A stretch of DNA of 64,000 nucleotides from Labedella gwakjiensis (GTDB lineage: Bacteria > Actinomycetota > Actinomycetes > Actinomycetales > Microbacteriaceae). The notes under the pieces were generated by a model, which did not search any database, was not told the origin of the DNA, and saw only the letters and a list, made by a program, of their open reading frames with translations. The stretch spans positions 2,976,001 to 3,040,000 of the forward strand of contig NZ_PYAU01000001.1 in NCBI RefSeq assembly GCF_003014675.1, in the 5' to 3' direction. This document shows positions 1 through 64,000 of the stretch, piece after piece (within the stretch, counting starts at the first letter, position 1; every line of letters begins with the position of its first letter). The position numbers were made by a program, and so were the translations under genes.

Positions 1-347
1 AGCGTCTCACGGAGGGCGGCTTCACCCGCGGGTCCGTGACGATCCAGGGCATCGGGGCGGATCGCGACCGCCTCCTGCGCGTCGAGATCCAGAACGAGAA
101 CCTCGTCGTGATCGAGGACGGCGAGATCGTCGTGAGCGTGCCAGACCTCATCACGATCGTCGACACCGAGACGGGCGAGGCGATCTCCACCGAGATGCTC
201 CGCTTCGGACAGCGCGTGAGCGTGCTCGCGTGGCCGTGCGATCCGCTGTGGCGCACCGAGCGCGGCCTCGAACTCACGGGTCCCGCCGCATTCGGATACG
301 ACCTCGCGTACGTGCCGTTCGCCGCGCGATCGGCGGTCGCCCGATGA
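1..347 (+). CDS. DUF917 family protein, C-terminal part
   Basis: This is the last 114 residues of a protein that begins before the window. The visible part is a beta-rich domain containing DLITIVDTETGEAIS and GQRVSVLAWPCDP, which I recognise as the tail of DUF917, a family linked to S-methyl-thiohydantoin desulfuration and regularly found beside hydantoinase-like genes. The stop codon overlaps the start of the hydantoinase-like gene as ATGA, so the two are co-translated. The catalytic half is outside the window, so the exact reaction cannot be judged. Confidence 0.75.
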   Translation, partial: RLTEGGFTRGSVTIQGIGADRDRLLRVEIQNENLVVIEDGEIVVSVPDLITIVDTETGEAISTEMLRFGQRVSVLAWPCDPLWRTERGLELTGPAAFGYDLAYVPFAARSAVAR

Positions 348-1975
348 GCGCCCGCGACCTCAGTGTTCGTGACCTCAGCGTCGGCATCGACGTCGGCGGG
401 ACCAACACCGACGCCGTCGCGCTCGACGACGCCGGAACCGTGATCGCGTGGACGAAGCAGGCCACGACCGTCGACGTCACGGGCGGCATCCGCGCGGCCC
501 TCGCGGCCGTGCTCGCCGACATCGGATCCCGCCGCGACGACGTGTCCCGCGTGATGCTCGGCACGACCCACGCGACGAACGCGATCGTGCGCCGTCGCGA
601 CCTCGGCCGCGTCGCCGTGATCCGCCTGGGCGCGCCCGCGTCCACCGACTTCCCGCCGCTCGCCGGATGGCCGGCGGACCTCCGCGACACCGTGCTCGCC
701 GGCTCGCTCCTGGCCGGCGGCGGCCACCTCGTGGACGGCTACCCGATCTCGCGCCTCGACCTCGATGAGGTGCGCCGCTTCCTCGACGGGCTCGGCGGTC
801 GCGTGGACGCCGTCGCCGTGTGCGGCATCTTCAGCCCTTCCTTCCCCGACCAGGAGCTCGAGGTCGCCGCCGTGGCGCGCGAGCTTCTCGGTCCCGACAT
901 CCCCATCTCGCTCAGCCACGAAGTGGGCGAGCTCGGGCTCCTCGAGCGCGAGAACGCGACGGTGCTGAACGCCGCGCTCTACCGGGTGGCCCGCGAGGTG
1001 ACGCACGCGCTCCTCGTCGCCGTGGCCGACGAGCGGCTCGACGCCGAGACCTTCTTCGCCCAGAACGACGGCACCCTCATGGCCGTGGACTACGCGGCGC
1101 GATACCCCGTGCTCACGATCGGCTCGGGACCGGCGAACTCCATCCGCGGGGCCGCCCGGCTCTCCGGTGCCGAGAACGCGATCGTGGTGGACGTCGGTGG
1201 CACCACGAGCGACCTCGGCGTGCTCGTCGACCGTTTCCCCCGGGAGTCGACGCTCCCGCGCGAGATCGGCGGAGTGCGCACCAACTTCCGCATGCCCGAC
1301 ATCCTGAGCCTCGGCGTCGGCGGCGGCACGATCGTGGACCTCGCGAACGGCGTCCCGCTCTCCGACTCGGTCGGTCACCGCATCACCGAGGAGGCCCTCC
1401 TCTTCGGCGGCGACACCGCGACCCTCACGGACGCGGCCTCCGTCGAGGCCCCCGGCACGATCGCGGCGCACGACCTGCCCCCGCTCGACCGCGCCACGCG
1501 TGCGGCCCTCGTCGCGGCCCTCGCCGTCGCTCGCGACCGCGTCGAGTCCGCCGTGGAGCGGATGTCGCTCGGCCGCACGAACCTCCCGCTCGTCGTGGTG
1601 GGAGGCGGCGGCTTCCTCGTGCCCGACTCCGTCTCGGGCGCGAGCGACGTGCTCCGCCCCGAGCGCGGCAACGTCGCCAACGCCGTGGGCGCCGCGATCG
1701 CCCTCGCGGGCGGTCGGGCCGACCAGATGTGCGACTACGCCGATCGTGTCGCCGCGATCGACGCGGCCAGCCGGCAGGCGATCGACCGGGCCATCCAGGC
1801 CGGGGCCGACCCGCGCTCCGTCGAGGTGGTGGACGTGCTCGAGACGCCCGTCTCGTACTCCACCCGACCGACCCTCAAAGTGTCCGTGAAGGCAGCGGGT
1901 CCCCTCGCCCGGATCGAACAACGCACCGACACCCCTGCACCACCCGTTTCGTACTCGACGAAGGGCACATCATGA
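344..1975 (+). CDS. Hydantoinase/oxoprolinase family protein (short HyuA-like)
   Basis: A 543-residue ASKHA-fold protein. GIDVGGTNTDAV at residues 14-25 is the N-terminal phosphate loop of the hydantoinase/oxoprolinase N domain. VDVGGTTSDLGVL near residue 285 is the second phosphate motif of the HyuA domain, and GVGGGT and VVVGGGGFLVP follow near 325 and 420. The protein is shorter than full HyuA or 5-oxoprolinase (about 690 residues or more) and fits the shorter form encoded next to DUF917. Family members hydrolyse cyclic amides such as hydantoins or oxoproline using ATP; the substrate here is not visible. ATG at 344 is chosen because it overlaps the upstream stop; an in-frame start at 230 would lie inside the DUF917 gene. 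Its own stop overlaps the next start. Confidence 0.85.
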   Translation: MSARDLSVRDLSVGIDVGGTNTDAVALDDAGTVIAWTKQATTVDVTGGIRAALAAVLADIGSRRDDVSRVMLGTTHATNAIVRRRDLGRVAVIRLGAPASTDFPPLAGWPADLRDTVLAGSLLAGGGHLVDGYPISRLDLDEVRRFLDGLGGRVDAVAVCGIFSPSFPDQELEVAAVARELLGPDIPISLSHEVGELGLLERENATVLNAALYRVAREVTHALLVAVADERLDAETFFAQNDGTLMAVDYAARYPVLTIGSGPANSIRGAARLSGAENAIVVDVGGTTSDLGVLVDRFPRESTLPREIGGVRTNFRMPDILSLGVGGGTIVDLANGVPLSDSVGHRITEEALLFGGDTATLTDAASVEAPGTIAAHDLPPLDRATRAALVAALAVARDRVESAVERMSLGRTNLPLVVVGGGGFLVPDSVSGASDVLRPERGNVANAVGAAIALAGGRADQMCDYADRVAAIDAASRQAIDRAIQAGADPRSVEVVDVLETPVSYSTRPTLKVSVKAAGPLARIEQRTDTPAPPVSYSTKGTS

Positions 1976-3555
1976 CCAGGACCGTCCGGGGGGTCGTCGT
2001 GACGACGACCGCCATCGCCACAGCACTCGCGCTCAGCGCGTGCGGCACCAGTACCGGGGGAGACCCGAGCGCCGATCCGACGAACTTCGTCTCCGGCGGC
2101 ACCTTCACCATGGCCATCAACGACGACCCGGGCAACCTGTCGCCGCTGACGGGCGTCAACCTCGTGCAGCGCGCCCTCGTGCCCTTCGGCTACGAGTCCC
2201 TCGCGTACACGACGGAGGAGGGCGAGATGGTGCCCTCCATGGCCGAGAGCTGGGAGGTGTCGGGCACGTCCATCAGCTACACGCTGAAGGACGGCATCAC
2301 GTGTGCCGACGGCACCGAGTTCACCGCCGAGACGGCCGCGAACAACTTCGCCTACCAGGCGAGCCCCGACAACGGCACGTTCTGGTTCGGTTCCAACGTC
2401 ACGGAGGACATGACGGCCTCGGCCGACGGCAACGTCCTCACGATCGAGAGCGCCACGAACAACCCGTTCCTCCTCGAGAGCACCGGCACCGTCGAGATGG
2501 TCTGCCAGGCCGGCCTCGACGACCCCGACACCCTCGCCGACACCACGAACGGCACGGCGCTCTACGAACTGACCACGGCAGAGGCCGGATCGGCCTACAC
2601 GTACACGAAGCGCGACGGCTACACGTGGGGTCCCCAGGACGTCACGAGCGACACCGAGGGCCTCCCGGACGAGATCGTGGCCCGCGTGGTCGCCGACGAG
2701 GCGACCGCGGCAAACCTCCTCATCTCGGGCGAGCTCAACGCCGCCTCCGTGATCGGTGCCGACCGCGAGCGCATCGAGGCCGCCGGCCTCGACTCCGTGG
2801 GTACGCTCAACCCGATCGGCCAGATGCTCTTCAACGAGCGAGAGGACCGTCCCACCGCGGACGTCCGCGTCCGCGAGGCCCTCACGCTCGCCCTCGACCA
2901 GGACGCGGTCGGCGAGCTCGTGACCGACGGCAGCTACCAGCCGTCCGTCTCGCTCGTGAACAAGACGCCCCTCACGTGCGTCGCCGACGGCCCCCTGTGG
3001 GAGCTGCCCAGCCAGGACGTCGACAAGGCCGCCGAGCTCCTCGACGAGGCCGGCTACGAGGCGGACGCCGACGGCGACCGCGGCCTCACGATCCGCTTCC
3101 TCTACGACGCCGGAACGCCGACCCACGGCGCCGCGGCCGAAGAGGTGCAGGCGGAGTGGAACGAGCTCGGCATCACGACCGAGCTCGTGGCCGAGGACCC
3201 CACCGGCTGGTCGACCGACCTCTACCAGACGTACGACTGGGACACCGGCTTCATCCAGCTCGCCCCGTCGAGCCCCGTGGTGCTGAGCCTCTTCTTCCTC
3301 GGTGAGACGAGCGAGAACGGCGGCTACAACTTCATGGCCGTGGAGAACGAGGACTACAACACGCTCGCGGAGCAGGCCTTCCAGGCCGAGGACTCCGACA
3401 GCGCGTGCGACCTCTGGCTGGAGGCCGAGAAGGAGCTCATCGACCGCGTCGACACGTTCCCGCTCGCCGACACCGTCTCGCCGACGTGGCTCGAGGGCGT
3501 GACGCTCGAGATGCCGGGCAGCATCGCACCGACCACCATCCGGATGCTGGGCTGA
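1972..3555 (+). CDS. ABC transporter substrate-binding lipoprotein, dipeptide/oligopeptide type (SBP family 5)
   Basis: A 527-residue binding protein with a lipoprotein signal peptide: a hydrophobic core and lipobox LSAC with the lipidated Cys at 24, so it should sit on the outer face of the membrane. Family 5 features include an early YESLAYTTEEGEMVPSMAESW segment, a later ADVRVREALTLALDQDAV segment, and full family length. It starts inside the stop of the hydantoinase-like gene and is followed four bases later by a DppB-type permease. Family 5 proteins bind peptides, nickel, opines and many other ligands. The enzymes of this operon suggest a cyclic or acylated nitrogen compound, which is inference. 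Confidence 0.92.
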   Translation: MTRTVRGVVVTTTAIATALALSACGTSTGGDPSADPTNFVSGGTFTMAINDDPGNLSPLTGVNLVQRALVPFGYESLAYTTEEGEMVPSMAESWEVSGTSISYTLKDGITCADGTEFTAETAANNFAYQASPDNGTFWFGSNVTEDMTASADGNVLTIESATNNPFLLESTGTVEMVCQAGLDDPDTLADTTNGTALYELTTAEAGSAYTYTKRDGYTWGPQDVTSDTEGLPDEIVARVVADEATAANLLISGELNAASVIGADRERIEAAGLDSVGTLNPIGQMLFNEREDRPTADVRVREALTLALDQDAVGELVTDGSYQPSVSLVNKTPLTCVADGPLWELPSQDVDKAAELLDEAGYEADADGDRGLTIRFLYDAGTPTHGAAAEEVQAEWNELGITTELVAEDPTGWSTDLYQTYDWDTGFIQLAPSSPVVLSLFFLGETSENGGYNFMAVENEDYNTLAEQAFQAEDSDSACDLWLEAEKELIDRVDTFPLADTVSPTWLEGVTLEMPGSIAPTTIRMLG

Positions 3556-3559
3556 CCCC

Positions 3560-4618
3560 ATGACGCTCCCCTCGACCACCGTCACGACGGGCACGACCAC
3601 GGGCGCGGACGCCCCGACTCCGTCGACCGCCGCGCCCGGTGGTCGGGGGGAGCGGCTCCGCGTCCTGGCGGGGTCGCCGCGGCTCGCCTTCGTGCTGCGG
3701 CGGCTCCTCCGGGCCGTCGTCTCCCTCGCCATCGTTTTGATGGCGTCGTTCTTCCTTGTCCACCTCGTTCCCGGGGACCCGGTGCGAGCGGCTCTCGGCC
3801 CCACGGTGTCGCCAGAGGCCGTCGAGGCGCTCCGGCGCTCGCTCGGCCTCGACCTCCCGCTCTGGCAGCAGTTCACGAACTACGTCGGCGGGCTCTTCAC
3901 CGGCGACCTCGGGGTGTCGGTCACCTCGCAGCGACCGGTCGCGACGACGATCGCCGAGCGGCTTCCGACGACGCTGCTCCTCTCCGTGATCTCGTTCCTC
4001 ATCGCCGCCCTCGGGGCGTTCCCCATCGGCGTCGCGACCGCGGTCTCGGCCCGGAGCGGTCGTCGTCGCGCCGCAGACCTCGGTGTCTCCGGACTGCTCG
4101 GCATCCTCATCGCCATCCCGAACTTCCTGCTCGCCGTGCTGCTCATCTCGCTCTTCAGCGTGGGACTCCAGTGGTTCCCCCCGGCGGGCTGGGGACAGCC
4201 GTCGCAGGTCGTGCTGCCGGTGGTCGCCCTCGCGATCGGTCCGCTCGCGTACCTCGCCCGCATCGTGCACGTCGAGATGCTGCGCGTGCTCGACGAGCCG
4301 TACATCACCACGGCTCGCAGCAAGCGGCTGCCCGCGCAGATCCTCTACCTGCGCCACGCCCTGCCGAACATCGTCGCGGCATCGCTCACGGCCGGGGGCG
4401 TCGTGCTCGTGGGCCTCGTCGCCGGAACCGTGCTCATCGAGACGGTCTTCGTCATCCCCGGCATCGGGTCGACGATCGTCTCCTCCATCACCACGAAGGA
4501 CTACCCGCTCATCCAGGGCGTCGTCCTCGTCTACGCGGTCCTCGTCCTCGCGGCCAACCTCGTCATCGACCTGGCGCTCGCAGTGCTCGACCCGCGCTCC
4601 ACGATCGCGGAGGCCTGA
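3560..4618 (+). CDS. ABC transporter permease, DppB type
   Basis: A 352-residue membrane protein. The first 45 residues are a Thr/Pro/Ala-rich cytoplasmic tail, followed by the characteristic start of DppB-like permeases (RRLLRAVVSLAIVLMASFFL, then HLVPGDPVRAALG around 68-80). About six membrane helices follow, with the cytoplasmic ATPase-contact region near DEPYITTARSKRL and a final FVIPGIGSTIV segment. With the next gene it should form the membrane channel of the importer. Its stop is one base from the start of the fused permease-ATPase gene. Confidence 0.92.
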   Translation: MTLPSTTVTTGTTTGADAPTPSTAAPGGRGERLRVLAGSPRLAFVLRRLLRAVVSLAIVLMASFFLVHLVPGDPVRAALGPTVSPEAVEALRRSLGLDLPLWQQFTNYVGGLFTGDLGVSVTSQRPVATTIAERLPTTLLLSVISFLIAALGAFPIGVATAVSARSGRRRAADLGVSGLLGILIAIPNFLLAVLLISLFSVGLQWFPPAGWGQPSQVVLPVVALAIGPLAYLARIVHVEMLRVLDEPYITTARSKRLPAQILYLRHALPNIVAASLTAGGVVLVGLVAGTVLIETVFVIPGIGSTIVSSITTKDYPLIQGVVLVYAVLVLAANLVIDLALAVLDPRSTIAEA

Positions 4619-4619
4619 C

Positions 4620-6371
4620 ATGCGCACCCGACTCGCCCGCACCCTCTTCACGCCGCAAGGCATCGCCGTCTCGATCGGTGTTCTCGCCGTGCTGTTCGCG
4701 ACGGTCCTCGGTCCGATCCTCTTCGGCGACGCGGCGAGCGCCCGCGACATCGCGTCCCGTCAGCAGGGCGCGAGCCTCGCCCACCCGTTCGGCACCGACG
4801 AGCTCGGGCGAGACCTGCTCGCCCGGGTGATCGTCGCGACACGCGTCTCCGTGCTCCTCACCCTGGGGGCGACGGGCATCTCGGTGGCGGGAGGCGTGCT
4901 CGTCGGCGTCATCGCCGCCGTGCTTCCCTCCCTCGCGCGCCGTGCCGTGAACGCGTTCATCGACATCCTGCTGTCGTTCCCGTGGCTGCTGCTCGCCCTC
5001 TTCTTCTCCGTCATCTGGGGCACCACGGCGACGGGCGCGATGCTCGCCGTGGGTTTCGCGGGCATCCCGGTGTTCGGTCGTCTCATCTCGACGCTCGCGT
5101 CGTCGGTCGCGGGAAGCGACTTCGTGCACGCCGCCCGCATCCTCGGCAGCGGACCGCTGCGCACGGCCGCGCGCCACGTGCTTCCGAACATCCTGCCGCC
5201 GCTCCTCGTCAACATGGCCGTGCACGCCTCGGTGACCCTGTTGTCGTTCGCCGCCCTGTCCTTCCTCGGTCTCGGGGTCCAGGCCCCGGAGTACGACTGG
5301 GGCCGACTGCTCAACGAGGGCTCCCGGCGTATCTACGTCGACCCGATGGCCGCAATCGGTCCCGGCATCGCGATCGTCCTCACGGGTGTGGTGTTCGCGC
5401 TGCTCGGCGAGTTGTTCAGCGAGCGGCGCCGCAACGCGCCGCTCCGGGCGATCCGGCGCCGCACGCGCGCCGAGACGCGGGCGATCCCCGTGGTGTCGGA
5501 CACCGAGCCCGTCGTGCGGGCGTCCGATCTCCGCGTCTCGTTCCGCACGGAGGACGGCGGGATCGTCGAGCGCGTGCACGGCGTGAGCCTGTCGATCGAT
5601 CCCGGTGAGATCGTGGGGATCGTGGGGGAGTCCGGGTCGGGCAAGTCCGTCACGGCGATGGCGATCGCCGGCCTCCTCGGTCCCGATTCGCTCGTCGAGA
5701 GCGACGACCTCCACTTCCGCGGCATCGACATGACCGTGGAGCCGACGGCGGCAGAGCGCCGGCGACTCGGTCTCGAGCAGGCGATGATCTTCCAGGACCC
5801 GCTCAGCTCGCTCAACCCGTCGCTCTCCGTCGGTCGCCAGCTGCGCGAGGTGAGCGAGATCCATGGTCGCGTGCCGCGCGCGGCCGCCATCCGACGGGCC
5901 GTCGACGCCCTCGGCCTCGTTCGCATCCCCGAGCCGGAGCGACGCCTCCGCCAGCTTCCGCACGAGTTCTCGGGCGGCATGCGGCAACGAGCGATGATCG
6001 CGATGGGGCTCATGGGCTCGCCTCGGCTCATCATCGCCGACGAGCCGACCACGGCCCTCGACGTGACGGTGCAGCGGCAGGTGCTGCGGGCGCTCCGCGA
6101 CGCCCAGCGATCGACGGGGGCGGCGATCCTGCTCATCTCGCACGACATCGCCCTCGTGAGCGGCTTCTGCGACCGGGTGATCGTGATGCGCGACGGTCGC
6201 GTCGTGGAGGAACTCGCGGCGGACCGCCTCGACCAGGCCCGTCACCCCTACACGCGCGGCCTCATCGCGTGTGTGCCCGACATGGCGACGGACCGATCCA
6301 CACCGTTGCCCGTCATACCCGCCGACACCGCCGCGGTCGCCGTGGCCGACACCCCGGAGGTGCGCGCATGA
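4620..6371 (+). CDS. Fused ABC permease (DppC type) and ATPase (DppD type)
   Basis: A 583-residue fusion. Residues 1 to about 275 are a DppC-type permease: an N-terminal helix, the HPFGTDELGRDLLARVI motif, and the coupling loop AARILGSGPLRTAARHVLPN. After a basic linker (SERRRNAPLRAIRRRTRAE), an oligopeptide-type ATPase begins near residue 300, with Walker A GESGSGKS near 337, signature FSGGMRQR near 450, Walker B IIADEPTTALD near 472 and the switch His in LISHD near 506. DppC and DppD are usually separate chains. The reading frame is continuous with no start codon or RBS at the junction, so I read it as a real fusion. It overlaps the next gene by ATGA. Confidence 0.92.
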   Translation: MRTRLARTLFTPQGIAVSIGVLAVLFATVLGPILFGDAASARDIASRQQGASLAHPFGTDELGRDLLARVIVATRVSVLLTLGATGISVAGGVLVGVIAAVLPSLARRAVNAFIDILLSFPWLLLALFFSVIWGTTATGAMLAVGFAGIPVFGRLISTLASSVAGSDFVHAARILGSGPLRTAARHVLPNILPPLLVNMAVHASVTLLSFAALSFLGLGVQAPEYDWGRLLNEGSRRIYVDPMAAIGPGIAIVLTGVVFALLGELFSERRRNAPLRAIRRRTRAETRAIPVVSDTEPVVRASDLRVSFRTEDGGIVERVHGVSLSIDPGEIVGIVGESGSGKSVTAMAIAGLLGPDSLVESDDLHFRGIDMTVEPTAAERRRLGLEQAMIFQDPLSSLNPSLSVGRQLREVSEIHGRVPRAAAIRRAVDALGLVRIPEPERRLRQLPHEFSGGMRQRAMIAMGLMGSPRLIIADEPTTALDVTVQRQVLRALRDAQRSTGAAILLISHDIALVSGFCDRVIVMRDGRVVEELAADRLDQARHPYTRGLIACVPDMATDRSTPLPVIPADTAAVAVADTPEVRA

Positions 6372-7156
6372 GCGAGCTCGAGTTCCGCGACGTGAGCGTG
6401 CGCTACGGGCACGGTCGCGCGTCCCAGCTCGCCGTCGATTCCGCCGACCTCGTCGTGCGCGACGGCACCACCCACGGCCTCGTCGGGGAGTCGGGGTCCG
6501 GAAAGAGCACGATGGCGCGCATCGCCGTGGGGCTCACCCCGGTGAGCGGTGGAGCGATCCTGCTCGACGGCGTGGACATCACCGATCGCAAGCCCGCGTC
6601 GCGGCTCGCCCGGCGCCGCGTGCAGATGGTGTTCCAGGACCCCTTCAGCGCTCTCGATCCGCGCATGCCCGTCGGCGTCTCGATCGCCGAGGGACTCCTC
6701 GCGACGGGACGTCGGTACTCGCGGCTCGACCGCGAGGCGCGCGTGCACGAACTGCTCGAGCGCGTGCACATCGACCCGCGCAGGGCCGGGGAGTCGCCCT
6801 CGGCGTTCTCCGGCGGGCAGCGACAGCGCATCACGATCGCTCGCGCGCTCGCGGCCGAGCCGTCCGTGCTCATCGCCGACGAGATCACGTCGGCACTCGA
6901 CGTGTCGGTGCAGGGTGTCGTCTTGAATCTGCTGCGGGAGCTGCAGGAGGAACTGCAGCTCACGATGCTCTTCATCTCGCACAACCTCGCGGTCGTGCGG
7001 TACGTGAGCGACGAGGTGAGCGTCATGCGCGCCGGACGGATCGTGGAGCACGGCGACACCGAGACCGTCCTCGCCCACCCAGCCGATCCGTACACGCGCG
7101 AGCTCTTGCGCTCCGTGCCCGTGATGGGCGAGCCCCTCGAACTGGAGGACGCATGA
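6368..7156 (+). CDS. ABC transporter ATP-binding protein, DppF type
   Basis: A 262-residue ATPase that should pair with the ATPase half of the upstream fusion. It has Walker A GESGSGKS near residue 40, Q-loop VFQDPFSALDPRMPV, signature FSGGQRQR near 146, Walker B LIADEITSALD near 168 and switch SHN near 205. The usual Pro after the catalytic Glu is Ile (DEIT instead of DEPT), a variant seen in some family members. The C-terminus ends shortly after HPADPYTRELLRSVPVM, without the long Cys-rich tail of some DppD/F proteins. The start overlaps the upstream stop as ATGA and the end overlaps the amidohydrolase start. Confidence 0.92.
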   Translation: MSELEFRDVSVRYGHGRASQLAVDSADLVVRDGTTHGLVGESGSGKSTMARIAVGLTPVSGGAILLDGVDITDRKPASRLARRRVQMVFQDPFSALDPRMPVGVSIAEGLLATGRRYSRLDREARVHELLERVHIDPRRAGESPSAFSGGQRQRITIARALAAEPSVLIADEITSALDVSVQGVVLNLLRELQEELQLTMLFISHNLAVVRYVSDEVSVMRAGRIVEHGDTETVLAHPADPYTRELLRSVPVMGEPLELEDA

Positions 7157-8661
7157 GTACCACCCCCTCGGCCGGTCGTGGACGGACCGGCGGTCTCCTC
7201 CTGCGCGATGCGCGCCTCCTCGGCGTCGCCGAACCGCGTGACGTGCTGCTCTCCGGTGGTCGGATCGCGCGTGTCGCACCGTCGGGACTCGCGGCCCCCG
7301 GCCTTCCCGAGCTGCGCCTCGACGGGCGGCACCTCGCGCCGGGACTCTGGGACGGTCACGTGCACTTCACGCAGTGGGTCGTGCGCCGTGAGCGTATCGA
7401 CCTCTCTCCCGCGGACAGCGCGGCGGCGGCCGTCGCGATCATGCGCGCGGCGCTCCCCGTCTCGGACGCCGACGTGGTCGTCGGCTACGGCTTCCGCGAC
7501 GCGCTCTGGTCGGATGCCCCCACCCGTGCGGCCCTCGACGCGATCGCCCCCGATCGACCGGTCATGCTCATCAGCGGCGACCTCCACTGCGGATGGCTCA
7601 ACTCGGCCGCCGGTCGCCGATACGGTCTCGACCTGCCGGATGACGGGGTGCTCCGCGAGACCGAGTGGATCGGCGCGCTCGGCGTGCACGACCGCGGGAC
7701 GCAGCCGAGCCTCGACGCCTACGCCGCGGCCGCGCGGGCCGCGGCCTCCCGCGGTGTGGTGGGCGTCGTCGAGTTCGAGAACCAGGACAACGCGACGATC
7801 TGGCCGGACCGCGTCGCCGCGGGAGTCGACTCCCTGCGGGTGGAGGGGTCCGTGTGGCCTGACCGCCTCGATGAGGCGATCGCGCGGGGTCTGCGGACCG
7901 GCGACGTGCTCGACGACGCTGGGCTCGTGACCTTCGGGCGGCTCAAGATCGTCGTCGACGGCTCCCTCAACACCCGCACCGCGTACTGCTGGGCACCGTA
8001 CCCGGGCCTCGACCCCGCCGACCCGCACTCCTACGGGGTGCAGAGCGTCACACCCGAGCGACTCGTGGAGCTCCTCGCCACGGCCCACGCGCACGGCATC
8101 GCGCCGGCCGTGCACGCCATCGGCGACCAGGCCAACACCCAGGTGATCGACGCGTTCGAGTCCCTGGGGATCGCGGGCGTCGTGGAGCACGCGCAGCTCG
8201 TCTCGGACGACGACTTCGCGCGCTTCGGTCGCCTCGGGCTCACGGCGAGCGTGCAACCGGAGCATGCGATGGACGACCGCGACGTGGCCGACCGGCACTG
8301 GCACGGCCGCACCGACCGGGCGTTCGCGTTCCGCTCCCTCCACAACGCTGGAGCCACGGTCCATCTCGGCTCCGACGCACCCGTCGCCCCGCTCGACCCC
8401 TGGCTCGCGATCTCCGCCGCCGTGTCACGCTCCCGCGACGGCCGTGATCCGTGGCATCCCGAGCAGAACCTCCCCGTCGACCTCGCGCTCGCCGCGAGCG
8501 CCCGTGGCCGCTTCACGATCACGGAGGGAGAGGTCGCCGACCTCGTCGTGCTCGACGCGGATCCGCTCGCCGCCACGCCCGACGCGCTCCGAAAGATGCC
8601 CGTCGCGGCGACGCTCCTCGGCGGTCGCTTCACCTGGAACGATCTGGAGGACCCGCGCTGA
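7153..8661 (+). CDS. Amidohydrolase family protein (YtcJ/amidohydrolase 3 type)
   Basis: A 502-residue metal-dependent hydrolase. The APGLWDGHVHF segment near residue 60-70 carries the first metal pair (HxH). KIVVDGSLNTRTA near 265 supplies the bridging-lysine region typical of YtcJ-type enzymes, followed by VHAIGDQA near 322 and GSDAPVAPLDPW near 407 with the conserved Asp. It has no signal peptide, so it should act in the cytoplasm. Relatives cleave amides, cyclic amides or N-acyl compounds; the substrate is unknown. Its position inside an importer operon beside a hydantoinase-like protein suggests it processes the imported compound. It overlaps both neighbours by one to four bases. Confidence 0.85.
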   Translation: MSTTPSAGRGRTGGLLLRDARLLGVAEPRDVLLSGGRIARVAPSGLAAPGLPELRLDGRHLAPGLWDGHVHFTQWVVRRERIDLSPADSAAAAVAIMRAALPVSDADVVVGYGFRDALWSDAPTRAALDAIAPDRPVMLISGDLHCGWLNSAAGRRYGLDLPDDGVLRETEWIGALGVHDRGTQPSLDAYAAAARAAASRGVVGVVEFENQDNATIWPDRVAAGVDSLRVEGSVWPDRLDEAIARGLRTGDVLDDAGLVTFGRLKIVVDGSLNTRTAYCWAPYPGLDPADPHSYGVQSVTPERLVELLATAHAHGIAPAVHAIGDQANTQVIDAFESLGIAGVVEHAQLVSDDDFARFGRLGLTASVQPEHAMDDRDVADRHWHGRTDRAFAFRSLHNAGATVHLGSDAPVAPLDPWLAISAAVSRSRDGRDPWHPEQNLPVDLALAASARGRFTITEGEVADLVVLDADPLAATPDALRKMPVAATLLGGRFTWNDLEDPR

Positions 8662-9527
8662 TGCCCGACACCACGGTGGACGATGTCCGCATCCACTTCG
8701 AGGCGCTCGGTGAGGAGTCCGCCGAGCCTCTCGTGCTCATCGGCGGGGGAGCCACCCAGCTCATCGACTGGCGGGACGAGTTCTGCGCGCTCCTCGTGGC
8801 CGAGGGCTTCCGGGTGATCCGCTTCGACCACCGCGACACCGGGCTGTCCCAGCGCTTCGGCGGCGGGGTCGACGCCGTGGACGGCGGCTACTCCGTGGCC
8901 GAGGCGGCGGAGGACGTGCTGCGCGTGCTCGACACCCTCGGCATCGAGAGCGCCCACCTCGCGGGCCACTCGATGGGCGGGATCATGGCGCAGTACCTCG
9001 CGATCGACCACCCGGGCCGTGTCCGGAGCATGGCGATCCTGTCCGCGATCCCGGGGCTCGATCCCGCGTACCTCGCGCCGTCGGAGATCGCAGCGGGAGA
9101 GGCCGACCCCGTGCCGTTCCCGGCGCTCCCGCGGGAGGAGGCGATCGAGCAGTTCGTGGCCTACCAGCGGTCGATGCACGTGACCGCCTACGAGTTCGAC
9201 GAGGACGACGAGCGGGAGCACGCCGCGCGCCAGATCGATCGGGGATACGAGCCGAACGGCTTCCAGCGGCACGGCGCTGCGCTCCGGCGCGCCGACGACC
9301 GGCTCGAACGGCTCCGCTCCGTGACCGTTCCGACCACGGTGATCCACGGTCGGCTCGATCCCCAGCTGCGCCCGCTCGCCGCCGAGCTCACGGCCGAGGC
9401 GATCCCGGGCGCCGACCTCCATATCATCGAGGGCATGGGGCACCGCCTCGAACGGGACCTCTGGCCCGACTACGTGGCGATGATCGCCGGCAACGCCCGG
9501 CGGGCGAAGGGACACGACCATGCGTGA
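8661..9527 (+). CDS. Alpha/beta hydrolase
   Basis: A 288-residue cytoplasmic alpha/beta-fold hydrolase. The nucleophile elbow GHSMGG lies near residue 100 (Ser nucleophile), the acid is the Asp in HGRLDPQ near 230, and the base is the His in GMGHRLE near 260, so the triad looks complete. An oxyanion-hole segment LIGGGATQLIDW lies near the N-terminus. The start codon shares one base with the amidohydrolase stop (TGATG) and the end overlaps the PaiB-like gene by eight bases. It could be an esterase, amidase or C-C hydrolase; the operon hints at amide or ester cleavage. Confidence 0.85.
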   Translation: MPDTTVDDVRIHFEALGEESAEPLVLIGGGATQLIDWRDEFCALLVAEGFRVIRFDHRDTGLSQRFGGGVDAVDGGYSVAEAAEDVLRVLDTLGIESAHLAGHSMGGIMAQYLAIDHPGRVRSMAILSAIPGLDPAYLAPSEIAAGEADPVPFPALPREEAIEQFVAYQRSMHVTAYEFDEDDEREHAARQIDRGYEPNGFQRHGAALRRADDRLERLRSVTVPTTVIHGRLDPQLRPLAAELTAEAIPGADLHIIEGMGHRLERDLWPDYVAMIAGNARRAKGHDHA

Positions 9528-10161
9528 GAACCCCGACTACGCCCTCACTCGAGTCGAGGACGCGAAAGCGCTCATCCGCGCCGCTCCCTGGGCCACGATG
9601 ATGAGCGCCACGAGCACAGGACCCGTCGCGTCGCACTACCCGTTCATCCTCGACGAGACCGAGTCGGACGACGAGGCGATCACGCTCGTCTCCCACGTGG
9701 GCCGACCGGACGAGCGCCTGCACGAGCTCGGCTCGCGCGAACTCCTCGTGGTGTTCTACGGCCCCTCCGGCTACATCTCGCCGTCCTGGTACGAGGTGGA
9801 CCCCGCCGTCCCCACGTGGGACTTCGCCACCGTGCACGCGTACGGCGTGCCCGAGATCCTGAGCGACGAGGAGAACCTCGCCGTCCTCGAACGACTCGTC
9901 GACCACTTCGAGGACCCACTGCCGAACCCGTTCCGGATGCGCGGGACCATCGCGACCTCGGCCTATGCCGAGCGCATCGTCGCGGGAACCGTGGGCTTCC
10001 GGCTCCGCGTCACGCGATTCGTCGGCAAGGAGAAGATGAGCCAGGACAAGCCCGTCGAGGTCCTCGAACGGGTCGTCGCCGCACTCGACCGGCCCGGGCC
10101 GTACGAGAACCCGGAACTCGCGGCGCGCATCCGTCTTGTGAACGGACTGCGGTCCTCGTGA
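9520..10161 (+). CDS. FMN-binding negative transcriptional regulator, PaiB type
   Basis: A 213-residue protein of the PaiB family, which adopts the flavin-reductase-like split-barrel fold. Visible family landmarks are the N-terminal RENPDYALTRVEDAKALIRA, SHYPFILDE, SHVGRPDERL, the central GPSGYISPSWYEV with PTWDFATVHAYG, and the late FRLRVTRFVGKEKMSQDK. In Bacillus PaiB is linked to control of sporulation and protease genes; many homologues may simply bind FMN or heme. Here it lies inside a catabolic operon between two hydrolase genes, so it may be a redox or ligand sensor for the pathway, which is inference. Confidence 0.88.
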   Translation: MRENPDYALTRVEDAKALIRAAPWATMMSATSTGPVASHYPFILDETESDDEAITLVSHVGRPDERLHELGSRELLVVFYGPSGYISPSWYEVDPAVPTWDFATVHAYGVPEILSDEENLAVLERLVDHFEDPLPNPFRMRGTIATSAYAERIVAGTVGFRLRVTRFVGKEKMSQDKPVEVLERVVAALDRPGPYENPELAARIRLVNGLRSS

Positions 10162-11357
10162 CCGGGGCCTTCGACGCCTCCGCCCTGCTCGACGACCTCG
10201 TCGCGGTGCGCCGGCGTCTGCACGGGGTCGCCGAGGTGGGCCTCGAGCTGCCCGACACGCAGCGCGTGCTCCTCGAACATCTGGACGGGCTCGGCCTCGA
10301 GATCACGACGGGCGACGGGCTCTCCTCCGTCACCGCGGTGCTCCGCGGCGGACGATCCGGCCCCGTCGTCCTGCTGCGCGCCGACATGGACGCGCTCCCG
10401 ATCGTCGAGGCGACGGGCCTGCCGTTCGCGAGCACGAGCGGCGCGATGCACGCGTGCGGGCACGACCTCCACATGGCGGGGCTGCTCGGGGCCGTGCGGC
10501 TCCTCCACGCTCATCGGTCCGAGCTGCCGGGCACCGTCGTCTTCATGTTCCAGCCGGGGGAGGAGGGCTTCGCCGGCGGACGGATGATGATCGAGGAGGG
10601 CGTGCTCGACGCGGCGGGGGAGCGCCCCGTCGCGGCTTTCGCGGCTCACGTCGATTGCGTCACCCCGGCTGGCGCCTTCGTGACGCGATCGGGCCCGATC
10701 ATGGCGAGCGCGAGCGGCCTGCGTGTGCGCGTCGTCGGCACAGGCGGTCACGCCGCGTGGCCGCAGCACGCCGTCGACCCGGTGCCGATCGCGGCGGAGA
10801 TCGTGCTCGCGTTCCAGTCGTTCGTCGCGCGCCGTGTTCCCGCCACGGACCCGGCCGTCGTCTCCGTGACGCGCATCGAGAGCGAGTCCACCGCGGTCAA
10901 CGTCCTCGCGACCGGCGTCGTGCTCGAGGCCAACATCCGCACGCTGTCCCGGGAGACGTTCGCGCTCGTGCGGGAGCGCCTCACCGCGCTCGCGGAGGGC
11001 GTCGCCGCGGCCCACGGCGCGACGGTCGAGATCGAGTACATCGACTCGTACCCTGTCACGATCAACGATCCGGCCGAGACGGCGTTCGTCTTCGAGGTGC
11101 TCGACGAGCTGTACGGAGCGGACCGTGTGGTGCGGCTCCCGTCCGCGTCGATGGCATCGGAGGACTTCGCCTACGTGCTCGAGCAGGTGCCCGGCACGCT
11201 CCTCTTCCTGGGCGCGCAGCCGGCCGGTGCTCCCGCGGAGGGGGCGCCAGGCATGCACTCGGAGCACGCCGTCTTCGACGACTCCGTGCTCGGTGTCCAG
11301 GCCGAGGCCCTCGCGGAGCTCGCCTGGCGTCGCCTCGACCGCACCCCGTCGCGCTGA
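10158..11357 (+). CDS. M20-family metal-dependent amidohydrolase (hippurate/N-acyl amino acid hydrolase type)
   Basis: A 399-residue M20D-type enzyme. LLRADMDALPIVEATG and the metal segment MHACGHDLHMA near residue 97-106 are diagnostic. GEEGFAGG near 134 carries the catalytic Glu pair, the His in AAHVDCVTPAG near 163 is a further ligand, and MHSEHAVFDD near 366 gives the last ligand. The dimerisation domain begins around GTGGHAAWPQ. Relatives release amino acids from N-acyl, indoleacetyl or aminobenzoyl conjugates. The GTG start sits in a GTGA overlap with the upstream stop. This is the last gene of the operon; about 100 bases with no feature I can name follow before the next, convergent gene. 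Confidence 0.9.
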   Translation: MTGAFDASALLDDLVAVRRRLHGVAEVGLELPDTQRVLLEHLDGLGLEITTGDGLSSVTAVLRGGRSGPVVLLRADMDALPIVEATGLPFASTSGAMHACGHDLHMAGLLGAVRLLHAHRSELPGTVVFMFQPGEEGFAGGRMMIEEGVLDAAGERPVAAFAAHVDCVTPAGAFVTRSGPIMASASGLRVRVVGTGGHAAWPQHAVDPVPIAAEIVLAFQSFVARRVPATDPAVVSVTRIESESTAVNVLATGVVLEANIRTLSRETFALVRERLTALAEGVAAAHGATVEIEYIDSYPVTINDPAETAFVFEVLDELYGADRVVRLPSASMASEDFAYVLEQVPGTLLFLGAQPAGAPAEGAPGMHSEHAVFDDSVLGVQAEALAELAWRRLDRTPSR

Positions 11358-11463
11358 ACGCCCGCCGCGACACCGGTTCGTCAAGCGATCGCCGAGAGGT
11401 GAGCGCTGGCGGGCCAGAACCGTCGACGCCCCTCTTGGGCCATCCGCTCAGGATGCCGGATGC

Positions 11464-11979
11464 TCAGAGGGCGAGCGACGCCCTGCGAAGGATGACGTCG
11501 ACGACCTCGGAAAGTGGGGCCTCTGCGTCGATCAGGGTGGCATTCGTCGGCAGGCCCGCGCCGGTCGCGTGCAGTCGCTGGATGAGAGCCCGTTCGTCCA
11601 CTCGCCCCCGCCCGCCCCACTCGTCGGGCGGTCGGGCGTCGAGCCGTCTGTTCAGTTCTGCGGCTCCGACGACGAGGACGAAGACCTCGTCGAAGAGATG
11701 CACGAACGTGGCGACATTGCGCGACCCGCCACAGAAGAAGGTGGCGGGCTGGCTCCGGTCGGCGGCGATCGCCGCGACCTCCTCCGTCCGCCAGAGGTGG
11801 TGATCGTGCACTGCCAGCCCGACGATGTCGTTGCGCTCCTCACCGGTGCTCGGATCGCCCTGGTAGGCGAGTTCGCGATCACCGTTGATCGCCTGGACGC
11901 CGCGGCGACGCAACTCATGACAGACCGCGGTCTTGCCTGACCCGGAAACGCCCTCGATCAGATAGTTGCGTCGACCCAC
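11464..11979 (-). CDS. P-loop NTPase, small-molecule kinase-like
   Basis: A 171-residue protein whose P-loop GVSGSGKT lies at residues 10-17, followed by a lid-like region rich in Arg (AELNRRLDARPPDEWGGRGR) as in shikimate- or gluconate-kinase-like enzymes. The INGDRELAYQGDPSTGE segment after strand 2 resembles the substrate loop of AAA_18/AAA_33-type kinases. The phosphate acceptor cannot be told from sequence. The GTG start is supported by a TACCCT hexamer on the minus strand ending six bases upstream, suggesting a leaderless transcript. The gene is monocistronic and convergent with the upstream operon. Confidence 0.75.
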   Translation of the reverse strand: MGRRNYLIEGVSGSGKTAVCHELRRRGVQAINGDRELAYQGDPSTGEERNDIVGLAVHDHHLWRTEEVAAIAADRSQPATFFCGGSRNVATFVHLFDEVFVLVVGAAELNRRLDARPPDEWGGRGRVDERALIQRLHATGAGLPTNATLIDAEAPLSEVVDVILRRASLAL

Positions 11980-11985
11980 ACCAGA

Positions 11986-11991
11986 AGGGTA
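11986..11991 (-). promoter_or_regulatory. -10 hexamer TACCCT, leaderless spacing
   Basis: Read on the minus strand the hexamer is TACCCT. It ends six bases before the GTG of the P-loop kinase-like gene, so transcription is expected to begin at the start codon. No clear -35 was found. Confidence 0.5.
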
Positions 11992-12059
11992 GCGCCACGC
12001 CCGTCTCGGTTCGGGCAGGAGAGCGCGAACGTCCGTGCCGCCGTGGAACGCGCCGGTGA

Positions 12060-12065
12060 CAGGAT
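12060..12065 (+). promoter_or_regulatory. -10 hexamer CAGGAT, leaderless spacing
   Basis: CAGGAT ends exactly six bases before the GTG start of the SRPBCC gene, and no purine-rich RBS separates them. The hexamer matches the actinobacterial nAnnnT pattern. Confidence 0.45.
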
Positions 12066-12071
12066 GGACAC

Positions 12072-12554
12072 GTGCCCGTCGTCGAGTCCCGCCTCACCGT
12101 CCCCGTCGACCCCGCGACGGCCTTCGCGGTCTCGCAGACCACCGGCGAGATCCGGCTCCGTTGGGACCCGTTCATCCGCCGCCAGCGCTTCCTCGACGGG
12201 GCGACGACCGCGGCGAAGGACGTGCGGACGGAGACCGTCCAGCGGTTCGGGCTCCGCATGGTCACGCGGTACGTGTCGTACAACCCGCCGACGAACGTGG
12301 GGATGACGATGACGGAGGGGTCCTGGTTCTTCGAGAAGTTCGGCGCCGGGTGGAGGTTCAGCCCCGACCCGATCGACTCCGCGCGCACACTCGTCGTCTG
12401 GCGCTACAACTTCACCTGCACGCCGCGGTGGCTCGCGCCGATGGCCGAGCGCATCGGTGCCCTCATCCTGCAGCGCGACATCGACAGGCGGATCGAAGGC
12501 TTCGCGCGCGGCTGCGCCGACCCGGTCGTGCTCGAGGCGATCAGGAGGCCGTGA
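12072..12554 (+). CDS. SRPBCC-fold (polyketide cyclase/START-like) protein
   Basis: A 160-residue single-domain protein. The opening VVESRLTVPVDPATAFAVSQ is the usual first strand and helix of SRPBCC proteins, and SARTLVVWRYNFTCTPRWL with the C-terminal long helix AERIGALILQRDIDRRIEGF completes the helix-grip fold. These proteins bind hydrophobic ligands or act as cyclases or dehydratases; no specific ligand can be assigned. The start is GTG. The 3-prime end overlaps the 3-prime end of the convergent SIMPL gene by 14 bases, leaving no room for a terminator between them. Confidence 0.75.
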   Translation: MPVVESRLTVPVDPATAFAVSQTTGEIRLRWDPFIRRQRFLDGATTAAKDVRTETVQRFGLRMVTRYVSYNPPTNVGMTMTEGSWFFEKFGAGWRFSPDPIDSARTLVVWRYNFTCTPRWLAPMAERIGALILQRDIDRRIEGFARGCADPVVLEAIRRP

Positions 12555-13212
12555 ACCGTGCGTGGACGCGCGCCGCGATGGTGATGTCGTCCGGCTTGAG
12601 GTCGAGCCCACCCGTGTCGGCGCCGGCCTTCATCGACCGCGACATCGCGACGGCGTCGTTCGACGTCGACGGACGGCTCTCGTCCCCGAGCATGCCCGGG
12701 TCGGCGAGGGCGACCGGGTGCACGGAGGAGAGCCCGAGGCTCCGGGCGTAACCGGTGGCCTTGTCGGTCGCGTCGAGCACTGCGCGGTGCCGCGCATCCG
12801 CCGTGAGGCGCGCCCGTGTGACCTCGGTGAGCGCCCAGTCGACGCCCCCGATCGTGACGCCCTCGAGCGTCGCGAGCCGCTCGGCCCAGTCGGCGAGCCG
12901 CGAGAAGTCGCGGAACTTCGCCTCCATCGTCACGGCGGCGTGGTGCACGAGGGGGAGCTGCTTCCCCTCGTTGTTCCACGGACGCTCGCTCCACACCCGC
13001 AGGCGGTTCGCCGACCACCACGTCACGGGTCCGCTCGCTGGATCGTGGAGCTGCTGCAACTCGCCCGCGATGGCCGTCTGCAGCTGTGTCGTGCGGGCGA
13101 TCACGGCCGAGCGGTCCCCGCCCTGGAATCCGGCCGTCAGCCGGATGGTCCCGCGCTCGGCGGGGTGGTGGTGGTCGAAGCCGCCCTCGATGGTGATGGT
13201 CGTCTCGCTCAT
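12541..13212 (-). CDS. SIMPL domain-containing protein (DUF541)
   Basis: A 223-residue protein built of one SIMPL domain. It opens with a beta strand (TTITIEGGFDHHHPAERGTI), has a central HHAAVTMEAKFRDFSRLADWAERLATLEG region and the family hallmark LTEVTRARLTADARHRAVLDA, in which new variables of the fold combine. Most relatives are secreted or periplasmic; here I see no signal peptide, so a cytoplasmic location is likely. The family has no established biochemical role in actinobacteria. Upstream, a minus-strand TAGCCT ends seven bases from the ATG, close to leaderless spacing. Confidence 0.8.
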   Translation of the reverse strand: MSETTITIEGGFDHHHPAERGTIRLTAGFQGGDRSAVIARTTQLQTAIAGELQQLHDPASGPVTWWSANRLRVWSERPWNNEGKQLPLVHHAAVTMEAKFRDFSRLADWAERLATLEGVTIGGVDWALTEVTRARLTADARHRAVLDATDKATGYARSLGLSSVHPVALADPGMLGDESRPSTSNDAVAMSRSMKAGADTGGLDLKPDDITIAARVHARFTAS

Positions 13213-13252
13213 GACCGCCAGGCTAGTCGGTCCCGCCGGGGGAGGAGGGGAA

Positions 13253-13723
13253 TCAGGGGAGCAAGGGGAGGCTGCCGACGAGCCGGTCGACGCGGTTGCG
13301 GGGGCCGACGATGCTGACGGCGAGCGGCTCGAGCTGCTCGGCGGATGTCTGCGCCATCGCGGCGACGTACTCGTCGTATACGCGTGTGGCCTGGCCGAGC
13401 GCCGGCATGTCGGCGACGAACACGTCGGCCGCGGCTGACGCCTTCCGCGCGATGGTCTCGAGCTGCTCGTGCGTCGCCGCGAGCACCGTGCAGCCGGTCC
13501 ATGGGAGCCCGGGATGCGAGCGTCCCTCGGCGTCCTCCACGTCCGGCCCGAGCAGGCCGGCGACCGCGCCGATCGTCGTGGCGGCGACGCACACGGCCGC
13601 GTTCGTCGCCCGTCCGGAGGGAAGGTCCGCGCTCACGGCGATGACCCACTTGAGGCGTGCCGCGCGGGTGGAGAGGGAGAGGTCGATCTCGTCGGGTGAA
13701 TAGCCGATCGTGTCACTGTTCAT
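13253..13723 (-). CDS. DUF2000 family protein
   Basis: A 156-residue protein matching the DUF2000 family: RLKWVIAVSADLPSGRATNA near residue 23, where a strand ends in a Leu-Pro-x-Gly turn followed by the NAA helix, then VAATTIGAVAGLLGPDV and a WTGCTVLAATHEQL segment. The fold is related to peptidyl-tRNA hydrolase 2, but the reaction is not known. It is divergent from an Lrp-type regulator with only 68 bases between the starts, a layout that normally means the regulator controls it. A GAGGTG ribosome site precedes the ATG. Confidence 0.78.
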   Translation of the reverse strand: MNSDTIGYSPDEIDLSLSTRAARLKWVIAVSADLPSGRATNAAVCVAATTIGAVAGLLGPDVEDAEGRSHPGLPWTGCTVLAATHEQLETIARKASAAADVFVADMPALGQATRVYDEYVAAMAQTSAEQLEPLAVSIVGPRNRVDRLVGSLPLLP

Positions 13724-13740
13724 GCGTCGAGCACCTCATG

Positions 13741-13781
13741 TATCCGGCTGTGATGCAAGTCGGCCGTAGATCATCCGGATA
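13741..13781. promoter_or_regulatory. Inverted repeat in the divergent DUF2000/Lrp promoter region
   Basis: TATCCGG (13741-13747) and CCGGATA (13775-13781) form perfect seven-base arms 27 bases apart, and the right arm also contains the palindrome ATCCGGAT. Spaced half sites between a regulator of the Lrp family and its divergent neighbour suggest Lrp binding. Confidence 0.5.
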
Positions 13782-13785
13782 AAGT
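13780..13785 (+). promoter_or_regulatory. -10 hexamer TAAAGT, leaderless spacing
   Basis: TAAAGT ends six bases before the ATG of the Lrp-type gene and overlaps the right arm of the inverted repeat, so the regulator could shut off its own leaderless promoter. Confidence 0.5.
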
Positions 13786-13791
13786 GGCTGT

Positions 13792-14286
13792 ATGGCTGAT
13801 ATCGACGAACTCGACGCGGCGATTCTGGCCGTTCTCCAGCGTGATGCACGGACGTCCAATCGCGACGTCGCGGCAGCGGTCGGCGTCTCGCCGACGACCG
13901 CACTCGACCGCACCCGTGCGCTCCGCGACGCCGGCGTGATCCGCGGGGCCTCCCTCGACGTCGACCTCGCGGCCATCGGTCGTCCCGTCCAGGCGCTCGT
14001 CGCCGTGCGCATCCGTCCGCCGTCGCGACCCGTGATCGAGGAGTTCCGCGACTGGGTGGGTGCACTCCCCGAGACTCTCGGCGTCTTCGTGACGACGGGC
14101 GACCAGGACTTCATCGTGCACGTCGCGGTGCCCGACAACGACGCGCTCTACGCGTTCGTCATCGACCGGCTCACGAGTCGCGAGGAGATCGCCGACGTGA
14201 AGACGTCGGTGGTCTACAAGCACCTGCGCCGCTCGGTGGTCGCGCCCGATCCCTCCGCCGTCGTCCCCGTCCGTCGTCGCGGCTGA
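13792..14286 (+). CDS. Lrp/AsnC family transcriptional regulator
   Basis: A 164-residue regulator. The N-terminal winged HTH covers about residues 4-60 (IDELDAAILAVLQRDARTSN, then VAAAVGVSPTTALDRTRALRDAGVI). A RAM effector-binding domain follows from about 68 to 145, with VTTGDQDFIVHVAVPDNDALYAF as its central strand-helix unit. The final 15 residues are a variable tail. It likely senses an amino acid or a related small molecule and controls the divergent DUF2000 gene. The ATG is the first possible codon after the -10 hexamer TAAAGT. Confidence 0.92.
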   Translation: MADIDELDAAILAVLQRDARTSNRDVAAAVGVSPTTALDRTRALRDAGVIRGASLDVDLAAIGRPVQALVAVRIRPPSRPVIEEFRDWVGALPETLGVFVTTGDQDFIVHVAVPDNDALYAFVIDRLTSREEIADVKTSVVYKHLRRSVVAPDPSAVVPVRRRG

Positions 14287-14291
14287 GGCGA

Positions 14292-14867
14292 TCAGTAGCG
14301 GGGCCACCAGGGTGGCATCTGGTCGCGCACGGCGAGAGCGAAGTCGTCGGTGTCCGTCCGGTCCGAGAGAGCCCACGTCTCCACCGACGCGGTGAGGGCC
14401 CCGGCGGCGAACGGAACGACGACCTCGCGGTCGACGCCGCGGGCGACGCCGAGCCCGTTCCAGATGTCGAGGGCGATGTGCAGCCGACGCGTCATGAGGT
14501 CGGTGATGCTGCGCCGCAGGGGAGCGGACGCCTTCGCGTCGAGGGCCGCGCGGAAGAGCGCGCGGTCCCGGGCGACCACGGCGAGCCCGGCGGCCAGGGT
14601 CGCCTGGAAGGCACGCGCCACCTCGGTCACGCTGGCGTCCGCGCCCGGGTGCACGTCGAGCTGCTCGTCGATCTCCTCGGTGAGGAGACCGGCGAGCAGC
14701 TCCGCCACGCTCGCGGCGTGCGTGTAGAACGTGGTGCGCTGCACCCCCGCGGCTCGGCACAGCGAGGCCACGCTCACCTCGTCGAGCGGATGGGACGCGA
14801 GCGACTCCCGCAGCGCTTCGCGCAGGGCGGCGACGGTTCGGGCGCTGCGGGGGTCGGCTGCTCGCAT
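14292..14867 (-). CDS. TetR family transcriptional regulator
   Basis: A 191-residue repressor. The N-terminal HTH is clear: LRESLASHPLDEVSVASLCR, then AAGVQRTTFYTHAASVAELL with the TetR recognition helix around residues 42-52. The remainder is a helical ligand-binding domain that ends in a Trp/Pro-rich tail (QMPPWWPRY). It starts ten bases after the stop of the zinc alcohol dehydrogenase and has no promoter space of its own, so the pair should be one operon. The palindrome upstream of the dehydrogenase is the likely binding site. Confidence 0.88.
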   Translation of the reverse strand: MRAADPRSARTVAALREALRESLASHPLDEVSVASLCRAAGVQRTTFYTHAASVAELLAGLLTEEIDEQLDVHPGADASVTEVARAFQATLAAGLAVVARDRALFRAALDAKASAPLRRSITDLMTRRLHIALDIWNGLGVARGVDREVVVPFAAGALTASVETWALSDRTDTDDFALAVRDQMPPWWPRY

Positions 14868-14877
14868 GCTCTCCAGG

Positions 14878-15987
14878 TTAGGCGGGCATCGTGAGGACGG
14901 CCTTCACGGCCGCTCCCGACTGGGTGTCGGCGATCGCCCTGTCGATGTCGGCGAACGGGTAGGTCGTGACGAGACGGTCGAAGGGGAACGTCCCGGCCGC
15001 GTACATCGACAGCAGTCGCGGGATGAAGATCTGGGGCACGGAATCGCCCTCGATCGCGCCGATGAACGTCTTGCCGCCTCCCGAGACGAGGCCGAGCGGG
15101 ATCGTCGCGTCCGGCTTCCCGACGCCGAGCAGCGCGATGGACGCTCCGAAGCTCGTGGCGGCGGTGAGCTGGCCGATGACGGCCGGGACGGCCGTGGTGT
15201 CGACGCCGTACGACGCACCGGCGCCTCCCGTGATCTCGAGGATGCGCGCGACGACGTCCTCGGTCCGGCCGTTGAGGGTGTGGGTCGCGCCGAGCTCGGT
15301 CGCGAACGCGAGCCGCTCGTCGAGCACGTCGACGGCGATGATCGTCGTCGCGCCGGCCGCTTTCGCGGCCATGATCGCGGACAGGCCGACAGCCCCTGTG
15401 CCCGAGACGACGATGCTCGCGCCCGCCGGAACGGCGAGGGTGTTGAGGACGGTGCCCGCGCCCGTCTGGACGCCGCAGCCGAGCGGGCCGACGAGCTCGA
15501 GGGGGACGTCGTCGGAGATCTTCACGGCGTTCCGCGCGGCGACGATCGCGTGCGAGGCGAACGAGGACTGCCCGAAGAACGATCCGTGCGTCGTCCCGCC
15601 GTCGGCGGCCGTCATCGTTCCGGAGCCGTCTTCGCGGACCCCGGCGATGTTGAGGAGCATGAAGTTGAGGCAGTAGGCCTCGCGTCCTGAGAGACAGTTG
15701 GCGCAGTGCCCGCACGAGGCGAAGGAGACGGCTACGTGGTCGCCGACGGCGAGGCCGGTGACGGAGGACCCGATCTCCTCGACGACGCCGGCTCCCTCGT
15801 GTCCGAGCACCATCGGCAGCGGGCCGGGGATGTCGCCGTGAACGACGGCGAGATCGGTGTGACAGAGACCCGTCGCGACGATGCGGACGAGGATCTCGTC
15901 CGGGCGGATGTCGTCGAGGACGACGTCCTCGAAGACGAAGGGGCCGTCCACCTGGTGGATGACGGCTGCGTGTGCTGTCGTGGTCAT
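14878..15987 (-). CDS. Zinc-dependent NAD(P) alcohol dehydrogenase (aryl/benzyl-alcohol type MDR)
   Basis: A 369-residue medium-chain dehydrogenase. Catalytic zinc ligands are Cys42 (GLCHTD), His63-Glu64 (LGHEGAG) and a later Cys. The structural zinc loop has Cys92, Cys95, Cys98 and Cys106. The cofactor-binding loop is GTGAVGLSAI near 187. The overall plan, with GCGVQTGAGTVLN before the Rossmann domain, resembles benzyl-alcohol and class III type enzymes, so an aromatic or primary alcohol/aldehyde is a reasonable substrate guess. The ATG at 15987 is chosen because GAAAGG lies upstream at normal distance and the preceding in-frame sequence is not conserved-looking. It is co-transcribed with the TetR gene. 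Confidence 0.9.
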   Translation of the reverse strand: MTTTAHAAVIHQVDGPFVFEDVVLDDIRPDEILVRIVATGLCHTDLAVVHGDIPGPLPMVLGHEGAGVVEEIGSSVTGLAVGDHVAVSFASCGHCANCLSGREAYCLNFMLLNIAGVREDGSGTMTAADGGTTHGSFFGQSSFASHAIVAARNAVKISDDVPLELVGPLGCGVQTGAGTVLNTLAVPAGASIVVSGTGAVGLSAIMAAKAAGATTIIAVDVLDERLAFATELGATHTLNGRTEDVVARILEITGGAGASYGVDTTAVPAVIGQLTAATSFGASIALLGVGKPDATIPLGLVSGGGKTFIGAIEGDSVPQIFIPRLLSMYAAGTFPFDRLVTTYPFADIDRAIADTQSGAAVKAVLTMPA

Positions 15988-16063
15988 GACTGATGCCTTT
16001 CTCGGGTTGCGATGGTCGCTCGGCGGCGCCCGGATCGGCGTCACATCGGCGGGACCGCTGCCG

Positions 16064-16093
16064 ATGCTACGCCTACTTTCCGACACCTGTCGA
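16064..16093 (-). promoter_or_regulatory. Putative promoter and operator of the alcohol dehydrogenase-TetR operon
   Basis: On the minus strand, TCGACA (16093-16088) and TAGCAT (16069-16064) are separated by 18 bases and resemble -35 and -10 boxes. The inverted repeat CGACA-CC-TGTCG (16081-16092) overlaps the -35 box, a good position for TetR repression. The rest of the 290-base gap up to 16280 holds nothing I can name. Confidence 0.45.
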
Positions 16094-16280
16094 TATATCC
16101 TCGCGACCGTCCCGAGATGCGTGGACGTCGCTCCCCTCGTGGGCTCCCGCGGCCGCCGACGTCCGTACGTCGCGGAGGTGGGCGGGAGAGGGGCAGATCG
16201 GGTCGATGCGCGGGAATGTAAAAGAGCGTCACGGAGTTACCGGACAGCGTCTGGTTTCTGATGGAGTGGAGCACGTGGGC

Positions 16281-17042
16281 ATGAGTTCAGCGGTCGAGAG
16301 CACGACGCATGACGACGCGATCGTCGACTACGAGGCGTGGAAGACGCAGCGCCGCGCCGCGGTGACGGCTCCGCTCGGCAACCTCGCGCTCGTCCTCACG
16401 CACTGGAGCCCCGCCGGCGTCCCGGCCGTCTCCGACGCCGAGGCCCGCGCCGGCCAGCCAGAGGACGCCGTGCTCACGCGCCTCCAGCGCACCGACATCG
16501 ACTCGGGTGAGCCGCAGGAGGGGTACCGCATCTGGCGGCAGGATTCCCCGGCCAATCAGGCGTTCGAGCAGATCGAGTCGTACGAGTACGACCCCGCCTG
16601 GGTGATCCCCGGCCGGTTCGAGCTCGTGGACGAGCAGCGCGTCGTCCCCTTCGAGCACATCAGGGACGCCGGAGCCACGCGCTCGCTCCCCGTCTCCGGC
16701 GACCTCGTCTTCGAGCTCGACGGCACCGAGTACCGCTTCGCGGCCTTCGACACGAACCACGACGGCCACGCGAGCCTGCAGCTCGTCTTCGGCGACACGA
16801 CGAACGGCCGCGAGAGCTACGGCGCCGGCCGCTTCCTCTTCCTCGACCACCCCGGTGCCTCCGGCGACCTCGCACCGGGCGACAGCATCCCCATCACGAT
16901 CGACTTCAACCGCGCGATCGTTCCGCCCTGCGGCTTCTCGAACCAGATGAACTGTCCGCTCCCTCCGCTGCAGAACCGGCTGCCCGTCCCGCTCCGTGCG
17001 GGGGAGAAGCGCGTGCGCTTCGCCGACGGCTTCTCGATCTGA
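16281..17042 (+). CDS. DUF1684 domain-containing protein
   Basis: A 253-residue protein of the DUF1684 family. It begins with the family Trp segment (VDYEAWKTQRRAAVTAPLGN), has a middle strand pair near LVFELDGTEYRFAAFDT, and ends with the diagnostic YGAGRFLFLD, IDFNRAIVPPCGFSNQMNCP and LPVPLRAGEKR motifs. No signal peptide is visible. The family has no established biochemical function; the conserved PPC-F--NCP patch suggests a binding or redox site. A GGAG-rich ribosome site precedes the ATG; a GTG two codons upstream is the alternative start. The gene runs toward the second dipeptide-type importer but is separated by 130 bases. Confidence 0.85.
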   Translation: MSSAVESTTHDDAIVDYEAWKTQRRAAVTAPLGNLALVLTHWSPAGVPAVSDAEARAGQPEDAVLTRLQRTDIDSGEPQEGYRIWRQDSPANQAFEQIESYEYDPAWVIPGRFELVDEQRVVPFEHIRDAGATRSLPVSGDLVFELDGTEYRFAAFDTNHDGHASLQLVFGDTTNGRESYGAGRFLFLDHPGASGDLAPGDSIPITIDFNRAIVPPCGFSNQMNCPLPPLQNRLPVPLRAGEKRVRFADGFSI

Positions 17043-17172
17043 CGGAGCCCTTCCGGTTCCGACCCGCACCACCGCACCGCACCCCAGCACCTGCATCAGC
17101 ACCCACTCGCGCGGCTCCCCGCCGCCCGGAGACGCTCACTGGCGGCTCCGACACCCCAGCAAAGGACCTGAC

Positions 17173-18684
17173 GTGATCGCACGCCACCGCCGAACCCGCC
17201 TCGCGGCCACCATCGCCGCAGCCACCGCCAGCCTCCTCGTGCTCGCGGGCTGCGCCGGCGGCACCGGAGCCCCCGACTCGGCTCCCGACGCCAACGCCGA
17301 GATCATCGTGGGATCGCAGAACGAGCCCACGAACCTCGACCAGATCTTCGGCGGCAGCTCGGGCGTCACCGAGGTCTTCACCGGGAACGTCTACGAGGGC
17401 CTCTTCAAGATCACGGACGACGCCCAGGTCGAACCGCTGCTCGCGGCCGAGACCGAGGTGTCGGACGACGGCCTCACCTATACGTTCACGCTCCAGGACG
17501 CCACGTTCCACTCGGGGGCGCCGCTCACCGCCGAGGCCGTGAAGTACAGCCTCGAACGCTTCATCAGCGACGACTCGATCGCGGCCCGCAAGAGCCAGCT
17601 GAGCGTCATCGACACAGTGACGGCCGTCGACGAGAAGACCGTCGAGGTCCAGCTCTCCTCCAAGTCCATCAGCTTCACCTACAACCTCGGCTACGTCTGG
17701 ATCGTGAACCCCGAGGCCGGCGACCTCACGGCGACGGCCGACGGCACGGGCCCGTACTCGCTCGGCGACTACCGCAAGGGCGACTCGATCACGCTCGACG
17801 TGAACGAGGACTACTGGGGCGACGCCACGGCGAACGGCGGCGTGGTCTACCAGTACTACGCCGACCCGACGGCCCTCAACAACGCGCTCCTCACGGGCGC
17901 GGTCGACCTCGTCACGAGCCAGTCGAACCCCGACAGCCTCTCCGAGTTCGAGGCGGGCGACTACCAGATCATCGAGGGCGCCTCGACGACGAAGGAGCTG
18001 CTCGCGTTCAACGACCGCGTCGCACCCTTCGACGACGTGAACGTGCGTAAGGCCGTCTACTCGGCGATCAACCGCGAGCAGCTGCTCGACGCGATCTGGG
18101 ACGGCCGCGGCCAGCTCATCGGTTCGATGGTGCCGCCGTCGGAGCCCTGGTACCTCGACCTCGCGGACAACAACCCGTACGACCCGGACCTCGCCGCCGA
18201 CCTCCTCACCGAGGCCGGCTACCCCGACGGCTTCGAGTTCACGATCGACACCCCGGAGTCCGGCGTGCACTCGACGGTCGCCGAGTTCCTCCAGACCGAG
18301 CTCGCGAAGGTCGGCGTCACGGTGGACATCAACATCATCACCGACGACGAGTGGTACCAGAAGGTGTACACGGACCACGACTTCGAGGCGACCCTGCAGG
18401 GCCACGTGAACGACCGTGACATCAACTTCTACGGAAACCCCGACTTCTACTGGGGTTACGACGACGCCGACGTCCAGACGTGGCTCACCGAGGCCGAGCA
18501 GGCCGACTCGGTCGAGCAGCAGACGGAGCTCATCACGCAGGTCAACCAGAAGATCTCGGACGACGCCGCGAGCGTGTGGCTCTACCTCAACCCGCAGCTC
18601 CGCATCGCGCGCGACGGCCTCACCGGGATCCCCGAGAATGGGTTGAACTCGCTCTTCTACGTGTACGACATCCAGGAGGCATAG
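17173..18684 (+). CDS. ABC transporter substrate-binding lipoprotein (SBP family 5)
   Basis: A 503-residue lipoprotein with lipobox LAGC, Cys at 27. The family 5 pattern is clear: IIVGSQNEPTNLDQIFGGSS at the mature N-terminus, VEPLLAAETEVSDDGLTYTF, and DDVNVRKAVYSAINREQLL near residue 295. The GTG start has AAAGGA eight bases upstream. It is the first gene of a five-gene importer (binding protein, two permeases, two ATPases). The ligand is unknown; peptides, nickel-chelates, glycosides and opines are all known ligands of the family. The stop is TAG, in the same reading frame as the following permease. Confidence 0.92.
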   Translation: MIARHRRTRLAATIAAATASLLVLAGCAGGTGAPDSAPDANAEIIVGSQNEPTNLDQIFGGSSGVTEVFTGNVYEGLFKITDDAQVEPLLAAETEVSDDGLTYTFTLQDATFHSGAPLTAEAVKYSLERFISDDSIAARKSQLSVIDTVTAVDEKTVEVQLSSKSISFTYNLGYVWIVNPEAGDLTATADGTGPYSLGDYRKGDSITLDVNEDYWGDATANGGVVYQYYADPTALNNALLTGAVDLVTSQSNPDSLSEFEAGDYQIIEGASTTKELLAFNDRVAPFDDVNVRKAVYSAINREQLLDAIWDGRGQLIGSMVPPSEPWYLDLADNNPYDPDLAADLLTEAGYPDGFEFTIDTPESGVHSTVAEFLQTELAKVGVTVDINIITDDEWYQKVYTDHDFEATLQGHVNDRDINFYGNPDFYWGYDDADVQTWLTEAEQADSVEQQTELITQVNQKISDDAASVWLYLNPQLRIARDGLTGIPENGLNSLFYVYDIQEA

Positions 18685-18690
18685 GCCATC
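18674..18690 (+). promoter_or_regulatory. Ribosome binding site placed before an ATC codon
   Basis: AGGAGG (18674-18679) lies eight bases before ATC at 18688, and no ATG or GTG lies in frame between the preceding TAG stop and the permease membrane helix. The spacing is ideal for initiation at ATC. Confidence 0.5.
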
Positions 18691-19665
18691 GGCCGGTACC
18701 TGCTCCGACGGACAGGATTGCTGCTGCTCGCGTTCGCGCTGGCCGTGGTGATCCTGTTCGTCGTGCTGCGGCTGCTCGGCAATCCCGTCTATGCGCTCAT
18801 CAGCGTGGGGGCGACGGATCAGGAGATCGCGGCTGCGGCGGCGCGTCTCGGGGTCGACCGTCCGATCCCCGAACAGTTCCTCGACTACCTCCTGCAGCTC
18901 GCGCGCGGAGACCTCGGGCAGTCGTTCACGAACAACCTGCCCGTGGCCGACGAGATCGCCCGGCGGCTCAACGTGACACTGCCGCTCACGCTGCTCGCCT
19001 TCGTCCTGTCCGTGCTCATCGCCGTGCCGGTCGGCTTCATCGCCGCGTGGCGGTCGCGCACCTGGTACGGCACGGCGTTCTCCGCCGTCTCGCAGCTCGG
19101 CGGCGCGATCCCCGTCTTCTGGGTCGGCATCCTGCTCGTCACGGCCCTCGCGCTCAACGCCCGGATCTTCCCCGCCGGGGGCTTCCCCCGCACGGATTGG
19201 GAGGATCCGGGAGCAGCGCTCTTCTCCCTCACTCTCCCCGTGCTCACGATCGCCATCGTCTCGGGGAGCGACCTCGCGCGTTATGTGCGCAGTGCGACGC
19301 TCGACGTCCTCGGCCAGCAGTACATGCGCGCCGCGCGGGCGACGGGCCAGAGCTTCGCCGGCGCCTTCGTGCGGCACGGCATCCGCAACGGCGTCGTGCC
19401 CGTGATCTCGATCCTCGCCATCCAGCTCTCCACGACCTTCGTGGGAGCCGTGATCGTCGAGCGCGTGTTCGCGCTCCCGGGGCTCGGTGACATGCTGCTC
19501 GTGGGCATCCAGGAGCAGGACTTCCCGAGCGTGCAGGGTGTGCTCCTCTTCTCCACGACCCTCGTGCTGCTGCTCGGATTCGTCGCGGACGTCATCCAGC
19601 GGATCATCGACCCGCGGCTGCGCGCGTCCGTGTCGGGCAACCGCCGAGCGAGGGCCGTCGCATGA
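18688..19665 (+). CDS. ABC transporter permease, DppB type, non-standard start
   Basis: A DppB-type permease of 325 residues if it starts at ATC 18688, or 315 from TTG 18718. Family homology (a GRYLLRRTGLLLLAFALAVV beginning) requires translation from near 18688, before the TTG. The only codons between the in-frame TAG at 18682 and the TTG are non-ATG/GTG; ATC has a perfect AGGAGG at eight bases and CTG at 18700 is a weaker option. Motifs include FTNNLPVADEIARRLN, the coupling loop YMRAARATGQSFAGAFVRHG and FALPGLGDMLL. It overlaps the next permease by ATGA. A sequencing error at the start codon is possible. Confidence 0.85.
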   Translation: MGRYLLRRTGLLLLAFALAVVILFVVLRLLGNPVYALISVGATDQEIAAAAARLGVDRPIPEQFLDYLLQLARGDLGQSFTNNLPVADEIARRLNVTLPLTLLAFVLSVLIAVPVGFIAAWRSRTWYGTAFSAVSQLGGAIPVFWVGILLVTALALNARIFPAGGFPRTDWEDPGAALFSLTLPVLTIAIVSGSDLARYVRSATLDVLGQQYMRAARATGQSFAGAFVRHGIRNGVVPVISILAIQLSTTFVGAVIVERVFALPGLGDMLLVGIQEQDFPSVQGVLLFSTTLVLLLGFVADVIQRIIDPRLRASVSGNRRARAVA

Positions 19666-20531
19666 CCGTCACCGTGCCCACCACCGCCGAGCAGCGGCCG
19701 CCCCGTCGCCGGCGGCGCTCACGGACGTCCCTCAACCTCGTCGCGGGCGGCGTACTCTTCGGGATCATCGTCGTGATCGCCGTCCTGTCGCTCGTCGCCC
19801 TGCCGTTCGACCCGAGCGACACGACGGGTGGCCGCCTCCAGCCGCCGTCGCCCGAGCACTGGGCGGGTACCGACCGCCTCGGGCGCGACCTCTTCACGCA
19901 GCTCATGATCGGCGCGCGGCTCGCCGTCCTCACGGGCTTCGGTTCCGTCGCGATCGCGGCGGTCATCGGCGTCGTCGTCGGTCTCGTCGCTGCGATGGCG
20001 GGACGATGGGTCGACGACGCCCTGTCGAGCCTCCTCGACATCGCGATCGCGTTCCCCACCCTCCTCCTCGCGATGCTCGTCGTCGCCTGGCGCGGCGCCT
20101 CCCTCGACTCGGCGATCCTCGCGATCGGCCTCGCGGGCTCCGCCGTGATCGCGAGACTCACGCGCGTCACGGCGACCCGCGTCCTCGCCCAGGACTTCGT
20201 CACGGCCTCGCGCACCTCCGGAACGGGCACGGTGCGGCTCATCGGTCTGCACGTGCTCCCGAACGTCTGGCCGACGCTCATCGTGCCGCTCGCCCTGCAG
20301 TTCGGGGGAGCGGTCGTCGCTGAGGCGTCCCTGTCGTACGTGGGCCTCGGTTCGCCGCCGCCCAACGCGTCGTGGGGGCGCATGCTGCAGGAGGCGCAGA
20401 GCACCGTGCTCGTCGCCCCGTCGGCCGCGATCCTGCCAGGGCTCCTCCTCGTGATGACGATCGTGGGCGTCAACCTGCTCGCCGACGGGCTGCGCGACGT
20501 CGCCGATCCGAGCGGACGGAGCGTCCGATGA
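19662..20531 (+). CDS. ABC transporter permease, DppC type
   Basis: A 289-residue permease with a basic cytoplasmic start (RPPRRRRRSRTS), a first helix around residues 27-48, and the signature HWAGTDRLGRDLFTQLMIGA that marks the DppC branch. Further helices frame the coupling loop ASRTSGTGTVRLIGLHVLPN, and the C-terminal LLVMTIVGVNLLADGLRDVADP is the usual family ending. It pairs with the DppB-type permease upstream. Both ends overlap neighbouring genes by four bases. Confidence 0.92.
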   Translation: MTVTVPTTAEQRPPRRRRRSRTSLNLVAGGVLFGIIVVIAVLSLVALPFDPSDTTGGRLQPPSPEHWAGTDRLGRDLFTQLMIGARLAVLTGFGSVAIAAVIGVVVGLVAAMAGRWVDDALSSLLDIAIAFPTLLLAMLVVAWRGASLDSAILAIGLAGSAVIARLTRVTATRVLAQDFVTASRTSGTGTVRLIGLHVLPNVWPTLIVPLALQFGGAVVAEASLSYVGLGSPPPNASWGRMLQEAQSTVLVAPSAAILPGLLLVMTIVGVNLLADGLRDVADPSGRSVR

Positions 20532-21361
20532 GCGACATCCTCGCCGTGAGTCACCTGGGCGTGCACCTCGACGGTCCCGACGGCCGCCGTCTCGTCGACG
20601 ACGTCTCGTTCGACCTGGCGGACGGCCAGAGGCTCGGCGTCATCGGAGAGTCCGGCTCGGGGAAGTCGCTCACGGCGCTCGCGATCCTGGGGCTCCTCGG
20701 CCACCCGCTGCGCGCCACCGGCTCGATCCGTCTCGCCGTCGGCGACGACACGGTCGACACCGTCTCCGCCCGTCAGCGCCGCCTCGACGCCGTGCGCGGG
20801 TCCGTCGTGGGCGCCGTGTTCCAGGAGCCGCTCGCCTCGCTCGACCCCCTCATGCGGATCGGCGCCCAGCTCGCGTGGCCGCTGCGGCACCACAGGGGAC
20901 TCCGGGGCGACACGCTCCGCGCGGCCGTGCTCGACGCTCTCGCGGAGGTGCAGCTCGCCGAGCCGGAGCGGATCGCGCGCTCGCTCATCCACGAGGTCTC
21001 GGGAGGTCAGCGGCAGCGTGTGGCGATCGCGCTGGCCCTCGCGGCCCGCCCCCGGCTCCTCATCGCGGACGAGCCGACGACGGCCCTCGACGTCACGGTG
21101 CAGGCCGGAGTGCTCGAGCTGTTGCAGTCGGCGGTCCGCGAACGCGGGATGTCGCTCGTCTTCATCAGCCACGACCTGCCGGTCGTCGCGGGCATCGCCG
21201 ACCGGGTCCTCGTGATGCGGAACGGTCGCGTGGTCGAAGTGGGGGAGACGCGTCAGATCCTCGGCGCGCCCCGGGAGGACTACACGCGCACGCTCGTCGG
21301 CGCCTCGCGTGCGCTCGACGATCTGCTCCCGAGCGATCCGCTGGAAGGTGATCGAGCATGA
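20528..21361 (+). CDS. ABC transporter ATP-binding protein, DppD type
   Basis: A 277-residue ATPase. It has Walker A GESGSGKS near residue 40, Q-loop VFQEPLASLDPLMRI, signature VSGGQRQR near 157, Walker B LIADEPTTALD near 177 and switch FISHD. The C-terminal GAPREDYTRTLVGASRALD segment is typical of oligopeptide-type ATPases. It forms the ATP-hydrolysing pair with the next gene and shares ATGA overlaps at both ends. Confidence 0.92.
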   Translation: MSDILAVSHLGVHLDGPDGRRLVDDVSFDLADGQRLGVIGESGSGKSLTALAILGLLGHPLRATGSIRLAVGDDTVDTVSARQRRLDAVRGSVVGAVFQEPLASLDPLMRIGAQLAWPLRHHRGLRGDTLRAAVLDALAEVQLAEPERIARSLIHEVSGGQRQRVAIALALAARPRLLIADEPTTALDVTVQAGVLELLQSAVRERGMSLVFISHDLPVVAGIADRVLVMRNGRVVEVGETRQILGAPREDYTRTLVGASRALDDLLPSDPLEGDRA

Positions 21362-22140
21362 GCGCCGACCGGAACACCCCCGTGCTCGCCGCCGAGCACG
21401 TGCGCTTCTCCTACGGGCGGGGCGCCGAGGTGCTGCACGACGTGACGCTCGCCCTCGCCCCCGGCGAGACGGTGGGACTCGTGGGCGAGTCGGGCGCCGG
21501 GAAGACCTCCCTGCTGCGCCTGTTCCTCGGTCTCGAGACCCCGACCTCCGGCGCGGTCCGCTTCGACGGCCATCCGCTCGATCGTCGCGACGCCCGCGGG
21601 ATGCGGGCGTTCCGGCGGGCGGTGCAGCCCGTGTACCAGGACCCGTTCTCCTCGCTCGATCCGCGCATGCGCGTGGGCGACTCGATCGCCGAGCCGCTGC
21701 GTTCCCTCGGGCTGCCCGGAGATCGGGACACGCGGACGGCGCGCGTCGCCGAACTGCTCGCGGCCGTCGACCTGCCGGAGGATGCGGCCGAGCGGTTCCC
21801 CGACGCGTTCTCGGGCGGTCAGCGGCAGCGCATCGCGATCGCGCGGGCGCTCGCGCCCGAGCCGCGCGTGATCCTCGCCGACGAGCCCGTGAGCGCCCTC
21901 GACACGTCCGTACGCATGCAGGTCATCGAGCTGTTCCAGCGCCTCGCACGCGAGCGCGGGATCGGCATGCTCCTCGTCTCGCACGACCTCACGATCGTCT
22001 CGGCGCTCTGCCGACGCATCGCGGTGCTCGAGGGCGGCGTGCTCGTGGAGGAGGGGGAGACGCGGCGCGTGCTCACGGAGCCGGAGCACGACTACACCCG
22101 CCGACTCCTCGCGTCCGTCCCGCGGCTCCCCGCGGTGTGA
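21358..22140 (+). CDS. ABC transporter ATP-binding protein, DppF type
   Basis: A 260-residue ATPase and the last gene of the importer. It has Walker A GESGAGKT near residue 42, Q-loop VYQDPFSSLDPRMRVGDS, signature FSGGQRQR near 150, Walker B ILADEPVSALD near 171 and switch LVSHD. VSALD with Val in place of Thr/Ser after DEP is common in DppF proteins. It ends four bases from the convergent lipoprotein gene, with no visible hairpin between them. Confidence 0.92.
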   Translation: MSADRNTPVLAAEHVRFSYGRGAEVLHDVTLALAPGETVGLVGESGAGKTSLLRLFLGLETPTSGAVRFDGHPLDRRDARGMRAFRRAVQPVYQDPFSSLDPRMRVGDSIAEPLRSLGLPGDRDTRTARVAELLAAVDLPEDAAERFPDAFSGGQRQRIAIARALAPEPRVILADEPVSALDTSVRMQVIELFQRLARERGIGMLLVSHDLTIVSALCRRIAVLEGGVLVEEGETRRVLTEPEHDYTRRLLASVPRLPAV

Positions 22141-22144
22141 CCCG

Positions 22145-22672
22145 TCAGGAGCCGTCGGCGCACTCCTCCGACAGCTCGTTGATGACCCAGCGGGTTCCCG
22201 CGTCGCGTTCGAGCACCGCGGTGCCGCAATCGCCGCCATCGGTGTAGACGACGAACAGGGTCGCCGAGTCGGCCGCCTCCTCCTGCACGGTGATGTCCAC
22301 GTCTGCACCGATCCCGAGGCCCGCGTAGAGTGCCGCCGTGCTCGAGATCATCTCGTCGCAGTCGGACACGGCGACGCCACTGGCCGCGAGCTCCGCGATC
22401 ATCCGGTCGACGAGGGCGTCCGTCATGAGCGCGCACGCTGCCTCTGTGTCGGGCTCGCGGGAGGCGGTCAGCCACGCGCGGAACGCGTCGGCCGGACCGT
22501 CCGCCTCGGTTGCTTCGGGACTCGGCTCCGTCGACGGGTCCGGCGAGGATTCCGCGGCGCTCGAACTCACTGTCGGCTCGGTCGGGGAGGTCGATGTGCA
22601 GCCCGTGATGAGGAGGACGGTCGAGGCGAGAAGGGCTGTGACCACGGCCGGTCCGAGCGTCGTTTTCCGCAT
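22145..22672 (-). CDS. Hypothetical lipoprotein
   Basis: A 175-residue secreted lipoprotein: basic start, hydrophobic core, lipobox ITGC with Cys25. A low-complexity Ser/Thr/Pro/Glu linker (about residues 26-60) follows, then a folded domain of about 110 residues with DAFRAWLTASREPDTEAACAL and three further Cys residues besides the lipidated one, and DVDITVQEEAADSATLFVVY toward the end. The pattern recalls small NTF2-like or DUF4878-type extracellular domains, which is only a guess. A minus-strand TAGCGT ends six bases before the ATG, indicating a leaderless monocistronic transcript. Confidence 0.75.
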   Translation of the reverse strand: MRKTTLGPAVVTALLASTVLLITGCTSTSPTEPTVSSSAAESSPDPSTEPSPEATEADGPADAFRAWLTASREPDTEAACALMTDALVDRMIAELAASGVAVSDCDEMISSTAALYAGLGIGADVDITVQEEAADSATLFVVYTDGGDCGTAVLERDAGTRWVINELSEECADGS

Positions 22673-22678
22673 GACGTC

Positions 22679-22684
22679 ACGCTA
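22679..22684 (-). promoter_or_regulatory. -10 hexamer TAGCGT, leaderless spacing
   Basis: On the minus strand TAGCGT ends six bases before the ATG of the lipoprotein gene, and the bases between show no ribosome site. Confidence 0.5.
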
Positions 22685-22719
22685 CCAAGCGGGATCCGCC
22701 GACGCGATGCACGCGTCGA

Positions 22720-23547
22720 TCAGGGCGTGAGCACCTGCACGCCGGCGGCGGCGAGAGCGTCCTCGAGGTCGGCCGGTGGGCGGGCGTCGGTGACGAAGTA
22801 GTCGGCGCGTCCGAGCTCCGACACCTGCGCGAAGAGCCGTCGACCGAGCTTCGACGAGTCGGCGAGCACCGCGACCTTCGACGACCGCGACATCATCTCG
22901 GCCATCATCGCGGCGTCGCCGAGGTTGCTCGTGGAGAAACCGCTCGTCGCCGAGACGGCGCCGACGGAGATGAGGGCCAGGTCGCAGTGAAGGTCGACCT
23001 CCCCGCCGTTGGGGGAGGCGCCGAGTGTGACCGGCCCCGTGGTGGCCTGCGTGATCGAGCGCACGGAGCCGCCGAACACGTAGAGGTCGCGGAACACCTT
23101 GGGGGAGATCTCCGCGGGCAGCCGCAGGTTGTTCGTCGCGATCGTGAGGTCGCGGTGGTCGCGCAGATTGCGGGCGACGGCGAGGGCAGTCGTGCCGGCG
23201 TTGATGATGATGACGGAGCCGTCCTCGACGAGCCCGGCTGCTCGTTCGGCGATCGCCTCCTTCTCCTCCGGCTGCATGCGCAGACGCACGTCGAGGCCGC
23301 GATCGATCGGTGGTCGGGACGTGCCGCTGACCGCGCCTCCGTGCGTGCGCACGAGGACGCCGTCGGCGTCCAGCTGATCGAGGTCGCGTCGGATGGTGTC
23401 GATCGACACCCCGTAGCGCTCGGCCAGGATGGCGACGGTGACCTGGCCGTTCTCGGCGACGAAGTGGGCGAGGTCCGAACGGCGGCCGGCCGGGAGATGC
23501 CGGACGCGATCTCCCGAACCCTCGGCGGGGATTGTGTCCATAGGCAT
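22720..23547 (-). CDS. DeoR/GlpR family transcriptional regulator
   Basis: A 275-residue DeoR-type regulator. The N-terminal HTH spans about residues 22-72 (RRSDLAHFVAENGQVTVAIL, with the hallmark SIDTIRRDLDQLDADGVLVR and THGGAV). The C-terminal sugar-phosphate sensor domain starts near 95 with EEKEAIAERAAGLVEDGSVI and INAGTTALAVARNL, the pattern of the isomerase-like effector pocket. It is divergent from the sugar import-catabolism operon and almost certainly controls it in response to a phosphorylated intermediate. Starts at residue 1 or 3 (ATG 23541) are both possible. An inverted repeat just upstream suggests autoregulation. Confidence 0.9.
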   Translation of the reverse strand: MPMDTIPAEGSGDRVRHLPAGRRSDLAHFVAENGQVTVAILAERYGVSIDTIRRDLDQLDADGVLVRTHGGAVSGTSRPPIDRGLDVRLRMQPEEKEAIAERAAGLVEDGSVIIINAGTTALAVARNLRDHRDLTIATNNLRLPAEISPKVFRDLYVFGGSVRSITQATTGPVTLGASPNGGEVDLHCDLALISVGAVSATSGFSTSNLGDAAMMAEMMSRSSKVAVLADSSKLGRRLFAQVSELGRADYFVTDARPPADLEDALAAAGVQVLTP

Positions 23548-23552
23548 TGTCT

Positions 23553-23567
23553 AGCACACCAGGTGCT
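23553..23567. promoter_or_regulatory. Inverted repeat upstream of the DeoR gene
   Basis: AGCAC-ACCAG-GTGCT is a perfect five-base inverted repeat six bases before the DeoR start codon, a plausible autoregulatory operator. I did not find a second exact copy near the divergent promoter. Confidence 0.4.
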
Positions 23568-23679
23568 GTTTCGTGCGTCTTTTCGCGGGGCGGGTCCGTT
23601 CGGCAACGGTGGCCCGGATTCGCCGGGATAACAGCGAAGTAACGATGGCGACGACGGACGAAAGGCCTCCATTTCCCTC

Positions 23680-23709
23680 TTGACGAGGAGATATCGACGG
23701 GCGTACTCT
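23680..23709 (+). promoter_or_regulatory. Putative promoter of the sugar import-catabolism operon
   Basis: TTGACG (23680-23685) and TACTCT (23704-23709) are 18 bases apart, a good sigma-70-type pair, in a locally A-rich stretch. About 70 bases of leader follow to the ATG at 23779, preceded by GGAGA. Confidence 0.6.
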
Positions 23710-23778
23710 CCAGAAAGCCGCATAAATCAGCAAAGAACAGCGCAATGCGGCAGATGACAGAATCCAGAATGGAGAATC

Positions 23779-25071
23779 ATGAGCAACGGAGCTCACGGTC
23801 GCAGGCGTACCCTCAGGGTCGTCGGCATGACGGCCGCAGCTGTGACCGTCTTCACGGTCGCCGGGTGTAGCGCAGGCGGCGACGGCGGAGACGCGGGTGG
23901 CGACGTCACCCTGGAATTCGCGCAGTGGTGGGAGCCGGAGCTCCCGGACGGCGCCTTCCGCGAACTGATGGACCAGTTCGAGGAGGAGAACCCCGGCATC
24001 ACGGTGGAGCTCCTCAGCGGACCGTACGCGTCCACGAAGGAGCAGCTCTTCGCCGGGGCCGCGGCCGGAACGATGTCCGACGTCGTCGGTCTCGACGGAG
24101 CATGGGTGAGCGACTTCGCCGACCAGGGCGCGATCACCGACCTCACCGCCCTCATGGACGAGGAGGGCTACGACGACAGCCAGCTCGCCAGCCAGATCCA
24201 GGTCGACGGCTCCACCTACATGATCCCGGTCGTGAACTTCGTCTACCCGATGTTCACGAACGACTCGATCCTCGCGGACGCCGGCGTCGACGCTCCGCCG
24301 ACGACGCGCGACGAGTTCGCCGACGCGGCCGCCGCGATCTCGGACCTCGGTGACGACACGAGCGGCTGGGTGCTCCCTCTGTCGCTCGAGGCGCCGAACG
24401 GCATCCAGAACGACGTCATGTCGTGGGTGTGGGCGAGCGGCGGCAGCATGCTCGACGGCGGCCAGCCGGACGTCACGAACAGCGACGTCACCGAGGCCGT
24501 CGAGTACATCAAGGGCATGTGGGACGACGGAAGCATCGCTCCCGGTTCCTTCACGATGAAGGAGCAGGACAAGGTCGAGGAGTTCACGAACGGTCGCGTC
24601 GGAATGATGATCGACTCGCTCGCGCACATCAACCTCATCCGCGAGTCCAACCCGGACCTCGACTTCAGCATCTCGGCGATCCCCGCCGAGGAGGGCTACG
24701 AGGGCGAGCGCGGCATCCCTTACGCCTCGTGGGGCATCGGCGTCTCCGACGCGTCGGAGCACAAGGCCGAGGCTCTCAAGCTCGTCGAGTTCCTCATGAG
24801 CGAGGAGACGAACAGCGAACTGTCCACGATCGCGAACGCCTTCCCCGGCAACACGGAGTCGGTGCCCGAGTTCGTGAAGGACGACGACCTCTACGCGGAG
24901 GCGTTCGAGATCTACCAGGCCGGTTACCCGGCCAACGAGTTCACCGGACTCCCCGTCGCCGAGCAGCTCATGCGCACGTTCGACGAGCAGATGCAGTTGA
25001 TGCTCAACGGCGATCAGACGGTCGACGAGATGCTCGAGACGACCCAGGAGACCTGGCTCTCCGAGTTCTGA
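23779..25071 (+). CDS. Sugar ABC transporter substrate-binding lipoprotein (SBP family 1)
   Basis: A 430-residue family 1 binding protein. The signal peptide ends in lipobox VAGC (Cys30). The mature protein starts with VTLEFAQWWEPELPDGAF and has LMDQFEEENPGITVELLSGP, the family NPGI landmark, then YMIPVVNFVYPMFTNDSIL and late LVEFLMSEETNSELSTIANA. It presents a sugar or sugar derivative to the two downstream permeases. GGAGA lies before the ATG. It is followed by a strong hairpin before the permease genes, a common way of making more binding protein than permease. No ATPase is encoded in the operon. Confidence 0.92.
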   Translation: MSNGAHGRRRTLRVVGMTAAAVTVFTVAGCSAGGDGGDAGGDVTLEFAQWWEPELPDGAFRELMDQFEEENPGITVELLSGPYASTKEQLFAGAAAGTMSDVVGLDGAWVSDFADQGAITDLTALMDEEGYDDSQLASQIQVDGSTYMIPVVNFVYPMFTNDSILADAGVDAPPTTRDEFADAAAAISDLGDDTSGWVLPLSLEAPNGIQNDVMSWVWASGGSMLDGGQPDVTNSDVTEAVEYIKGMWDDGSIAPGSFTMKEQDKVEEFTNGRVGMMIDSLAHINLIRESNPDLDFSISAIPAEEGYEGERGIPYASWGIGVSDASEHKAEALKLVEFLMSEETNSELSTIANAFPGNTESVPEFVKDDDLYAEAFEIYQAGYPANEFTGLPVAEQLMRTFDEQMQLMLNGDQTVDEMLETTQETWLSEF

Positions 25072-25090
25072 TCCGACCGTTTTCCAACCA

Positions 25091-25133
25091 GGTGCCGCCC
25101 CTTCCCGCCCCCCTCACGGGGAGGGGCGGCACC
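25091..25133 (+). terminator. Intercistronic hairpin (attenuator or mRNA stabiliser)
   Basis: Arms 25091-25106 and 25118-25133 pair over 16 bases with one mismatch (left arm begins GGTGCCGCCCC, right arm ends GGGGCGGCACC). No T run follows, so it is more likely a partial terminator or 3-prime stabiliser between binding protein and permease genes than a full stop. Confidence 0.65.
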
Positions 25134-25153
25134 GCCTCTCCAGAGGAGTCCGC

Positions 25154-26065
25154 GTGATCAACGCGATCGTCGAGCCTCTCGACGCCCCGCCGCGCAAGAA
25201 GCGGCGCTCGAGCTCTCAGGGCCGGCTCGAACCCTACGGCTTCATCGCCCCCACGGTGGCCCTCCTGTTCGTCCTGATGGTCGTGCCGATCGTCCTCGTC
25301 GTCGGCTACTCCTTCATGGACAACGTCATCATGAAGAGGAACCCCGAGTTCGTCGGGCTCGACAACTTCGTCGAGATCCTCACGGACGGCGTCTTCCTCA
25401 CCGCCATCGGCAACACCCTCTTCTTCACGATCGTGAGCGTCGTCGCCCACCTCGTGATCGGTCTCGCCTTCGCGATGCTGCTCAACAGCACCGTCATCAG
25501 CCGGGCGACCCGCGGCATCTTCCGCGTGATCTACATCCTGCCGTGGCTCTTCACGGCCGCCGTGATCGCGGTCCTCTGGCGGATGCTGCTCAACCCGAAC
25601 GGCGTCGTCAACTACCTGCTCCAGTCCGACGTCGAATGGCTCTCGTCGCCCGACCTCGCTCTCGGCGCCGTCACCTTCATCAACATCTGGGCCGGCTACC
25701 CCTTCTTCATGATCAGCCTGCTCGCGGGACTCCAGGGGATCCCCGGAGACCTGTACGAGGCCGCGACCGTCGACGGTGCGAGCCCGTGGCAGCGATTCGT
25801 GAGCGTCACGCTCCCGCAGCTCAAGCCGATCATCATCAGCATGTCGCTGCTCGACCTCATCTGGACGTCGCAGCAGTTCGCCCTCATCTGGATGACGACG
25901 GGCGGAGGCCCGATCAACGTCACCGAGATGCTCAGCACCTACACATACAAGCTCGCCTTCAGCCGGTACGAGTTCTCGCTCGCCTCCACGAGCGCCGTGC
26001 TCATCCTGCTGCTGTCGATGGTGCTCGCCTTCTTCTACGTCCGACACCAGCGCGCGAGGGACTGA
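25154..26065 (+). CDS. Sugar ABC transporter permease, MalF type
   Basis: A 303-residue permease with a short basic tail, a first helix from about residue 33 (YGFIAPTVALLFVLMVVPIV), family landmark SFMDNVIMKRNPEFVGLDNF, and the coupling EAA loop DLYEAATVDGASPWQRFVSV with TLPQLKPI. About six membrane helices are visible. The GTG start has GAGGAG seven bases upstream. It pairs with the next gene, whose start lies four bases after this stop. Confidence 0.92.
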   Translation: MINAIVEPLDAPPRKKRRSSSQGRLEPYGFIAPTVALLFVLMVVPIVLVVGYSFMDNVIMKRNPEFVGLDNFVEILTDGVFLTAIGNTLFFTIVSVVAHLVIGLAFAMLLNSTVISRATRGIFRVIYILPWLFTAAVIAVLWRMLLNPNGVVNYLLQSDVEWLSSPDLALGAVTFINIWAGYPFFMISLLAGLQGIPGDLYEAATVDGASPWQRFVSVTLPQLKPIIISMSLLDLIWTSQQFALIWMTTGGGPINVTEMLSTYTYKLAFSRYEFSLASTSAVLILLLSMVLAFFYVRHQRARD

Positions 26066-26068
26066 CCC

Positions 26069-26983
26069 ATGACCACCATGCTGCACCAGACGGTCGAACC
26101 CGAGACCGCACCGCGGAACGACTTCGGCGGAACCGAGCGCAAGCGCGCGAAGGCCCGTCGCCGACTCCTCGTCAAGATCGGCGTGCTCGCCGCCCTCATC
26201 ACGGGCGCCTTCTTCGCCGGAGCCCCCGTGCTCTGGATGCTCGCGAGCTCGTTCAAGTCGAACACCGAGATCTTCGCGTCGCCTCCCGTGCTCGTCACCG
26301 AGAACTTCTCGTTCGACGCGTACGTGACGATCCTCACCGACCCGGAGAAGGTGCGCTTCTTCATCAACAGCTACGTCATCTCGCTCGCGGTGACGGCGCT
26401 CACCCTCGTGGTGGCGATCCTCGCGGCCTACGCCTTCAGCCGGTTCGAGTTCCGGTTCAAGCGCCCGCTCAACATCCTCATCGTGAGCGTGCAGGCCGTG
26501 CCGCCCATCACGCTCCTCATCCCGTACTTCGGGCTCATGGTGACGCTCGGGCTCTACAACACCTACCCGGGGCTCATCCTCACCTACATGGTGTTCACGC
26601 TGCCGTACGCGATCATCATGATGACCGGGTACTTCAACACGCTGCCCCGTGAGCTCGACGAGGCCGTGCGCGTGGACGGAGCCGGCTCCATGACCGCCCT
26701 CTGGCGGATCCTCGTCCCGATCTCGGTGCCCGGCATCGTGTCCGTCGGCGTCTACACGTTCATGATCGCGTGGAACGAGTACCTCTTCGCCCTCACCCTC
26801 ACGAAGACGCAGGACATGCGCACGGTGCCCATCGGCATCCAGCTGCTCATGGGCCAGCACTCGTACGAGTGGAACGAAATGATGGCGATGAGCATCCTCG
26901 GGTCGATCCCCGTCCTCGTCCTCTTCCTCTTCTTCCAGCGCTACTTCATCGGCGGGCTGACCTCCGGGTCGGTCAAGAGCTGA
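26069..26983 (+). CDS. Sugar ABC transporter permease, MalG type
   Basis: A 304-residue permease. A long charged N-terminus (KRAKARRRLLVK) precedes helix 1 (about residues 38-58). It then shows LWMLASSFKSNTEIFASPPV, AAYAFSRFEFRFKRPLNILI, and the coupling loop PRELDEAVRVDGAGSMTALW with RILVPISVPG. The ending FFQRYFIGGLTSGSVKS is the usual MalG-type C-terminus. An ATPase must come from elsewhere in the genome, probably a shared MsmK-type protein. Confidence 0.92.
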   Translation: MTTMLHQTVEPETAPRNDFGGTERKRAKARRRLLVKIGVLAALITGAFFAGAPVLWMLASSFKSNTEIFASPPVLVTENFSFDAYVTILTDPEKVRFFINSYVISLAVTALTLVVAILAAYAFSRFEFRFKRPLNILIVSVQAVPPITLLIPYFGLMVTLGLYNTYPGLILTYMVFTLPYAIIMMTGYFNTLPRELDEAVRVDGAGSMTALWRILVPISVPGIVSVGVYTFMIAWNEYLFALTLTKTQDMRTVPIGIQLLMGQHSYEWNEMMAMSILGSIPVLVLFLFFQRYFIGGLTSGSVKS

Positions 26984-27030
26984 CGCGCGCCCAGACCACG
27001 ACCATCCCAATAACAAGGAGAACCCCGAAA

Positions 27031-27891
27031 GTGCTCATCACCGGCAAAGAACTGCTGTCCGTCGCGAACGACAACGACTTCGCGGTCCCCGCCTTCAACA
27101 TCAGCGACTACGCGATGTTCAACGGCATCATCGACATCAGCGAGAAGAAGAACGCGCCGCTCATCGTCGCGATCCACCCGGACGAGGTGAGCCACATCGG
27201 CGCGGAGTCGGTCCTCGCGATGCGTGCCAGAGCGCACCGTTCGAGCGTGCCCGTCGTCATCCACTGGGACCACGGTGGAACGTACGAGCAGATCCTCTCC
27301 GCGATCCAGTTCGGTTTCACCTCGGTGATGATCGACGCATCGATGCTTCCCTTCGACGACAACGTGGCGATCACGAAGCGCGTCGTGGACGCGGCCCACG
27401 CCGTCGGCCTCTCCGTCGAGGGCGAGCTCGGCACCATCGGCAAGACCGACAACGAGGCGGAGGACGGGGCTGCGGACATCATCTACACCGTGCCGGAGGA
27501 CGCCGTTCGCTTCGTCGAGCAGACGGGCGTCGACAGCCTCGCGATCGCCATCGGAACCTCGCACGGCCTCTATCCGGCGAGCATGAAGCCGGAGCTGCGC
27601 CTCGACCTCCTCAAGGAGATCAAGGCAGCCGTCCCGATCCCGCTCGTGCTGCACGGCGGATCGAACAACCCGGACGACGAGATCGGCCGCTCGGTGAAGC
27701 TCGGCGTCAACAAGATCAACATCTCGAGCGACATCAAGGCCGCCTACCATCAGAAGATGCGCGAGGTCCTCGCGGACTCCTCGCTGCGCGAGCCGAACTC
27801 GATCCAGCCCCCCTGCATCGAGGCCATGCAGGTCGTGGCGGCGCACAAGATCGACCTGTTCGACGCCGCCGGCAAAGCGTCGGTGTACTAG
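27031..27891 (+). CDS. Class II fructose/tagatose-bisphosphate aldolase family protein
   Basis: A 286-residue class II aldolase, the length of the tagatose/ketose-bisphosphate branch. VIHWDHGGTYE near residue 82 holds the first zinc His and catalytic Asp, VEGELGTIGK near 131 the conserved Glu, IAIGTSHGLYP near 171 the next zinc His, and LVLHGGSNNPDD near 207 the third. VNKINISSDIK near 228 is the phosphate-binding strand. It should split a ketose 1,6-bisphosphate (or a related phosphorylated acid) into DHAP and an aldehyde. The GTG start has AAGGAG ten bases upstream. It sits between sugar permeases and a sugar kinase, so it is probably the last step of the pathway. Confidence 0.9.
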   Translation: MLITGKELLSVANDNDFAVPAFNISDYAMFNGIIDISEKKNAPLIVAIHPDEVSHIGAESVLAMRARAHRSSVPVVIHWDHGGTYEQILSAIQFGFTSVMIDASMLPFDDNVAITKRVVDAAHAVGLSVEGELGTIGKTDNEAEDGAADIIYTVPEDAVRFVEQTGVDSLAIAIGTSHGLYPASMKPELRLDLLKEIKAAVPIPLVLHGGSNNPDDEIGRSVKLGVNKINISSDIKAAYHQKMREVLADSSLREPNSIQPPCIEAMQVVAAHKIDLFDAAGKASVY

Positions 27892-27920
27892 ATCGACCAC
27901 TCAAGGGAGAGGGGCGCGAC

Positions 27921-29165
27921 GTGGCGCACCGTTTGGTTCTCGGCCTCGGCGGCACCGTCGACTACGAGATCGACTGGGACGGACGGGTCGTCGGGGCCCT
28001 GGCCGAGCAGTACGGCATCACGCCTGACGAGCTCGACCGGACGATCCCCGTCGTCGACGAGCGGTCCCTGCTCGTGACCCTTCTCGCGTTCGTCCGCGAC
28101 GGTGCCGGGGGAGAGCGGTTCGTCGCATCCCCCGACATCGTCGCGGCCTACGCCGATCGCTTCGCCACCCGGGTCACCCTGGGCGGCACGTGCGTGCGCG
28201 CGGCGATCGCCCTTCGCTCGCTCGGTCACGACAGCCTCGTGCACCTCGTGAGCATCGACGACCACGTGCGCCGCCTGCTGCCGGAGGGCGTCGACTACAT
28301 CTGCAGTGCGACGTCCGACTCGACGGATCCGCACCTCATCGTGCAGTTCCCCTCGGGTCCGGCGGTCATCGGCGGCCCCGTGCCCCTCGACGCGCCGTTC
28401 CCGAACCGTGTGATCTACACGAACGACGAGCCGAACAGGAACCTCTTCATCAGCGACGAACTCGACGGGGTGCTGGCAGGAGCCGACGTCTTCCTCGTGT
28501 CCGGCTTCAACACCATCCAGGACCCGTCGCTGCTGCGGCAGCGTGTGGACCGCGTCCGTTCGGCGATCCGGTCGGCGGCCGACGACACGATCGTCGTCTA
28601 CGAGGACGCCGGCTACCACGAACCCGCGTTCAGCCACGTGGTCCGCGACGCGATCGCGCCGGACGTGACCGTGTACAGCCTCAACGAGGAGGAGTTCCTC
28701 GCGTACGTGGGGCGCGACGTCGACCTGCTCGACGCGACGGATGTCCTCGCGGCGCTCGACGGTCTCCTCGATCTCATCCCGTCCCCGTGCCTCGTCGTGC
28801 ACACGAAGCACTGGGCCCTCTCGGCCGGTCCGCGCGCCGCGCGTTTCGCCGACGCCGTGCTCGGTGGAGTCGTCATGGCGAGCACGCGCTACCTCGTGGG
28901 CGACGGTCAGACCGCCGACGACTACGCGGCCACCGCTGCGCTGCCGCGCACCGAGGCGGGCTCCCGCTTCGCCGCCGAGATCGAGAGCCTCTCCCGCGGA
29001 GCCATCCACTGCCACGCGGCGTTCGTCCTCGAGGTCGACCGACCGACGACGATCGGATTGGGCGATACCTTCATCGGAGGCATCATCGCGGTGCTCGCGG
29101 ATGAGCGGGGGATCCCCTCCGTCACCGCACCCGAGACCCGATCCCAACCCGTGGAGACCATGTGA
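27921..29165 (+). CDS. ADP-dependent phosphofructokinase/glucokinase family sugar kinase
   Basis: A 414-residue ribokinase-fold protein that I place in the ADP-dependent PFK/GK family, not ordinary PfkB. LGGTCVRAAIALRSLGHDSL near residue 91 matches the GGQAGI region of archaeal enzymes. SGFNTIQ near 194, then YEDAGYHE and VTVYSLNEEEFLAYV (an NxxE motif) near 255 follow. LVVHTKHWAL with VMASTRYLVG matches the HT--Y---T/ATRA region near 293-325, and TIGLGDTFIGG near 377 carries the catalytic GxGD Asp. Such enzymes phosphorylate glucose or fructose-6-phosphate using ADP. Here it probably makes the bisphosphate cut by the adjacent aldolase. The last codons overlap the isomerase start. Confidence 0.85.
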   Translation: MAHRLVLGLGGTVDYEIDWDGRVVGALAEQYGITPDELDRTIPVVDERSLLVTLLAFVRDGAGGERFVASPDIVAAYADRFATRVTLGGTCVRAAIALRSLGHDSLVHLVSIDDHVRRLLPEGVDYICSATSDSTDPHLIVQFPSGPAVIGGPVPLDAPFPNRVIYTNDEPNRNLFISDELDGVLAGADVFLVSGFNTIQDPSLLRQRVDRVRSAIRSAADDTIVVYEDAGYHEPAFSHVVRDAIAPDVTVYSLNEEEFLAYVGRDVDLLDATDVLAALDGLLDLIPSPCLVVHTKHWALSAGPRAARFADAVLGGVVMASTRYLVGDGQTADDYAATAALPRTEAGSRFAAEIESLSRGAIHCHAAFVLEVDRPTTIGLGDTFIGGIIAVLADERGIPSVTAPETRSQPVETM

Positions 29166-30169
29166 ACCCCGTCGTCCTGCCGTCGAACCGACCGCCCGAG
29201 CGCTTCTATCGCGGCGGTCGACGCATCACCGACCTCCGTGGGGAGGACCCGGCGGGTGAACGCGAGCCCGAGGACTGGGTGGCGTCGGTCACGACGGTCG
29301 CGGGCGAGGAACGCACGGGTCTGACCACGCTCCCCGACGGAAGGCTGCTGCGGGACGCGATAGCCGACGACCCGTTCGCCTGGCTCGGCGCCGAGCACGT
29401 CGCGCGCTTCGGCGTGGATCCGATGCTGCTCGTGAAGCTCCTCGACGCGGGGGAGCGCCTCCCGGTGCACGCGCACCCGCACGGCACGTTCGCCCACAAG
29501 CACCTCGGGCGCGCGCACGGGAAGGCGGAGGCCTGGGTGATCCTCGACGGCGGGGAGGTGCACCTCGGCCTCCGCCGGGACCTGACCACGGGCGAGCTCG
29601 ACGATCTCCTGCGGCGACAGGACAGCGCGGCCCTCCTCGACGCGATGCACCGGATCGACGTGCGGAGGGGCGATGTCGTCTACGTGCCGCCCGGTGTGCT
29701 CCACGCGATCGGCGGCGGCGTCTTCCTCGCCGAGCTGCAGGAGCCGGAGGACCTGTCGATCCTCGTGGAGTGGCAGGGATTCGCCCTCGACGGCGAGAGC
29801 GACGGGCACCTGGGGCTCGGCTTCGAGCTCGCCCTGAGCGCCGTCGAACGCCGGGCGCGTTCCGCCGAGGAGATCGGTGCCCTCGTGCACCGTGCGCTCG
29901 GGGACACTCCGCTGCTCGCCGCGGAGGCCGACGAGTACTTCCGGCTCGAGTGGGTGGTGGCCGACGACGGCGCGCCGATCTCGGTCGCCGCAGGCTTCGC
30001 CGTGGTCCTCGTGCTCGAAGGGGCGCTCGAGCTCGCCGTCACCGGGGGTGTGCTCGGCGTGACCGGGGGACGGACGCTCGTCGTGCCGCACGCGGCCGGT
30101 CCCCTCGCCGTCCGAGGCGCCGGCGAGCTGCTCGTGTGCCGCCCGCCGACAGCGGGATCTCCCGCGTGA
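29162..30169 (+). CDS. Mannose-6-phosphate isomerase class I-like (ManA type) protein
   Basis: A 335-residue cupin-fold isomerase. Zinc ligands are seen in ERLPVHAHPHGTFAHKHLG near residue 100 and HGKAEAWVIL near 119 (Glu), and in VPPGVLHAIGGGVFLAELQE near 177 (His). The C-terminal second cupin is shorter than in E. coli ManA, giving a total length below the usual 390. It should interconvert an aldose 6-phosphate and its ketose form; the exact sugar is open. The GTG start lies within the kinase stop (ATGTGA), so the two are co-translated. It is the last gene of the DeoR-linked operon. Confidence 0.85.
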   Translation: MNPVVLPSNRPPERFYRGGRRITDLRGEDPAGEREPEDWVASVTTVAGEERTGLTTLPDGRLLRDAIADDPFAWLGAEHVARFGVDPMLLVKLLDAGERLPVHAHPHGTFAHKHLGRAHGKAEAWVILDGGEVHLGLRRDLTTGELDDLLRRQDSAALLDAMHRIDVRRGDVVYVPPGVLHAIGGGVFLAELQEPEDLSILVEWQGFALDGESDGHLGLGFELALSAVERRARSAEEIGALVHRALGDTPLLAAEADEYFRLEWVVADDGAPISVAAGFAVVLVLEGALELAVTGGVLGVTGGRTLVVPHAAGPLAVRGAGELLVCRPPTAGSPA

Positions 30170-30198
30170 CGGTCGGCTGAGACGGGCGCGGGTCGCGG

Positions 30199-31359
30199 TC
30201 AGGCCACGGGAACGGGCTGGCGGCGCATCACCCGGACCCCCGCCACCGCGGCGAGCAGGATGACCGCGGGAATGAGGAACGCGAGTCCGCCGACACCGTC
30301 GATGAGGGCACCGATCCCCACCGCACCGAGGAGGGCCCCGCCGTAATTGAAGAGGTTGACCCGCGCGATGACCTCGTCGCTGCGTGCCGGCAGCACGTCT
30401 CCGGCCGCTCCGAAGGCGACCGGCACGAGCACACCGACGGCGAGGCCGCTCAGGGCGAACCCCACGAGGGCCGCGGCGGAACCCGGGACGAGCGCCACGA
30501 CGAGGCCCCCGAGGACACCGACGGCGACGCCGGCCACGGCCGTCCCCGATCGACCGATCCGCCGGGTGAGGGGGTCCGTCCCGAGACGGGAGGCGAGCAC
30601 CGCGGCCTGGTAGAGCGCGTAGCCGAGCGGCGCGACGGCCGCGCCCACGCCGAGGGCCGTGAGGTGGACGGAACTCCACGTGCTGACTCCCGCGTCGACG
30701 GTGAAGGCGGCCAGGACGACGAGACCGAGAGCGACGATCGGCGCGCGGGGGAGTGCCGCCGTCGGTGCCGAACGTTCGTCTCGCGGAGGACGGGCGGCTC
30801 TCGTGCCGTCGAGCCGGGGGACCACGACGAGCACGAGGACCACCTGCAGGGCCGCGGCGACGAGGAGAGCCGCGACCGCGCCGAGGGTGAGTGCGAGCGC
30901 GAGCGACATCGCGACGGCACCGACGATGGCGCCGACCGTGTATGCCGCGAAGAAACGGCCGAGGGCTGGTCGGTCGATTCGGCGCTCGACGAGCACTCCC
31001 TGCATGTTCGACGAGGCGTCGATGGCTCCGAGCCCGATGCCGTAGACCGCGATGGCCGCGATGAACAGGACGACGGACGGCGACAGTGCGGCGACGGCGA
31101 GCCCTGCGACCTGGAGGAGGAATCCGACCCGGACGGCGCTCCGGCTTCCCGCGCGCACCGCGACGAGGTCCGCGAGGATCGACCCGAGCGAGGCGGCGAC
31201 ACACACGCCGAGGAGGATGACGGCCACCATCGTGGCGTCGAGAGCGTGTCGCGACTGGAACGACGGGAGGGCCGTGACCACGACGGCGTAGCCGAGCCCC
31301 TGGAGTGCGTAGGACGCCGCGACGGGTGCGAACGTCGATCGTTCCGGGGACGGTTCCAC
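30199..31359 (-). CDS. MFS transporter
   Basis: A 386-residue membrane protein with about twelve hydrophobic helices. Helix 1 is SYALQGLGYAVVVTALPSFQ. A loop of basic residues lies between helices 2 and 3 (VRAGSRSAVRVGF), and YGIGLGAIDASSNMQGVL is the sugar/fucose-permease-like segment after helix 4. A charged central loop (RLDGTRAARPPRDERS) divides the two halves. Substrate unknown; a sugar or drug exporter are both possible. The GTG at 31359 is selected because AGAGGAG lies upstream at proper distance. The gene is convergent with the ManA-type gene. Confidence 0.85.
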   Translation of the reverse strand: MEPSPERSTFAPVAASYALQGLGYAVVVTALPSFQSRHALDATMVAVILLGVCVAASLGSILADLVAVRAGSRSAVRVGFLLQVAGLAVAALSPSVVLFIAAIAVYGIGLGAIDASSNMQGVLVERRIDRPALGRFFAAYTVGAIVGAVAMSLALALTLGAVAALLVAAALQVVLVLVVVPRLDGTRAARPPRDERSAPTAALPRAPIVALGLVVLAAFTVDAGVSTWSSVHLTALGVGAAVAPLGYALYQAAVLASRLGTDPLTRRIGRSGTAVAGVAVGVLGGLVVALVPGSAAALVGFALSGLAVGVLVPVAFGAAGDVLPARSDEVIARVNLFNYGGALLGAVGIGALIDGVGGLAFLIPAVILLAAVAGVRVMRRQPVPVA

Positions 31360-31460
31360 GATTCTCCTCTGGCGATGTCGTCTCCCGCACCGTAGCGGCG
31401 GTACCCGGAGGCGCACAAGAGCGACATCCGCAACGCCCGTCCCGGTGGGTGCCCCGATGC

Positions 31461-31466
31461 GAGACT
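31461..31466 (+). promoter_or_regulatory. -10 hexamer GAGACT, leaderless spacing
   Basis: GAGACT ends six bases before the ATG at 31473. The six intervening bases are G-rich and could instead be a poorly placed ribosome site, so this assignment is weaker than others in the window. Confidence 0.35.
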
Positions 31467-31472
31467 GGGGGA

Positions 31473-32051
31473 ATGACCGGGCTCGACGACCTCCGCGCCG
31501 AGATCGCGGCCCATCCCTCGAACGACTGGGCGACCGAGCAGGGCTGGGCGCCCCTCGTCGTCGGTTCTCCCGCTTCGCGCGTGCTCCTCATCAGCCAGGC
31601 CCCGGGGCGTCGGGCGCAGGAGAGCGGCATCCCGTGGAACGACGCGAGCGGCGTGCGGTTGCGGTCGTGGCTCGGGGTGACCGATGAGGAGTTCTACGAT
31701 GCGTCGCGCTTCGCGATCGTGCCGATGGACTTCTACTACCCGGGCAAGGCCGCGAGCGGAGACAAGCCGCCGCGACCGGGAGTCGCGCCCCTCTGGCATC
31801 CGCGGGTCCTCGAGCAGCTCACGGGTGTACGCGCCACGATCCTCGTGGGCTCCTACGCTCAGCGCTACTACCTCGGCAGCGCCCGCTCGGCGACGCTCAC
31901 GGAGACCGTCCGACGCGCGACCGACTTCGCCCCGTCGTTCCCGATCGTGCACCCGTCGCCGCTCACCCTCGGCTGGCAGCGCCGCAACCCCTGGTACGAC
32001 ACCGAGACGCTTCCCGCCCTGCGCGCGTTCGTGCGCAGAGCCCTGGATTGA
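31473..32051 (+). CDS. Uracil-DNA glycosylase family protein
   Basis: A 192-residue protein of the UDG superfamily. Motif 1 is LISQAPGRRAQESGIPWND near residue 39, with RLRSWLG just after. ILVGSYAQRYYLG lies near 123, and motif 2 is HPSPLTLGWQ near 162, whose His should contact the flipped base. It has no Cys at all, so it lacks the iron-sulfur cluster of family 4 and 5 enzymes. It likely removes uracil or another damaged base, or is a divergent member with another substrate. It stands alone and is convergent with the Fpg/Nei gene, another base-excision glycosylase. Confidence 0.8.
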   Translation: MTGLDDLRAEIAAHPSNDWATEQGWAPLVVGSPASRVLLISQAPGRRAQESGIPWNDASGVRLRSWLGVTDEEFYDASRFAIVPMDFYYPGKAASGDKPPRPGVAPLWHPRVLEQLTGVRATILVGSYAQRYYLGSARSATLTETVRRATDFAPSFPIVHPSPLTLGWQRRNPWYDTETLPALRAFVRRALD

Positions 32052-32085
32052 CGGGACGTCCCAGGGAGCAAGAACCTCGGGGCGA

Positions 32086-32949
32086 CTACTTCAACAGCCT
32101 CGACAGCACACGATCGGCGAGCGGTTTGCCCTTCGTCTGGCACGTGGGGCAGTACTGCAGGGTCGAGTCCGAGAAGCGCACCTGGCGCACGGTGTCGCCG
32201 CACACGGGGCACGCCTCGCCCGTGCGGCCGTGGACGCGCATCCCTGCGCGCTTCTCGCGTTTGAGTTCGGTGGCGTCGAGGCCGTCTGAACGCTCCACAG
32301 CCTCCTGGAGCGTCGTCCGCATGGCCTCGTAGAGGCGCGAGACGAGCTCGGGCGACATCGACGCCGGCGCGAACGGCGACATCTTCGCGACGTGCAGGAT
32401 CTCGTCGGAGTAGGCGTTGCCGATGCCGGCGATCACCGACTGGTTCCTCAGGACGCCCTTGATCTGGGAGCGACCGGAGTGCGCGAGGATGTCGGCGAAC
32501 ACCTCCTCCGTGAACTCCTCCGCGAGAGGGTCGGGCCCGAGACGCGAGACGCCCGGGACCTCGAGCGGATCCGGGACGACGGAGAGCGAGAGCCGCTTGG
32601 TCGTGCCGGCCTCCGTGATGTCGATCCCGCCGCCGCCCACGAGACGGAGCCGGGCGGCGAGCGGACCTTTGCCCGGCCGCCCGGTCGGGGTCTGCGGCAC
32701 CTCGTCCCTCCACCGGATCCAACCACCCCGCGCGAGGTGGATGAGCAGGTGCAGCTCGCCGATGCCGAGGTCGAGGAACTTCCCGTGGCGTGCGACGACG
32801 CCGATCGTCTCGCCCTCGAGTGCGGAGGCCGGCGGATCGAAGGTCTTGAGCGCCGCGAACGCGAACACCTGGAACCGTTCGACGACACGGCCGGAGAGAC
32901 GCGACTCGAGCGCCCTCGCGAGCGCGTGGACCTCGGGAAGCTCTGGCAT
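32086..32949 (-). CDS. Fpg/Nei family DNA glycosylase
   Basis: A 287-residue bifunctional DNA glycosylase/AP lyase. It begins MPELPEV, with Pro2 the nucleophile and Glu3 the catalytic acid. Lys is conserved in RHGKFLDLG near residue 54. The helix-two-turn-helix GVLRNQSVIAGIGNAYSDEI lies near 165. The C-terminal zinc finger has CPVCG and CPTC with the Arg/Lys-rich loop QTKGKPLADR. These enzymes excise oxidised bases. The start is fixed by the absolute need for the N-terminal PE. A duplicated 18-base unit lies just upstream. Confidence 0.93.
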   Translation of the reverse strand: MPELPEVHALARALESRLSGRVVERFQVFAFAALKTFDPPASALEGETIGVVARHGKFLDLGIGELHLLIHLARGGWIRWRDEVPQTPTGRPGKGPLAARLRLVGGGGIDITEAGTTKRLSLSVVPDPLEVPGVSRLGPDPLAEEFTEEVFADILAHSGRSQIKGVLRNQSVIAGIGNAYSDEILHVAKMSPFAPASMSPELVSRLYEAMRTTLQEAVERSDGLDATELKREKRAGMRVHGRTGEACPVCGDTVRQVRFSDSTLQYCPTCQTKGKPLADRVLSRLLK

Positions 32950-32960
32950 GGCCCCATCTT

Positions 32961-32996
32961 CCGCCACACCACCGACATCCGCCACACCACCGACAT
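32961..32996. repeat. Two tandem copies of an 18-base unit
   Basis: CCGCCACACCACCGACAT occurs twice in direct tandem (32961-32978 and 32979-32996), directly upstream of the Fpg/Nei gene, followed by a partial third start (CCGC). It may be a replication-slippage duplication in the promoter region. Confidence 0.85.
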
Positions 32997-33017
32997 CCGC
33001 GACGGGTCGACGGTGGA

Positions 33018-33058
33018 AACGACCGTGGGGCGGCCGGTCCGGCCACCCCACGGTCGTT
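33018..33058 (-). terminator. Hairpin terminator of the alpha-glucoside operon
   Basis: Arms 33018-33035 and 33041-33058 pair over 18 bases with one mismatch around a five-base loop, 21 bases beyond the stop of the GH13 gene. It is GC-rich with only a short TTT after the stem on the minus strand. Confidence 0.75.
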
Positions 33059-33079
33059 CACTCGATGAGAGAGGGTCAG

Positions 33080-34759
33080 CTAGGCGAGGAGTCCCGCCGG
33101 CGCGATCCACACGGTGCTCTCGCGCGGCAGTGCCGAACCCTCCACGGCGCCGAGGACGACGCCCGCCGCATCCGCCCCGAGGTCGAACGGTTCCGTACCG
33201 AAGTTCGTCACCACGTGCCAGCCGTTGGGACGGGCGAAGCGCAGCACGTCCGGCCGTCCGGTCTCGATCCACTCGAGCGACTCGTCGGACTGCAGCACGT
33301 GCCGCACGCGCAGGGCCTCGCGGTACAGCGACAGCGTGGATGTCGGGTCGCCGGCCTCGACGTCCACGGCGAAGTCCGCGAACCAGGCCGGTTGCGGCAG
33401 ATGAGCGTCCCCGGTGCCGAACCCGAAGGACGAACCGGACGCCGTCCACGGCAGGGGCACGCGGCACCCGTCGCGGCCGAGGCCGTCGAACTCGCCGCCG
33501 CGGAAGAATGCGGGGTCCTGTCTCTGCTCTGGCGTGATCTCCGCGACCTCCTGCAGGCCGAGCTCCTCGCCCTGGTAGAGGTAGGCGCTGCCCGGAAGCC
33601 CGAGAAGCAGGAGGGTGGCGGCCCGAGCCCGACGCAGACCCTGTTCGCGATCGTTCCCCTCCGCCGGTCCGCCCGCGGCGACCCACTCGGTGCCCTGCTT
33701 GACGGGTCGCCCGTCGAGCGCCGGGAGTCCGTACCGCGTGGCGTGCCGGGTGACGTCGTGGTTCGACAGCACCCACGTCGTCGACGACCCGGAGGCCTCC
33801 GACTGCGCGAGGTTGTCGGCGATGATCGTGCGGAACTGGGTCGCGTCGAAGTCGGCGACGAGCAGGTCGAAGTTGAACGCCTGCCCGAGCCCCTCGGCCG
33901 ACGCGTACTTCGCGCGACGCTCCGGTGTGCTGACCCACGCCTCGGCGACCGCGGTGCGGGGCGGGTCGTACTCGTTGAAGACCCGACGCCACTCGGCGTA
34001 GACCTCGTGCACGTCGTCGCGGTCGAGGATCGGGTGCTTGCCGTCCTGGGGGATCAGGTCGAGCTCGGCGCGGCTCGGTAGGGGCTCGGTGAGGTCCTTC
34101 GTGAGCATGTGCGCGACGTCGATGCGGAAGCCGTCGACGCCCCGGTCCGACCAGAACCGGAGGGTCGTGAGGAAGTCCTCGCGCACCTCCGGGTGGTCCC
34201 AGTTGAGGTCGGGCTGCTCCGTGGCGAAGTTGTGGAAGTACCACTGACCGTCCGCCACGCGCTCCCATGCGGGCCCGCCGAACACCGACTCCCAGTCGGT
34301 CGGCGGCTGCTCGCCGTTCTCGCCCGTGCCCTCGCGGAAGATGTACCGCTCGCGCGCGGCCGAACCGCGCCCGGCGGCCAGCGCCTCCTGGAACCACGCG
34401 TGAAGGTTCGACGTGTGGTTCGGCACGATGTCGACGACCACGCGGATGCCGCGGCCGTGGAGGGCCTCGACCATGCGGTCGAAATCCTCGAGTGTGCCGA
34501 GGCGCGGGTCGACGTTCCGGTAGTCGGCGACGTCGTAGCCGCCGTCGGCGAGGGCGGACGGGTAGAACGGGCTGAGCCACACGGCGTCGATCCCGAGATC
34601 GGCGAGGTAGTCGACGCGGGAGACGATGCCGGGCACGTCGCCGATCCCGTCGCCGTTCGCGTCCGCGAAGCTGCGCGGGTAGATCTGGTAGACCGCGGCC
34701 TGGCGCCACCATGCGGCGTCGGTGGTGCTGCGGGTCTCCGTGAGGAGTGCGTCGGTCAT
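33080..34759 (-). CDS. GH13 alpha-glucosidase (oligo-1,6-glucosidase type)
   Basis: A 559-residue GH13 enzyme without signal peptide, so cytoplasmic. Conserved regions are all present: VVVDIVPNHTS near residue 113; DGFRIDVAH with the nucleophile Asp214; VAEAWV with the acid Glu273; and SNHDVTRH with Asp335 as transition-state stabiliser. WWRQAAVYQIYPRSFADANG opens the barrel and QGEELGL follows the active site. The set marks the subfamily acting on maltose, isomaltose or sucrose-like oligosaccharides. It is the last gene of the operon, separated from the permease by a strong hairpin. ATG 34759 has AAAGG upstream. Confidence 0.93.
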   Translation of the reverse strand: MTDALLTETRSTTDAAWWRQAAVYQIYPRSFADANGDGIGDVPGIVSRVDYLADLGIDAVWLSPFYPSALADGGYDVADYRNVDPRLGTLEDFDRMVEALHGRGIRVVVDIVPNHTSNLHAWFQEALAAGRGSAARERYIFREGTGENGEQPPTDWESVFGGPAWERVADGQWYFHNFATEQPDLNWDHPEVREDFLTTLRFWSDRGVDGFRIDVAHMLTKDLTEPLPSRAELDLIPQDGKHPILDRDDVHEVYAEWRRVFNEYDPPRTAVAEAWVSTPERRAKYASAEGLGQAFNFDLLVADFDATQFRTIIADNLAQSEASGSSTTWVLSNHDVTRHATRYGLPALDGRPVKQGTEWVAAGGPAEGNDREQGLRRARAATLLLLGLPGSAYLYQGEELGLQEVAEITPEQRQDPAFFRGGEFDGLGRDGCRVPLPWTASGSSFGFGTGDAHLPQPAWFADFAVDVEAGDPTSTLSLYREALRVRHVLQSDESLEWIETGRPDVLRFARPNGWHVVTNFGTEPFDLGADAAGVVLGAVEGSALPRESTVWIAPAGLLA

Positions 34760-34840
34760 GGAGGAGGAACCCTTTCTGTGGTGCGGGAGGTGTGGGGCGG
34801 GTGGTCGACGGTGTCGTGGGGAGGTGCCAGGGGTCATGGT

Positions 34841-34871
34841 GACGGCCGCCGCGGGAGCCGCGGCGGCCGTC
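34841..34871 (-). terminator. Intercistronic hairpin between permease and GH13 genes
   Basis: A perfect 14-base stem (34841-34854 with 34858-34871) around a three-base loop lies 21 bases after the MalG-type stop. There is no T run, so it probably attenuates or protects mRNA between permease and glucosidase. Confidence 0.7.
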
Positions 34872-34892
34872 GAATCGCGGTGGTGGTGCGGC

Positions 34893-35828
34893 TCAGCCCT
34901 TGAGGGCGCCCTGCGTGACACCCTCCATCACCCAGCGCTGCGCGAACAGGTAGGCGATGATGGCCGGCGCCATCGCCATCAGGTACGAGGCGAAGGCGAC
35001 GTTGTAGTCGCTCGAGAACTGCGTCTGGAACAGGTTCTGTCTCACGGGGAGCGTCTGCATGTCGGCGTCGGAGATGATCAGCGACGGCATCATGAAGTCG
35101 TTCCACGCGTAGAGGAACGCGAAGATTCCGACCGTGGCGCTCATCGGGGCGAGGAGCGGGAAGATGAGCTTCCAGAACGTCTGCCACGTGCTCGCGCCGT
35201 CGATGCGCGCGCTCTCCTCGAGCTCCATGGGGATGGAGCGCAGGAAGGCCGTGAAGAGGAGCACGCTGAAGCTGAGCTGGAACATCGTGGCCAGGATGAT
35301 CACGCCGAGCGGGTTGTCGAGCCCGAAGCGGCCGGTCAGCTGGATCTGCGGCAGCGCCACGACGGGGAACGGGATGAACATCGCGCCGAGCAGGTAGAAG
35401 AACGAGTAGCGGAAGAGCCGTCGGTCCCAGTTCCGCACGATCGCGTAGGACGCGAACGACGCGAGGACGATCGTGGCCAGCACCGTTCCGGCGGTCACGA
35501 TGAACGACATCGCGAAGCCGACGGGGAACTTCGTGAGCTCCCACGCCTGCACGAAGCCGTCGATGCTGAACGGGGCCGGCAGTGAGAACGCGTTGCCGTC
35601 GACGGCCTGTCCACTCGTCTTGAACGCCATCGAGATGGTCACGTAGAGCGGCAGGATCACGGTGACGGCGCACAGCAGCAGGATGACCGTGGTCGACCAG
35701 CTGCCCGACTTCCGTCCCTTGATCGGGCGGGAGGATCCGCCCGTCGTGATGGAGCGGGTGGATCCGGTGTCCGCACCGGACGTCGACTGCTTGGCGGTGG
35801 TCTTCGGGTCGAGAGGGATCGTGGACAT
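34893..35828 (-). CDS. Sugar ABC transporter permease, MalG type
   Basis: A 311-residue permease. About 40 polar residues precede helix 1 (STTVILLLCAVTVILPLYVT). VTISMAFKTSGQAVDGNAFS, FASYAIVRNWDRRLFRYSFF and the coupling loop PMELEESARIDGASTWQTFW with LIFPLLAPM follow, and the end is FAQRWVMEGVTQGALKG. It forms the channel with the MalF-type permease, whose stop it overlaps by one base. Together with the GH13 enzyme the likely cargo is an alpha-glucoside. Confidence 0.92.
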   Translation of the reverse strand: MSTIPLDPKTTAKQSTSGADTGSTRSITTGGSSRPIKGRKSGSWSTTVILLLCAVTVILPLYVTISMAFKTSGQAVDGNAFSLPAPFSIDGFVQAWELTKFPVGFAMSFIVTAGTVLATIVLASFASYAIVRNWDRRLFRYSFFYLLGAMFIPFPVVALPQIQLTGRFGLDNPLGVIILATMFQLSFSVLLFTAFLRSIPMELEESARIDGASTWQTFWKLIFPLLAPMSATVGIFAFLYAWNDFMMPSLIISDADMQTLPVRQNLFQTQFSSDYNVAFASYLMAMAPAIIAYLFAQRWVMEGVTQGALKG

Positions 35829-36745
35829 CAGATGTTGTTCCTTCCGCGCGTCACCGAGAGCTGCAGGACGGCGATGATGATCGTGATGATGAAGAACAGC
35901 GTCGCCGTCGCCATCTGGTAGGCGTAGTCGCCCGTCTGGAAGCCGCGGATGATGGTCATCGAGATGCTTCGAGTGGAGGTGCCGGGGCCGCCGCCGGTGA
36001 GGCCGACGATGATGTCGTAGGCGTTCAGGTAGTTCTTGAACCCCAGGATCACGTTGATGACCACGTAGCCGGCGACGAGCGGGAGCGTGATGCGCGCCAG
36101 CTGCTGCCTCTTGTTCGCCCCGTCGATCGATGCCGCCTCGTAGACGTCACCGGGGATCGAGAGGAGCCCGGCGATGTAGATGAGGAGTGTTCCCGGGATC
36201 GACTGCCAGGCGGTGACGATCACGATGCCGAGCCAGGCGAGGTCGGGGTTCGCGAGGATGCTCGTCTCGAGGAACGGGATGCCGAGCGCCCCGCCCGCGG
36301 CGGGCAGCGAGTTCTGGAACAGGAACTGGAAGACGTAGGCGATGATGATGCCCGAGACGACCATGGGGATCACGAAGATCGCCCGCAGGCCCATCTTGAA
36401 GCGGATCTTCGCCGTGAGTCCCACCGCGAGGAGGAACGCCAGGACGTTCACGAGGATCACCGTCACGAGGGCGAAGCCGAACGTGAAGAGGAAGCTCGTG
36501 AGGATCGCCGGATCGCTGAACGCCGCGATGTAGTTCGTGAAGCCGGTGAACTCCCACACGCCGATCCCGATGGAGTCGGTGAAGCTGAAGAAGATCCCGA
36601 TGATCCCGGGAACCGTGATCGCCAGCGTGAACAGGATCACCGCGGGGAAGAGGAAGAGGTAGTAGATCGGCTCGACGCGCTTCATGCTGCGGCTCTTGCG
36701 GGCGGCGGGGGCTCCGCCGGTGACGATGTTCTGTGTCGCGCTCAT
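35828..36745 (-). CDS. Sugar ABC transporter permease, MalF type
   Basis: A 305-residue permease: basic tail, helix 1 at LFLFPAVILFTLAITVPGII (about residues 30-50), FSFTDSIGIGVWEFTGFTNY, and the coupling loop GDVYEAASIDGANKRQQLAR with ITLPLVAGY near 205. About six helices. Its start lies within the stop of the binding-protein gene and its stop overlaps the MalG-type start, so the three are strictly coupled. Confidence 0.92.
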   Translation of the reverse strand: MSATQNIVTGGAPAARKSRSMKRVEPIYYLFLFPAVILFTLAITVPGIIGIFFSFTDSIGIGVWEFTGFTNYIAAFSDPAILTSFLFTFGFALVTVILVNVLAFLLAVGLTAKIRFKMGLRAIFVIPMVVSGIIIAYVFQFLFQNSLPAAGGALGIPFLETSILANPDLAWLGIVIVTAWQSIPGTLLIYIAGLLSIPGDVYEAASIDGANKRQQLARITLPLVAGYVVINVILGFKNYLNAYDIIVGLTGGGPGTSTRSISMTIIRGFQTGDYAYQMATATLFFIITIIIAVLQLSVTRGRNNI

Positions 36746-38040
36746 CAGTTCCCCTCCTCGCTCGAGACGGCCGGCTGGCGGAACGCGATGCGCGCCCAGT
36801 CGGCGTCCATGGTGCGCAGCAGGTTCTCGGCGTTCGTGCCGAGGACGAGCGACTGCGCGTAGTTCTCCGTGGGGATGGCCCGCGGGTTCAGGATGCCGGG
36901 ACCCTGGTAGAACGCGCCGGCGTCGTAGTAGGGGATCATCCCCTCGACGCGGGGGTCGCTCGGAGCCTTGCCGTCCTTCGTCGGCACGAAACCGAGCTGG
37001 GACTCGTTGTACGCCTGGATGATGTCGGGCTGGAAGAGGTAGTCCATGAAGTCGAAGGCGCCCTCCTTGTTGCTGGCGTCCTCCGGGATCATCGTGACGA
37101 GGTCCATGTTGACGCGGACCTTGAGGTCGTCCGGGTCCTCGGTCATCGGGAGCGGGAACGTGCCGAGTTCGGCGTCGGGGTTGGTCAGCTCGATCTGGCT
37201 GAGAGCCCACGGTCCCTGCATGTACATCGCTGCCTCACCGTTGGCGAAGGCGACGTTGCCCACGTCGTAGGCGCGGCTTCCGGCGTTCGGCTGCGTGTAC
37301 TCGCTCGCGAGCAGCTGCATCTTCTCGACAGGCTCGAGGAAGTCCTTCTCGAAGCTCACCGGGGAGTCGGGGCCCACCTCGGTGCCCTGCTCCGCCATCT
37401 GGTCGTAGAACGACTGGACGTCCATCGAGCTGCCGATGGCGTAGTCGAACCAGCCCTGGTTGACCGTCCACGCGTCGGCGAACGTGCCGTAGAACGGGGC
37501 GATGTCGGCGGCCTTGAGGGTGTCTCCCACCTCGAGGAGTTCACTCCACGTCGTGGGGACCTCGAGGTCGTTCTCCTCGAAGATCGTCTTGTTGTAGATG
37601 ACGGACGCGGCCATCACCGAGTACGGGAGGGCCGTGGTGCGACCGGGGCACGTGCCGAACTGGTCGAGGAGCGGCTGGAACTCGTCGCGGATTGTCGACG
37701 CGGCATCCGTCTCGGAGAGGTCCTCGAGCACGCAGCGCTGCACGAAGCGGGAGACCTCGTGGTTGTAGTTGGCGAGCATGAGGTCCGGCGGATTGCCTCG
37801 CACGAAGCTCGCGGAGATCGGGTCGACCCCCGACGTGTCCATCACCACGTTGTACTCGTCCTGCGACGCGTTGTAGTCGGCGACCGTCTGCTCCATGAAC
37901 GTGATCGCCTCACGCTTGTTGAACGTGAAGTGGACGGTCTCGCGACCGTCCGCGGAGCAGCCGGTCAACACCGCCCCGACCAGGATCACGCCGAGAGCTC
38001 CGGCTGTCGCGCGCAGGGCGCGCCTCAATCGTCTAGACAT
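36745..38040 (-). CDS. Sugar ABC transporter substrate-binding lipoprotein (SBP family 1)
   Basis: A 431-residue lipoprotein with lipobox LTGC (Cys28). The mature part shows TVADYNASQDEYNVVMDTSG, YSVMAASVIYNKTIFEENDL with VPTTWSELLEV, and NGEAAMYMQGPWALSQI, all typical of family 1 sugar binders. GGAAGGA lies seven bases before the ATG. First gene of the alpha-glucoside-type operon, behind a promoter that carries a palindrome. As in the other sugar locus, no ATPase gene is present. Confidence 0.92.
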   Translation of the reverse strand: MSRRLRRALRATAGALGVILVGAVLTGCSADGRETVHFTFNKREAITFMEQTVADYNASQDEYNVVMDTSGVDPISASFVRGNPPDLMLANYNHEVSRFVQRCVLEDLSETDAASTIRDEFQPLLDQFGTCPGRTTALPYSVMAASVIYNKTIFEENDLEVPTTWSELLEVGDTLKAADIAPFYGTFADAWTVNQGWFDYAIGSSMDVQSFYDQMAEQGTEVGPDSPVSFEKDFLEPVEKMQLLASEYTQPNAGSRAYDVGNVAFANGEAAMYMQGPWALSQIELTNPDAELGTFPLPMTEDPDDLKVRVNMDLVTMIPEDASNKEGAFDFMDYLFQPDIIQAYNESQLGFVPTKDGKAPSDPRVEGMIPYYDAGAFYQGPGILNPRAIPTENYAQSLVLGTNAENLLRTMDADWARIAFRQPAVSSEEGN

Positions 38041-38093
38041 CGTTGTCCTTCCGCCGGGGAGGCCCCTCAGGCGGTTCCCCGTAATAAATATTG

Positions 38094-38127
38094 CGAGCGA
38101 ATAAACTCGTTCGGGCCACTCTGCCAA
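38094..38127 (-). promoter_or_regulatory. Promoter and palindromic operator of the alpha-glucoside operon
   Basis: On the minus strand, TTGGCA (38127-38122) precedes an AT-rich -10 region (TTTATT or TATTCG) by 16 to 18 bases. An imperfect palindrome, CGAGCGAA-TAAA-CTCGTTCG (38094-38113), covers that -10 region. The divergent ROK regulator is its likely partner. Confidence 0.6.
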
Positions 38128-38225
38128 AGGAGCGCCCCCGGGTCAAGGGGGTCGCGGTTTCCCCGCCTCCGGTCGTGCCGCCCGGGGGAGTCCACGGCGG
38201 CGGGCGGCCGCTAGTCTTGTCCGTC

Positions 38226-39428
38226 ATGGACAGGACGACGAGCTCGGCGCCGACGGGGGCGCCGCGAACGGCCAACGTCGCCGCCGTCCTCGACCACGCC
38301 TGGGCCACTCAGGCCTTCACGGCGACCGACGTCATCGAGGCCACGGGGCTCTCCCGATCCACGGCGATCGCGCTGTGCGACGAGCTCATCGAGCTCGGCT
38401 GGCTGACCGAGCTCGACGATTCTCGCCAGGCGGGAGCCGAATACCGCAAGGGCCGCCCTGCGCGCCGGTACGAGTTGCACGTCGATGCCGGGGTCGTCGT
38501 CGGCGTCGACGCCGGCGCCCACTCGATCACGGCCGTCGTCACCGATCTGCGGGGACGCGAGCTCTCGAGATCCCATCGCCCCGTGGATCCGGCGGCGGAT
38601 GCGGACGACCGGATCGCCGCGATCGACGCGGCGATCGACGACGCGCTCGCCGTCGGAGGGCACAAGAGACCCCTGTGCGTCGCGATCGGAGTCCCGACGC
38701 CCGTCGATGTCCGGGGACTCGCGCCGGATCACGACTACTTCTGGCAGCGCATGAACCCGCGCGTCGTCGAGCGTGTCCGGGATCGCGGGTGCGCCGTCCT
38801 CGTCGACAACGATGCGAACCTCGCGACCCTCGCCGAGGGGTCGATCGGCGCGGGTCTCGGCATCGACTCGTACATCACGATCGTCACGGGGGAGCGGCTG
38901 GGTGCCGGCTACGTCGTGGACGGGCGGCTCGTGCGCGGCCGTGGCCAGGCGGGAGAGCTGCATCTCCTGGGCCTCGTCGACGGAGTGGGCTCCGCCCGCG
39001 GCATCGTCGCGCTGCTGCGCGACTGGGGTCGGGAGCACCGCGAGAGCGGCGGGCTGCCCGAGGGCAGCCCGCTCGCATCGTTGCCCGTCGACCAGGTTGA
39101 TGCCCAAGCCGTCTTCGACGCCGCCGAGGATGGAGACGTCGTGGCGGTCCACCTGCTCGAGCGCATGGCCGACCGCATCGCCCGCATGAGCGCGGTGCTC
39201 GCGGGGGTGCTCGACGTCGAGCGCATCGTGTTCGCGGGAGCGCTCGTCTCGTCGATGGGCCGTCTGCTCGACCTCACGACCGCTCTCCTGCCCTCCTACA
39301 TGAACGCCGAGCCACCGGAGCTCGTCGCCTCCACGCTGGGTGGGGACATCGTCGCGCAGGGCGCTGTGGCTTCCGCGATCGACCGCGTGCGGCGCAATGC
39401 CCTGCGGATCGAGCTGTCCGCGCGCTGA
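38226..39428 (+). CDS. ROK family transcriptional regulator
   Basis: A 400-residue ROK repressor. The N-terminal winged HTH covers about residues 12-80 (ATDVIEATGLSRSTAIALCD, then LIELGWLTEL). The ROK sugar-kinase-like domain begins near 90 with VVVGVDAGAHSITAVVTDLR and contains VLVDNDANLATLAEGSIGAG near 195 and GERLGAGYVVDGRLVRGRGQ near 220. The cysteine cluster CGxxGCxE of zinc-binding ROK proteins is absent, the site reading GQAGELHLLGLV. It is divergent from the alpha-glucoside operon and should repress it until sugar binds. A TAGTCT hexamer ends eight bases before the ATG. Confidence 0.9.
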   Translation: MDRTTSSAPTGAPRTANVAAVLDHAWATQAFTATDVIEATGLSRSTAIALCDELIELGWLTELDDSRQAGAEYRKGRPARRYELHVDAGVVVGVDAGAHSITAVVTDLRGRELSRSHRPVDPAADADDRIAAIDAAIDDALAVGGHKRPLCVAIGVPTPVDVRGLAPDHDYFWQRMNPRVVERVRDRGCAVLVDNDANLATLAEGSIGAGLGIDSYITIVTGERLGAGYVVDGRLVRGRGQAGELHLLGLVDGVGSARGIVALLRDWGREHRESGGLPEGSPLASLPVDQVDAQAVFDAAEDGDVVAVHLLERMADRIARMSAVLAGVLDVERIVFAGALVSSMGRLLDLTTALLPSYMNAEPPELVASTLGGDIVAQGAVASAIDRVRRNALRIELSAR

Positions 39429-39439
39429 GGGCCGAGGGC

Positions 39440-39766
39440 TCAGTGCAGAGGCTCGGTCGCGACGGGCACATCGCGTCCGTCGGCGTCCACGATGCGGAGG
39501 CCCTCGACACTTCCGGCGGCCGCCGACAGGGCCGCGATCCACGCGAGTTCGAGCGGGACGGGGTCGGGCGACTCGAATTCGAACCCGACGGCGGTGCTGG
39601 GGCTCAGCCAGAGCGACCGCTCGATCCCACCGTTCGCGCCGCCGTCCACCCAGGTGAGGACGAACCCCTCGCCGCGGCGGAACTGCTGGATGACGACGTA
39701 CTCGAGATGGGTCAGCACGCGATCGTCCATGCGCAGCGCCCAGTCCGCGCTGATGAAGGAGCCCAT
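39440..39766 (-). CDS. DUF7882-type small protein
   Basis: A 108-residue protein I recognise as a small family common in Microbacteriaceae (DUF7882 type). It opens MGSFISADWALRMDDRVLTH, then LEYVVIQQFRRGEGFVLTW, an invariant-looking GGIERSLWLSPST segment, and a final ALELAWIAAL-like helix with a short tail. Function unknown; the LTHLE--I--FRR--F-L-W pattern suggests a compact alpha/beta fold. The ATG at 39766 is preferred over one 45 bases upstream because GGAAAGG lies just before it and family members start there. Confidence 0.75.
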   Translation of the reverse strand: MGSFISADWALRMDDRVLTHLEYVVIQQFRRGEGFVLTWVDGGANGGIERSLWLSPSTAVGFEFESPDPVPLELAWIAALSAAAGSVEGLRIVDADGRDVPVATEPLH

Positions 39767-39819
39767 CCCGGCCTTTCCATTGTCTCGCAGGATCCTATCC
39801 GAATTACGCAAAGCGACGT

Positions 39820-39851
39820 GCCCCGTTGCGGGGCCGACTCCTGCCTACAAT
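39820..39851 (+). promoter_or_regulatory. Promoter of the AraC gene: -10 TACAAT and upstream inverted repeat
   Basis: TACAAT (39846-39851) ends six bases before the ATG, indicating a leaderless transcript. GCCCCG-TTG-CGGGGC (39820-39834) is a perfect inverted repeat over the -35 position and may be an operator. Confidence 0.6.
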
Positions 39852-39857
39852 CGGATC

Positions 39858-40802
39858 ATGCCGACGGTTCATCGACGAGACGCGGTCACGACGGATCGTG
39901 ACGTCGCCGCCGTCGCCATGCGCTCGGTGTTCGGCGGCATCTCGCTCGATTCGTCCGACGATGGTCGTCCTTTCGGCTTCCGGTACCTCGTGGTCGGCGA
40001 CGCGCGACTCTCCGTCCACGCGCTGTCTCTCACCGGCTCGGCGCGAGCCACGGGCAGTGTCCCCGAGATCGTCGCTGTCGGACGCGTCCGCAACGGACGG
40101 TTCGGGCTGCGCTACGGGCGGCACGAGGTGGACACGACGCAGCCGTACCTCCGCCCGCCCGGCGAGTCCGAGATGCGCATGGAAGGCGCGTGCCTCGAAC
40201 TCGTCTCCCTCGACAGGGCGGCGTTCGGCGACGCCGCTCTCCGCTACGGGGTCGACGGACTCTCGTCGATCGGCGCGCGTGCGAGCCTCACGGGACCGCG
40301 TTCGCGGGCGCTCGGCGCCGCCTGGCGGTCGGCGTCTGACCGTGTGATGGCGATCACGTCCGACGCTGCGGCGTTCTCCTCCGACCTGGTCCGCGATCAG
40401 CTCTTCGATCGGACGGTACGCGCAATCCTCGGCGCCTTCCCCCTCGGCGACCTCCACGAGACGGACGAGGGCGCCTCGACCCCGCAGGCCGTCGCGCGCG
40501 CGACCGCGTACATCGACGACCACATCCGCGAACACGTCTCGCTCCCCGACATCGCCGATGCGGCGCGGTTGTCCGCGCGTGGGGTGCAGTACGCGTTCCG
40601 TCGTCACCTCGGGATGACCCCCCTCGCGTATCTGCGGGACCGCCGTCTGGACGCCGCGCGCATCGACCTCATCGCGTCGGATCCCGCGGTCGTCTCGGTC
40701 GGGGACGTGGCGAGGACGTGGGGTTTCGCGCACCTCTCGCGTTTCGCGCAGGCGTACCGCGACCGCTTCGGGGAGTACCCGAGCGCGACGATCCGCGCGT
40801 GA
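39858..40802 (+). CDS. AraC family transcriptional regulator
   Basis: A 314-residue regulator. The first 200 residues form an AraC-binding-2-like beta-rich sensor with PYLRPPGESEMRMEGACLEL in the middle. The C-terminal double HTH spans about 215-314: YIDDHIREHVSLPDIADAAR, LSARGVQYAFRRHLGMTPLA, YLRDRRLDAARIDLIASDPA and the second recognition helix in FAHLSRFAQAYRDRFGEYP. No catabolic gene is adjacent on its strand apart from the iron-controlled reductase 70 bases on. The target is unknown. The start is set by the -10 hexamer TACAAT. Confidence 0.9.
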   Translation: MPTVHRRDAVTTDRDVAAVAMRSVFGGISLDSSDDGRPFGFRYLVVGDARLSVHALSLTGSARATGSVPEIVAVGRVRNGRFGLRYGRHEVDTTQPYLRPPGESEMRMEGACLELVSLDRAAFGDAALRYGVDGLSSIGARASLTGPRSRALGAAWRSASDRVMAITSDAAAFSSDLVRDQLFDRTVRAILGAFPLGDLHETDEGASTPQAVARATAYIDDHIREHVSLPDIADAARLSARGVQYAFRRHLGMTPLAYLRDRRLDAARIDLIASDPAVVSVGDVARTWGFAHLSRFAQAYRDRFGEYPSATIRA

Positions 40803-40832
40803 GCCGCGGTTGCCCGACACGCCACCCGTTGG

Positions 40833-40851
40833 ATAGGTTAGCCTCACCTAA
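40833..40851. promoter_or_regulatory. Iron box (DtxR/IdeR/DmdR operator)
   Basis: ATAGGTTAGCCTCACCTAA matches the 19-base actinobacterial iron box TTAGGTTAGSCTAACCTAA at 17 positions. It lies 23 bases before the start of the siderophore-interacting protein gene, so iron-loaded repressor should block it. Confidence 0.88.
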
Positions 40852-40874
40852 CCGATCCGACCGACCGGAGCGCC

Positions 40875-41669
40875 GTGAGCAACATCGCCGTCACCCATGC
40901 CTCGTCTGGACTCGTCCACGCGAGCGTCGTGCGCACCGAGCGGGTGACCCCGCACATGGTGCGGGTCACTCTCGGAGGAGACGAGCTCGAACGCTTCGAG
41001 CCTCGGGGATTCGACCAGTGGTTCCGACTCGCGGTTCCGGTGGGCGACGGTGCCCGGCTCGACAACCTGCCTGACCGCTTCGGGATCGCCGGCTATGTGC
41101 GTTTCCTCACGCTGCCGAAGGGGACGCGTCCGGTCATCCGCAACTACACCGTCCGGGCATTCCGGACGGACCCGGCCGAGCTCGACATCGACTTCGTCGT
41201 GCACGGGACGGAGGGCGTCGCCGGTCCGTGGGCGGGGGCCGCGCAGCCCGGGGCGGAGGTCGCACTCATCGACCAGGGCTGTGGATTCCAGCCCGTGCCG
41301 AGCGACTGGACCCTGCTCGTCGCCGATGAGACCGGTCTGCCGGCGGTCGCCGCCATCCTCCGCGATCTCCCGCGCGACGCGACGGGCCATGCGATCATCG
41401 AGCTCTTCGACGCGCGCGACCGGCAGGACGTCGACGCTCCAGCGGGGATCACGGTGCACTGGCTCGAGCGGTCGCCCGATGAGGCGCCGGGAACCGCGGC
41501 GCTTCCCGCTCTGCGCGGGCTCGACTTCCCGGACGGCTCCGTGTACGCGTTCGCTGTGGGGGAGTCGGCCGTGGCCACCGGGGCTCGGCGCCACCTCGTG
41601 GCCGAACGCGGGATCCCCAAGGGGAACGTCACGTTCTGCGGTTATTGGAAGCGCGGCCGTTCCGCGTGA
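40875..41669 (+). CDS. Siderophore-interacting protein (FAD-dependent ferric-siderophore reductase)
   Basis: A 264-residue SIP-family reductase. The FAD-binding barrel shows VTPHMVRVTLGGDELERF near residue 25 and the flavin motif RPVIRNYTVRAF near 85. The NAD(P)H domain starts near 150 with WTLLVADETGLPAVAAIL and ends in the family-specific GYWKRGRSA tail after GIPKGNVTFC. It releases iron from imported ferric siderophores by reduction in the cytoplasm. The GTG start has CGGAG close by. Control by iron is supported by the box immediately upstream. Confidence 0.93.
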   Translation: MSNIAVTHASSGLVHASVVRTERVTPHMVRVTLGGDELERFEPRGFDQWFRLAVPVGDGARLDNLPDRFGIAGYVRFLTLPKGTRPVIRNYTVRAFRTDPAELDIDFVVHGTEGVAGPWAGAAQPGAEVALIDQGCGFQPVPSDWTLLVADETGLPAVAAILRDLPRDATGHAIIELFDARDRQDVDAPAGITVHWLERSPDEAPGTAALPALRGLDFPDGSVYAFAVGESAVATGARRHLVAERGIPKGNVTFCGYWKRGRSA

Positions 41670-41706
41670 GCCCTGCCGTTCCTGACGGCCACGCGACCCC
41701 AGGCCG

Positions 41707-44079
41707 TCAGGCCAGGGCGGGCCGGGCGGCGATCGCCGGATCGACGTCGGCGCTCCGGCGGGCCATCACGACGGCGAGCGTCGTCACGAGGAGTGCCCCG
41801 GCGAGCCACGCCGCCATCACCCCGATACCCGGCGTGACGCCGATGGAGCCGCCGGCGATGAGCGAGCGGAAGGCCTCGACGGCGTACGTCAGCGGGAACC
41901 AGCCGTGGATGGTCTGGAAGAACGGCGACGCCGTCTGGATCGGGTAGGTGCCTCCGGCCGAGGAGAGCTGCAGCACCACGAGCATGAGGCCGAGGAAACG
42001 CCCAGGGGCTCCGAGCAGGGAGACGAGGGCCTGATTGATGGCGACGAACGTGAGGCTCGCGAGGGCCGCGATCAGGTACAGCCGTCCCAGGTCGGCCGGC
42101 TCGATCCCGAGGGCGAGGTGCACGACGGTGACCATCACGGCGCTCTGCACGAGCGCCATCACGGCACCGGGCACGTAGCTTCCGAGGGCGACGAGCCATG
42201 CGGGACGCCGGGTGGCGACGAGGCGCTCCGAGAGCGGCTTCATCATGAGGTAGAAGGCGAGCGCGCCCACCCAGAGGGCCAGCGACATGAAGTACGGGGC
42301 GAGGCCGTAGCCGTACGCCGGCACCTCGTTGGAGCGGGTCGCATCGAGTCCGACAGGGGTCGACGCGACGTCGCTCAGGTGCTCGGCGTCGGCGTCGGAG
42401 TAGCTGGGGATGTCGTCGACGCCGCTCGACAGGCCGTCGGAGAGTTCCGTCGACCCGTCGCTGAGCGTCACGAGTCCGTCGTCGAGCGACTGGGCGCCGT
42501 CTTTCGCTGTCGTCGCTCCGTCCGAGAGGGCCGAACCGCCGTTCGCGAGGGCGTCGGCGCCGTCTGCGACGCGCGTGGTCCCGTCGGCGAGGGAGTCCGC
42601 TCCCGAGGCGAGTCGATCGACCGCCGAGACGAGCTCGCCGAGCTTCGCGGAGACGGAGTCGACCCCGGTGGCGACCTGGGCGGCGCCGTCGTCGAGGGAG
42701 GCTGCGCCAGCGGCGAGGGTTCCCGCGCCCGTTGCGAGCTCCGACGTCTTGTCGGACAGGGTGGTCGCGCCCGCTGCGACGGTGGTCGCGCCGGCGGAGA
42801 GCGTCGAGAGGCCCGTCCCGTCGTCCGTGGATCCGACGAGGGCGTCGGCGCCGCTGCTGACCTGCTGCGCACCGTCATCGACGGAGGCGGCGCCCTGGCT
42901 CACCTGTTCTGCGCCAGCCGCCAATCGGGTGATCGCGGCCAGTCGCTGGGCGTCTGTGAGGTTCGCGTAGTTCGCGAGGAGAGCGTCGAGTCCGTCCGAC
43001 ACGTCGCCTGCCCCGGTCGCGAGGGGGCCCGTACCGGCCGCGAGCTGGTGCGCGCCGCCTTGGAGGCTCTGCGCTCCGGCGAGGGCCGAGTCCGTCCCGT
43101 CGGAGAGGCTCGACGCACCCGTCGCGAGGTCGGATGCGCCCGAGGCGAGCGCCGAGGAACCCGTGGCGAGGGTCGCTGCGCCCGTCGAGACGTCGTGGGC
43201 TCCCGATGCGACCTTCTCGGCACCGGCGTCGAGCGTCGCGGCGCTGTCGGGCACCCCGGCGAGCCGGCCCTGCAGCTCCGTGAGGCCCCCGTCGATCTGC
43301 TGCGCTCCGTCGTCGGCTGCGTGAGCGCCGGCCGCGAGGGTCGAGGCGCCGGAGGAGAGATCGACCGCGCCGCTCTCGAGGTCTCCGAGGCCCACGACGA
43401 GATCGCCGGCTCCGTCCTCGGCCTTCGTGGCGCCGTCGGCGACCTCGTCGGCCCCGTCTGCGGCGTCCGCGATCTGATCGTGGATGGTGGAGAAGCCCAG
43501 GTACACGTTGTCGAGGTACTCGGCAGAGACCTGCGACGCCACCGATTCCGTCACGGCGGTCCCGACGCTCTTCGCGACCGATCCGATGATGACGTTGGCG
43601 CCGTCGTTCGTCTCGATCGAGAGGGTGGCGCTCTGTGCGGAGAGCGGATCGTCGTTGCCGGCCGAGACCGCGGCCGCCGAGAAGTCCTTGGGAATCGTGA
43701 GGACGACGAGGACGTCGCCCGACGCGAGTTTCTTCTCGGCCGCCGAGGCCGACATCGTCGACCAGTCGAAGTTGGTGTTCTCGTCGTTCGAGAGGAGCTC
43801 GTCCGTGAGGTCGTCCCCGAGGGAGACCGTCGCGTCGGAATCGGTCGAGCTGCTCGCCGCTGCGTCGTCCGAGCCGGGGGCCGCGGGCTTCTCCGCTCCG
43901 GCGTCCTCGTTCACGATCGCGGCCGGCACGCTGTCGAGGTTGTGCGTGGGGTCCTCGTTCGACCAGATGAGGAGGCCGGCGTAGATCAGTGGGATGAGCG
44001 CGATGGCGAAGAGGACGACGGCCATGCGGGGTGAGGGATGCAGTCGAGACACGACGGTGGGGGTGGTGCGAGTGCTCAT
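41707..44079 (-). CDS. YhgE/Pip domain membrane protein
   Basis: A 790-residue YhgE/Pip-type protein. One helix lies near residues 20-40 (MAVVLFAIALIPLIYAGLLI), followed by WSNEDPTHNLDSVPAAIVNE, the family start of the extracellular domain. From about 215 to 560 the chain is a long series of degenerate 7- and 11-residue Ala/Gly/Ser/Asp units of the form LATGASSLSDG, expected to form an extended helical or coiled rod outside the cell. Several helices close the protein from about 590 (YFMSLALWVGALAFYLMM). Relatives include phage-infection protein Pip and type VII-secretion-linked YueB. The start overlaps the TetR stop as ATGA. Confidence 0.88.
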   Translation of the reverse strand: MSTRTTPTVVSRLHPSPRMAVVLFAIALIPLIYAGLLIWSNEDPTHNLDSVPAAIVNEDAGAEKPAAPGSDDAAASSSTDSDATVSLGDDLTDELLSNDENTNFDWSTMSASAAEKKLASGDVLVVLTIPKDFSAAAVSAGNDDPLSAQSATLSIETNDGANVIIGSVAKSVGTAVTESVASQVSAEYLDNVYLGFSTIHDQIADAADGADEVADGATKAEDGAGDLVVGLGDLESGAVDLSSGASTLAAGAHAADDGAQQIDGGLTELQGRLAGVPDSAATLDAGAEKVASGAHDVSTGAATLATGSSALASGASDLATGASSLSDGTDSALAGAQSLQGGAHQLAAGTGPLATGAGDVSDGLDALLANYANLTDAQRLAAITRLAAGAEQVSQGAASVDDGAQQVSSGADALVGSTDDGTGLSTLSAGATTVAAGATTLSDKTSELATGAGTLAAGAASLDDGAAQVATGVDSVSAKLGELVSAVDRLASGADSLADGTTRVADGADALANGGSALSDGATTAKDGAQSLDDGLVTLSDGSTELSDGLSSGVDDIPSYSDADAEHLSDVASTPVGLDATRSNEVPAYGYGLAPYFMSLALWVGALAFYLMMKPLSERLVATRRPAWLVALGSYVPGAVMALVQSAVMVTVVHLALGIEPADLGRLYLIAALASLTFVAINQALVSLLGAPGRFLGLMLVVLQLSSAGGTYPIQTASPFFQTIHGWFPLTYAVEAFRSLIAGGSIGVTPGIGVMAAWLAGALLVTTLAVVMARRSADVDPAIAARPALA

Positions 44080-44768
44080 TCGGAGGCCTTCGATGCGGGG
44101 AAGAGGGGGGAGTGGTCGGCCGCATCGTCGGGGCCTGTCGTGTGATCGGTGAGGGAGGGCGAAGACGCCAGGATCGCGTCGATCTGGGCGGGGGACTGGC
44201 CGGCAGAGGAGAGCAGGAGGAGGTCGACGCGATGGGCCATCTCGTCGACGTCGGCCCTGTCGTCGGTGTCGACGGCGAGCCACGACGTGATCGTCCACAC
44301 CACGCCGGCGGCGAGGAAGTCGGCACGTTCCTCGGGACGTGGAGTCGCGCCGATCGCCGCCGCGAGCGGCGACACGGTGCGGAGGCGCTCGGAGAGGAAC
44401 CGGATGACGCTCGCCGCGAAGTGCTGACCACCCGGACCGGAGATCGCCCGCAGGTAGAACGCGGAGTGGTGGTCGAAGTGGGCGATGAGCTCGCGGACCG
44501 TCAGGTGCGCGAAGGTCGACCACGAGTCGCCGATGGCGTCGGGCGTCGCGATGCTCTCGAAGGCCGAGCGCATACGGGTGAGGGCCGCAGCGTGCACGAG
44601 CGTCGGCAGGTCGCCGAAGTGCTGATAGAACGAGGGCCGGCTGACGCCGGCGGCGGCCACGAGCTCCGTGATGTTGAGCGTCTCGGGGTCGCGCTCGTCG
44701 AGTGCGGCGGTGGCCGCGCGGATGAGCGCGTCGCGCGTGCGGGCCAGGCGCGGGTCTTCGATCGTCAT
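44076..44768 (-). CDS. TetR family transcriptional regulator
   Basis: A 230-residue repressor with HTH residues about 10-55 (RTRDALIRAATAALDERDPE, ITELVAAAGVSRPSFYQHFG). A C-terminal helical domain follows, ending in a polar tail rich in Asp/Ser/Pro. It is the first gene of a two-gene operon with the YhgE/Pip protein and is preceded by two inverted repeats containing TTAC and GTAA that should be its operators. AAAGAGG lies six bases before the ATG. Confidence 0.9.
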   Translation of the reverse strand: MTIEDPRLARTRDALIRAATAALDERDPETLNITELVAAAGVSRPSFYQHFGDLPTLVHAAALTRMRSAFESIATPDAIGDSWSTFAHLTVRELIAHFDHHSAFYLRAISGPGGQHFAASVIRFLSERLRTVSPLAAAIGATPRPEERADFLAAGVVWTITSWLAVDTDDRADVDEMAHRVDLLLLSSAGQSPAQIDAILASSPSLTDHTTGPDDAADHSPLFPASKASE

Positions 44769-44777
44769 ACTGCCTCT

Positions 44778-44809
44778 TTCTTACGAACGTAAGAATATTA
44801 CGACTGTAA
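44778..44809. promoter_or_regulatory. Two palindromic operators upstream of tetR-yhgE
   Basis: TTCTTACG-AA-CGTAAGAA (44778-44795) is a perfect eight-base inverted repeat, and TTAC-GACT-GTAA (44798-44809) repeats its core. The pair, in an AT-rich patch just upstream of the TetR start, fits cooperative autorepression. Confidence 0.72.
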
Positions 44810-44849
44810 AGAATCTACGTCAACCGCACGTGCCCGCGAATCGGGCACC

Positions 44850-44855
44850 CAGAAT
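44850..44855 (+). promoter_or_regulatory. -10 hexamer CAGAAT, leaderless spacing
   Basis: CAGAAT ends six bases before the GTG start of the aldo-keto reductase gene. The same hexamer and spacing occur before the MOSC gene. Confidence 0.5.
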
Positions 44856-44861
44856 GAAGAG

Positions 44862-45791
44862 GTGAAGACAATTGCACTGCCGCAAACGAATCTGACCGCC
44901 TCCGACGTGATCCTCGGCCTCATGCGCATCAGCCCGCTGAGCGACGAGGAGATCCGCACCCTCGTATCGACCGCCCGCGATGCCGGGATCACGGTCTTCG
45001 ACCACGCCGACGTCTACGGGGACGAGCGTCACGGCGCCGAGAGGCGCTTCGGGAACGCCGTGTCCTTCTCGCCGTCCGAGCGCGAGTCCGTGATCATCCA
45101 GAGCAAGGTCGGCATCCGCGACGGATCGTTCGACTTCTCCCGCGAGCACATCCTGCGCACGGTCGACGAGTCGCTCGAGGCCCTGCGCCTCGACCACCTC
45201 GACGTCCTCCTCCTGCACCGTCCCGACACCCTCGTGGAGCCTGACGAGGTCGCCGACGCGTTCGACGAGCTCCATGCCGCCGGCAAGGTGCGCACCTTCG
45301 GGGTGTCGAACCACACCCCGGCGCAGCTCGAACTGCTCCGCCGCTCCGTCCGCCAGCCTCTCGCCTTCAACCAGGTGCAGCTGAGCATCACGCACGCGCC
45401 GATGATCGCCTCGACGGTCGCGAGCAACATGGCGGGCCTCGACCAGTCGATCGACCGCGACAACGGCATCCTGGACTATTCGCGGCTCCACGGGATCACG
45501 CTCCAGGCCTGGTCGCCGTTCCAGAAGGGGTTCTTCGACGGCGTGTTCCTCGGTGATCGTGAGAACTACGCGGACCTCAACGACGTGCTCGACGAGCTCG
45601 CCGCGCAGTACGGCGTGACGCCGACGGGCATCGCGACCGCGTGGATCACGCGTCACCCGGCGAAGATGCAGGTCGTGCTCGGCACGACGAACCCCGGCCG
45701 CGTCCAGGAGGCCGCCGCCGGCTCGGACGTGACCCTCACGCGCGCCGAGTGGTACCGCCTCTTCACCGCCGCCGGCCACATCCTCCCCTGA
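44862..45791 (+). CDS. Aldo/keto reductase (YdhF-like)
   Basis: A 309-residue NADPH-dependent reductase. The catalytic tetrad is visible: Asp47 and Tyr52 in FDHADVYGDERHGAE, Lys82 in IIQSKVGI and His119 in VLLLHRPD. FGVSNHTPAQLELL near 144, FNQVQLS near 167 and LQAWSPFQKGFF complete the barrel, and VVLGTTNPGRVQEAA near 278 binds the cofactor phosphate. The form is that of E. coli YdhF-type enzymes; substrate unknown. It is divergent from the tetR-yhgE operon with under 100 bases between the starts, so the same operators could affect it. It ends at a long bidirectional hairpin. Confidence 0.92.
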   Translation: MKTIALPQTNLTASDVILGLMRISPLSDEEIRTLVSTARDAGITVFDHADVYGDERHGAERRFGNAVSFSPSERESVIIQSKVGIRDGSFDFSREHILRTVDESLEALRLDHLDVLLLHRPDTLVEPDEVADAFDELHAAGKVRTFGVSNHTPAQLELLRRSVRQPLAFNQVQLSITHAPMIASTVASNMAGLDQSIDRDNGILDYSRLHGITLQAWSPFQKGFFDGVFLGDRENYADLNDVLDELAAQYGVTPTGIATAWITRHPAKMQVVLGTTNPGRVQEAAAGSDVTLTRAEWYRLFTAAGHILP

Positions 45792-45821
45792 CCCCGCCCC
45801 TCCTCACCCCTTCCCAATACC

Positions 45822-45875
45822 CCAAAAAGATCGCGATACAGCACGAAACCCCGTGCTGTATCGCGATCTTTTTGG
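45822..45875. terminator. Long perfect bidirectional terminator hairpin
   Basis: Arms 45822-45845 and 45852-45875 are perfectly complementary over 24 bases around a six-base loop. The outer part is A5 on one side and T5 on the other, so both strands end in a U run. It lies between the convergent aldo-keto reductase and SDR genes and should stop transcription from both. Confidence 0.9.
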
Positions 45876-45897
45876 TGTGAGGCGGGCGGGGCGGGGT

Positions 45898-45926
45898 GGG
45901 GAGGGAGGGAGGGAGGGAGGGAGGGG
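45898..45926. repeat. Tetranucleotide repeat (AGGG)6
   Basis: Six perfect AGGG units after GGGG, then one extra G, directly against the stop codon of the SDR gene. Seven runs of at least three G on the + strand make a G-quadruplex possible; such tracts also vary in length by slippage. Confidence 0.9.
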
Positions 45927-47015
45927 TCAGGCGGCGGACCAGCCGCCGTCCGACGCCAGGACCACGCCGTTGACGTTCACGCCGTCGTCGCTCAGGAGGA
46001 ACGTGATGGACGCGGCGAGGGCTTCGCTCTCGGCGGCCTCGGGCATGACGGCCATGCCGGCGCGCACCCGCTCGGCCCCGAGGGGAGAGGCGAACGAGGC
46101 CTCGATGTTCGTGATCGTCGGGCCCGGTGCCACGGCGTTCACACGGATGCCGCTCGGACCGTACATGAAGGCGCTGCTCTTCGTGAGTCCCACGACGGCG
46201 TGCTTCGACGCCGTGTACGCGGCACCGGCCGCCGAGCCGCGGAGGGCCGCCTCAGACGCCACGTTGACGATCGATCCCGCTCCGTTCGCGAGCATCCCGG
46301 GCACGACCGCCCGCATGACCTTCATCGTTCCGTCGACGTTGATGCGGAACACGCGTGACCAGACGGCGTCGCTCACTTCCCCCACCGGCGTCATGTCGTC
46401 CATGATCCCCGCGACGTTCGCGAGCCCATCGATGCGCTCCCCGGCGGCCTCGACGATCGCCGCGATGGACGCGTCGTCGGTGATGTCACCCGCGACCGGC
46501 ACGACGTCGGCTCCCGCATGCGAGGCGACCAGGTCGTCGAGGCGCTCCTGCGAGATGTCGACGGCGACGACCCGCCCGCCCTCTCGCGCGACGCGGGATG
46601 CCGTCGCGCGGCCGATGCCGGACCCGGCGCCGGTCACGACGACCGTCTTGCCGGCGAAGCGCCCGCCGTCGATCCGTTCGGTCCACTCGGGTCTCTCGAT
46701 GGGTGCGTCATCCCGTGCGGTCTGGGTCGGTCCCGTCGCCGCCGGTGCGGAGTCTTCGGGGGCAGCTGCGGTCTCGGAGGGGGCGTGGCCGGCCTCGACT
46801 CGACGCACGAGCTCGTCGATGAGTTCGGGAGGGAAGGACCCCTTGCTGAGCTTCACGAGTCGCGAGATCGCGAGTCGGCGCACCGGTCTCAGGACGTCGG
46901 CGCTCTGGCCGGACTGCGCGAGGAGATCCCGGAGGATCGGTCCACCGACCGGGTGGTCGAGCCAGGTGCCGACCGATGAACTCGCCGACAGGGGAGCGGC
47001 GGTGGATGCGGACAT
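45927..47015 (-). CDS. SDR family oxidoreductase with N-terminal extension
   Basis: A 362-residue protein. Residues about 122-362 form a classical SDR: VVVTGAGSGIG at 126-136, DGLANVAGI, the catalytic Ser in IVNVASEAAL, AAYTASKHA with the YxxxK pair, and VNAVAPGP. The first 110 residues are an addition: STVGTWLDHP-like start (SVGTWLDHPVGGPILRDLL), then LRPVRRLAISRLVKLSKGSF and PPELIDELVRRV, followed by an Ala/Pro/Thr linker. The extension resembles a short helical module I associate with some actinobacterial GH3 glycosidases. The enzyme probably reduces or oxidises an alcohol. It is divergent from a TetR gene over a shared palindrome. Confidence 0.88.
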   Translation of the reverse strand: MSASTAAPLSASSSVGTWLDHPVGGPILRDLLAQSGQSADVLRPVRRLAISRLVKLSKGSFPPELIDELVRRVEAGHAPSETAAAPEDSAPAATGPTQTARDDAPIERPEWTERIDGGRFAGKTVVVTGAGSGIGRATASRVAREGGRVVAVDISQERLDDLVASHAGADVVPVAGDITDDASIAAIVEAAGERIDGLANVAGIMDDMTPVGEVSDAVWSRVFRINVDGTMKVMRAVVPGMLANGAGSIVNVASEAALRGSAAGAAYTASKHAVVGLTKSSAFMYGPSGIRVNAVAPGPTITNIEASFASPLGAERVRAGMAVMPEAAESEALAASITFLLSDDGVNVNGVVLASDGGWSAA

Positions 47016-47056
47016 GATCTTCTTCTTCCTCTCGGCGGCGGGCCCACGATGAGCAC

Positions 47057-47080
47057 ATACCGGACAATGCTGTCCGGTAT
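47057..47080. promoter_or_regulatory. TetR operator between SDR and tetR genes
   Basis: ATACCGGACA-ATGC-TGTCCGGTAT is a perfect ten-base inverted repeat in the 76-base divergent gap. Its right end touches a TAGGCT hexamer (47080-47085), which ends six bases before the TetR GTG start. Confidence 0.82.
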
Positions 47081-47085
47081 AGGCT
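47080..47085 (+). promoter_or_regulatory. -10 hexamer TAGGCT, leaderless spacing
   Basis: TAGGCT ends six bases before the GTG of the TetR gene and overlaps the last base of the palindrome, so repressor binding would block this leaderless promoter. Confidence 0.5.
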
Positions 47086-47091
47086 ACACGC

Positions 47092-47649
47092 GTGCCCTCC
47101 GAACGGAAAGCGAACAGGGGCCCGAGTGCCGGGCCCGAGAATCGTCGCGCTCTCGTGGCGGCGGCACGTGAGGTCTTCGCGGAGGACGGCGTCTCCGCGC
47201 CGCTGAGCGCCGTCGCGCGTCGAGCCGGTGTCGGCCAGGGCAGTCTCTACCGTCATTTCCCCGATCGCGTAGCCCTCGTGGTCGCCGTCATCGAGGAGAA
47301 CATCACGGAGCTGGAGCAGCTCGCCGGCGCCGACGGCAGCACTCTCGACGATCTCCTCACCCTCGTGTCCGCGCAGGCGTCCGTATCGACGGCGCTCTCG
47401 GACCTGCTCGTGGCCGAACGGGACGACTCTCGCGTCCGCCATATCGGGGAGAGGTTCGCGGAGGTCGCCGCGACCGTCGCCGCGAATGAGTATCGAGCGG
47501 GCCGGCTCGACGACCGTGTGACCGCTGCCGACGTGATGCTCGGCGTCGAGATGCTCGCCGGGCTCCTGTCGCGGACGCCGTCGTCGGAGCGCGTCGATGT
47601 GGCCGCCCGCGCGAGGGCACTCCTCAGCGGCGCGTTCTCACGCCGGTAG
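47092..47649 (+). CDS. TetR family transcriptional regulator
   Basis: A 185-residue repressor. The HTH is RRALVAAAREVFAEDGVSAP, then LSAVARRAGVGQGSLYRHFP with the recognition helix near residues 44-54. The C-terminal domain has the layout of the SbtR-like TetR_C group (VMLGVEMLAGLLSRTPSSER). It is divergent from the extended SDR, and the perfect palindrome between them is its likely site. The GTG start is supported by the adjacent -10 hexamer. Confidence 0.9.
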   Translation: MPSERKANRGPSAGPENRRALVAAAREVFAEDGVSAPLSAVARRAGVGQGSLYRHFPDRVALVVAVIEENITELEQLAGADGSTLDDLLTLVSAQASVSTALSDLLVAERDDSRVRHIGERFAEVAATVAANEYRAGRLDDRVTAADVMLGVEMLAGLLSRTPSSERVDVAARARALLSGAFSRR

Positions 47650-47660
47650 GCCGCGAGCCT

Positions 47661-47960
47661 CTAGGAGCCGATGTCGAGTTCCGCCGCCGCCTCCGAAATG
47701 CGTCGCGCAAGTTCGACGTCGCGCCGGCTGAGGCCGCCGACGTCGTGGGACGTGAGGCGCACGGTGACGGTCGGGTAGCGCAGGTCGACGTCGGGATGGT
47801 GGTCCGCCTCGTCGGCGAGTTCACCGATTGCGTCCACGAACTCCACGCCCACCGCGAACGATCCCGTGCGGAACGTCCGCGAGGCGACACCGGCGGCTAC
47901 CTCCCACCCCTCTGTACCGCTCGACGTGGAGAAGTCCTCTGCCGTGATCGCATCCGTCAT
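47661..47960 (-). CDS. 4a-hydroxytetrahydrobiopterin dehydratase (pterin-4a-carbinolamine dehydratase)
   Basis: A 99-residue protein with the full family motif: AIGELADEADHHPDVDLRYP, where the HH-P-D segment forms the active site, then VTVRLTSHDVGGLSRRDVEL ending in an ARRI helix. It dehydrates 4a-hydroxytetrahydropterin during recycling; in bacteria without pterin hydroxylases it may serve other pterin steps, including molybdopterin-related ones, which is speculative. The ATG at 47960 is preferred over one twelve codons upstream. A minus-strand TAGCCT ends seven bases before it. Confidence 0.9.
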   Translation of the reverse strand: MTDAITAEDFSTSSGTEGWEVAAGVASRTFRTGSFAVGVEFVDAIGELADEADHHPDVDLRYPTVTVRLTSHDVGGLSRRDVELARRISEAAAELDIGS

Positions 47961-48045
47961 GGCGGACAGGCTACGCCCGGTATTCGGAGGACACAACGAC
48001 CCACACCATCGCTCGGACCCCGGGGCGCCGGCTGACAGTCGGACG

Positions 48046-48957
48046 TCAGGACAGGACGTCGCGCGTGACGAAGCGTCCCATCGCGAGGGAGCCGAACACC
48101 ACCGCGTAACCGAGCTGGAGGAGCAGGTTGTCCCCGAAGCTCGTCCATGAGATCGGGTCGCGCAGAAGGTCGGCGAACCCGAACCAGTGGGTCGTGAACA
48201 GGTAGGGGTGGATGGCGGAGAGCTGGTCGAGCGAGCCGAGGATCTGCGACGTGATCGACAGAACGACGGTCGCGGCCATCGCTCCGACGGGCACGTCGGT
48301 GAGCGTGGAGATGAAGAGTCCGATGGCCGACAGGCCGATGAGGGAGACGGCCACGTAGAGAGCGATCAGGAGCGCGCGTCCGATTCCCTCGATCAGGGGG
48401 ATCTGCGTTCCGGACAGAAGAGTGACGTCTCCGACCGGGAAGAGGGCGAATCCGATCAGGAGTCCCACGACCATCACGGTAAGCGCGGCTGCGACGCAGA
48501 ACACCAGGCTGGTGACGAACTTGACGACGAGGAGCCGGATGCGGCCGACGGGTGTGATGAGCAGGTAGCGGAGGGTGCCGAGGGAGGACTCACCGGCGAT
48601 CGTGTCACCGGCGACCACTCCGACCGTGAGCGGGAGGAACAGGGGGACGGCCACGGTGATGGCGGCGAAACCGGTGAACAGGCCGTTGCCCGCGATGTCC
48701 CCGACGAAGGCCGGACCGCCTCCCGAGCTCGAGATGCGCACGGCCACGGCCAGGAGGATCGGGATCAGCGCGAGGGCTCCGAGGAGCGCCCACGTACGGC
48801 GTCGCCGGAAGAGCAGCGCGAGTTCGGAGAGGACGAATGCGCCGAGGCTGGGGAGGGCGCCGGCACGTGTCCCGGCGGTCGGTGTCTCCACTGCGGGCCG
48901 CTCGGCCACGCCGGCGTTCGAGTCACCGTTCTCGCCGGGGACGTCAGCGTTCGACAT
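48046..48957 (-). CDS. ABC-2 type transporter permease
   Basis: A 303-residue membrane protein with an acidic polar start and six helices. The first is TWALLGALALIPILLAVAVR. AGDTIAGESSLGTLRYLLIT with PVGRIRLLVVKF in the cytoplasmic loop is the hallmark of ABC-2 permeases. The last helix leads to a short SLAMGRFVTRDVLS tail. It overlaps the upstream ATPase gene by 14 bases, and together they form an exporter of unknown cargo, as for drug or lipid exporters. Confidence 0.9.
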   Translation of the reverse strand: MSNADVPGENGDSNAGVAERPAVETPTAGTRAGALPSLGAFVLSELALLFRRRRTWALLGALALIPILLAVAVRISSSGGGPAFVGDIAGNGLFTGFAAITVAVPLFLPLTVGVVAGDTIAGESSLGTLRYLLITPVGRIRLLVVKFVTSLVFCVAAALTVMVVGLLIGFALFPVGDVTLLSGTQIPLIEGIGRALLIALYVAVSLIGLSAIGLFISTLTDVPVGAMAATVVLSITSQILGSLDQLSAIHPYLFTTHWFGFADLLRDPISWTSFGDNLLLQLGYAVVFGSLAMGRFVTRDVLS

Positions 48958-49900
48958 CGAATCCCTCCCCGGTGAGCTCGACGAAACGCTCCTCGAGCGA
49001 TGGACGCCGCACGGCCACGCCTCGGACGCGGACGTCCGCGGCGACGAGTTCGGTGACGAGCTCCTCTGGCAGCATGCCCTTCGGCAGGGTCGCGTCGATA
49101 CGCGGAAGGTCCGAACCCGGTGCCGGTTCGCTCGTCGAGGCCTCGAGGCCGACACGGGCGAGCACCTCGAGGGCCTCGCGGGTATCCGGTGTGAGGAGTT
49201 CGAAGGATGCGGAACCTCCGCGCAGCTCGTCCAGCCCACCCTGGGCCACGAGTCGGCCCGTGCGCATGATCGCGGCGTGCGTGCAGAGCTGCTCGATCTC
49301 GGCGAGGAGGTGGCTCGAGACGAGGACGGTCGTGCCGTCGGCATTCAGCCCGCGGATGAGGGCGCGCACCTCGCGAGTGCCCTGCGGGTCGAGGCCGTTG
49401 GTCGGCTCGTCGAGCACGATGAGGTCGCGCGGCGAGAGCAGCGCGACGGCGATCCCGAGGCGCTGCTTCATACCGAGCGAGTACGAACCCACCTTCTTGC
49501 GCGCCGCCGCAGAGAGGCCGACGCGCGCGAGCGCCTCGGCGACGCGTGCCTTCCGGGTTCGGGAGGACGTCCCCGGCTCGGCGGCGTCGAACCGGGTGAG
49601 GTTGGCGGAACCGGAGAGGAACGGGTAGAAACCGGGACCCTCCACGAGGGCGCCGACGCGGGGGAGGACCGAGGCAGACCGCCGGGGCATCTCCGAGCCG
49701 AACATCGTGATGGTGCCGGCGCTCGGCGCTGCAAGCGCGAGAAGCATGCGGATCGTGGTGGTCTTCCCGGATCCGTTCGGCCCCAGGAACCCGAAGACGG
49801 ATCCGCTCGGGACGTCGAGGTCGAGGTCGGAGACGGCCTCGTGGTGCCCGAATCGCTTGGTGAGGCCGCGCGTCTCCACGGCGAGCTCACTCACGCTCAT
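48944..49900 (-). CDS. ABC transporter ATP-binding protein (ABC-2 exporter)
   Basis: A 318-residue ATPase: Walker A GPNGSGKT at residues 40-47, signature YSLGMKQRLGIAV near 148, Walker B LIVLDEPTNGLDPQG near 170 and switch VSSHLLAEIEQL near 200. The final 90 residues are the extra domain seen in multidrug-type ATPases such as DrrA and CcmA. It partners the downstream permease and overlaps the stop of the LolA-like gene by four bases, so three genes make one unit. Confidence 0.92.
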   Translation of the reverse strand: MSVSELAVETRGLTKRFGHHEAVSDLDLDVPSGSVFGFLGPNGSGKTTTIRMLLALAAPSAGTITMFGSEMPRRSASVLPRVGALVEGPGFYPFLSGSANLTRFDAAEPGTSSRTRKARVAEALARVGLSAAARKKVGSYSLGMKQRLGIAVALLSPRDLIVLDEPTNGLDPQGTREVRALIRGLNADGTTVLVSSHLLAEIEQLCTHAAIMRTGRLVAQGGLDELRGGSASFELLTPDTREALEVLARVGLEASTSEPAPGSDLPRIDATLPKGMLPEELVTELVAADVRVRGVAVRRPSLEERFVELTGEGFDVER

Positions 49901-50976
49901 CCGGCGGCCGTCTCCAGGGCCTCGACGGACACCGCTCCGGCGAACACCCGACCGTCGTCCGTGAAGAGCACGTTCACGAGCGAGGACGAGATCACACGTC
50001 CGCCGTCGACGGGCGTCGTGATGGTGTCGAGTCCGTCGAGTGCAGAGGTGGCGTCGCCCGCGGCGAGTTCGACGATCGTGCTCCAGCCGCTCCCGGTCGT
50101 GGTGACGTCGGGTTCACCCTCCGCCCCGGATCCGTCGGGCAGCGTTCCGTCCGAGTGACCGTCGGCGGGGATGGCCTTCTCGGTGACGTCGGTCCCGGCA
50201 GGCGGGGTGAAGCTGAAGAGCGAGGCGTCGGGAGTCGAGAGGTCGAGGCTCGTGTACGCCACGCTGAAGGCGGGCGTGGACGCTCCGTCGGCCGTGACGT
50301 CGATGCCGAGCGGCATGCCCGTCTCACCGTCGATGGAGATCGTGACGTCACCGACGAGCGAGTCGTCCGCTCGCGGGGTGAGGACGAGCTCATAGGCGCT
50401 GCGGCCGGCGACGGTACCGTTCGATCCGACGGCGACGGTGGTGGTGTCGTCGAGCGAGTCGAGGAGCTTCTCGGCCACCGACGACGGCGTGGGAATCTCG
50501 GACGGTGTCGTGGAGTCGGGATCGTCGGACCCACCCGTCGACGTGACATGAGTGGCGCTCTTCGCGCCGGAGTCGTAGATCCACAGTCCGTCATCCGCCG
50601 TCGCGATGACATCGCGTTCGTCGAGCCGGTCGAGGACCTGCAGGCGCGCCCCCGCATCGGCATCGACATAGACGCGTGCGTCGTGCGACGCGGTGGCCAG
50701 CTCGACGAGCGCACTCATGATCGAGTCACCGTCGACTCCGGTGGTGGAGCCGGAACCGAGGGACGAGAGGTCGGGCAGGCCGAGGTCGGAGGTCTGCGTG
50801 AACTCACCGGAGAACGCGGTGACGTCGCTGTCGGCCACGAACTCGAGGAGCTGCTGCGGAGTCTTCTCCGGCAGGTCCTGCGCGGCGTTCGTCGTCATCG
50901 GGATGGCGATGGCCGCGGCGACGGCGATCAGGGGCACGGACGCGAACGGGACCCAGCGCTTCACTGACGTGTTCAT
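49897..50976 (-). CDS. LolA-like secreted or membrane-anchored protein
   Basis: A 359-residue protein. A single hydrophobic stretch at residues 8-30 (WVPFASVPLIAVAAAIAIPM) serves as signal or anchor. The outer domain begins LPEKTPQQLLEFVADSDVTA with FSGEFTQTSDLGLPDL, then VYVDADAGARLQVLDRLDER and LWIYDSGAKSATHV, the pattern of LolA/LppX-type half-barrels. FSFTPPAGTDVTEKAIPADG occurs later. Such proteins shelter lipid or sense envelope state. It is the first gene of the unit with the ABC-2 exporter, which suggests it hands cargo to, or senses cargo of, that exporter. Confidence 0.75.
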   Translation of the reverse strand: MNTSVKRWVPFASVPLIAVAAAIAIPMTTNAAQDLPEKTPQQLLEFVADSDVTAFSGEFTQTSDLGLPDLSSLGSGSTTGVDGDSIMSALVELATASHDARVYVDADAGARLQVLDRLDERDVIATADDGLWIYDSGAKSATHVTSTGGSDDPDSTTPSEIPTPSSVAEKLLDSLDDTTTVAVGSNGTVAGRSAYELVLTPRADDSLVGDVTISIDGETGMPLGIDVTADGASTPAFSVAYTSLDLSTPDASLFSFTPPAGTDVTEKAIPADGHSDGTLPDGSGAEGEPDVTTTGSGWSTIVELAAGDATSALDGLDTITTPVDGGRVISSSLVNVLFTDDGRVFAGAVSVEALETAAG

Positions 50977-51060
50977 GTATCCAGAGTCGCACTCGAACCT
51001 GGGTTCCGCATCCGACCAGGGGTGTATTCGTGGATGGATCGGACGCCTGTGGAGAGCGGG

Positions 51061-51066
51061 CAGAAT
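51061..51066 (+). promoter_or_regulatory. -10 hexamer CAGAAT, leaderless spacing
   Basis: CAGAAT ends six bases before the ATG of the MOSC gene, in the 96-base gap divergent from the LolA-like gene. Confidence 0.5.
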
Positions 51067-51072
51067 CGATCC

Positions 51073-51630
51073 ATGACCGCTTCCGTTTCCGCAGCCACCG
51101 TCGTCTCCGTCAACCTCGATCGGGGGCACCATTTCAGCAAGAACGTGGTTCCGGAGGTGGTCCTCGTCGAGGGGCTCGGCATCGAGGGCGACGCGCACGC
51201 CGGCGCGACGGTGCAGCATCTCTCCCGGAAGCGCTGGCACAAGGACGAACCGAACCTCCGGCAGGTGCATCTCATCCACCGCGAGCTCTTCGACGAGCTC
51301 GCCGAGGAGGGCTACTCGGTCGAGGCCGGGAACCTCGGGGAGAACGTGACGACCGAGGGGATCGATCTCCTCGGCCTTCCCCGCGGGACGGTCCTCCATC
51401 TGGGCGACGAGGCTGCCGTCGAGATCACGGGACTCCGCAACCCGTGCATCCAGATCGATCGCTTCCAGCAGGGGCTGCTCAAAGCCGTCGTCCGTACGGA
51501 CGACGACGGGTCGGTCGAGCGACGCACCGGCGTGATGTCGGTCGTGGTGGCGGGTGGGACCGTGCGCGCGGGCGACTCCGTGCGGGTGGAGCTCCCGGCC
51601 GAGCCGCACGAGCCGCTCCGGACCGTCTGA
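51073..51630 (+). CDS. MOSC domain-containing protein
   Basis: A 185-residue MOSC protein. VVSVNLDRGHHFSKNVVPEV opens the barrel, GIEGDAHAG near residue 37 and HLIHRELFDEL near 67 follow, and GNLGENVTTEGIDLLGLPRG near 87 is the family core. ITGLRNPCIQIDRFQQGLL carries the strictly conserved Cys125 that should hold sulfur or contact a molybdenum cofactor. The protein may transfer sulfur or reduce N-hydroxylated compounds. It is the first of a possible two-gene unit with the DUF4184 gene, though that gene has its own -10 hexamer. Confidence 0.9.
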   Translation: MTASVSAATVVSVNLDRGHHFSKNVVPEVVLVEGLGIEGDAHAGATVQHLSRKRWHKDEPNLRQVHLIHRELFDELAEEGYSVEAGNLGENVTTEGIDLLGLPRGTVLHLGDEAAVEITGLRNPCIQIDRFQQGLLKAVVRTDDDGSVERRTGVMSVVVAGGTVRAGDSVRVELPAEPHEPLRTV

Positions 51631-51663
51631 CGCGCAAACCCTGGAGGGAGCCGGGGCGTGCGC

Positions 51664-51669
51664 GACAAT
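51664..51669 (+). promoter_or_regulatory. -10 hexamer GACAAT, leaderless spacing
   Basis: GACAAT ends six bases before the GTG at 51676, the start expected from DUF4184 relatives (V/MPFTxSHAVVALPF). It argues against the in-frame GTG at 51658. Confidence 0.5.
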
Positions 51670-51675
51670 GACCCC

Positions 51676-52470
51676 GTGCCCTTCACCGTGAGCCATGCCG
51701 TTGTCGCCCTCCCGTTCGTCCGTTCACCGCTGCCTCACGGAGCCGTCGCGGTGGGGGCGATGACGCCTGACCTGCCTCTGTTCTTCCCCGGGGTCGCCGG
51801 TTACGGGGCCACGCACGGTTTCCCCGGTGTCGTCCTCGTCTCGCTCTCGATCGCCGTCGTTCTCTACGCCGTGTGGCGGCTCCTGCTCCGGCCGGCGGCG
51901 CCCCGCGTCCTCCCGCGCGCATTCGCGTCGAGGCTGCCGGCGGCATGGGCGGAGGCGCGGGTCCCGGCTCCCCGCGAGGTGCTCCCGATCGTCGTCGCGC
52001 TCGCCATCGGCATCGCCACCCATGTGCTGTGGGACGCGTTCACCCACCCCGGACGGTTCGGTTCCGTCCTGATACCGAGCCTCGCCGAGACGTGGGGACC
52101 GCTGCCGGGCACGCAGTGGCTGCAGTACGCGTCGTCCGTCGTCGGACTCGTCATCATCGCGATCGTCGGGCTACGCCACCTCGCCGGCGCACCTCGATCG
52201 ACGGTCGCGGTGTTCCCCCGACTGCGCGTCGCGTTCGGTCTCGCCGTGCTCCTCTCAGGAGCGATCGCCGTGGTCGTCTCTGTCGTCGAGACCGGGATTC
52301 CGACGGATTTCGGGGCGTTCCGATCGTTCGCGTTCACGGCGGGGACGCGCGCGGGAGCCGCGATCCTCGTCGTCACGGCCGGCACGGCGGTCGCATCGCT
52401 CCTCATCGCGCGTCGGCTCCCCGTAGGCGGGGAGCCGACGCGCGACCAAGGAGGTGCGACCGTCTCGTAG
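51676..52470 (+). CDS. DUF4184 family membrane protein
   Basis: A 264-residue integral membrane protein. It begins VPFTVSHAVVALPFVRSPLP and continues GAVAVGAMTPDLPLFFPG, the family start in which His and Asp recur as in phospholipase C-like zinc/metal membrane hydrolases. Another His/Asp patch, GIATHVLWDAFTHPGRFG, lies near residue 115. About six helices are visible. Function is not established; the paired H--D motifs suggest a membrane metallohydrolase. Start at GTG 51676 is chosen by family agreement and by the -10 hexamer. Confidence 0.82.
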   Translation: MPFTVSHAVVALPFVRSPLPHGAVAVGAMTPDLPLFFPGVAGYGATHGFPGVVLVSLSIAVVLYAVWRLLLRPAAPRVLPRAFASRLPAAWAEARVPAPREVLPIVVALAIGIATHVLWDAFTHPGRFGSVLIPSLAETWGPLPGTQWLQYASSVVGLVIIAIVGLRHLAGAPRSTVAVFPRLRVAFGLAVLLSGAIAVVVSVVETGIPTDFGAFRSFAFTAGTRAGAAILVVTAGTAVASLLIARRLPVGGEPTRDQGGATVS

Positions 52471-52487
52471 CGGCGCGTGCGCTCCGC

Positions 52488-54395
52488 CTAGTAGCGCGGC
52501 TTGCGCTCCGGGCGGTCGTCGCGGTCGCGGAATCCGCCACCACGCGGACCGTCGGTGCGCGGGCGCTTGCCGGGCGCCCCGCGGTCGGGCCGCAGCTCGA
52601 TGAGCTTGCCGCTGATGCGCGTCTCGGCGAGCTTCGCGAGCTTCTCCTCCGACATGTTCGCCGGCAGCTCCACGAGCGAGAAGTCGGGGCGGATGTCGAT
52701 CATGCCGAAGTCCTCGCGGCTGAGCCCACCCTCGTTCGCGAGCGCCCCGACGATCTGGCGCGGTTCGACGCGCTGACGGCGACCCACCGCGATGCGGTAC
52801 GTGGCCATCGGCCCACTCGACGGGCGCTGACGACGCTCCGGACGGTCTCCACCACGGTCGCCGAAGCGGTCGCCGCCGCGGCTGTCGCGGTCGCCGCGGT
52901 CCGGGCGCTCCCGCTGCTCGACGAAGGACTCCGACCGGTCGCGGTTCGGGTCGAGCAGCAACGGCTCATCGCCCTGCGCGACGACGGCAAGAGCGGCGGC
53001 CACGTCGGCCTCCGGCACGTCGTGGTGGGAGACGTAGTGCCCGATGATGTCGCGGAAGCGATCGATGCGCTCCGTCTGGCCGAGTGCCGCGGTGATCTGG
53101 TCGTCGAAGCGCGACAGGCGGGTCGCGTTGACGTCTTCCGCGGTGGGGAGGCGCATCTGCGTGAGCGGCTGGCGCGTGGCCTTCTCGATCGACGTGAGCA
53201 TGCGGCGCTCGCGCGGCGTGACGAAGCTGATCGCGTCACCCGTGCGGCCCGCGCGACCCGTGCGGCCGATGCGGTGCACGTACGACTCGGTGTCGATCGG
53301 GAGGTCGTAGTTCACGACGTGGCTGATGCGGTCGACGTCGAGGCCGCGGGCCGCGACGTCGGTCGCCACGAGGATGTCGAGCTTCCCGGACTTGAGCTGG
53401 TTGACCGTGCGCTCGCGCTGCGCCTGCGCCACGTCGCCGCTGATCGCGGCTGCGGTGTAGCCGCGGGCGCGCAGCTTCTCGGCGAGCGTCTCCGTCTCGC
53501 TCTTCGTGCGGACGAAGACGATCATGCCCTCGAAGTTCTCCACCTCGAGGATGCGCGTGAGGGCGTCGACCTTCTGCGGATACGACACCACGAGGTAGCG
53601 CTGGGTGGTGTTGGAGGAGGTCGTCGTCTTGTTCTTGACGGTGATCTCTTCGGGGTCGTTCAGGTACTTCTGCGAGATGCGTCGGATCTGAGACGGCATC
53701 GTGGCGGAGAAGAGCGCGACCTGCTTGTCGGTGGGGGTGTCGGCGAGGATCGTCTCGACGTCCTCGGCGAAGCCCATCCGGAGCATCTCGTCGGCCTCGT
53801 CGAGCACGAGGTACTTGAGCTCGGAGAGGTCGAGCGTGCCCTTCTCGAGGTGGTCCATGATGCGACCGGGGGTGCCGACGACCACGTGCACGCCGCGACG
53901 GAGCGCGGAGAGCTGCACGCCGTACGCCTGGCCGCCGTAGACGGGGAGGACGTGCACGCCGCGGAGGTGGGTCGCGTAGCGCTCGAACGCCTCGCACACC
54001 TGCAGCGCGAGCTCGCGCGTGGGGGCGAGCACGAGGGCCTGCGGCTTCTTCTGCGACGTGTCGAGGCGCGAGAGGATCGGCAGCGCGAACGCGGCCGTCT
54101 TGCCGGTTCCGGTCTGGGCGAGGCCCACCACGTCGCGGCCCGCGAGGAGCGGCGGGATGGTGGCGGCCTGGATGGCTGAGGGGGTCTCGTAGCCGAGGTC
54201 CTTCACCGCCTTGAGGACGGGTTCGGCGAGACCGAGGTCGGTGAACGTCTGGGTGTCTGCAGCCTGCTCCGTGGGAGCGGAAGCCTGCTCCGTGGAAGCG
54301 TCGGGGGATTCGGTCGTGGTCGATCCCGAGGTGCCCGCCTCGGTCGTGCCCGAATCCGCGTCGCTCGGATCCGTCGTGCTGTGGGGGGAAGTCAT
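52488..54395 (-). CDS. DEAD-box RNA helicase (DeaD/CsdA-like)
   Basis: A 635-residue helicase. A Ser/Thr/Glu-rich tail of about 55 residues precedes the Q motif (FTDLGLAEPVLKAVKDLGYE). AQTGTGKTAA near 92, PTRELALQ near 125, VLDEADEML near 195, the SAT motif, and HRIGRTGRAGRTG near 365 complete the two RecA domains. An Arg/Asp/Gly-rich linker leads to a DbpA-like RNA-binding domain (about residues 530-605; RIAVGRRQRVEPRQIVGALA), then an RG-rich end. It likely acts in ribosome assembly and RNA decay, often induced by cold. Its ATG overlaps the serine hydrolase stop (ATGA), with AAAGG directly touching the start. Confidence 0.93.
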   Translation of the reverse strand: MTSPHSTTDPSDADSGTTEAGTSGSTTTESPDASTEQASAPTEQAADTQTFTDLGLAEPVLKAVKDLGYETPSAIQAATIPPLLAGRDVVGLAQTGTGKTAAFALPILSRLDTSQKKPQALVLAPTRELALQVCEAFERYATHLRGVHVLPVYGGQAYGVQLSALRRGVHVVVGTPGRIMDHLEKGTLDLSELKYLVLDEADEMLRMGFAEDVETILADTPTDKQVALFSATMPSQIRRISQKYLNDPEEITVKNKTTTSSNTTQRYLVVSYPQKVDALTRILEVENFEGMIVFVRTKSETETLAEKLRARGYTAAAISGDVAQAQRERTVNQLKSGKLDILVATDVAARGLDVDRISHVVNYDLPIDTESYVHRIGRTGRAGRTGDAISFVTPRERRMLTSIEKATRQPLTQMRLPTAEDVNATRLSRFDDQITAALGQTERIDRFRDIIGHYVSHHDVPEADVAAALAVVAQGDEPLLLDPNRDRSESFVEQRERPDRGDRDSRGGDRFGDRGGDRPERRQRPSSGPMATYRIAVGRRQRVEPRQIVGALANEGGLSREDFGMIDIRPDFSLVELPANMSEEKLAKLAETRISGKLIELRPDRGAPGKRPRTDGPRGGGFRDRDDRPERKPRY

Positions 54396-55327
54396 CCTTT
54401 CAGGGTACCGGGTGCTTGCGAAATCTGAGACCGGGCCGGAGAATGACCGGTTCCGTCCACGACGGCTGTGGCCGCGGCCTCCGCCAGGAGGTGGTCGCGG
54501 GACTCCTCGTGAGCTGTCACCGTGACGACGGCGTGGCGGGCCTCGTCGACGACGACGTACTGCCCGTACCGCCCGTCGAGGCGCCAGGTGTCTCCCGGGC
54601 CGTCCCAGACGGCGAGACCGTATCGCGCTGTGGTTCCGTCGGAGCCCGTGGCGACCCATTCCGTGTGCATCCGATCGATCCACGCCGCATCGACGAGCTG
54701 CCGCCCCTGCCACTGCCCGCGATCTCGCAGCACACGGCCGATGCGGGCGAGCTCCTCCGTGCGGAGCTCCAAACCGCTGCCGCCGACGATGAAACCGAGC
54801 GGACAGCGGTGCCACTGCGGATTGTCGATGCGCAAGGGTTCGAAGAGTCGGGGGAGCAGCCAGTCGCGCACGTCGCCCACCGCGGCGGCGAGCATCCGCA
54901 TCGCCACGTAGGGGCTCGCGTCGCTGTACCGGAACACGGAGCCGGGCCCGGCCGTGGGCCGCCCGAGCATCTCCTGCGCGAGATCGGGGCCGGGCACCGG
55001 CTGGTCGCCGAACCACTGGAAGTCGATGCCGCTCGTCATCGTGAGCAGGTGCCTCACCGTGACACCGTCCACACCGTCTCCGAGCTCGAGCTCCGGAAGC
55101 AGCTCCGGAACGCGCGTCTCGAGGGTGAGCACGCCCTCATCGACCGCGATTCCGATCGCGAGCGCGCACACGCCCTTCGACACGGAGTAGACGTTCTCGC
55201 GATCGTCGCTACGCCATCGGTGTCCCGCCTCGTCGTCGCCGACGAGCACGTGGACACCGTATGCGCCGAGCGACTCCCGTTCGACGGCGGAGACGAAGTG
55301 ATCGAGGACGGACTGTGCGGCGGTCAT
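54392..55327 (-). CDS. Serine hydrolase, beta-lactamase/class C family
   Basis: A 311-residue protein without signal peptide. The SxxK nucleophile-base pair is Ser48-Lys51 in ENVYSVSKGV. The second motif reads RYSDASP near 143, where family members usually have YSN, so Asp replaces Asn. Other landmarks are VTVRHLLTMTSGID near 92, CPLGFIVGGSGLELRTEELA and YGLAVW near 240. It may be an esterase or D-amino peptidase; a cytoplasmic place is suggested by the missing signal. It overlaps and precedes the helicase gene. ATG at 55327 is preferred over one ten codons upstream. Confidence 0.85.
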   Translation of the reverse strand: MTAAQSVLDHFVSAVERESLGAYGVHVLVGDDEAGHRWRSDDRENVYSVSKGVCALAIGIAVDEGVLTLETRVPELLPELELGDGVDGVTVRHLLTMTSGIDFQWFGDQPVPGPDLAQEMLGRPTAGPGSVFRYSDASPYVAMRMLAAAVGDVRDWLLPRLFEPLRIDNPQWHRCPLGFIVGGSGLELRTEELARIGRVLRDRGQWQGRQLVDAAWIDRMHTEWVATGSDGTTARYGLAVWDGPGDTWRLDGRYGQYVVVDEARHAVVTVTAHEESRDHLLAEAAATAVVDGTGHSPARSQISQAPGTLKG

Positions 55328-55404
55328 GTCCCTGAGTATCGCAGCGGCCACCGACATCCGAAGGGGGTGTCCGAATCTCGACCCCCGCTGTCCGCTGTCG
55401 TCGC

Positions 55405-55410
55405 TACCAT
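55405..55410 (+). promoter_or_regulatory. -10 hexamer TACCAT, leaderless spacing
   Basis: TACCAT ends six bases before the ATG of the UvrA-like gene, within the 89-base gap divergent from the serine hydrolase. Confidence 0.55.
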
Positions 55411-55416
55411 CGGACC

Positions 55417-57819
<2,403 letters not shown>

Positions 57820-57839
57820 CCGGCTCCTAGTGGCTGCCT

Positions 57840-58004
57840 CTAACCTTCAGGTCGAATTCCTCTGAAGCTTCCGCCTGACTTCTTGGCGGCGAGAAACTGC
57901 CCCGAGGAGGTGTCCCGCTTAACCCATGTTCCCGAGGAGTTCTTCACCTGACTGCGTCCTGTGACGCTGCCCTGCCGAGTTCCCCTGCCGGTGTTCTTTG
58001 CCAT
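57840..58004 (-). CDS. Conserved small basic protein, 54 residues
   Basis: A 54-residue open frame, easy to miss by length cutoffs. It reads MAKNTGRGTRQGSVTGRSQV, continues through NSSGTWVKRDTSSGQFLAAK and ends SGGSFRGIRPEG. The pattern NTGKGxRxGSVxxRSQ, then W-KRDTxTGxF, then KKxGGxFKGVR is one I recognise from a widespread family of tiny hypothetical proteins. AGGAGG lies six bases before the ATG, an excellent ribosome site. It follows the unknown 461-residue membrane protein by 20 bases and is likely co-transcribed. The sequence is visibly less GC-rich than its surroundings. Confidence 0.8.
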   Translation of the reverse strand: MAKNTGRGTRQGSVTGRSQVKNSSGTWVKRDTSSGQFLAAKKSGGSFRGIRPEG

Positions 58005-58024
58005 GGTGTCCTCCTGGTGGAACT

Positions 58025-59410
58025 TTACTTGGTGCTACTGACAAAAAGGCCGAACCCATATAGGTAAGTTGCCGACCCAAGAAGCGCGAGGAGGCTCAGC
58101 GTCACGACGGTCGTACTTGCGGTGCGGAGCCGGGATCCCAGCGTCGAGGGCTCTCGAGCAAGCAGCACTGACGCTGCGAGAGCCGATGGCCCTACGACGA
58201 GTGCAAAGCCTTCGAGAGTTTCTGGAGTGTCTAGCCATAGAGCCAGCGTCAGCAGTCCGAGAAGCGCGGCTACCGAGTATGGGACGAGTTGAAGGCGTCT
58301 CAGCAGAGCCAATCGAAACCGGAGAACTATCCGATAATCCCGATCCGGATTATGAGCGTAGAACGCCCGGTTTTGGGCGTCTTGCCGAGACTGAAAGAGG
58401 CCGTAAGCAAAATCATCGTTTGACGACGAGTAAGCGGAGAAAGAGCTAATGCGCACGTTTGGGTCTTCCACCTTGAACGTGACGTGGTTTGTTCTAGCGT
58501 CTGCGACCACTAGTTCCTGAGTTCCGGGACCGATGCCAATGCCTCGACCAATGTCCCTGCGTTCAGTGATCTTTACCAGAAAGGGCTCATCCAGTGGAAC
58601 CTTAAGGGCAACTATGAGGTCGTAGTAGTTGGCGTAGTCCGCAAGCGAGATTAGGAAATCGTCGGCAACGTTGGGATTGTCTGGATCACTGAGGCTGTCC
58701 ATTCGTTGCAGGAGGCTTTGATACTCCGCGAGGGATCTAGTAGCTTCCTGTTCGTCCGCAATGTCCCCATCGATTAGGAGACCCGGCATCACGAGTTGGG
58801 GGGATTCGGCAGCCGAATAACGTTGGAACTTGTCGAGACGACGTCGCAGAATCTCGCGGCATTTTCCTTCGGTTGCGTCCCAGCGAAGCCGAGTCTCCTC
58901 GGAGAGGGTTCGGCCGAGTCCTGCGTTGACGAACTCGTCGACCGTACCTCGCTTGTGAGTGGAGAACCATTCGCCTACGAAGCCAAGAATTCGCTCGAGG
59001 ACCATCCGAGCTTGTTTGCTGACCTGCACGCCCGCCTCATCAGCCAAATTGACAAGGTAAAGAGTTTGTCGCGACGCGATTTCCGATCGAGGCAAGAGCC
59101 AACCGTCCCCGTCGGGCCCCGACACATCGAAATCAAGCAGCGGTCCGCGTGGCATCGCAGCGACGTTCAGAGCTACTAGGGCATGAGTAGCTCCAACTGG
59201 AGCCTGAAGGAAGTCGCGAAGCGGTGCCACCTGTAGGGAGCGCTTGCGACTACAGGATGTGGCGGAGTCGATAACGACTTCTTCGACGGAACGCACTCGC
59301 CACGCCAGTGGACTTGCGATGAACCTAGCTGTGACTTCACGATCGTCGATGTAATTGGCAACCGAGGACGCGGTCGAACCTGTCAGCCAACTCGGGATTT
59401 TCAACTGCAT
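58025..59410 (-). CDS. Unrecognised membrane protein in a lower-GC patch
   Basis: A 461-residue protein I cannot assign. Residues 1 to about 355 are mostly soluble, with a helical middle (TRSLAEYQSLLQRMDSLSDP) and segments such as FVGEWFSTHKRGTVDEFVNA. Three hydrophobic helices close it at about 376-393, 401-418 and 435-456, preceded by a basic RFRLALLRRL that should face the cytoplasm. The start is ATG after an AT-rich stretch. Base composition differs: one line inside it (58381-58440) is 50% GC by my count against 67% in a line of the preceding gene, suggesting transfer. It is followed by the 54-residue gene. No defence or mobile motif is visible. Confidence 0.75.
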   Translation of the reverse strand: MQLKIPSWLTGSTASSVANYIDDREVTARFIASPLAWRVRSVEEVVIDSATSCSRKRSLQVAPLRDFLQAPVGATHALVALNVAAMPRGPLLDFDVSGPDGDGWLLPRSEIASRQTLYLVNLADEAGVQVSKQARMVLERILGFVGEWFSTHKRGTVDEFVNAGLGRTLSEETRLRWDATEGKCREILRRRLDKFQRYSAAESPQLVMPGLLIDGDIADEQEATRSLAEYQSLLQRMDSLSDPDNPNVADDFLISLADYANYYDLIVALKVPLDEPFLVKITERRDIGRGIGIGPGTQELVVADARTNHVTFKVEDPNVRISSFSAYSSSNDDFAYGLFQSRQDAQNRAFYAHNPDRDYRIVLRFRLALLRRLQLVPYSVAALLGLLTLALWLDTPETLEGFALVVGPSALAASVLLAREPSTLGSRLRTASTTVVTLSLLALLGSATYLYGFGLFVSSTK

Positions 59411-59440
59411 ACAACGAATGATGACAGGGACCCCCGACAG

Positions 59441-59725
59441 TCAATATTCTCCCTCACTTTGTGCGTCTGGTCCGCGCTCCACGCTCATCGAGGACACGCC
59501 AGGGAAGCTCAACACGACGCGGTCGGGCGTCTCGACGAGGGTGATGAGAACGTCGTCGCAGGAGCGGCAGCGCACCACGATGCCGTGGGTTCCGTAGACC
59601 ATCTCGCTCGCGAGCGTCGTGGTTTCGCCGCAGCCGTCGCAGCAGCAGACGGCGGTGGTCATGTCGGTGCGGAACACCTCCGAGAGAGTCCCGGCGAGAG
59701 CGTTCCCGTCCACGTGGCTCGACAT
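59441..59725 (-). CDS. DUF6510 family zinc-ribbon-like protein
   Basis: A 94-residue protein of the DUF6510 type. It starts MSSHVDGNALAGTLSEVFRT, with the family DGNALAG motif, followed by two CxxC pairs: CCDGC near residue 27 and CRSC near 53, a zinc-ribbon arrangement. The tail VVLSFPGVSSMSVERG is the closing strand. The family has no assigned function, but it regularly accompanies flavin reductase and sulfite-oxidase-like genes, as here. The start shares a base with the stop of the flavin reductase, so the proteins are coupled. Confidence 0.85.
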   Translation of the reverse strand: MSSHVDGNALAGTLSEVFRTDMTTAVCCCDGCGETTTLASEMVYGTHGIVVRCRSCDDVLITLVETPDRVVLSFPGVSSMSVERGPDAQSEGEY

Positions 59726-60441
59726 CAGGATCCTCCGAACCGTTCGGTCTTCACGTTCTGCGGCTCGTGACCGAGGTCCACGAGGGATCGGGCGACGGCT
59801 TCGACGAAGCCCGTCGGCCCGCACACGAAGACGCCAGGAGCGTCGGACGCGGGAAGAGTGAGTGCCTCGATCACGTCACGGGTCACCCGCCCGGCGGGCG
59901 TCGGCCAGCCCTCCGGGGTCGAACGCGTGTAGACGAGGTCCACTCGGAAGGTCTCCGATTCGAGTGCCGCGATCTCGTCCGCGAAGAAGCGGTCCTGGGG
60001 TGAGCGGACGGAGTACAGCAGTCGGAAGGGAACGGCGCTTCCGGACGCCGCGTGCGCTCGCGCCATCGCGACGAGCGGGACGATCCCGGAACCTCCGGCG
60101 ATGAGCTGGATCGGTCGGGTGTCCTCCGGCGTCCACACGAACCACCGCCCCAGAGGACCGCGCACCTCCAACTGGTCTCCGGGCAGGACATCGTCCACGA
60201 GGTACGGCGAGACCTCGCCCGTCGGGATCTTGTCGACAGCCAGTTGCACGGAGGGATCGGCGCCGACGCTCGCGATCGAATAGGAACGCACCGCCTGATA
60301 GCCGTCGGGCGCGGTGAGACGCAGGTCGAGGTGCTGTCCGGCGAGGTTCCCCGGCCAGCCGTCGACGGCGATCGTGAGGCTGCGCCCCGTCGGCGTCTCC
60401 GTGCGCACGTGCGTGATCGTCCCGACCAACCAGTCCGTCAC
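59725..60441 (-). CDS. Ferredoxin-reductase-like flavoprotein (FAD/NAD(P)H)
   Basis: A 238-residue reductase. FAD is bound by RSYSIAS near residue 72, after GNLAGQHLDLRLTAPDGYQA. The nucleotide domain opens IQLIAGGSGIVPLVAMARAH near 112 and ends VFVCGPTGFVEAVARSLVDL near 205. There is no 2Fe-2S domain, so it should be an electron-transfer partner on its own. Placed between a sulfite-oxidase-like gene and the DUF6510 gene, it probably supplies electrons to, or takes them from, the molybdenum enzyme. GTG at 60441 is preferred; an ATG 60 bases upstream would overlap the preceding gene. Confidence 0.85.
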   Translation of the reverse strand: MTDWLVGTITHVRTETPTGRSLTIAVDGWPGNLAGQHLDLRLTAPDGYQAVRSYSIASVGADPSVQLAVDKIPTGEVSPYLVDDVLPGDQLEVRGPLGRWFVWTPEDTRPIQLIAGGSGIVPLVAMARAHAASGSAVPFRLLYSVRSPQDRFFADEIAALESETFRVDLVYTRSTPEGWPTPAGRVTRDVIEALTLPASDAPGVFVCGPTGFVEAVARSLVDLGHEPQNVKTERFGGS

Positions 60442-60466
60442 TGTGTGATGCTCGTTCGTGCGGGGC

Positions 60467-61060
60467 TCACCAGTACCGCTGTTCCTGCCACGGATCCCCA
60501 TAGGTGTGGTAGCCGTTCTGCTCCCAGAAGCCGGGCTCGTCGTCCTTCATCATGACGAGGCCGCGCACCCACTTCGCGCTCTTCCAGAAGTAGAGGTGCG
60601 GCACGAGCAGACGCGCGGGGCCTCCGTGCTCGGGGTCGAGGTCCTCCCCGTCGAACTCGTAGGCGATCCACGCCTTGCCGTCGAGCAGGTCCTCGAGCGG
60701 CAGGTTCGTCGTGTAGCCGCCGTAGGAGTGCGCCATGACGTAGTCGTAGCTCGAATCGACCTCCTCGAAGAGGGTGTCGAGGGAGACGCCGCGCCACGAC
60801 GTGCCGAGCTTCGACCAGCGCGTCACGCAGTGGATGTCCGTCGCGACGAGCTCGGACGGCAGCGCGCGGAACTGATCCCAGTCCCAGCGATGGGTCGCGC
60901 CGGTCTCCGTGCGGATGGTGAACTCCCACTCCGCGGTGTCGATCTCGGGGGTGGGGCCGGCGGAGAGGACGGGGAAGTCCTCGGTGAGGAACTGGCCGGG
61001 CGGGAGGTCCGGAGTGCTCTCGCGGGCGCGCCCTCCGAAACCACGACTGAACACGGCCAT
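60467..61060 (-). CDS. Sulfite oxidase-like molybdopterin oxidoreductase, single domain
   Basis: A 197-residue SUOX-fold protein consisting only of the molybdenum-cofactor domain. Cys78 in ATDIHCVTRWSKLGTSWRGV is the expected Mo ligand. ARLLVPHLYFWKSAKWVRGL near 152 contacts the pterin, and EPGFWEQNGYHTYGDPW is the family ending. No Tat signal is visible, so it should stay in the cytoplasm. The flavin reductase gene follows 25 bases downstream. The substrate is unknown: relatives reduce sulfoxides or oxidise sulfite. Confidence 0.9.
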   Translation of the reverse strand: MAVFSRGFGGRARESTPDLPPGQFLTEDFPVLSAGPTPEIDTAEWEFTIRTETGATHRWDWDQFRALPSELVATDIHCVTRWSKLGTSWRGVSLDTLFEEVDSSYDYVMAHSYGGYTTNLPLEDLLDGKAWIAYEFDGEDLDPEHGGPARLLVPHLYFWKSAKWVRGLVMMKDDEPGFWEQNGYHTYGDPWQEQRYW

Positions 61061-61129
61061 GTGGACCCCTTTCCTCGTGCGCTCATCGTACTGAGGGCAT
61101 GCACCCGAGGGCTAGGAGGTCAGACCCGA

Positions 61130-62800
61130 CTACGACACGGAGACGTCGATCGTGTGCCAGCCCTCGGCGCCGTTCGGCACCACGGCCACCTCGCGCTCGC
61201 CCTGGGTCTCGCCGTCGGCGTCCGTCGCGCGCACCTGCAGGGTGTGGTCGCCCGCGGTGGCCTCCCACTCGAACACCCACTGCACCCACGTGTCGGCGGA
61301 GATGGCCGTCGCGAGGCGGGCTTCGACCCAACCGCCGTCGTCCACCCGGACCTCCACCCGGTCGATTCCCGTGTGCTGGGCCCACGCGACGCCGGCTACG
61401 GCGACGGTGCCCGCACTCACCCGTGCCCGGTTCGTCGGCACGTCGATGCGCGACTGCGTCTTCACGGGCCCCTCCGCCGACCAGCCGCGGTCCGTCCAGT
61501 AGGCGCTCGCCTCCGAGAATCGCGTGACCTCGAGGGACGTGACCCACTTGGTCGCGGACACATACCCGTACAGGCCGGGCACCACGAGGCGAGCGGGGAA
61601 GCCGTGCTCGACGGGGAGCGGCTCGCCGTTCATGCCCACGGCGAGGAGGCTGTCCCTGTCCTCCTCCTGGAGCACGGAGAGCGGGGTGCCGGCGGTGAAC
61701 CCGTCGATGCTCCTCGACATCACCATGTCGGCACCCTCGCGGGGTTTCGCTCGGGCGAGCAGCTCGCGGATCGGGTAGCCGAGCCAGAGGGCGTTGCCGA
61801 TGAGGTCGCCGCCGACCTCGTTCGACACACACGCGAGCGTCACGGTGGCCTCCTGCATCGGCAGGGCGAGGAGTTCGTCCCACGTGAGCTCGAACTCCTC
61901 CTCGACCTCGCCGAACACCCGGAGGCTCCACGACGCGGGATCGACTCCGGGCACCTGCAGGGCCGTGTCGATGCGGTAGAAGTCGGCGTTGGGCGTGACG
62001 ACGGGGGAGAGGCCGTCGATGCCGAGGTCTGCACCCGTCGGGACGGCCGGCGCGGGCGTCGCCGCGGTCGGCAGCTTGAGCGCGCGTCTCGCGGTGTCGG
62101 CGGCGGCGGCTGCGGCGTTCGCGACGCGCGCACCGACACCGACGAGGAGCGCGCCGACAGCTGTGGCCCCCGTGAAGACGAGGAAGCGTCGGCGCGAGAC
62201 GGCGGTGTCGGCGAGGGACGGGTCTGGAGTCTCGGGCGATCGACCCGCGCCGCCCGAGATCGGGCTGGAGCCGATCCACGCGCGCAGCCGCTCCGAACCG
62301 AAACGCAACACCAGCACGCCCACGACCACACCCGCCACGGTGGGGCTCGCCCACATGCCGGTCGCACCCGACCGGGTCGTGGCGGCCACCACAGCGACAG
62401 CGCCGACAACACCCAGGATCACCGTCCCCCACGGCGGTCGGCGCCACTCGAGCACACCGCTCAGGACGGCGAGGGCCGCAACGAGCACCGCCAGACAGAG
62501 CAGGAGCACCACCTTGTCGTTCGTCCCGAACAGCGCGATCACGACGTCCTTGACCCATCCGGGCACGAGGTCGATCACGAGCGAGCCGACGGCGAGGAGG
62601 GGGCTCGCGGCCGGCGCGACGACCAGGGCCACGAGCTCCGCGATCGCGAGCGTCGCGAGGGCACTCACGACGCCGACGGCGCCGGCTGCGATGACGGGCC
62701 GCGACCGACGAGGCGCGGGGCGGCCGGTGGCGACGGGGCCGGGGGCTGCGGGCACGCCCGTCGAGTCGGTGTGGGGCGCGCGCGTCGACATGCGGGTCAT
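61130..62800 (-). CDS. Membrane-fused sulfite oxidase-type molybdopterin enzyme
   Basis: A 556-residue fusion. About five helices occupy residues 35-170. SRRRFLVFTGATAVGALLVG at about 202-221 is a twin-arginine-type signal lying inside the chain, after the membrane domain. The outer part is a sulfite-oxidase catalytic domain with Cys324 in TLACVSNEVGGDLIGNALW as Mo ligand, ARLVVPGLYGYVSATKWVTS for the pterin, and a C-terminal Mo-co dimerisation domain (VAVAGVAWAQHTGIDRVEVR, DADGETQGEREVAVVPNGAE). It likely works outside the membrane on an S- or N-oxide or on sulfite. ATG 62791 is an alternative start three codons later. Confidence 0.9.
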   Translation of the reverse strand: MTRMSTRAPHTDSTGVPAAPGPVATGRPAPRRSRPVIAAGAVGVVSALATLAIAELVALVVAPAASPLLAVGSLVIDLVPGWVKDVVIALFGTNDKVVLLLCLAVLVAALAVLSGVLEWRRPPWGTVILGVVGAVAVVAATTRSGATGMWASPTVAGVVVGVLVLRFGSERLRAWIGSSPISGGAGRSPETPDPSLADTAVSRRRFLVFTGATAVGALLVGVGARVANAAAAAADTARRALKLPTAATPAPAVPTGADLGIDGLSPVVTPNADFYRIDTALQVPGVDPASWSLRVFGEVEEEFELTWDELLALPMQEATVTLACVSNEVGGDLIGNALWLGYPIRELLARAKPREGADMVMSRSIDGFTAGTPLSVLQEEDRDSLLAVGMNGEPLPVEHGFPARLVVPGLYGYVSATKWVTSLEVTRFSEASAYWTDRGWSAEGPVKTQSRIDVPTNRARVSAGTVAVAGVAWAQHTGIDRVEVRVDDGGWVEARLATAISADTWVQWVFEWEATAGDHTLQVRATDADGETQGEREVAVVPNGAEGWHTIDVSVS

Positions 62801-62872
62801 GCTAGCCCCGCCCGCTGGGTACTCACCCGCGGGTTGCGCGCCCGTTCCGCACCCGTCCGTCTCCGAGCGAAC

Positions 62873-62878
62873 TAGGGT
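62873..62878 (+). promoter_or_regulatory. -10 hexamer TAGGGT, leaderless spacing
   Basis: TAGGGT ends six bases before the moaA ATG. The 84-base gap is divergent from the membrane-fused molybdopterin enzyme; I see no molybdenum-cofactor riboswitch in it, the space being too short. Confidence 0.55.
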
Positions 62879-62884
62879 GAAGCC

Positions 62885-63952
62885 ATGACGAGTATCGCCC
62901 TCGGGATCCCGGGAATCCGCCGCGCTCCCGACGCGCGACCGGACACCACGGGCCGCCCGGAGACGGATGCTCTCGTCGACCGCTTCGGCCGCATCGCTCG
63001 CGACCTGCGCGTCTCCATCACGGAGAAGTGCTCGCTGCGCTGCACCTATTGCATGCCGGAGCAGGGACTGCCGGCGATCGCTCGGAAGGACCTCCTCACA
63101 CCGGATGAGATCGCCCGCCTCGTCGAGATCGGCGCACGTGACCTCGGCGTCACCGATGTGCGCTTCACCGGGGGCGAACCGCTCATGCGGGCGGACCTCG
63201 CGGAGATCCTCGCGAAGAGCTCGGCCGTCGCCCGCGGGGCGTCCATCTCGCTCACGACGAACGGCATCGGTCTCGACAAGCGGATCGATGAACTCATCGC
63301 CGCCGGGCTCACCCGCATCAACGTCTCTCTCGACACCGTCGATCGCGACCACTTCGCCCGGCTGACCCGCCGCGACCGGCTCCCGGCCGTGTTCGCCGGC
63401 ATCGATGCGGCGAAGCGCGCGGGACTCACACCTCTCAAGATCAATGCGGTGCTCATGCGCGACACCCTCGCGGGATCGGCCGACCTGCTCGCGTGGTCGC
63501 TCGCGAACGGCGTCAAGCTGCGCTTCATCGAGCAGATGCCCCTCGACGCCGATGAGGCGTGGGCACGCGACAACATGGTCGACGCGGCTGAGCTCCTCGA
63601 CGTCCTCGGATCCCGCTTCACGCTCACCGAGCCGCACCGCGACGACCCCTCGTCCCCGGCCGAGGAGTGGCTCGTGGACGGCGGTCCGGCCACTGTCGGC
63701 ATCATCGCCTCCGTGACGCGCGCGTTCTGCGCCGCGTGCGACCGCACGCGCCTGACCGCCGAGGGCACGGTGCGCTCCTGCCTCTTCGGCGACGACGAGA
63801 CGGATCTCCGCGGGATGCTGCGCGGCGGGGCGGACGACAGCGAGATCGCCGATCGCTGGCGGGCCGCCATGTGGGGCAAGCAAGCCGGACACGGCATGGC
63901 CTCGGCGGACTTCGTCCGTCCGACCCGCAGCATGGGAGCGATCGGTGGCTGA
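62885..63952 (+). CDS. moaA: GTP 3',8-cyclase MoaA
   Basis: A 355-residue radical-SAM enzyme that makes the first intermediate of molybdenum cofactor from GTP. The N-terminal iron-sulfur site is CSLRCTYC with Cys49, 53 and 56. [12 protein letters not shown] near 97 is the SAM-binding region and [13 protein letters not shown] follows. The second iron-sulfur site is formed by [14 protein letters not shown] near 281 and VRSCLF. The chain ends SMGAIGG, the double-Gly tail needed for activity. Cofactor made here would serve the two sulfite-oxidase-type enzymes alongside. The stop overlaps the next gene. Confidence 0.97.
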
Positions 63953-64000
63953 GCAGGACATCGCGACCGTGACCGTGCGCTACTTCGCTGCGGCGGCCGA
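63945..64000 (+). CDS. MoaD/ThiS-family sulfur carrier, N-terminal part
   Basis: Only 18 residues lie in the window. From GTG 63945 the translation is [18 protein letters not shown], matching the usual MoaD opening beta strand (VRYFAAARE). It overlaps the moaA stop by eight bases. It is likely the small subunit of molybdopterin synthase, running off the window edge. Confidence 0.7.

Follow-up and report, generated by a model that had tools for sequence, protein, structure and literature searches.

A conserved Labedella gwakjiensis operon pairing a kinase of the ADP-dependent sugar kinase family with a class II aldolase: a possible fructolysis-like route

The analyzed window, a stretch of 64,000 nucleotides from Labedella gwakjiensis, contains a genuine operon made up of a divergent DeoR-type regulator, an ABC importer, a class II aldolase, a PF04587 kinase and a diverged ManA-type isomerase (Table 1). 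On balance, this operon probably serves to catabolize a simple free hexose via a ketose-1-phosphate, in a fructolysis-like manner, with a sugar of the D-mannose/D-fructose type as the likeliest substrate. The importer would take in the free hexose; if this is an aldose, the ManA-like isomerase, or an unrelated free-sugar isomerase in some relatives, would convert it to the ketose; the kinase would then turn the free ketose into ketose-1-phosphate, presumably with ADP as donor, and the aldolase would cleave this product, yielding DHAP plus glyceraldehyde, an aldehyde bearing no phosphate that a triose kinase such as DhaK could phosphorylate. Within this scheme, we infer the ADP donor, the C1 position, the identity of the sugar and the fate of the aldehyde. 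Sequence comparisons and structure models establish the gene families, the kinase fold, the kinase-aldolase linkage, the variation of the isomerase and the altered site residues. The preliminary description, whose assignment of an ADP_PFK_GK (PF04587) kinase and a class II aldolase to a DeoR-flanked sugar operon was borne out by Pfam, had noted that a first-step kinase was missing; most simply, that enzyme would be the PF04587 kinase itself.

Table 1. Features of the operon and its regulator, with positions in the window.
Feature	Positions	Strand	Evidence and remarks
DeoR-family regulator	22720-23547	-	PF00455 3.8e-39, PF08220 1.5e-15; divergent from operon
Intergenic control region	23548-23778	.	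TTGACG at 23680; imperfect ~10-nt repeats at 23728-23760
Solute-binding protein, ABC importer	23779-25071	+	PF01547 1.4e-37
ABC permease 1	25154-26065	+	PF00528 3.3e-17
ABC permease 2	26069-26983	+	PF00528 7.3e-18
Class II aldolase, predicted ketose-1-phosphate aldolase	27031-27891	+	PF01116 9.6e-90; GTG start chosen within mechanical ORF 26770-27891
PF04587 kinase, predicted free-ketose 1-kinase	27921-29165	+	Profile, fold, site residues
ManA-like isomerase, predicted free-aldose substrate	29162-30169	+	Fold; weak sequence scores; start overlaps end of kinase gene by 4 bases

Profile comparison placed the kinase in PF04587 (E=3.1e-18, 66.1 bits, Pfam cut-off 27) rather than in PfkB, as had been anticipated; membership of the latter family was rejected, since the score (7.1e-4, 19.4 bits) was under the cut-off of 25.8 and worse than that for PF04587. 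In a single-sequence search of the PDB, an unrelated hydrolase was the sole hit, and a weak one (E=0.069); a profile-based search against PDB sequences was used instead and likewise pointed to PF04587. Foldseek ranks 1-22 for the structure model (pLDDT 93.5) were all ADP-dependent gluco- or phosphofructokinases. All the motifs previously named in the protein were located (G88-G89, NEEE 255-258, VHT 293-295, ASTRY 320-324 and GLGD 379-382). The GLGD Asp was retained in all 39 aligned relatives, and when the alignment was widened to 71 rows, D382 was present in 69, with gaps in a contig-cut sequence (L012) and a remnant (L018). Loss of this Asp and a better PfkB score, both named beforehand as grounds for refutation, were not observed. 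As for the NXXE motif, N255 was found in 67 of the 71 rows (Ser in three, one gap) and E258 in 70. Glu228 of the HXE motif was found in 70/71 rows and His at position 226 in none; the HXE His was present in 7/7 KIN2 paralogues. Judged from these alignments, the HXE motif is partly lost in the operon-kinase subfamily. Despite this, profile and modeled fold are decisive in assigning the protein to the ADP-dependent sugar kinase family. A plasmid search for the kinase gave no match.

Residues of the kinase and the aldolase were related to published numbering via HMMER alignments, 6c8z not being among them; kinase alignment A1 comprised 39 of 42 kinases (without L004, L012 and L018). Passages of PMC7948494 present Lys179, Asn181 and Arg212 as marks of ADP-phosphofructokinases and bifunctional enzymes, and report that mutating these residues raised the Km for fructose-6-phosphate about 200- to 1000-fold. 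This residue set is absent from the operon kinase, in which Asn181 corresponds to His138 (His in a glucokinase) and Arg212 to Asp169, each in 70/71 rows, and the loosely mapped Lys179 place is mostly Asp136, with no Lys and one Arg (L069) across the 71 rows. Glu65, equivalent to the Glu90 retained in glucokinases and bifunctional enzymes, was likewise found in 70/71 rows, the L018 remnant being the sole exception for all three residues. As aligned, the residues restricted to phosphofructokinases and bifunctional enzymes are exchanged, two of them for glucokinase-type residues.

The glucokinase-type Glu65, His138 and Asp169 would suit an ADP-dependent hexokinase (gluco/mannokinase type) forming hexose-6-phosphate, which the ManA-like enzyme would convert to fructose-6-phosphate; the aldolase would act on the bisphosphate made by the cell's phosphofructokinase, or cleave fructose-6-phosphate, giving G3P along with DHA as a substrate for DhaK. 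The closest NCBIfam name for the kinase, ADP-dependent glucokinase, points the same way, at 32.8 bits and far under the cut-off of 387. Nevertheless, of the ADP-glucokinase marks, Glu65 and His138 are present, whereas the sugar-site residues Gln116 and Gln244 are changed to Thr/Ser and Asn, respectively. Moreover, hexose-6-phosphate can enter glycolysis with no special aldolase, but it is the aldolase that constantly accompanies the kinase (73/76 loci), in favor of a dedicated ketose-1-phosphate aldolase. We regard a hexokinase role as unlikely. Some features also sit less well with the preferred free-ketose substrate, namely the missing HXE His, the change of Asn32, mostly to Gly, the loss of Lys182 from the aldolase and Arg93 of the kinase. 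The latter residue, found in 70/71 rows, occupies the place of Ile119, which lies at most 5 A from fructose-6-phosphate in the reference enzyme, and could contact an acidic group.

The top NCBIfam match of the aldolase was PRK08185 ('hypothetical protein', 399 bits, cut-off 405). Its H81, H178 and H208, which we take to be the zinc ligands, and D80, presumably the catalytic Asp, were found in 69/69 rows, representing 68 loci with the window counted twice; a full-length aldolase row of at least 59% identity was lacking in 8 of the 76 loci (L018, L071, L129, L133, L137, L140, L153 and L155). Alignment A2 included 35 of 41 aldolases (without L004, L012, L053, L055, L056 and L057). According to passages of PMC6692403, Arg280 of the Giardia FBP aldolase binds FBP, and Lys182 is counted in the FBP site. 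The Arg280 place, mapped through 1rv8, is Asn256 in the operon aldolase, with Arg in 0/69 rows. The Lys182 position is Pro in 69/69 rows, so the DHAP-phosphate site appears incompletely kept, a loss that would fit the hexokinase alternative; the Ser49 position is His in all rows, and Lys236 occupies the place of Giardia Arg259. A housekeeping role of the operon in glycolysis was rejected, since the genome encodes both a class IIA FBP aldolase distinct from the operon enzyme and a canonical ManA, which also agrees with the fructolysis-like reading.

These residues also bear on the route first proposed for the operon, in which an aldose-phosphate isomerase would be followed by an ADP-dependent phosphofructokinase-type kinase and a ketose-bisphosphate aldolase. 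The family names match this sequence of steps, and Arg93 of the kinase together with Lys236 of the aldolase could provide alternative phosphate contacts. However, the phosphofructokinase residues are exchanged in the kinase, the FBP-site Arg is missing from the aldolase, the operon has no first-step kinase, and the isomerase is either absent from the stretch read at many loci or swapped for free-sugar families. This order is probably wrong, and we consider it improbable as an account of the operon.

The ManA-type isomerase reported earlier was recovered as a fold and less so as a sequence family. Foldseek ranks 1-17 for its model (pLDDT 91.5) were mannose-6-phosphate isomerases (PMI), but its scores were weak against TIGR00218 (48.7 bits, under the equivalog cut-off of 116.2), MPI_cupin_dom (25 bits, cut-off 27) and PF20511 (E=0.087). 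In our mapping, the place of PMI Arg274, a residue that we take to be functional, is Leu/Ile in all 18 ManA-like proteins from the first 43 loci (alignment A3), which argues against the hexokinase alternative. Conversely, passages of PMC4718643 describe a strong preference of ManA-type enzymes for mannose-6-phosphate, in favor of that alternative. Across 76 loci, a ManA-like protein was found in 32 (27 nearby in the same orientation, including the one next to the L018 kinase remnant, and 5 divergent), a PF07221 protein in three, a PF07385 protein in one and a distant ManA-like protein in one; none was seen in 39, so that the importer may bring in a ketose from the outset. The free-sugar isomerase families in four loci also speak against hexose-6-phosphate as intermediate. 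Among these swaps, the PF07221 protein had D-mannose isomerase as its top NCBIfam match (430.5 bits against a cut-off of 600); for the PF07385 protein this was D-lyxose/D-mannose isomerase (242.8 bits against 350), and free D-mannose and D-fructose are interconverted by D-lyxose isomerases, as stated in passages of PMC6746899. ManA-like proteins co-occurred with the kinase (16/30 vs 69/368, Fisher p=5.9e-5), in a statistic that ignores shared ancestry.

The PF07221 isomerase of L016 is close to YihS (2rgk 1.6e-94), which would be compatible with a sulfo-EMP-type route from sulfoquinovose through sulfofructose and sulfofructose-1-phosphate to DHAP and sulfolactaldehyde. Such a route has an identical step logic, including the class II aldolase SqiA (passages of PMC9594981), and could account for Arg93; furthermore, the sulfoquinovosyl-binding SmoF was sixth in the table of distant PDB matches of the solute-binding protein (7nbz 3.5e-15). 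However, the Pfam scan revealed no sulfoquinovosidase-type or aldehyde-dehydrogenase protein among 17 window proteins, the top match of the PF07221 protein was D-mannose isomerase, and L154 carries a D-lyxose-type isomerase; we consider a sulfosugar substrate very improbable. A YihS-like protein as supplier for isomerase-less loci was rejected, as it was found in 2 of 30 kinase-bearing family genomes and never on the kinase contig.

Aldolase and kinase genes are neighbors with the same orientation in 73 of 76 loci, 70 of which also contain the binding protein and both permeases. This arrangement is beyond chance, being found again in other genera and in Chloroflexi. Of the kinase-aldolase-isomerase linkage for which a neighborhood survey had been advised, the kinase-aldolase part is conserved, whereas the isomerase is variable. 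It is possible, albeit more tentatively, that a bacterial fructolysis-like route, with an ADP-dependent ketohexokinase, a metal-dependent ketose-1-phosphate aldolase and interchangeable free-sugar isomerases, operates in several actinobacterial families and Chloroflexi. L146, L148 and L152 have DhaK and DhaL genes downstream in the same orientation, a linkage that would suit either the hexokinase alternative or the proposed triose kinase step; these loci, exactly those with Arg at aldolase position 263, belong to one family (genera g370, g370 and g386), and the linkage perhaps reflects a single event. DhaK co-occurrence (29/30 kinase genomes vs 35/50 systematically picked others, p=0.0035) was given no weight because of small control genomes without DhaK. 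The genome also encodes a 1-phosphofructokinase-like protein (252.7 bits, below the cut-off of 292), so fructose-1-phosphate could have another fate.

The nearest PDB sequences to the solute-binding protein were of the maltose-binding type (8art 6.7e-20), and naming a ligand was abandoned because its PDB relatives are too distant. The top NCBIfam match of permease 2 was the glucose permease GlcU (160 bits, below the cut-off of 340). A DeoR match was present in 67/76 loci, and the operon is presumably regulated by this protein. In 63 divergent intergenic regions, the 6-mer ACAGCA occurred in 43 and the 7-mer AACAGCA in 36, compared with highest counts of 21 and 12, respectively, in one shuffled set; the intergenic repeats and shared k-mers may constitute a putative operator. 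In a promoter and terminator scan, the sigma-70 search found nothing and no signal exceeded shuffles.

If the kinase is indeed a C1-kinase for free ketoses, the ADP-dependent family would gain a specificity and a new substrate class, ordinary mesophilic bacteria would activate sugar from ADP in a dedicated catabolic route, and the kinase-aldolase pair could be useful in rare-sugar chemistry. ADP-dependent sugar kinases have been studied chiefly in archaea and as mammalian ADPGK, and searches of open-licence PMC texts listed no paper on a role for the actinobacterial PF04587 members. With the ADP-dependent gluco/phosphofructokinase family, the operon kinase shares the profile, the fold, the GXGD Asp, NXXE and the Arg206 equivalent, but it differs in the missing HXE His, the mostly Gly residue in place of Asn32 and the altered sugar-site residues; further differences are a length of ~395-414 residues and its place in a bacterial operon with an aldolase. 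Animal fructolysis relies on ketohexokinase, aldolase B and triokinase; the proposed route would have in common with it the passage from free ketose through ketose-1-phosphate to DHAP and an aldehyde, followed by a triose kinase, whereas the operon uses a PF04587 kinase and a class II zinc aldolase. YdjI of the Escherichia coli ydj cluster, a class II aldolase related to the operon aldolase (6ofu 3e-65, profile A2), presumably uses ketose-1-phosphates as substrates and is encoded alongside a PfkB kinase and a DeoR-type regulator, in a cluster with another kinase family and other genes. Finally, the sulfo-EMP2 pathway (SqvD, SqiK and SqiA), as described in passages of PMC9594981 and PMC12890257, likewise combines an isomerase, a C1-kinase and a class II aldolase, but with a kinase of the PfkA family and a sulfonated sugar.

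The placing of the operon kinase among ADP-dependent sugar kinases, proposed in the preliminary description, was borne out by Pfam, which assigned PF04587 and left the PfkB match below the cut-off. Indeed, a profile (A1) built from 39 relatives gave ADP-dependent kinases as its top matches among PDB sequences (5k27, 2.1e-15; 1ua4, 5.3e-14; mouse ADPGK 5ccf, 1.4e-12), and ADP-GK/PFK structures filled Foldseek ranks 1-22 (E 1.5e-20 to 1.8e-15) for the predicted structure (pLDDT 93.5), with an adenosine kinase at rank 23 (2.6e-9). The kinase is the sole PF04587 match in its genome (3.84 Mb, one contig, of which the window spans positions 2976001-3040000). Among 398 genomes of the taxonomic family, 30 had a PF04587 match, as did 30 among 297 of the order; in a draw of 396 from the phylum there was 1, that of the window itself, and among 301 from the phylum of Chloroflexi locus L014 there were 4. 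The nearest relatives of the kinase in named genomes (18 loci) belong to Agromyces (64%), Cellulomonas, Rathayibacter and other actinobacteria, together with three Chloroflexi MAGs (41-42%).

The comparison took in 76 loci, each with a kinase-type match: the window, 18 named, 24 from the family, 30 from the order (in 28 genomes) and 3 from the Chloroflexi set. A class II aldolase adjoins a kinase on the same strand in 73, the exceptions being L018, L071 and L155 (a 3.5-kb contig), and the binding protein and both permeases were also matched in 70. DeoR was matched in 67, with an RpiR-type gene at its place in L013-L015. Kinase and aldolase distances were correlated (Spearman 0.67, 67 loci, the pairs not being independent). 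Of the kinase-aldolase-isomerase linkage whose survey the preliminary description proposed, the kinase-aldolase part is conserved; the isomerase partner varies and was not seen in 39 loci. Another species of the genus (G108) has the flanks and the ManA-like gene, but nothing in it corresponds to window 22134-29150, and a PF04587 search gave no match in the two other genomes of the genus; the DeoR-to-kinase part therefore behaves as a unit gained or lost. Additional features are listed in the table. Among them, the operon has been lost in Microbacterium rhizomatis, the AACAGCA-type words are possibly DeoR operators, and the GH13-type gene with its permeases is a separate glucoside cluster.

Coordinates of additional features in the window and in compared loci
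Locus	Position	Feature
Window	23548-23778	Intergenic region with AACAGCA-type words, common to many of 63 regulator/binding-protein intergenic regions
Window	33080-37210 (-)	GH13-type alpha-amylase-family gene beside two ABC permease genes
L018 (M. rhizomatis)	9686-11556	Kinase piece and intact-looking ManA-like gene, no importer or aldolase, between genes also flanking the full operon of M. timonense (L007)
L071	14730-15632	KIN2-like PF04587 gene in two pieces, stop between, no adjoining aldolase
L076	6245-12406	ManA-like relative, no ADP-type kinase; as in L080, by PfkB kinase, DeoC/LacD-type aldolases, FGGY kinase, Gfo/Idh oxidoreductase, DUF4432
L080	13488-15818	As L076
L153 (Chloroflexi search)	1880-15668	Divergent PF04587 kinase (26%), class II aldolase, distant ManA-like gene; neighbours: ribose-type ABC importer, GPI-cupin isomerase, HUMPS-type protein, ROK kinase, DeoC/LacD aldolase, ribulose-phosphate-epimerase-type gene
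L129	7692-10606	KIN2/ALD2
L137	8167-11069	KIN2/ALD2
L142		KIN2/ALD2, both pairs in one operon
L149		KIN2/ALD2, both pairs in one operon
L151		KIN2/ALD2, both pairs in one operon

In 27 of the 76 loci (window and L018 included), a ManA-like gene shares its strand with the kinase and lies close by; in 5 it is divergent, beyond the regulator, and in 1 (L153) it is a distantly related one. It is replaced by a PF07221 isomerase in L016, L144 and L147 and by a PF07385 isomerase in L154 (E=1.4e-86; PDB match 3kmh), and the compared stretches of the 39 loci with no isomerase seen include 5 that end near the kinase. In L008, L011, L148 and L152 the kinase and the ManA-like gene are separated by a DUF4432 gene, which in L003 stands 3' of the kinase at the contig end. 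In our alignment mapping, the PMI positions that we take to be metal-binding and catalytic are retained in 18/18 ManA-like proteins, and the Arg274 place is Leu/Ile in all. The top NCBIfam names of the PF07221 and PF07385 isomerases, D-mannose isomerase and D-lyxose/D-mannose isomerase, both score under the equivalog cut-offs and thus count as leads. Free sugars are the substrates of D-lyxose isomerases, which convert D-lyxose to D-xylulose and D-mannose to D-fructose, and back (PMC6746899, in part). Bacillus ManA is weak on free sugars and very strong on mannose-6-phosphate, according to the available part of PMC4718643, which speaks against relying on the ManA name by itself. ManA-like proteins were matched in 85 of 398 family genomes. 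In 20 of their neighbourhoods, all from genomes without a PF04587 match, the recurrent neighbours were clustered and representatives named: PfkB and FGGY kinases, DeoC/LacD aldolases, DUF4432, a Gfo/Idh oxidoreductase and another class II aldolase. There, too, an isomerase is thus grouped with a kinase and an aldolase, from other families. L076 and L080 are other uncharacterised sugar clusters of like logic.

The available text of PMC7948494, which mentions that ADP-dependent kinases are reported from bacteria and served as residue yardstick, gives Glu90 for glucokinases and bifunctional enzymes, and Asn181 and Arg212 for phosphofructokinases and bifunctional enzymes. In 70 of 71 kinase rows (exception L018), Glu90 corresponds to Glu65, Arg206 to Arg163, Asn181 to His138 and Arg212 to Asp169. 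Two residues before His138, the uncertain Lys179 place, Asp occurs in 50 of the 71 rows, Arg once (L069) and Lys never. In most rows Gly replaces Asn32; Gln116 is replaced by Thr/Ser, Gln244 by Asn and Ile119 by Arg (Arg93), and none of the 71 has the HXE His. The pocket thus conforms to the standard type of neither glucokinases nor phosphofructokinases. The lost F6P-phosphate contacts argue for an unphosphorylated sugar as substrate, possibly an acidic one, given Arg93.

For the aldolase site the reference was Giardia FBPA, which binds FBP through Arg259 and Arg280, networked with Asp255 and Asp278 (PMC6692403, in the part available); mapped through 1rv8, these become Lys236, Asn256, Ser232 and Glu254. 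None of the 69 rows has Arg where Arg280 maps, and three (L146, L148, L152) retain a second Arg in this segment, at position 263. The Ser49 position, Ser in five aligned FBP-aldolase-type PDB sequences, is His in 69/69, and the Lys182 position is Pro in 69/69. The zinc His residues, Asp80, Gly179, Ser211, Asn230 and Ser233 are retained. Such a site fits a substrate without a 6-phosphate; which half keeps the phosphate is not proven.

Five loci of one family (f86) carry a second pair, KIN2, a divergent PF04587 kinase, and ALD2, a class II aldolase, followed by an SDR gene in 5/5 and with a divergent sulfatase gene in 4/5. The His138 position is Asn in all five KIN2 and the Arg280 position Arg in all five ALD2, so the two sites change together in that one clade. 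Two more KIN2-like genes (L071, L155) have His at the His138 position.

The three loci with aldolase Arg263, which come from one family, also carry DhaK and DhaL genes 3' on the same strand, after DUF4432 and ManA-like in L148 and L152; Pfam and the check for a DhaM-like protein covered L146 alone. The single DhaK gene of the window genome lies about 0.4 Mb away. Dihydroxyacetone-type kinases can take glyceraldehyde, and one would be useful if an unphosphorylated triose were released.

The kinase product might instead be a hexose-6-phosphate, but this would need no special aldolase to enter glycolysis. On comparative grounds, a ketose-1-phosphate intermediate is favoured over the bisphosphate-aldolase order of the preliminary description by several features taken together: the constancy of the aldolase as partner, the loss of its FBP Arg, the isomerases of free-sugar type and the neighbouring DhaK genes. 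What the isomerases have in common points to D-mannose/D-fructose as the sugar, with D-lyxose/D-xylulose and D-talose/D-tagatose behind, and in many loci the ketose itself may be imported. Among open full texts, a set outside which most subscription papers lie, no paper was found that deals with this operon or with a ketose-1-kinase from the ADP-dependent family. The step logic is already known from sulfo-EMP and sulfo-EMP2 (PMC9594981, PMC12890257 and PMC8873060, each in part); if the route is true, novelty would lie in the PF04587 family as ketose-1-kinase and in the use of a plain sugar.
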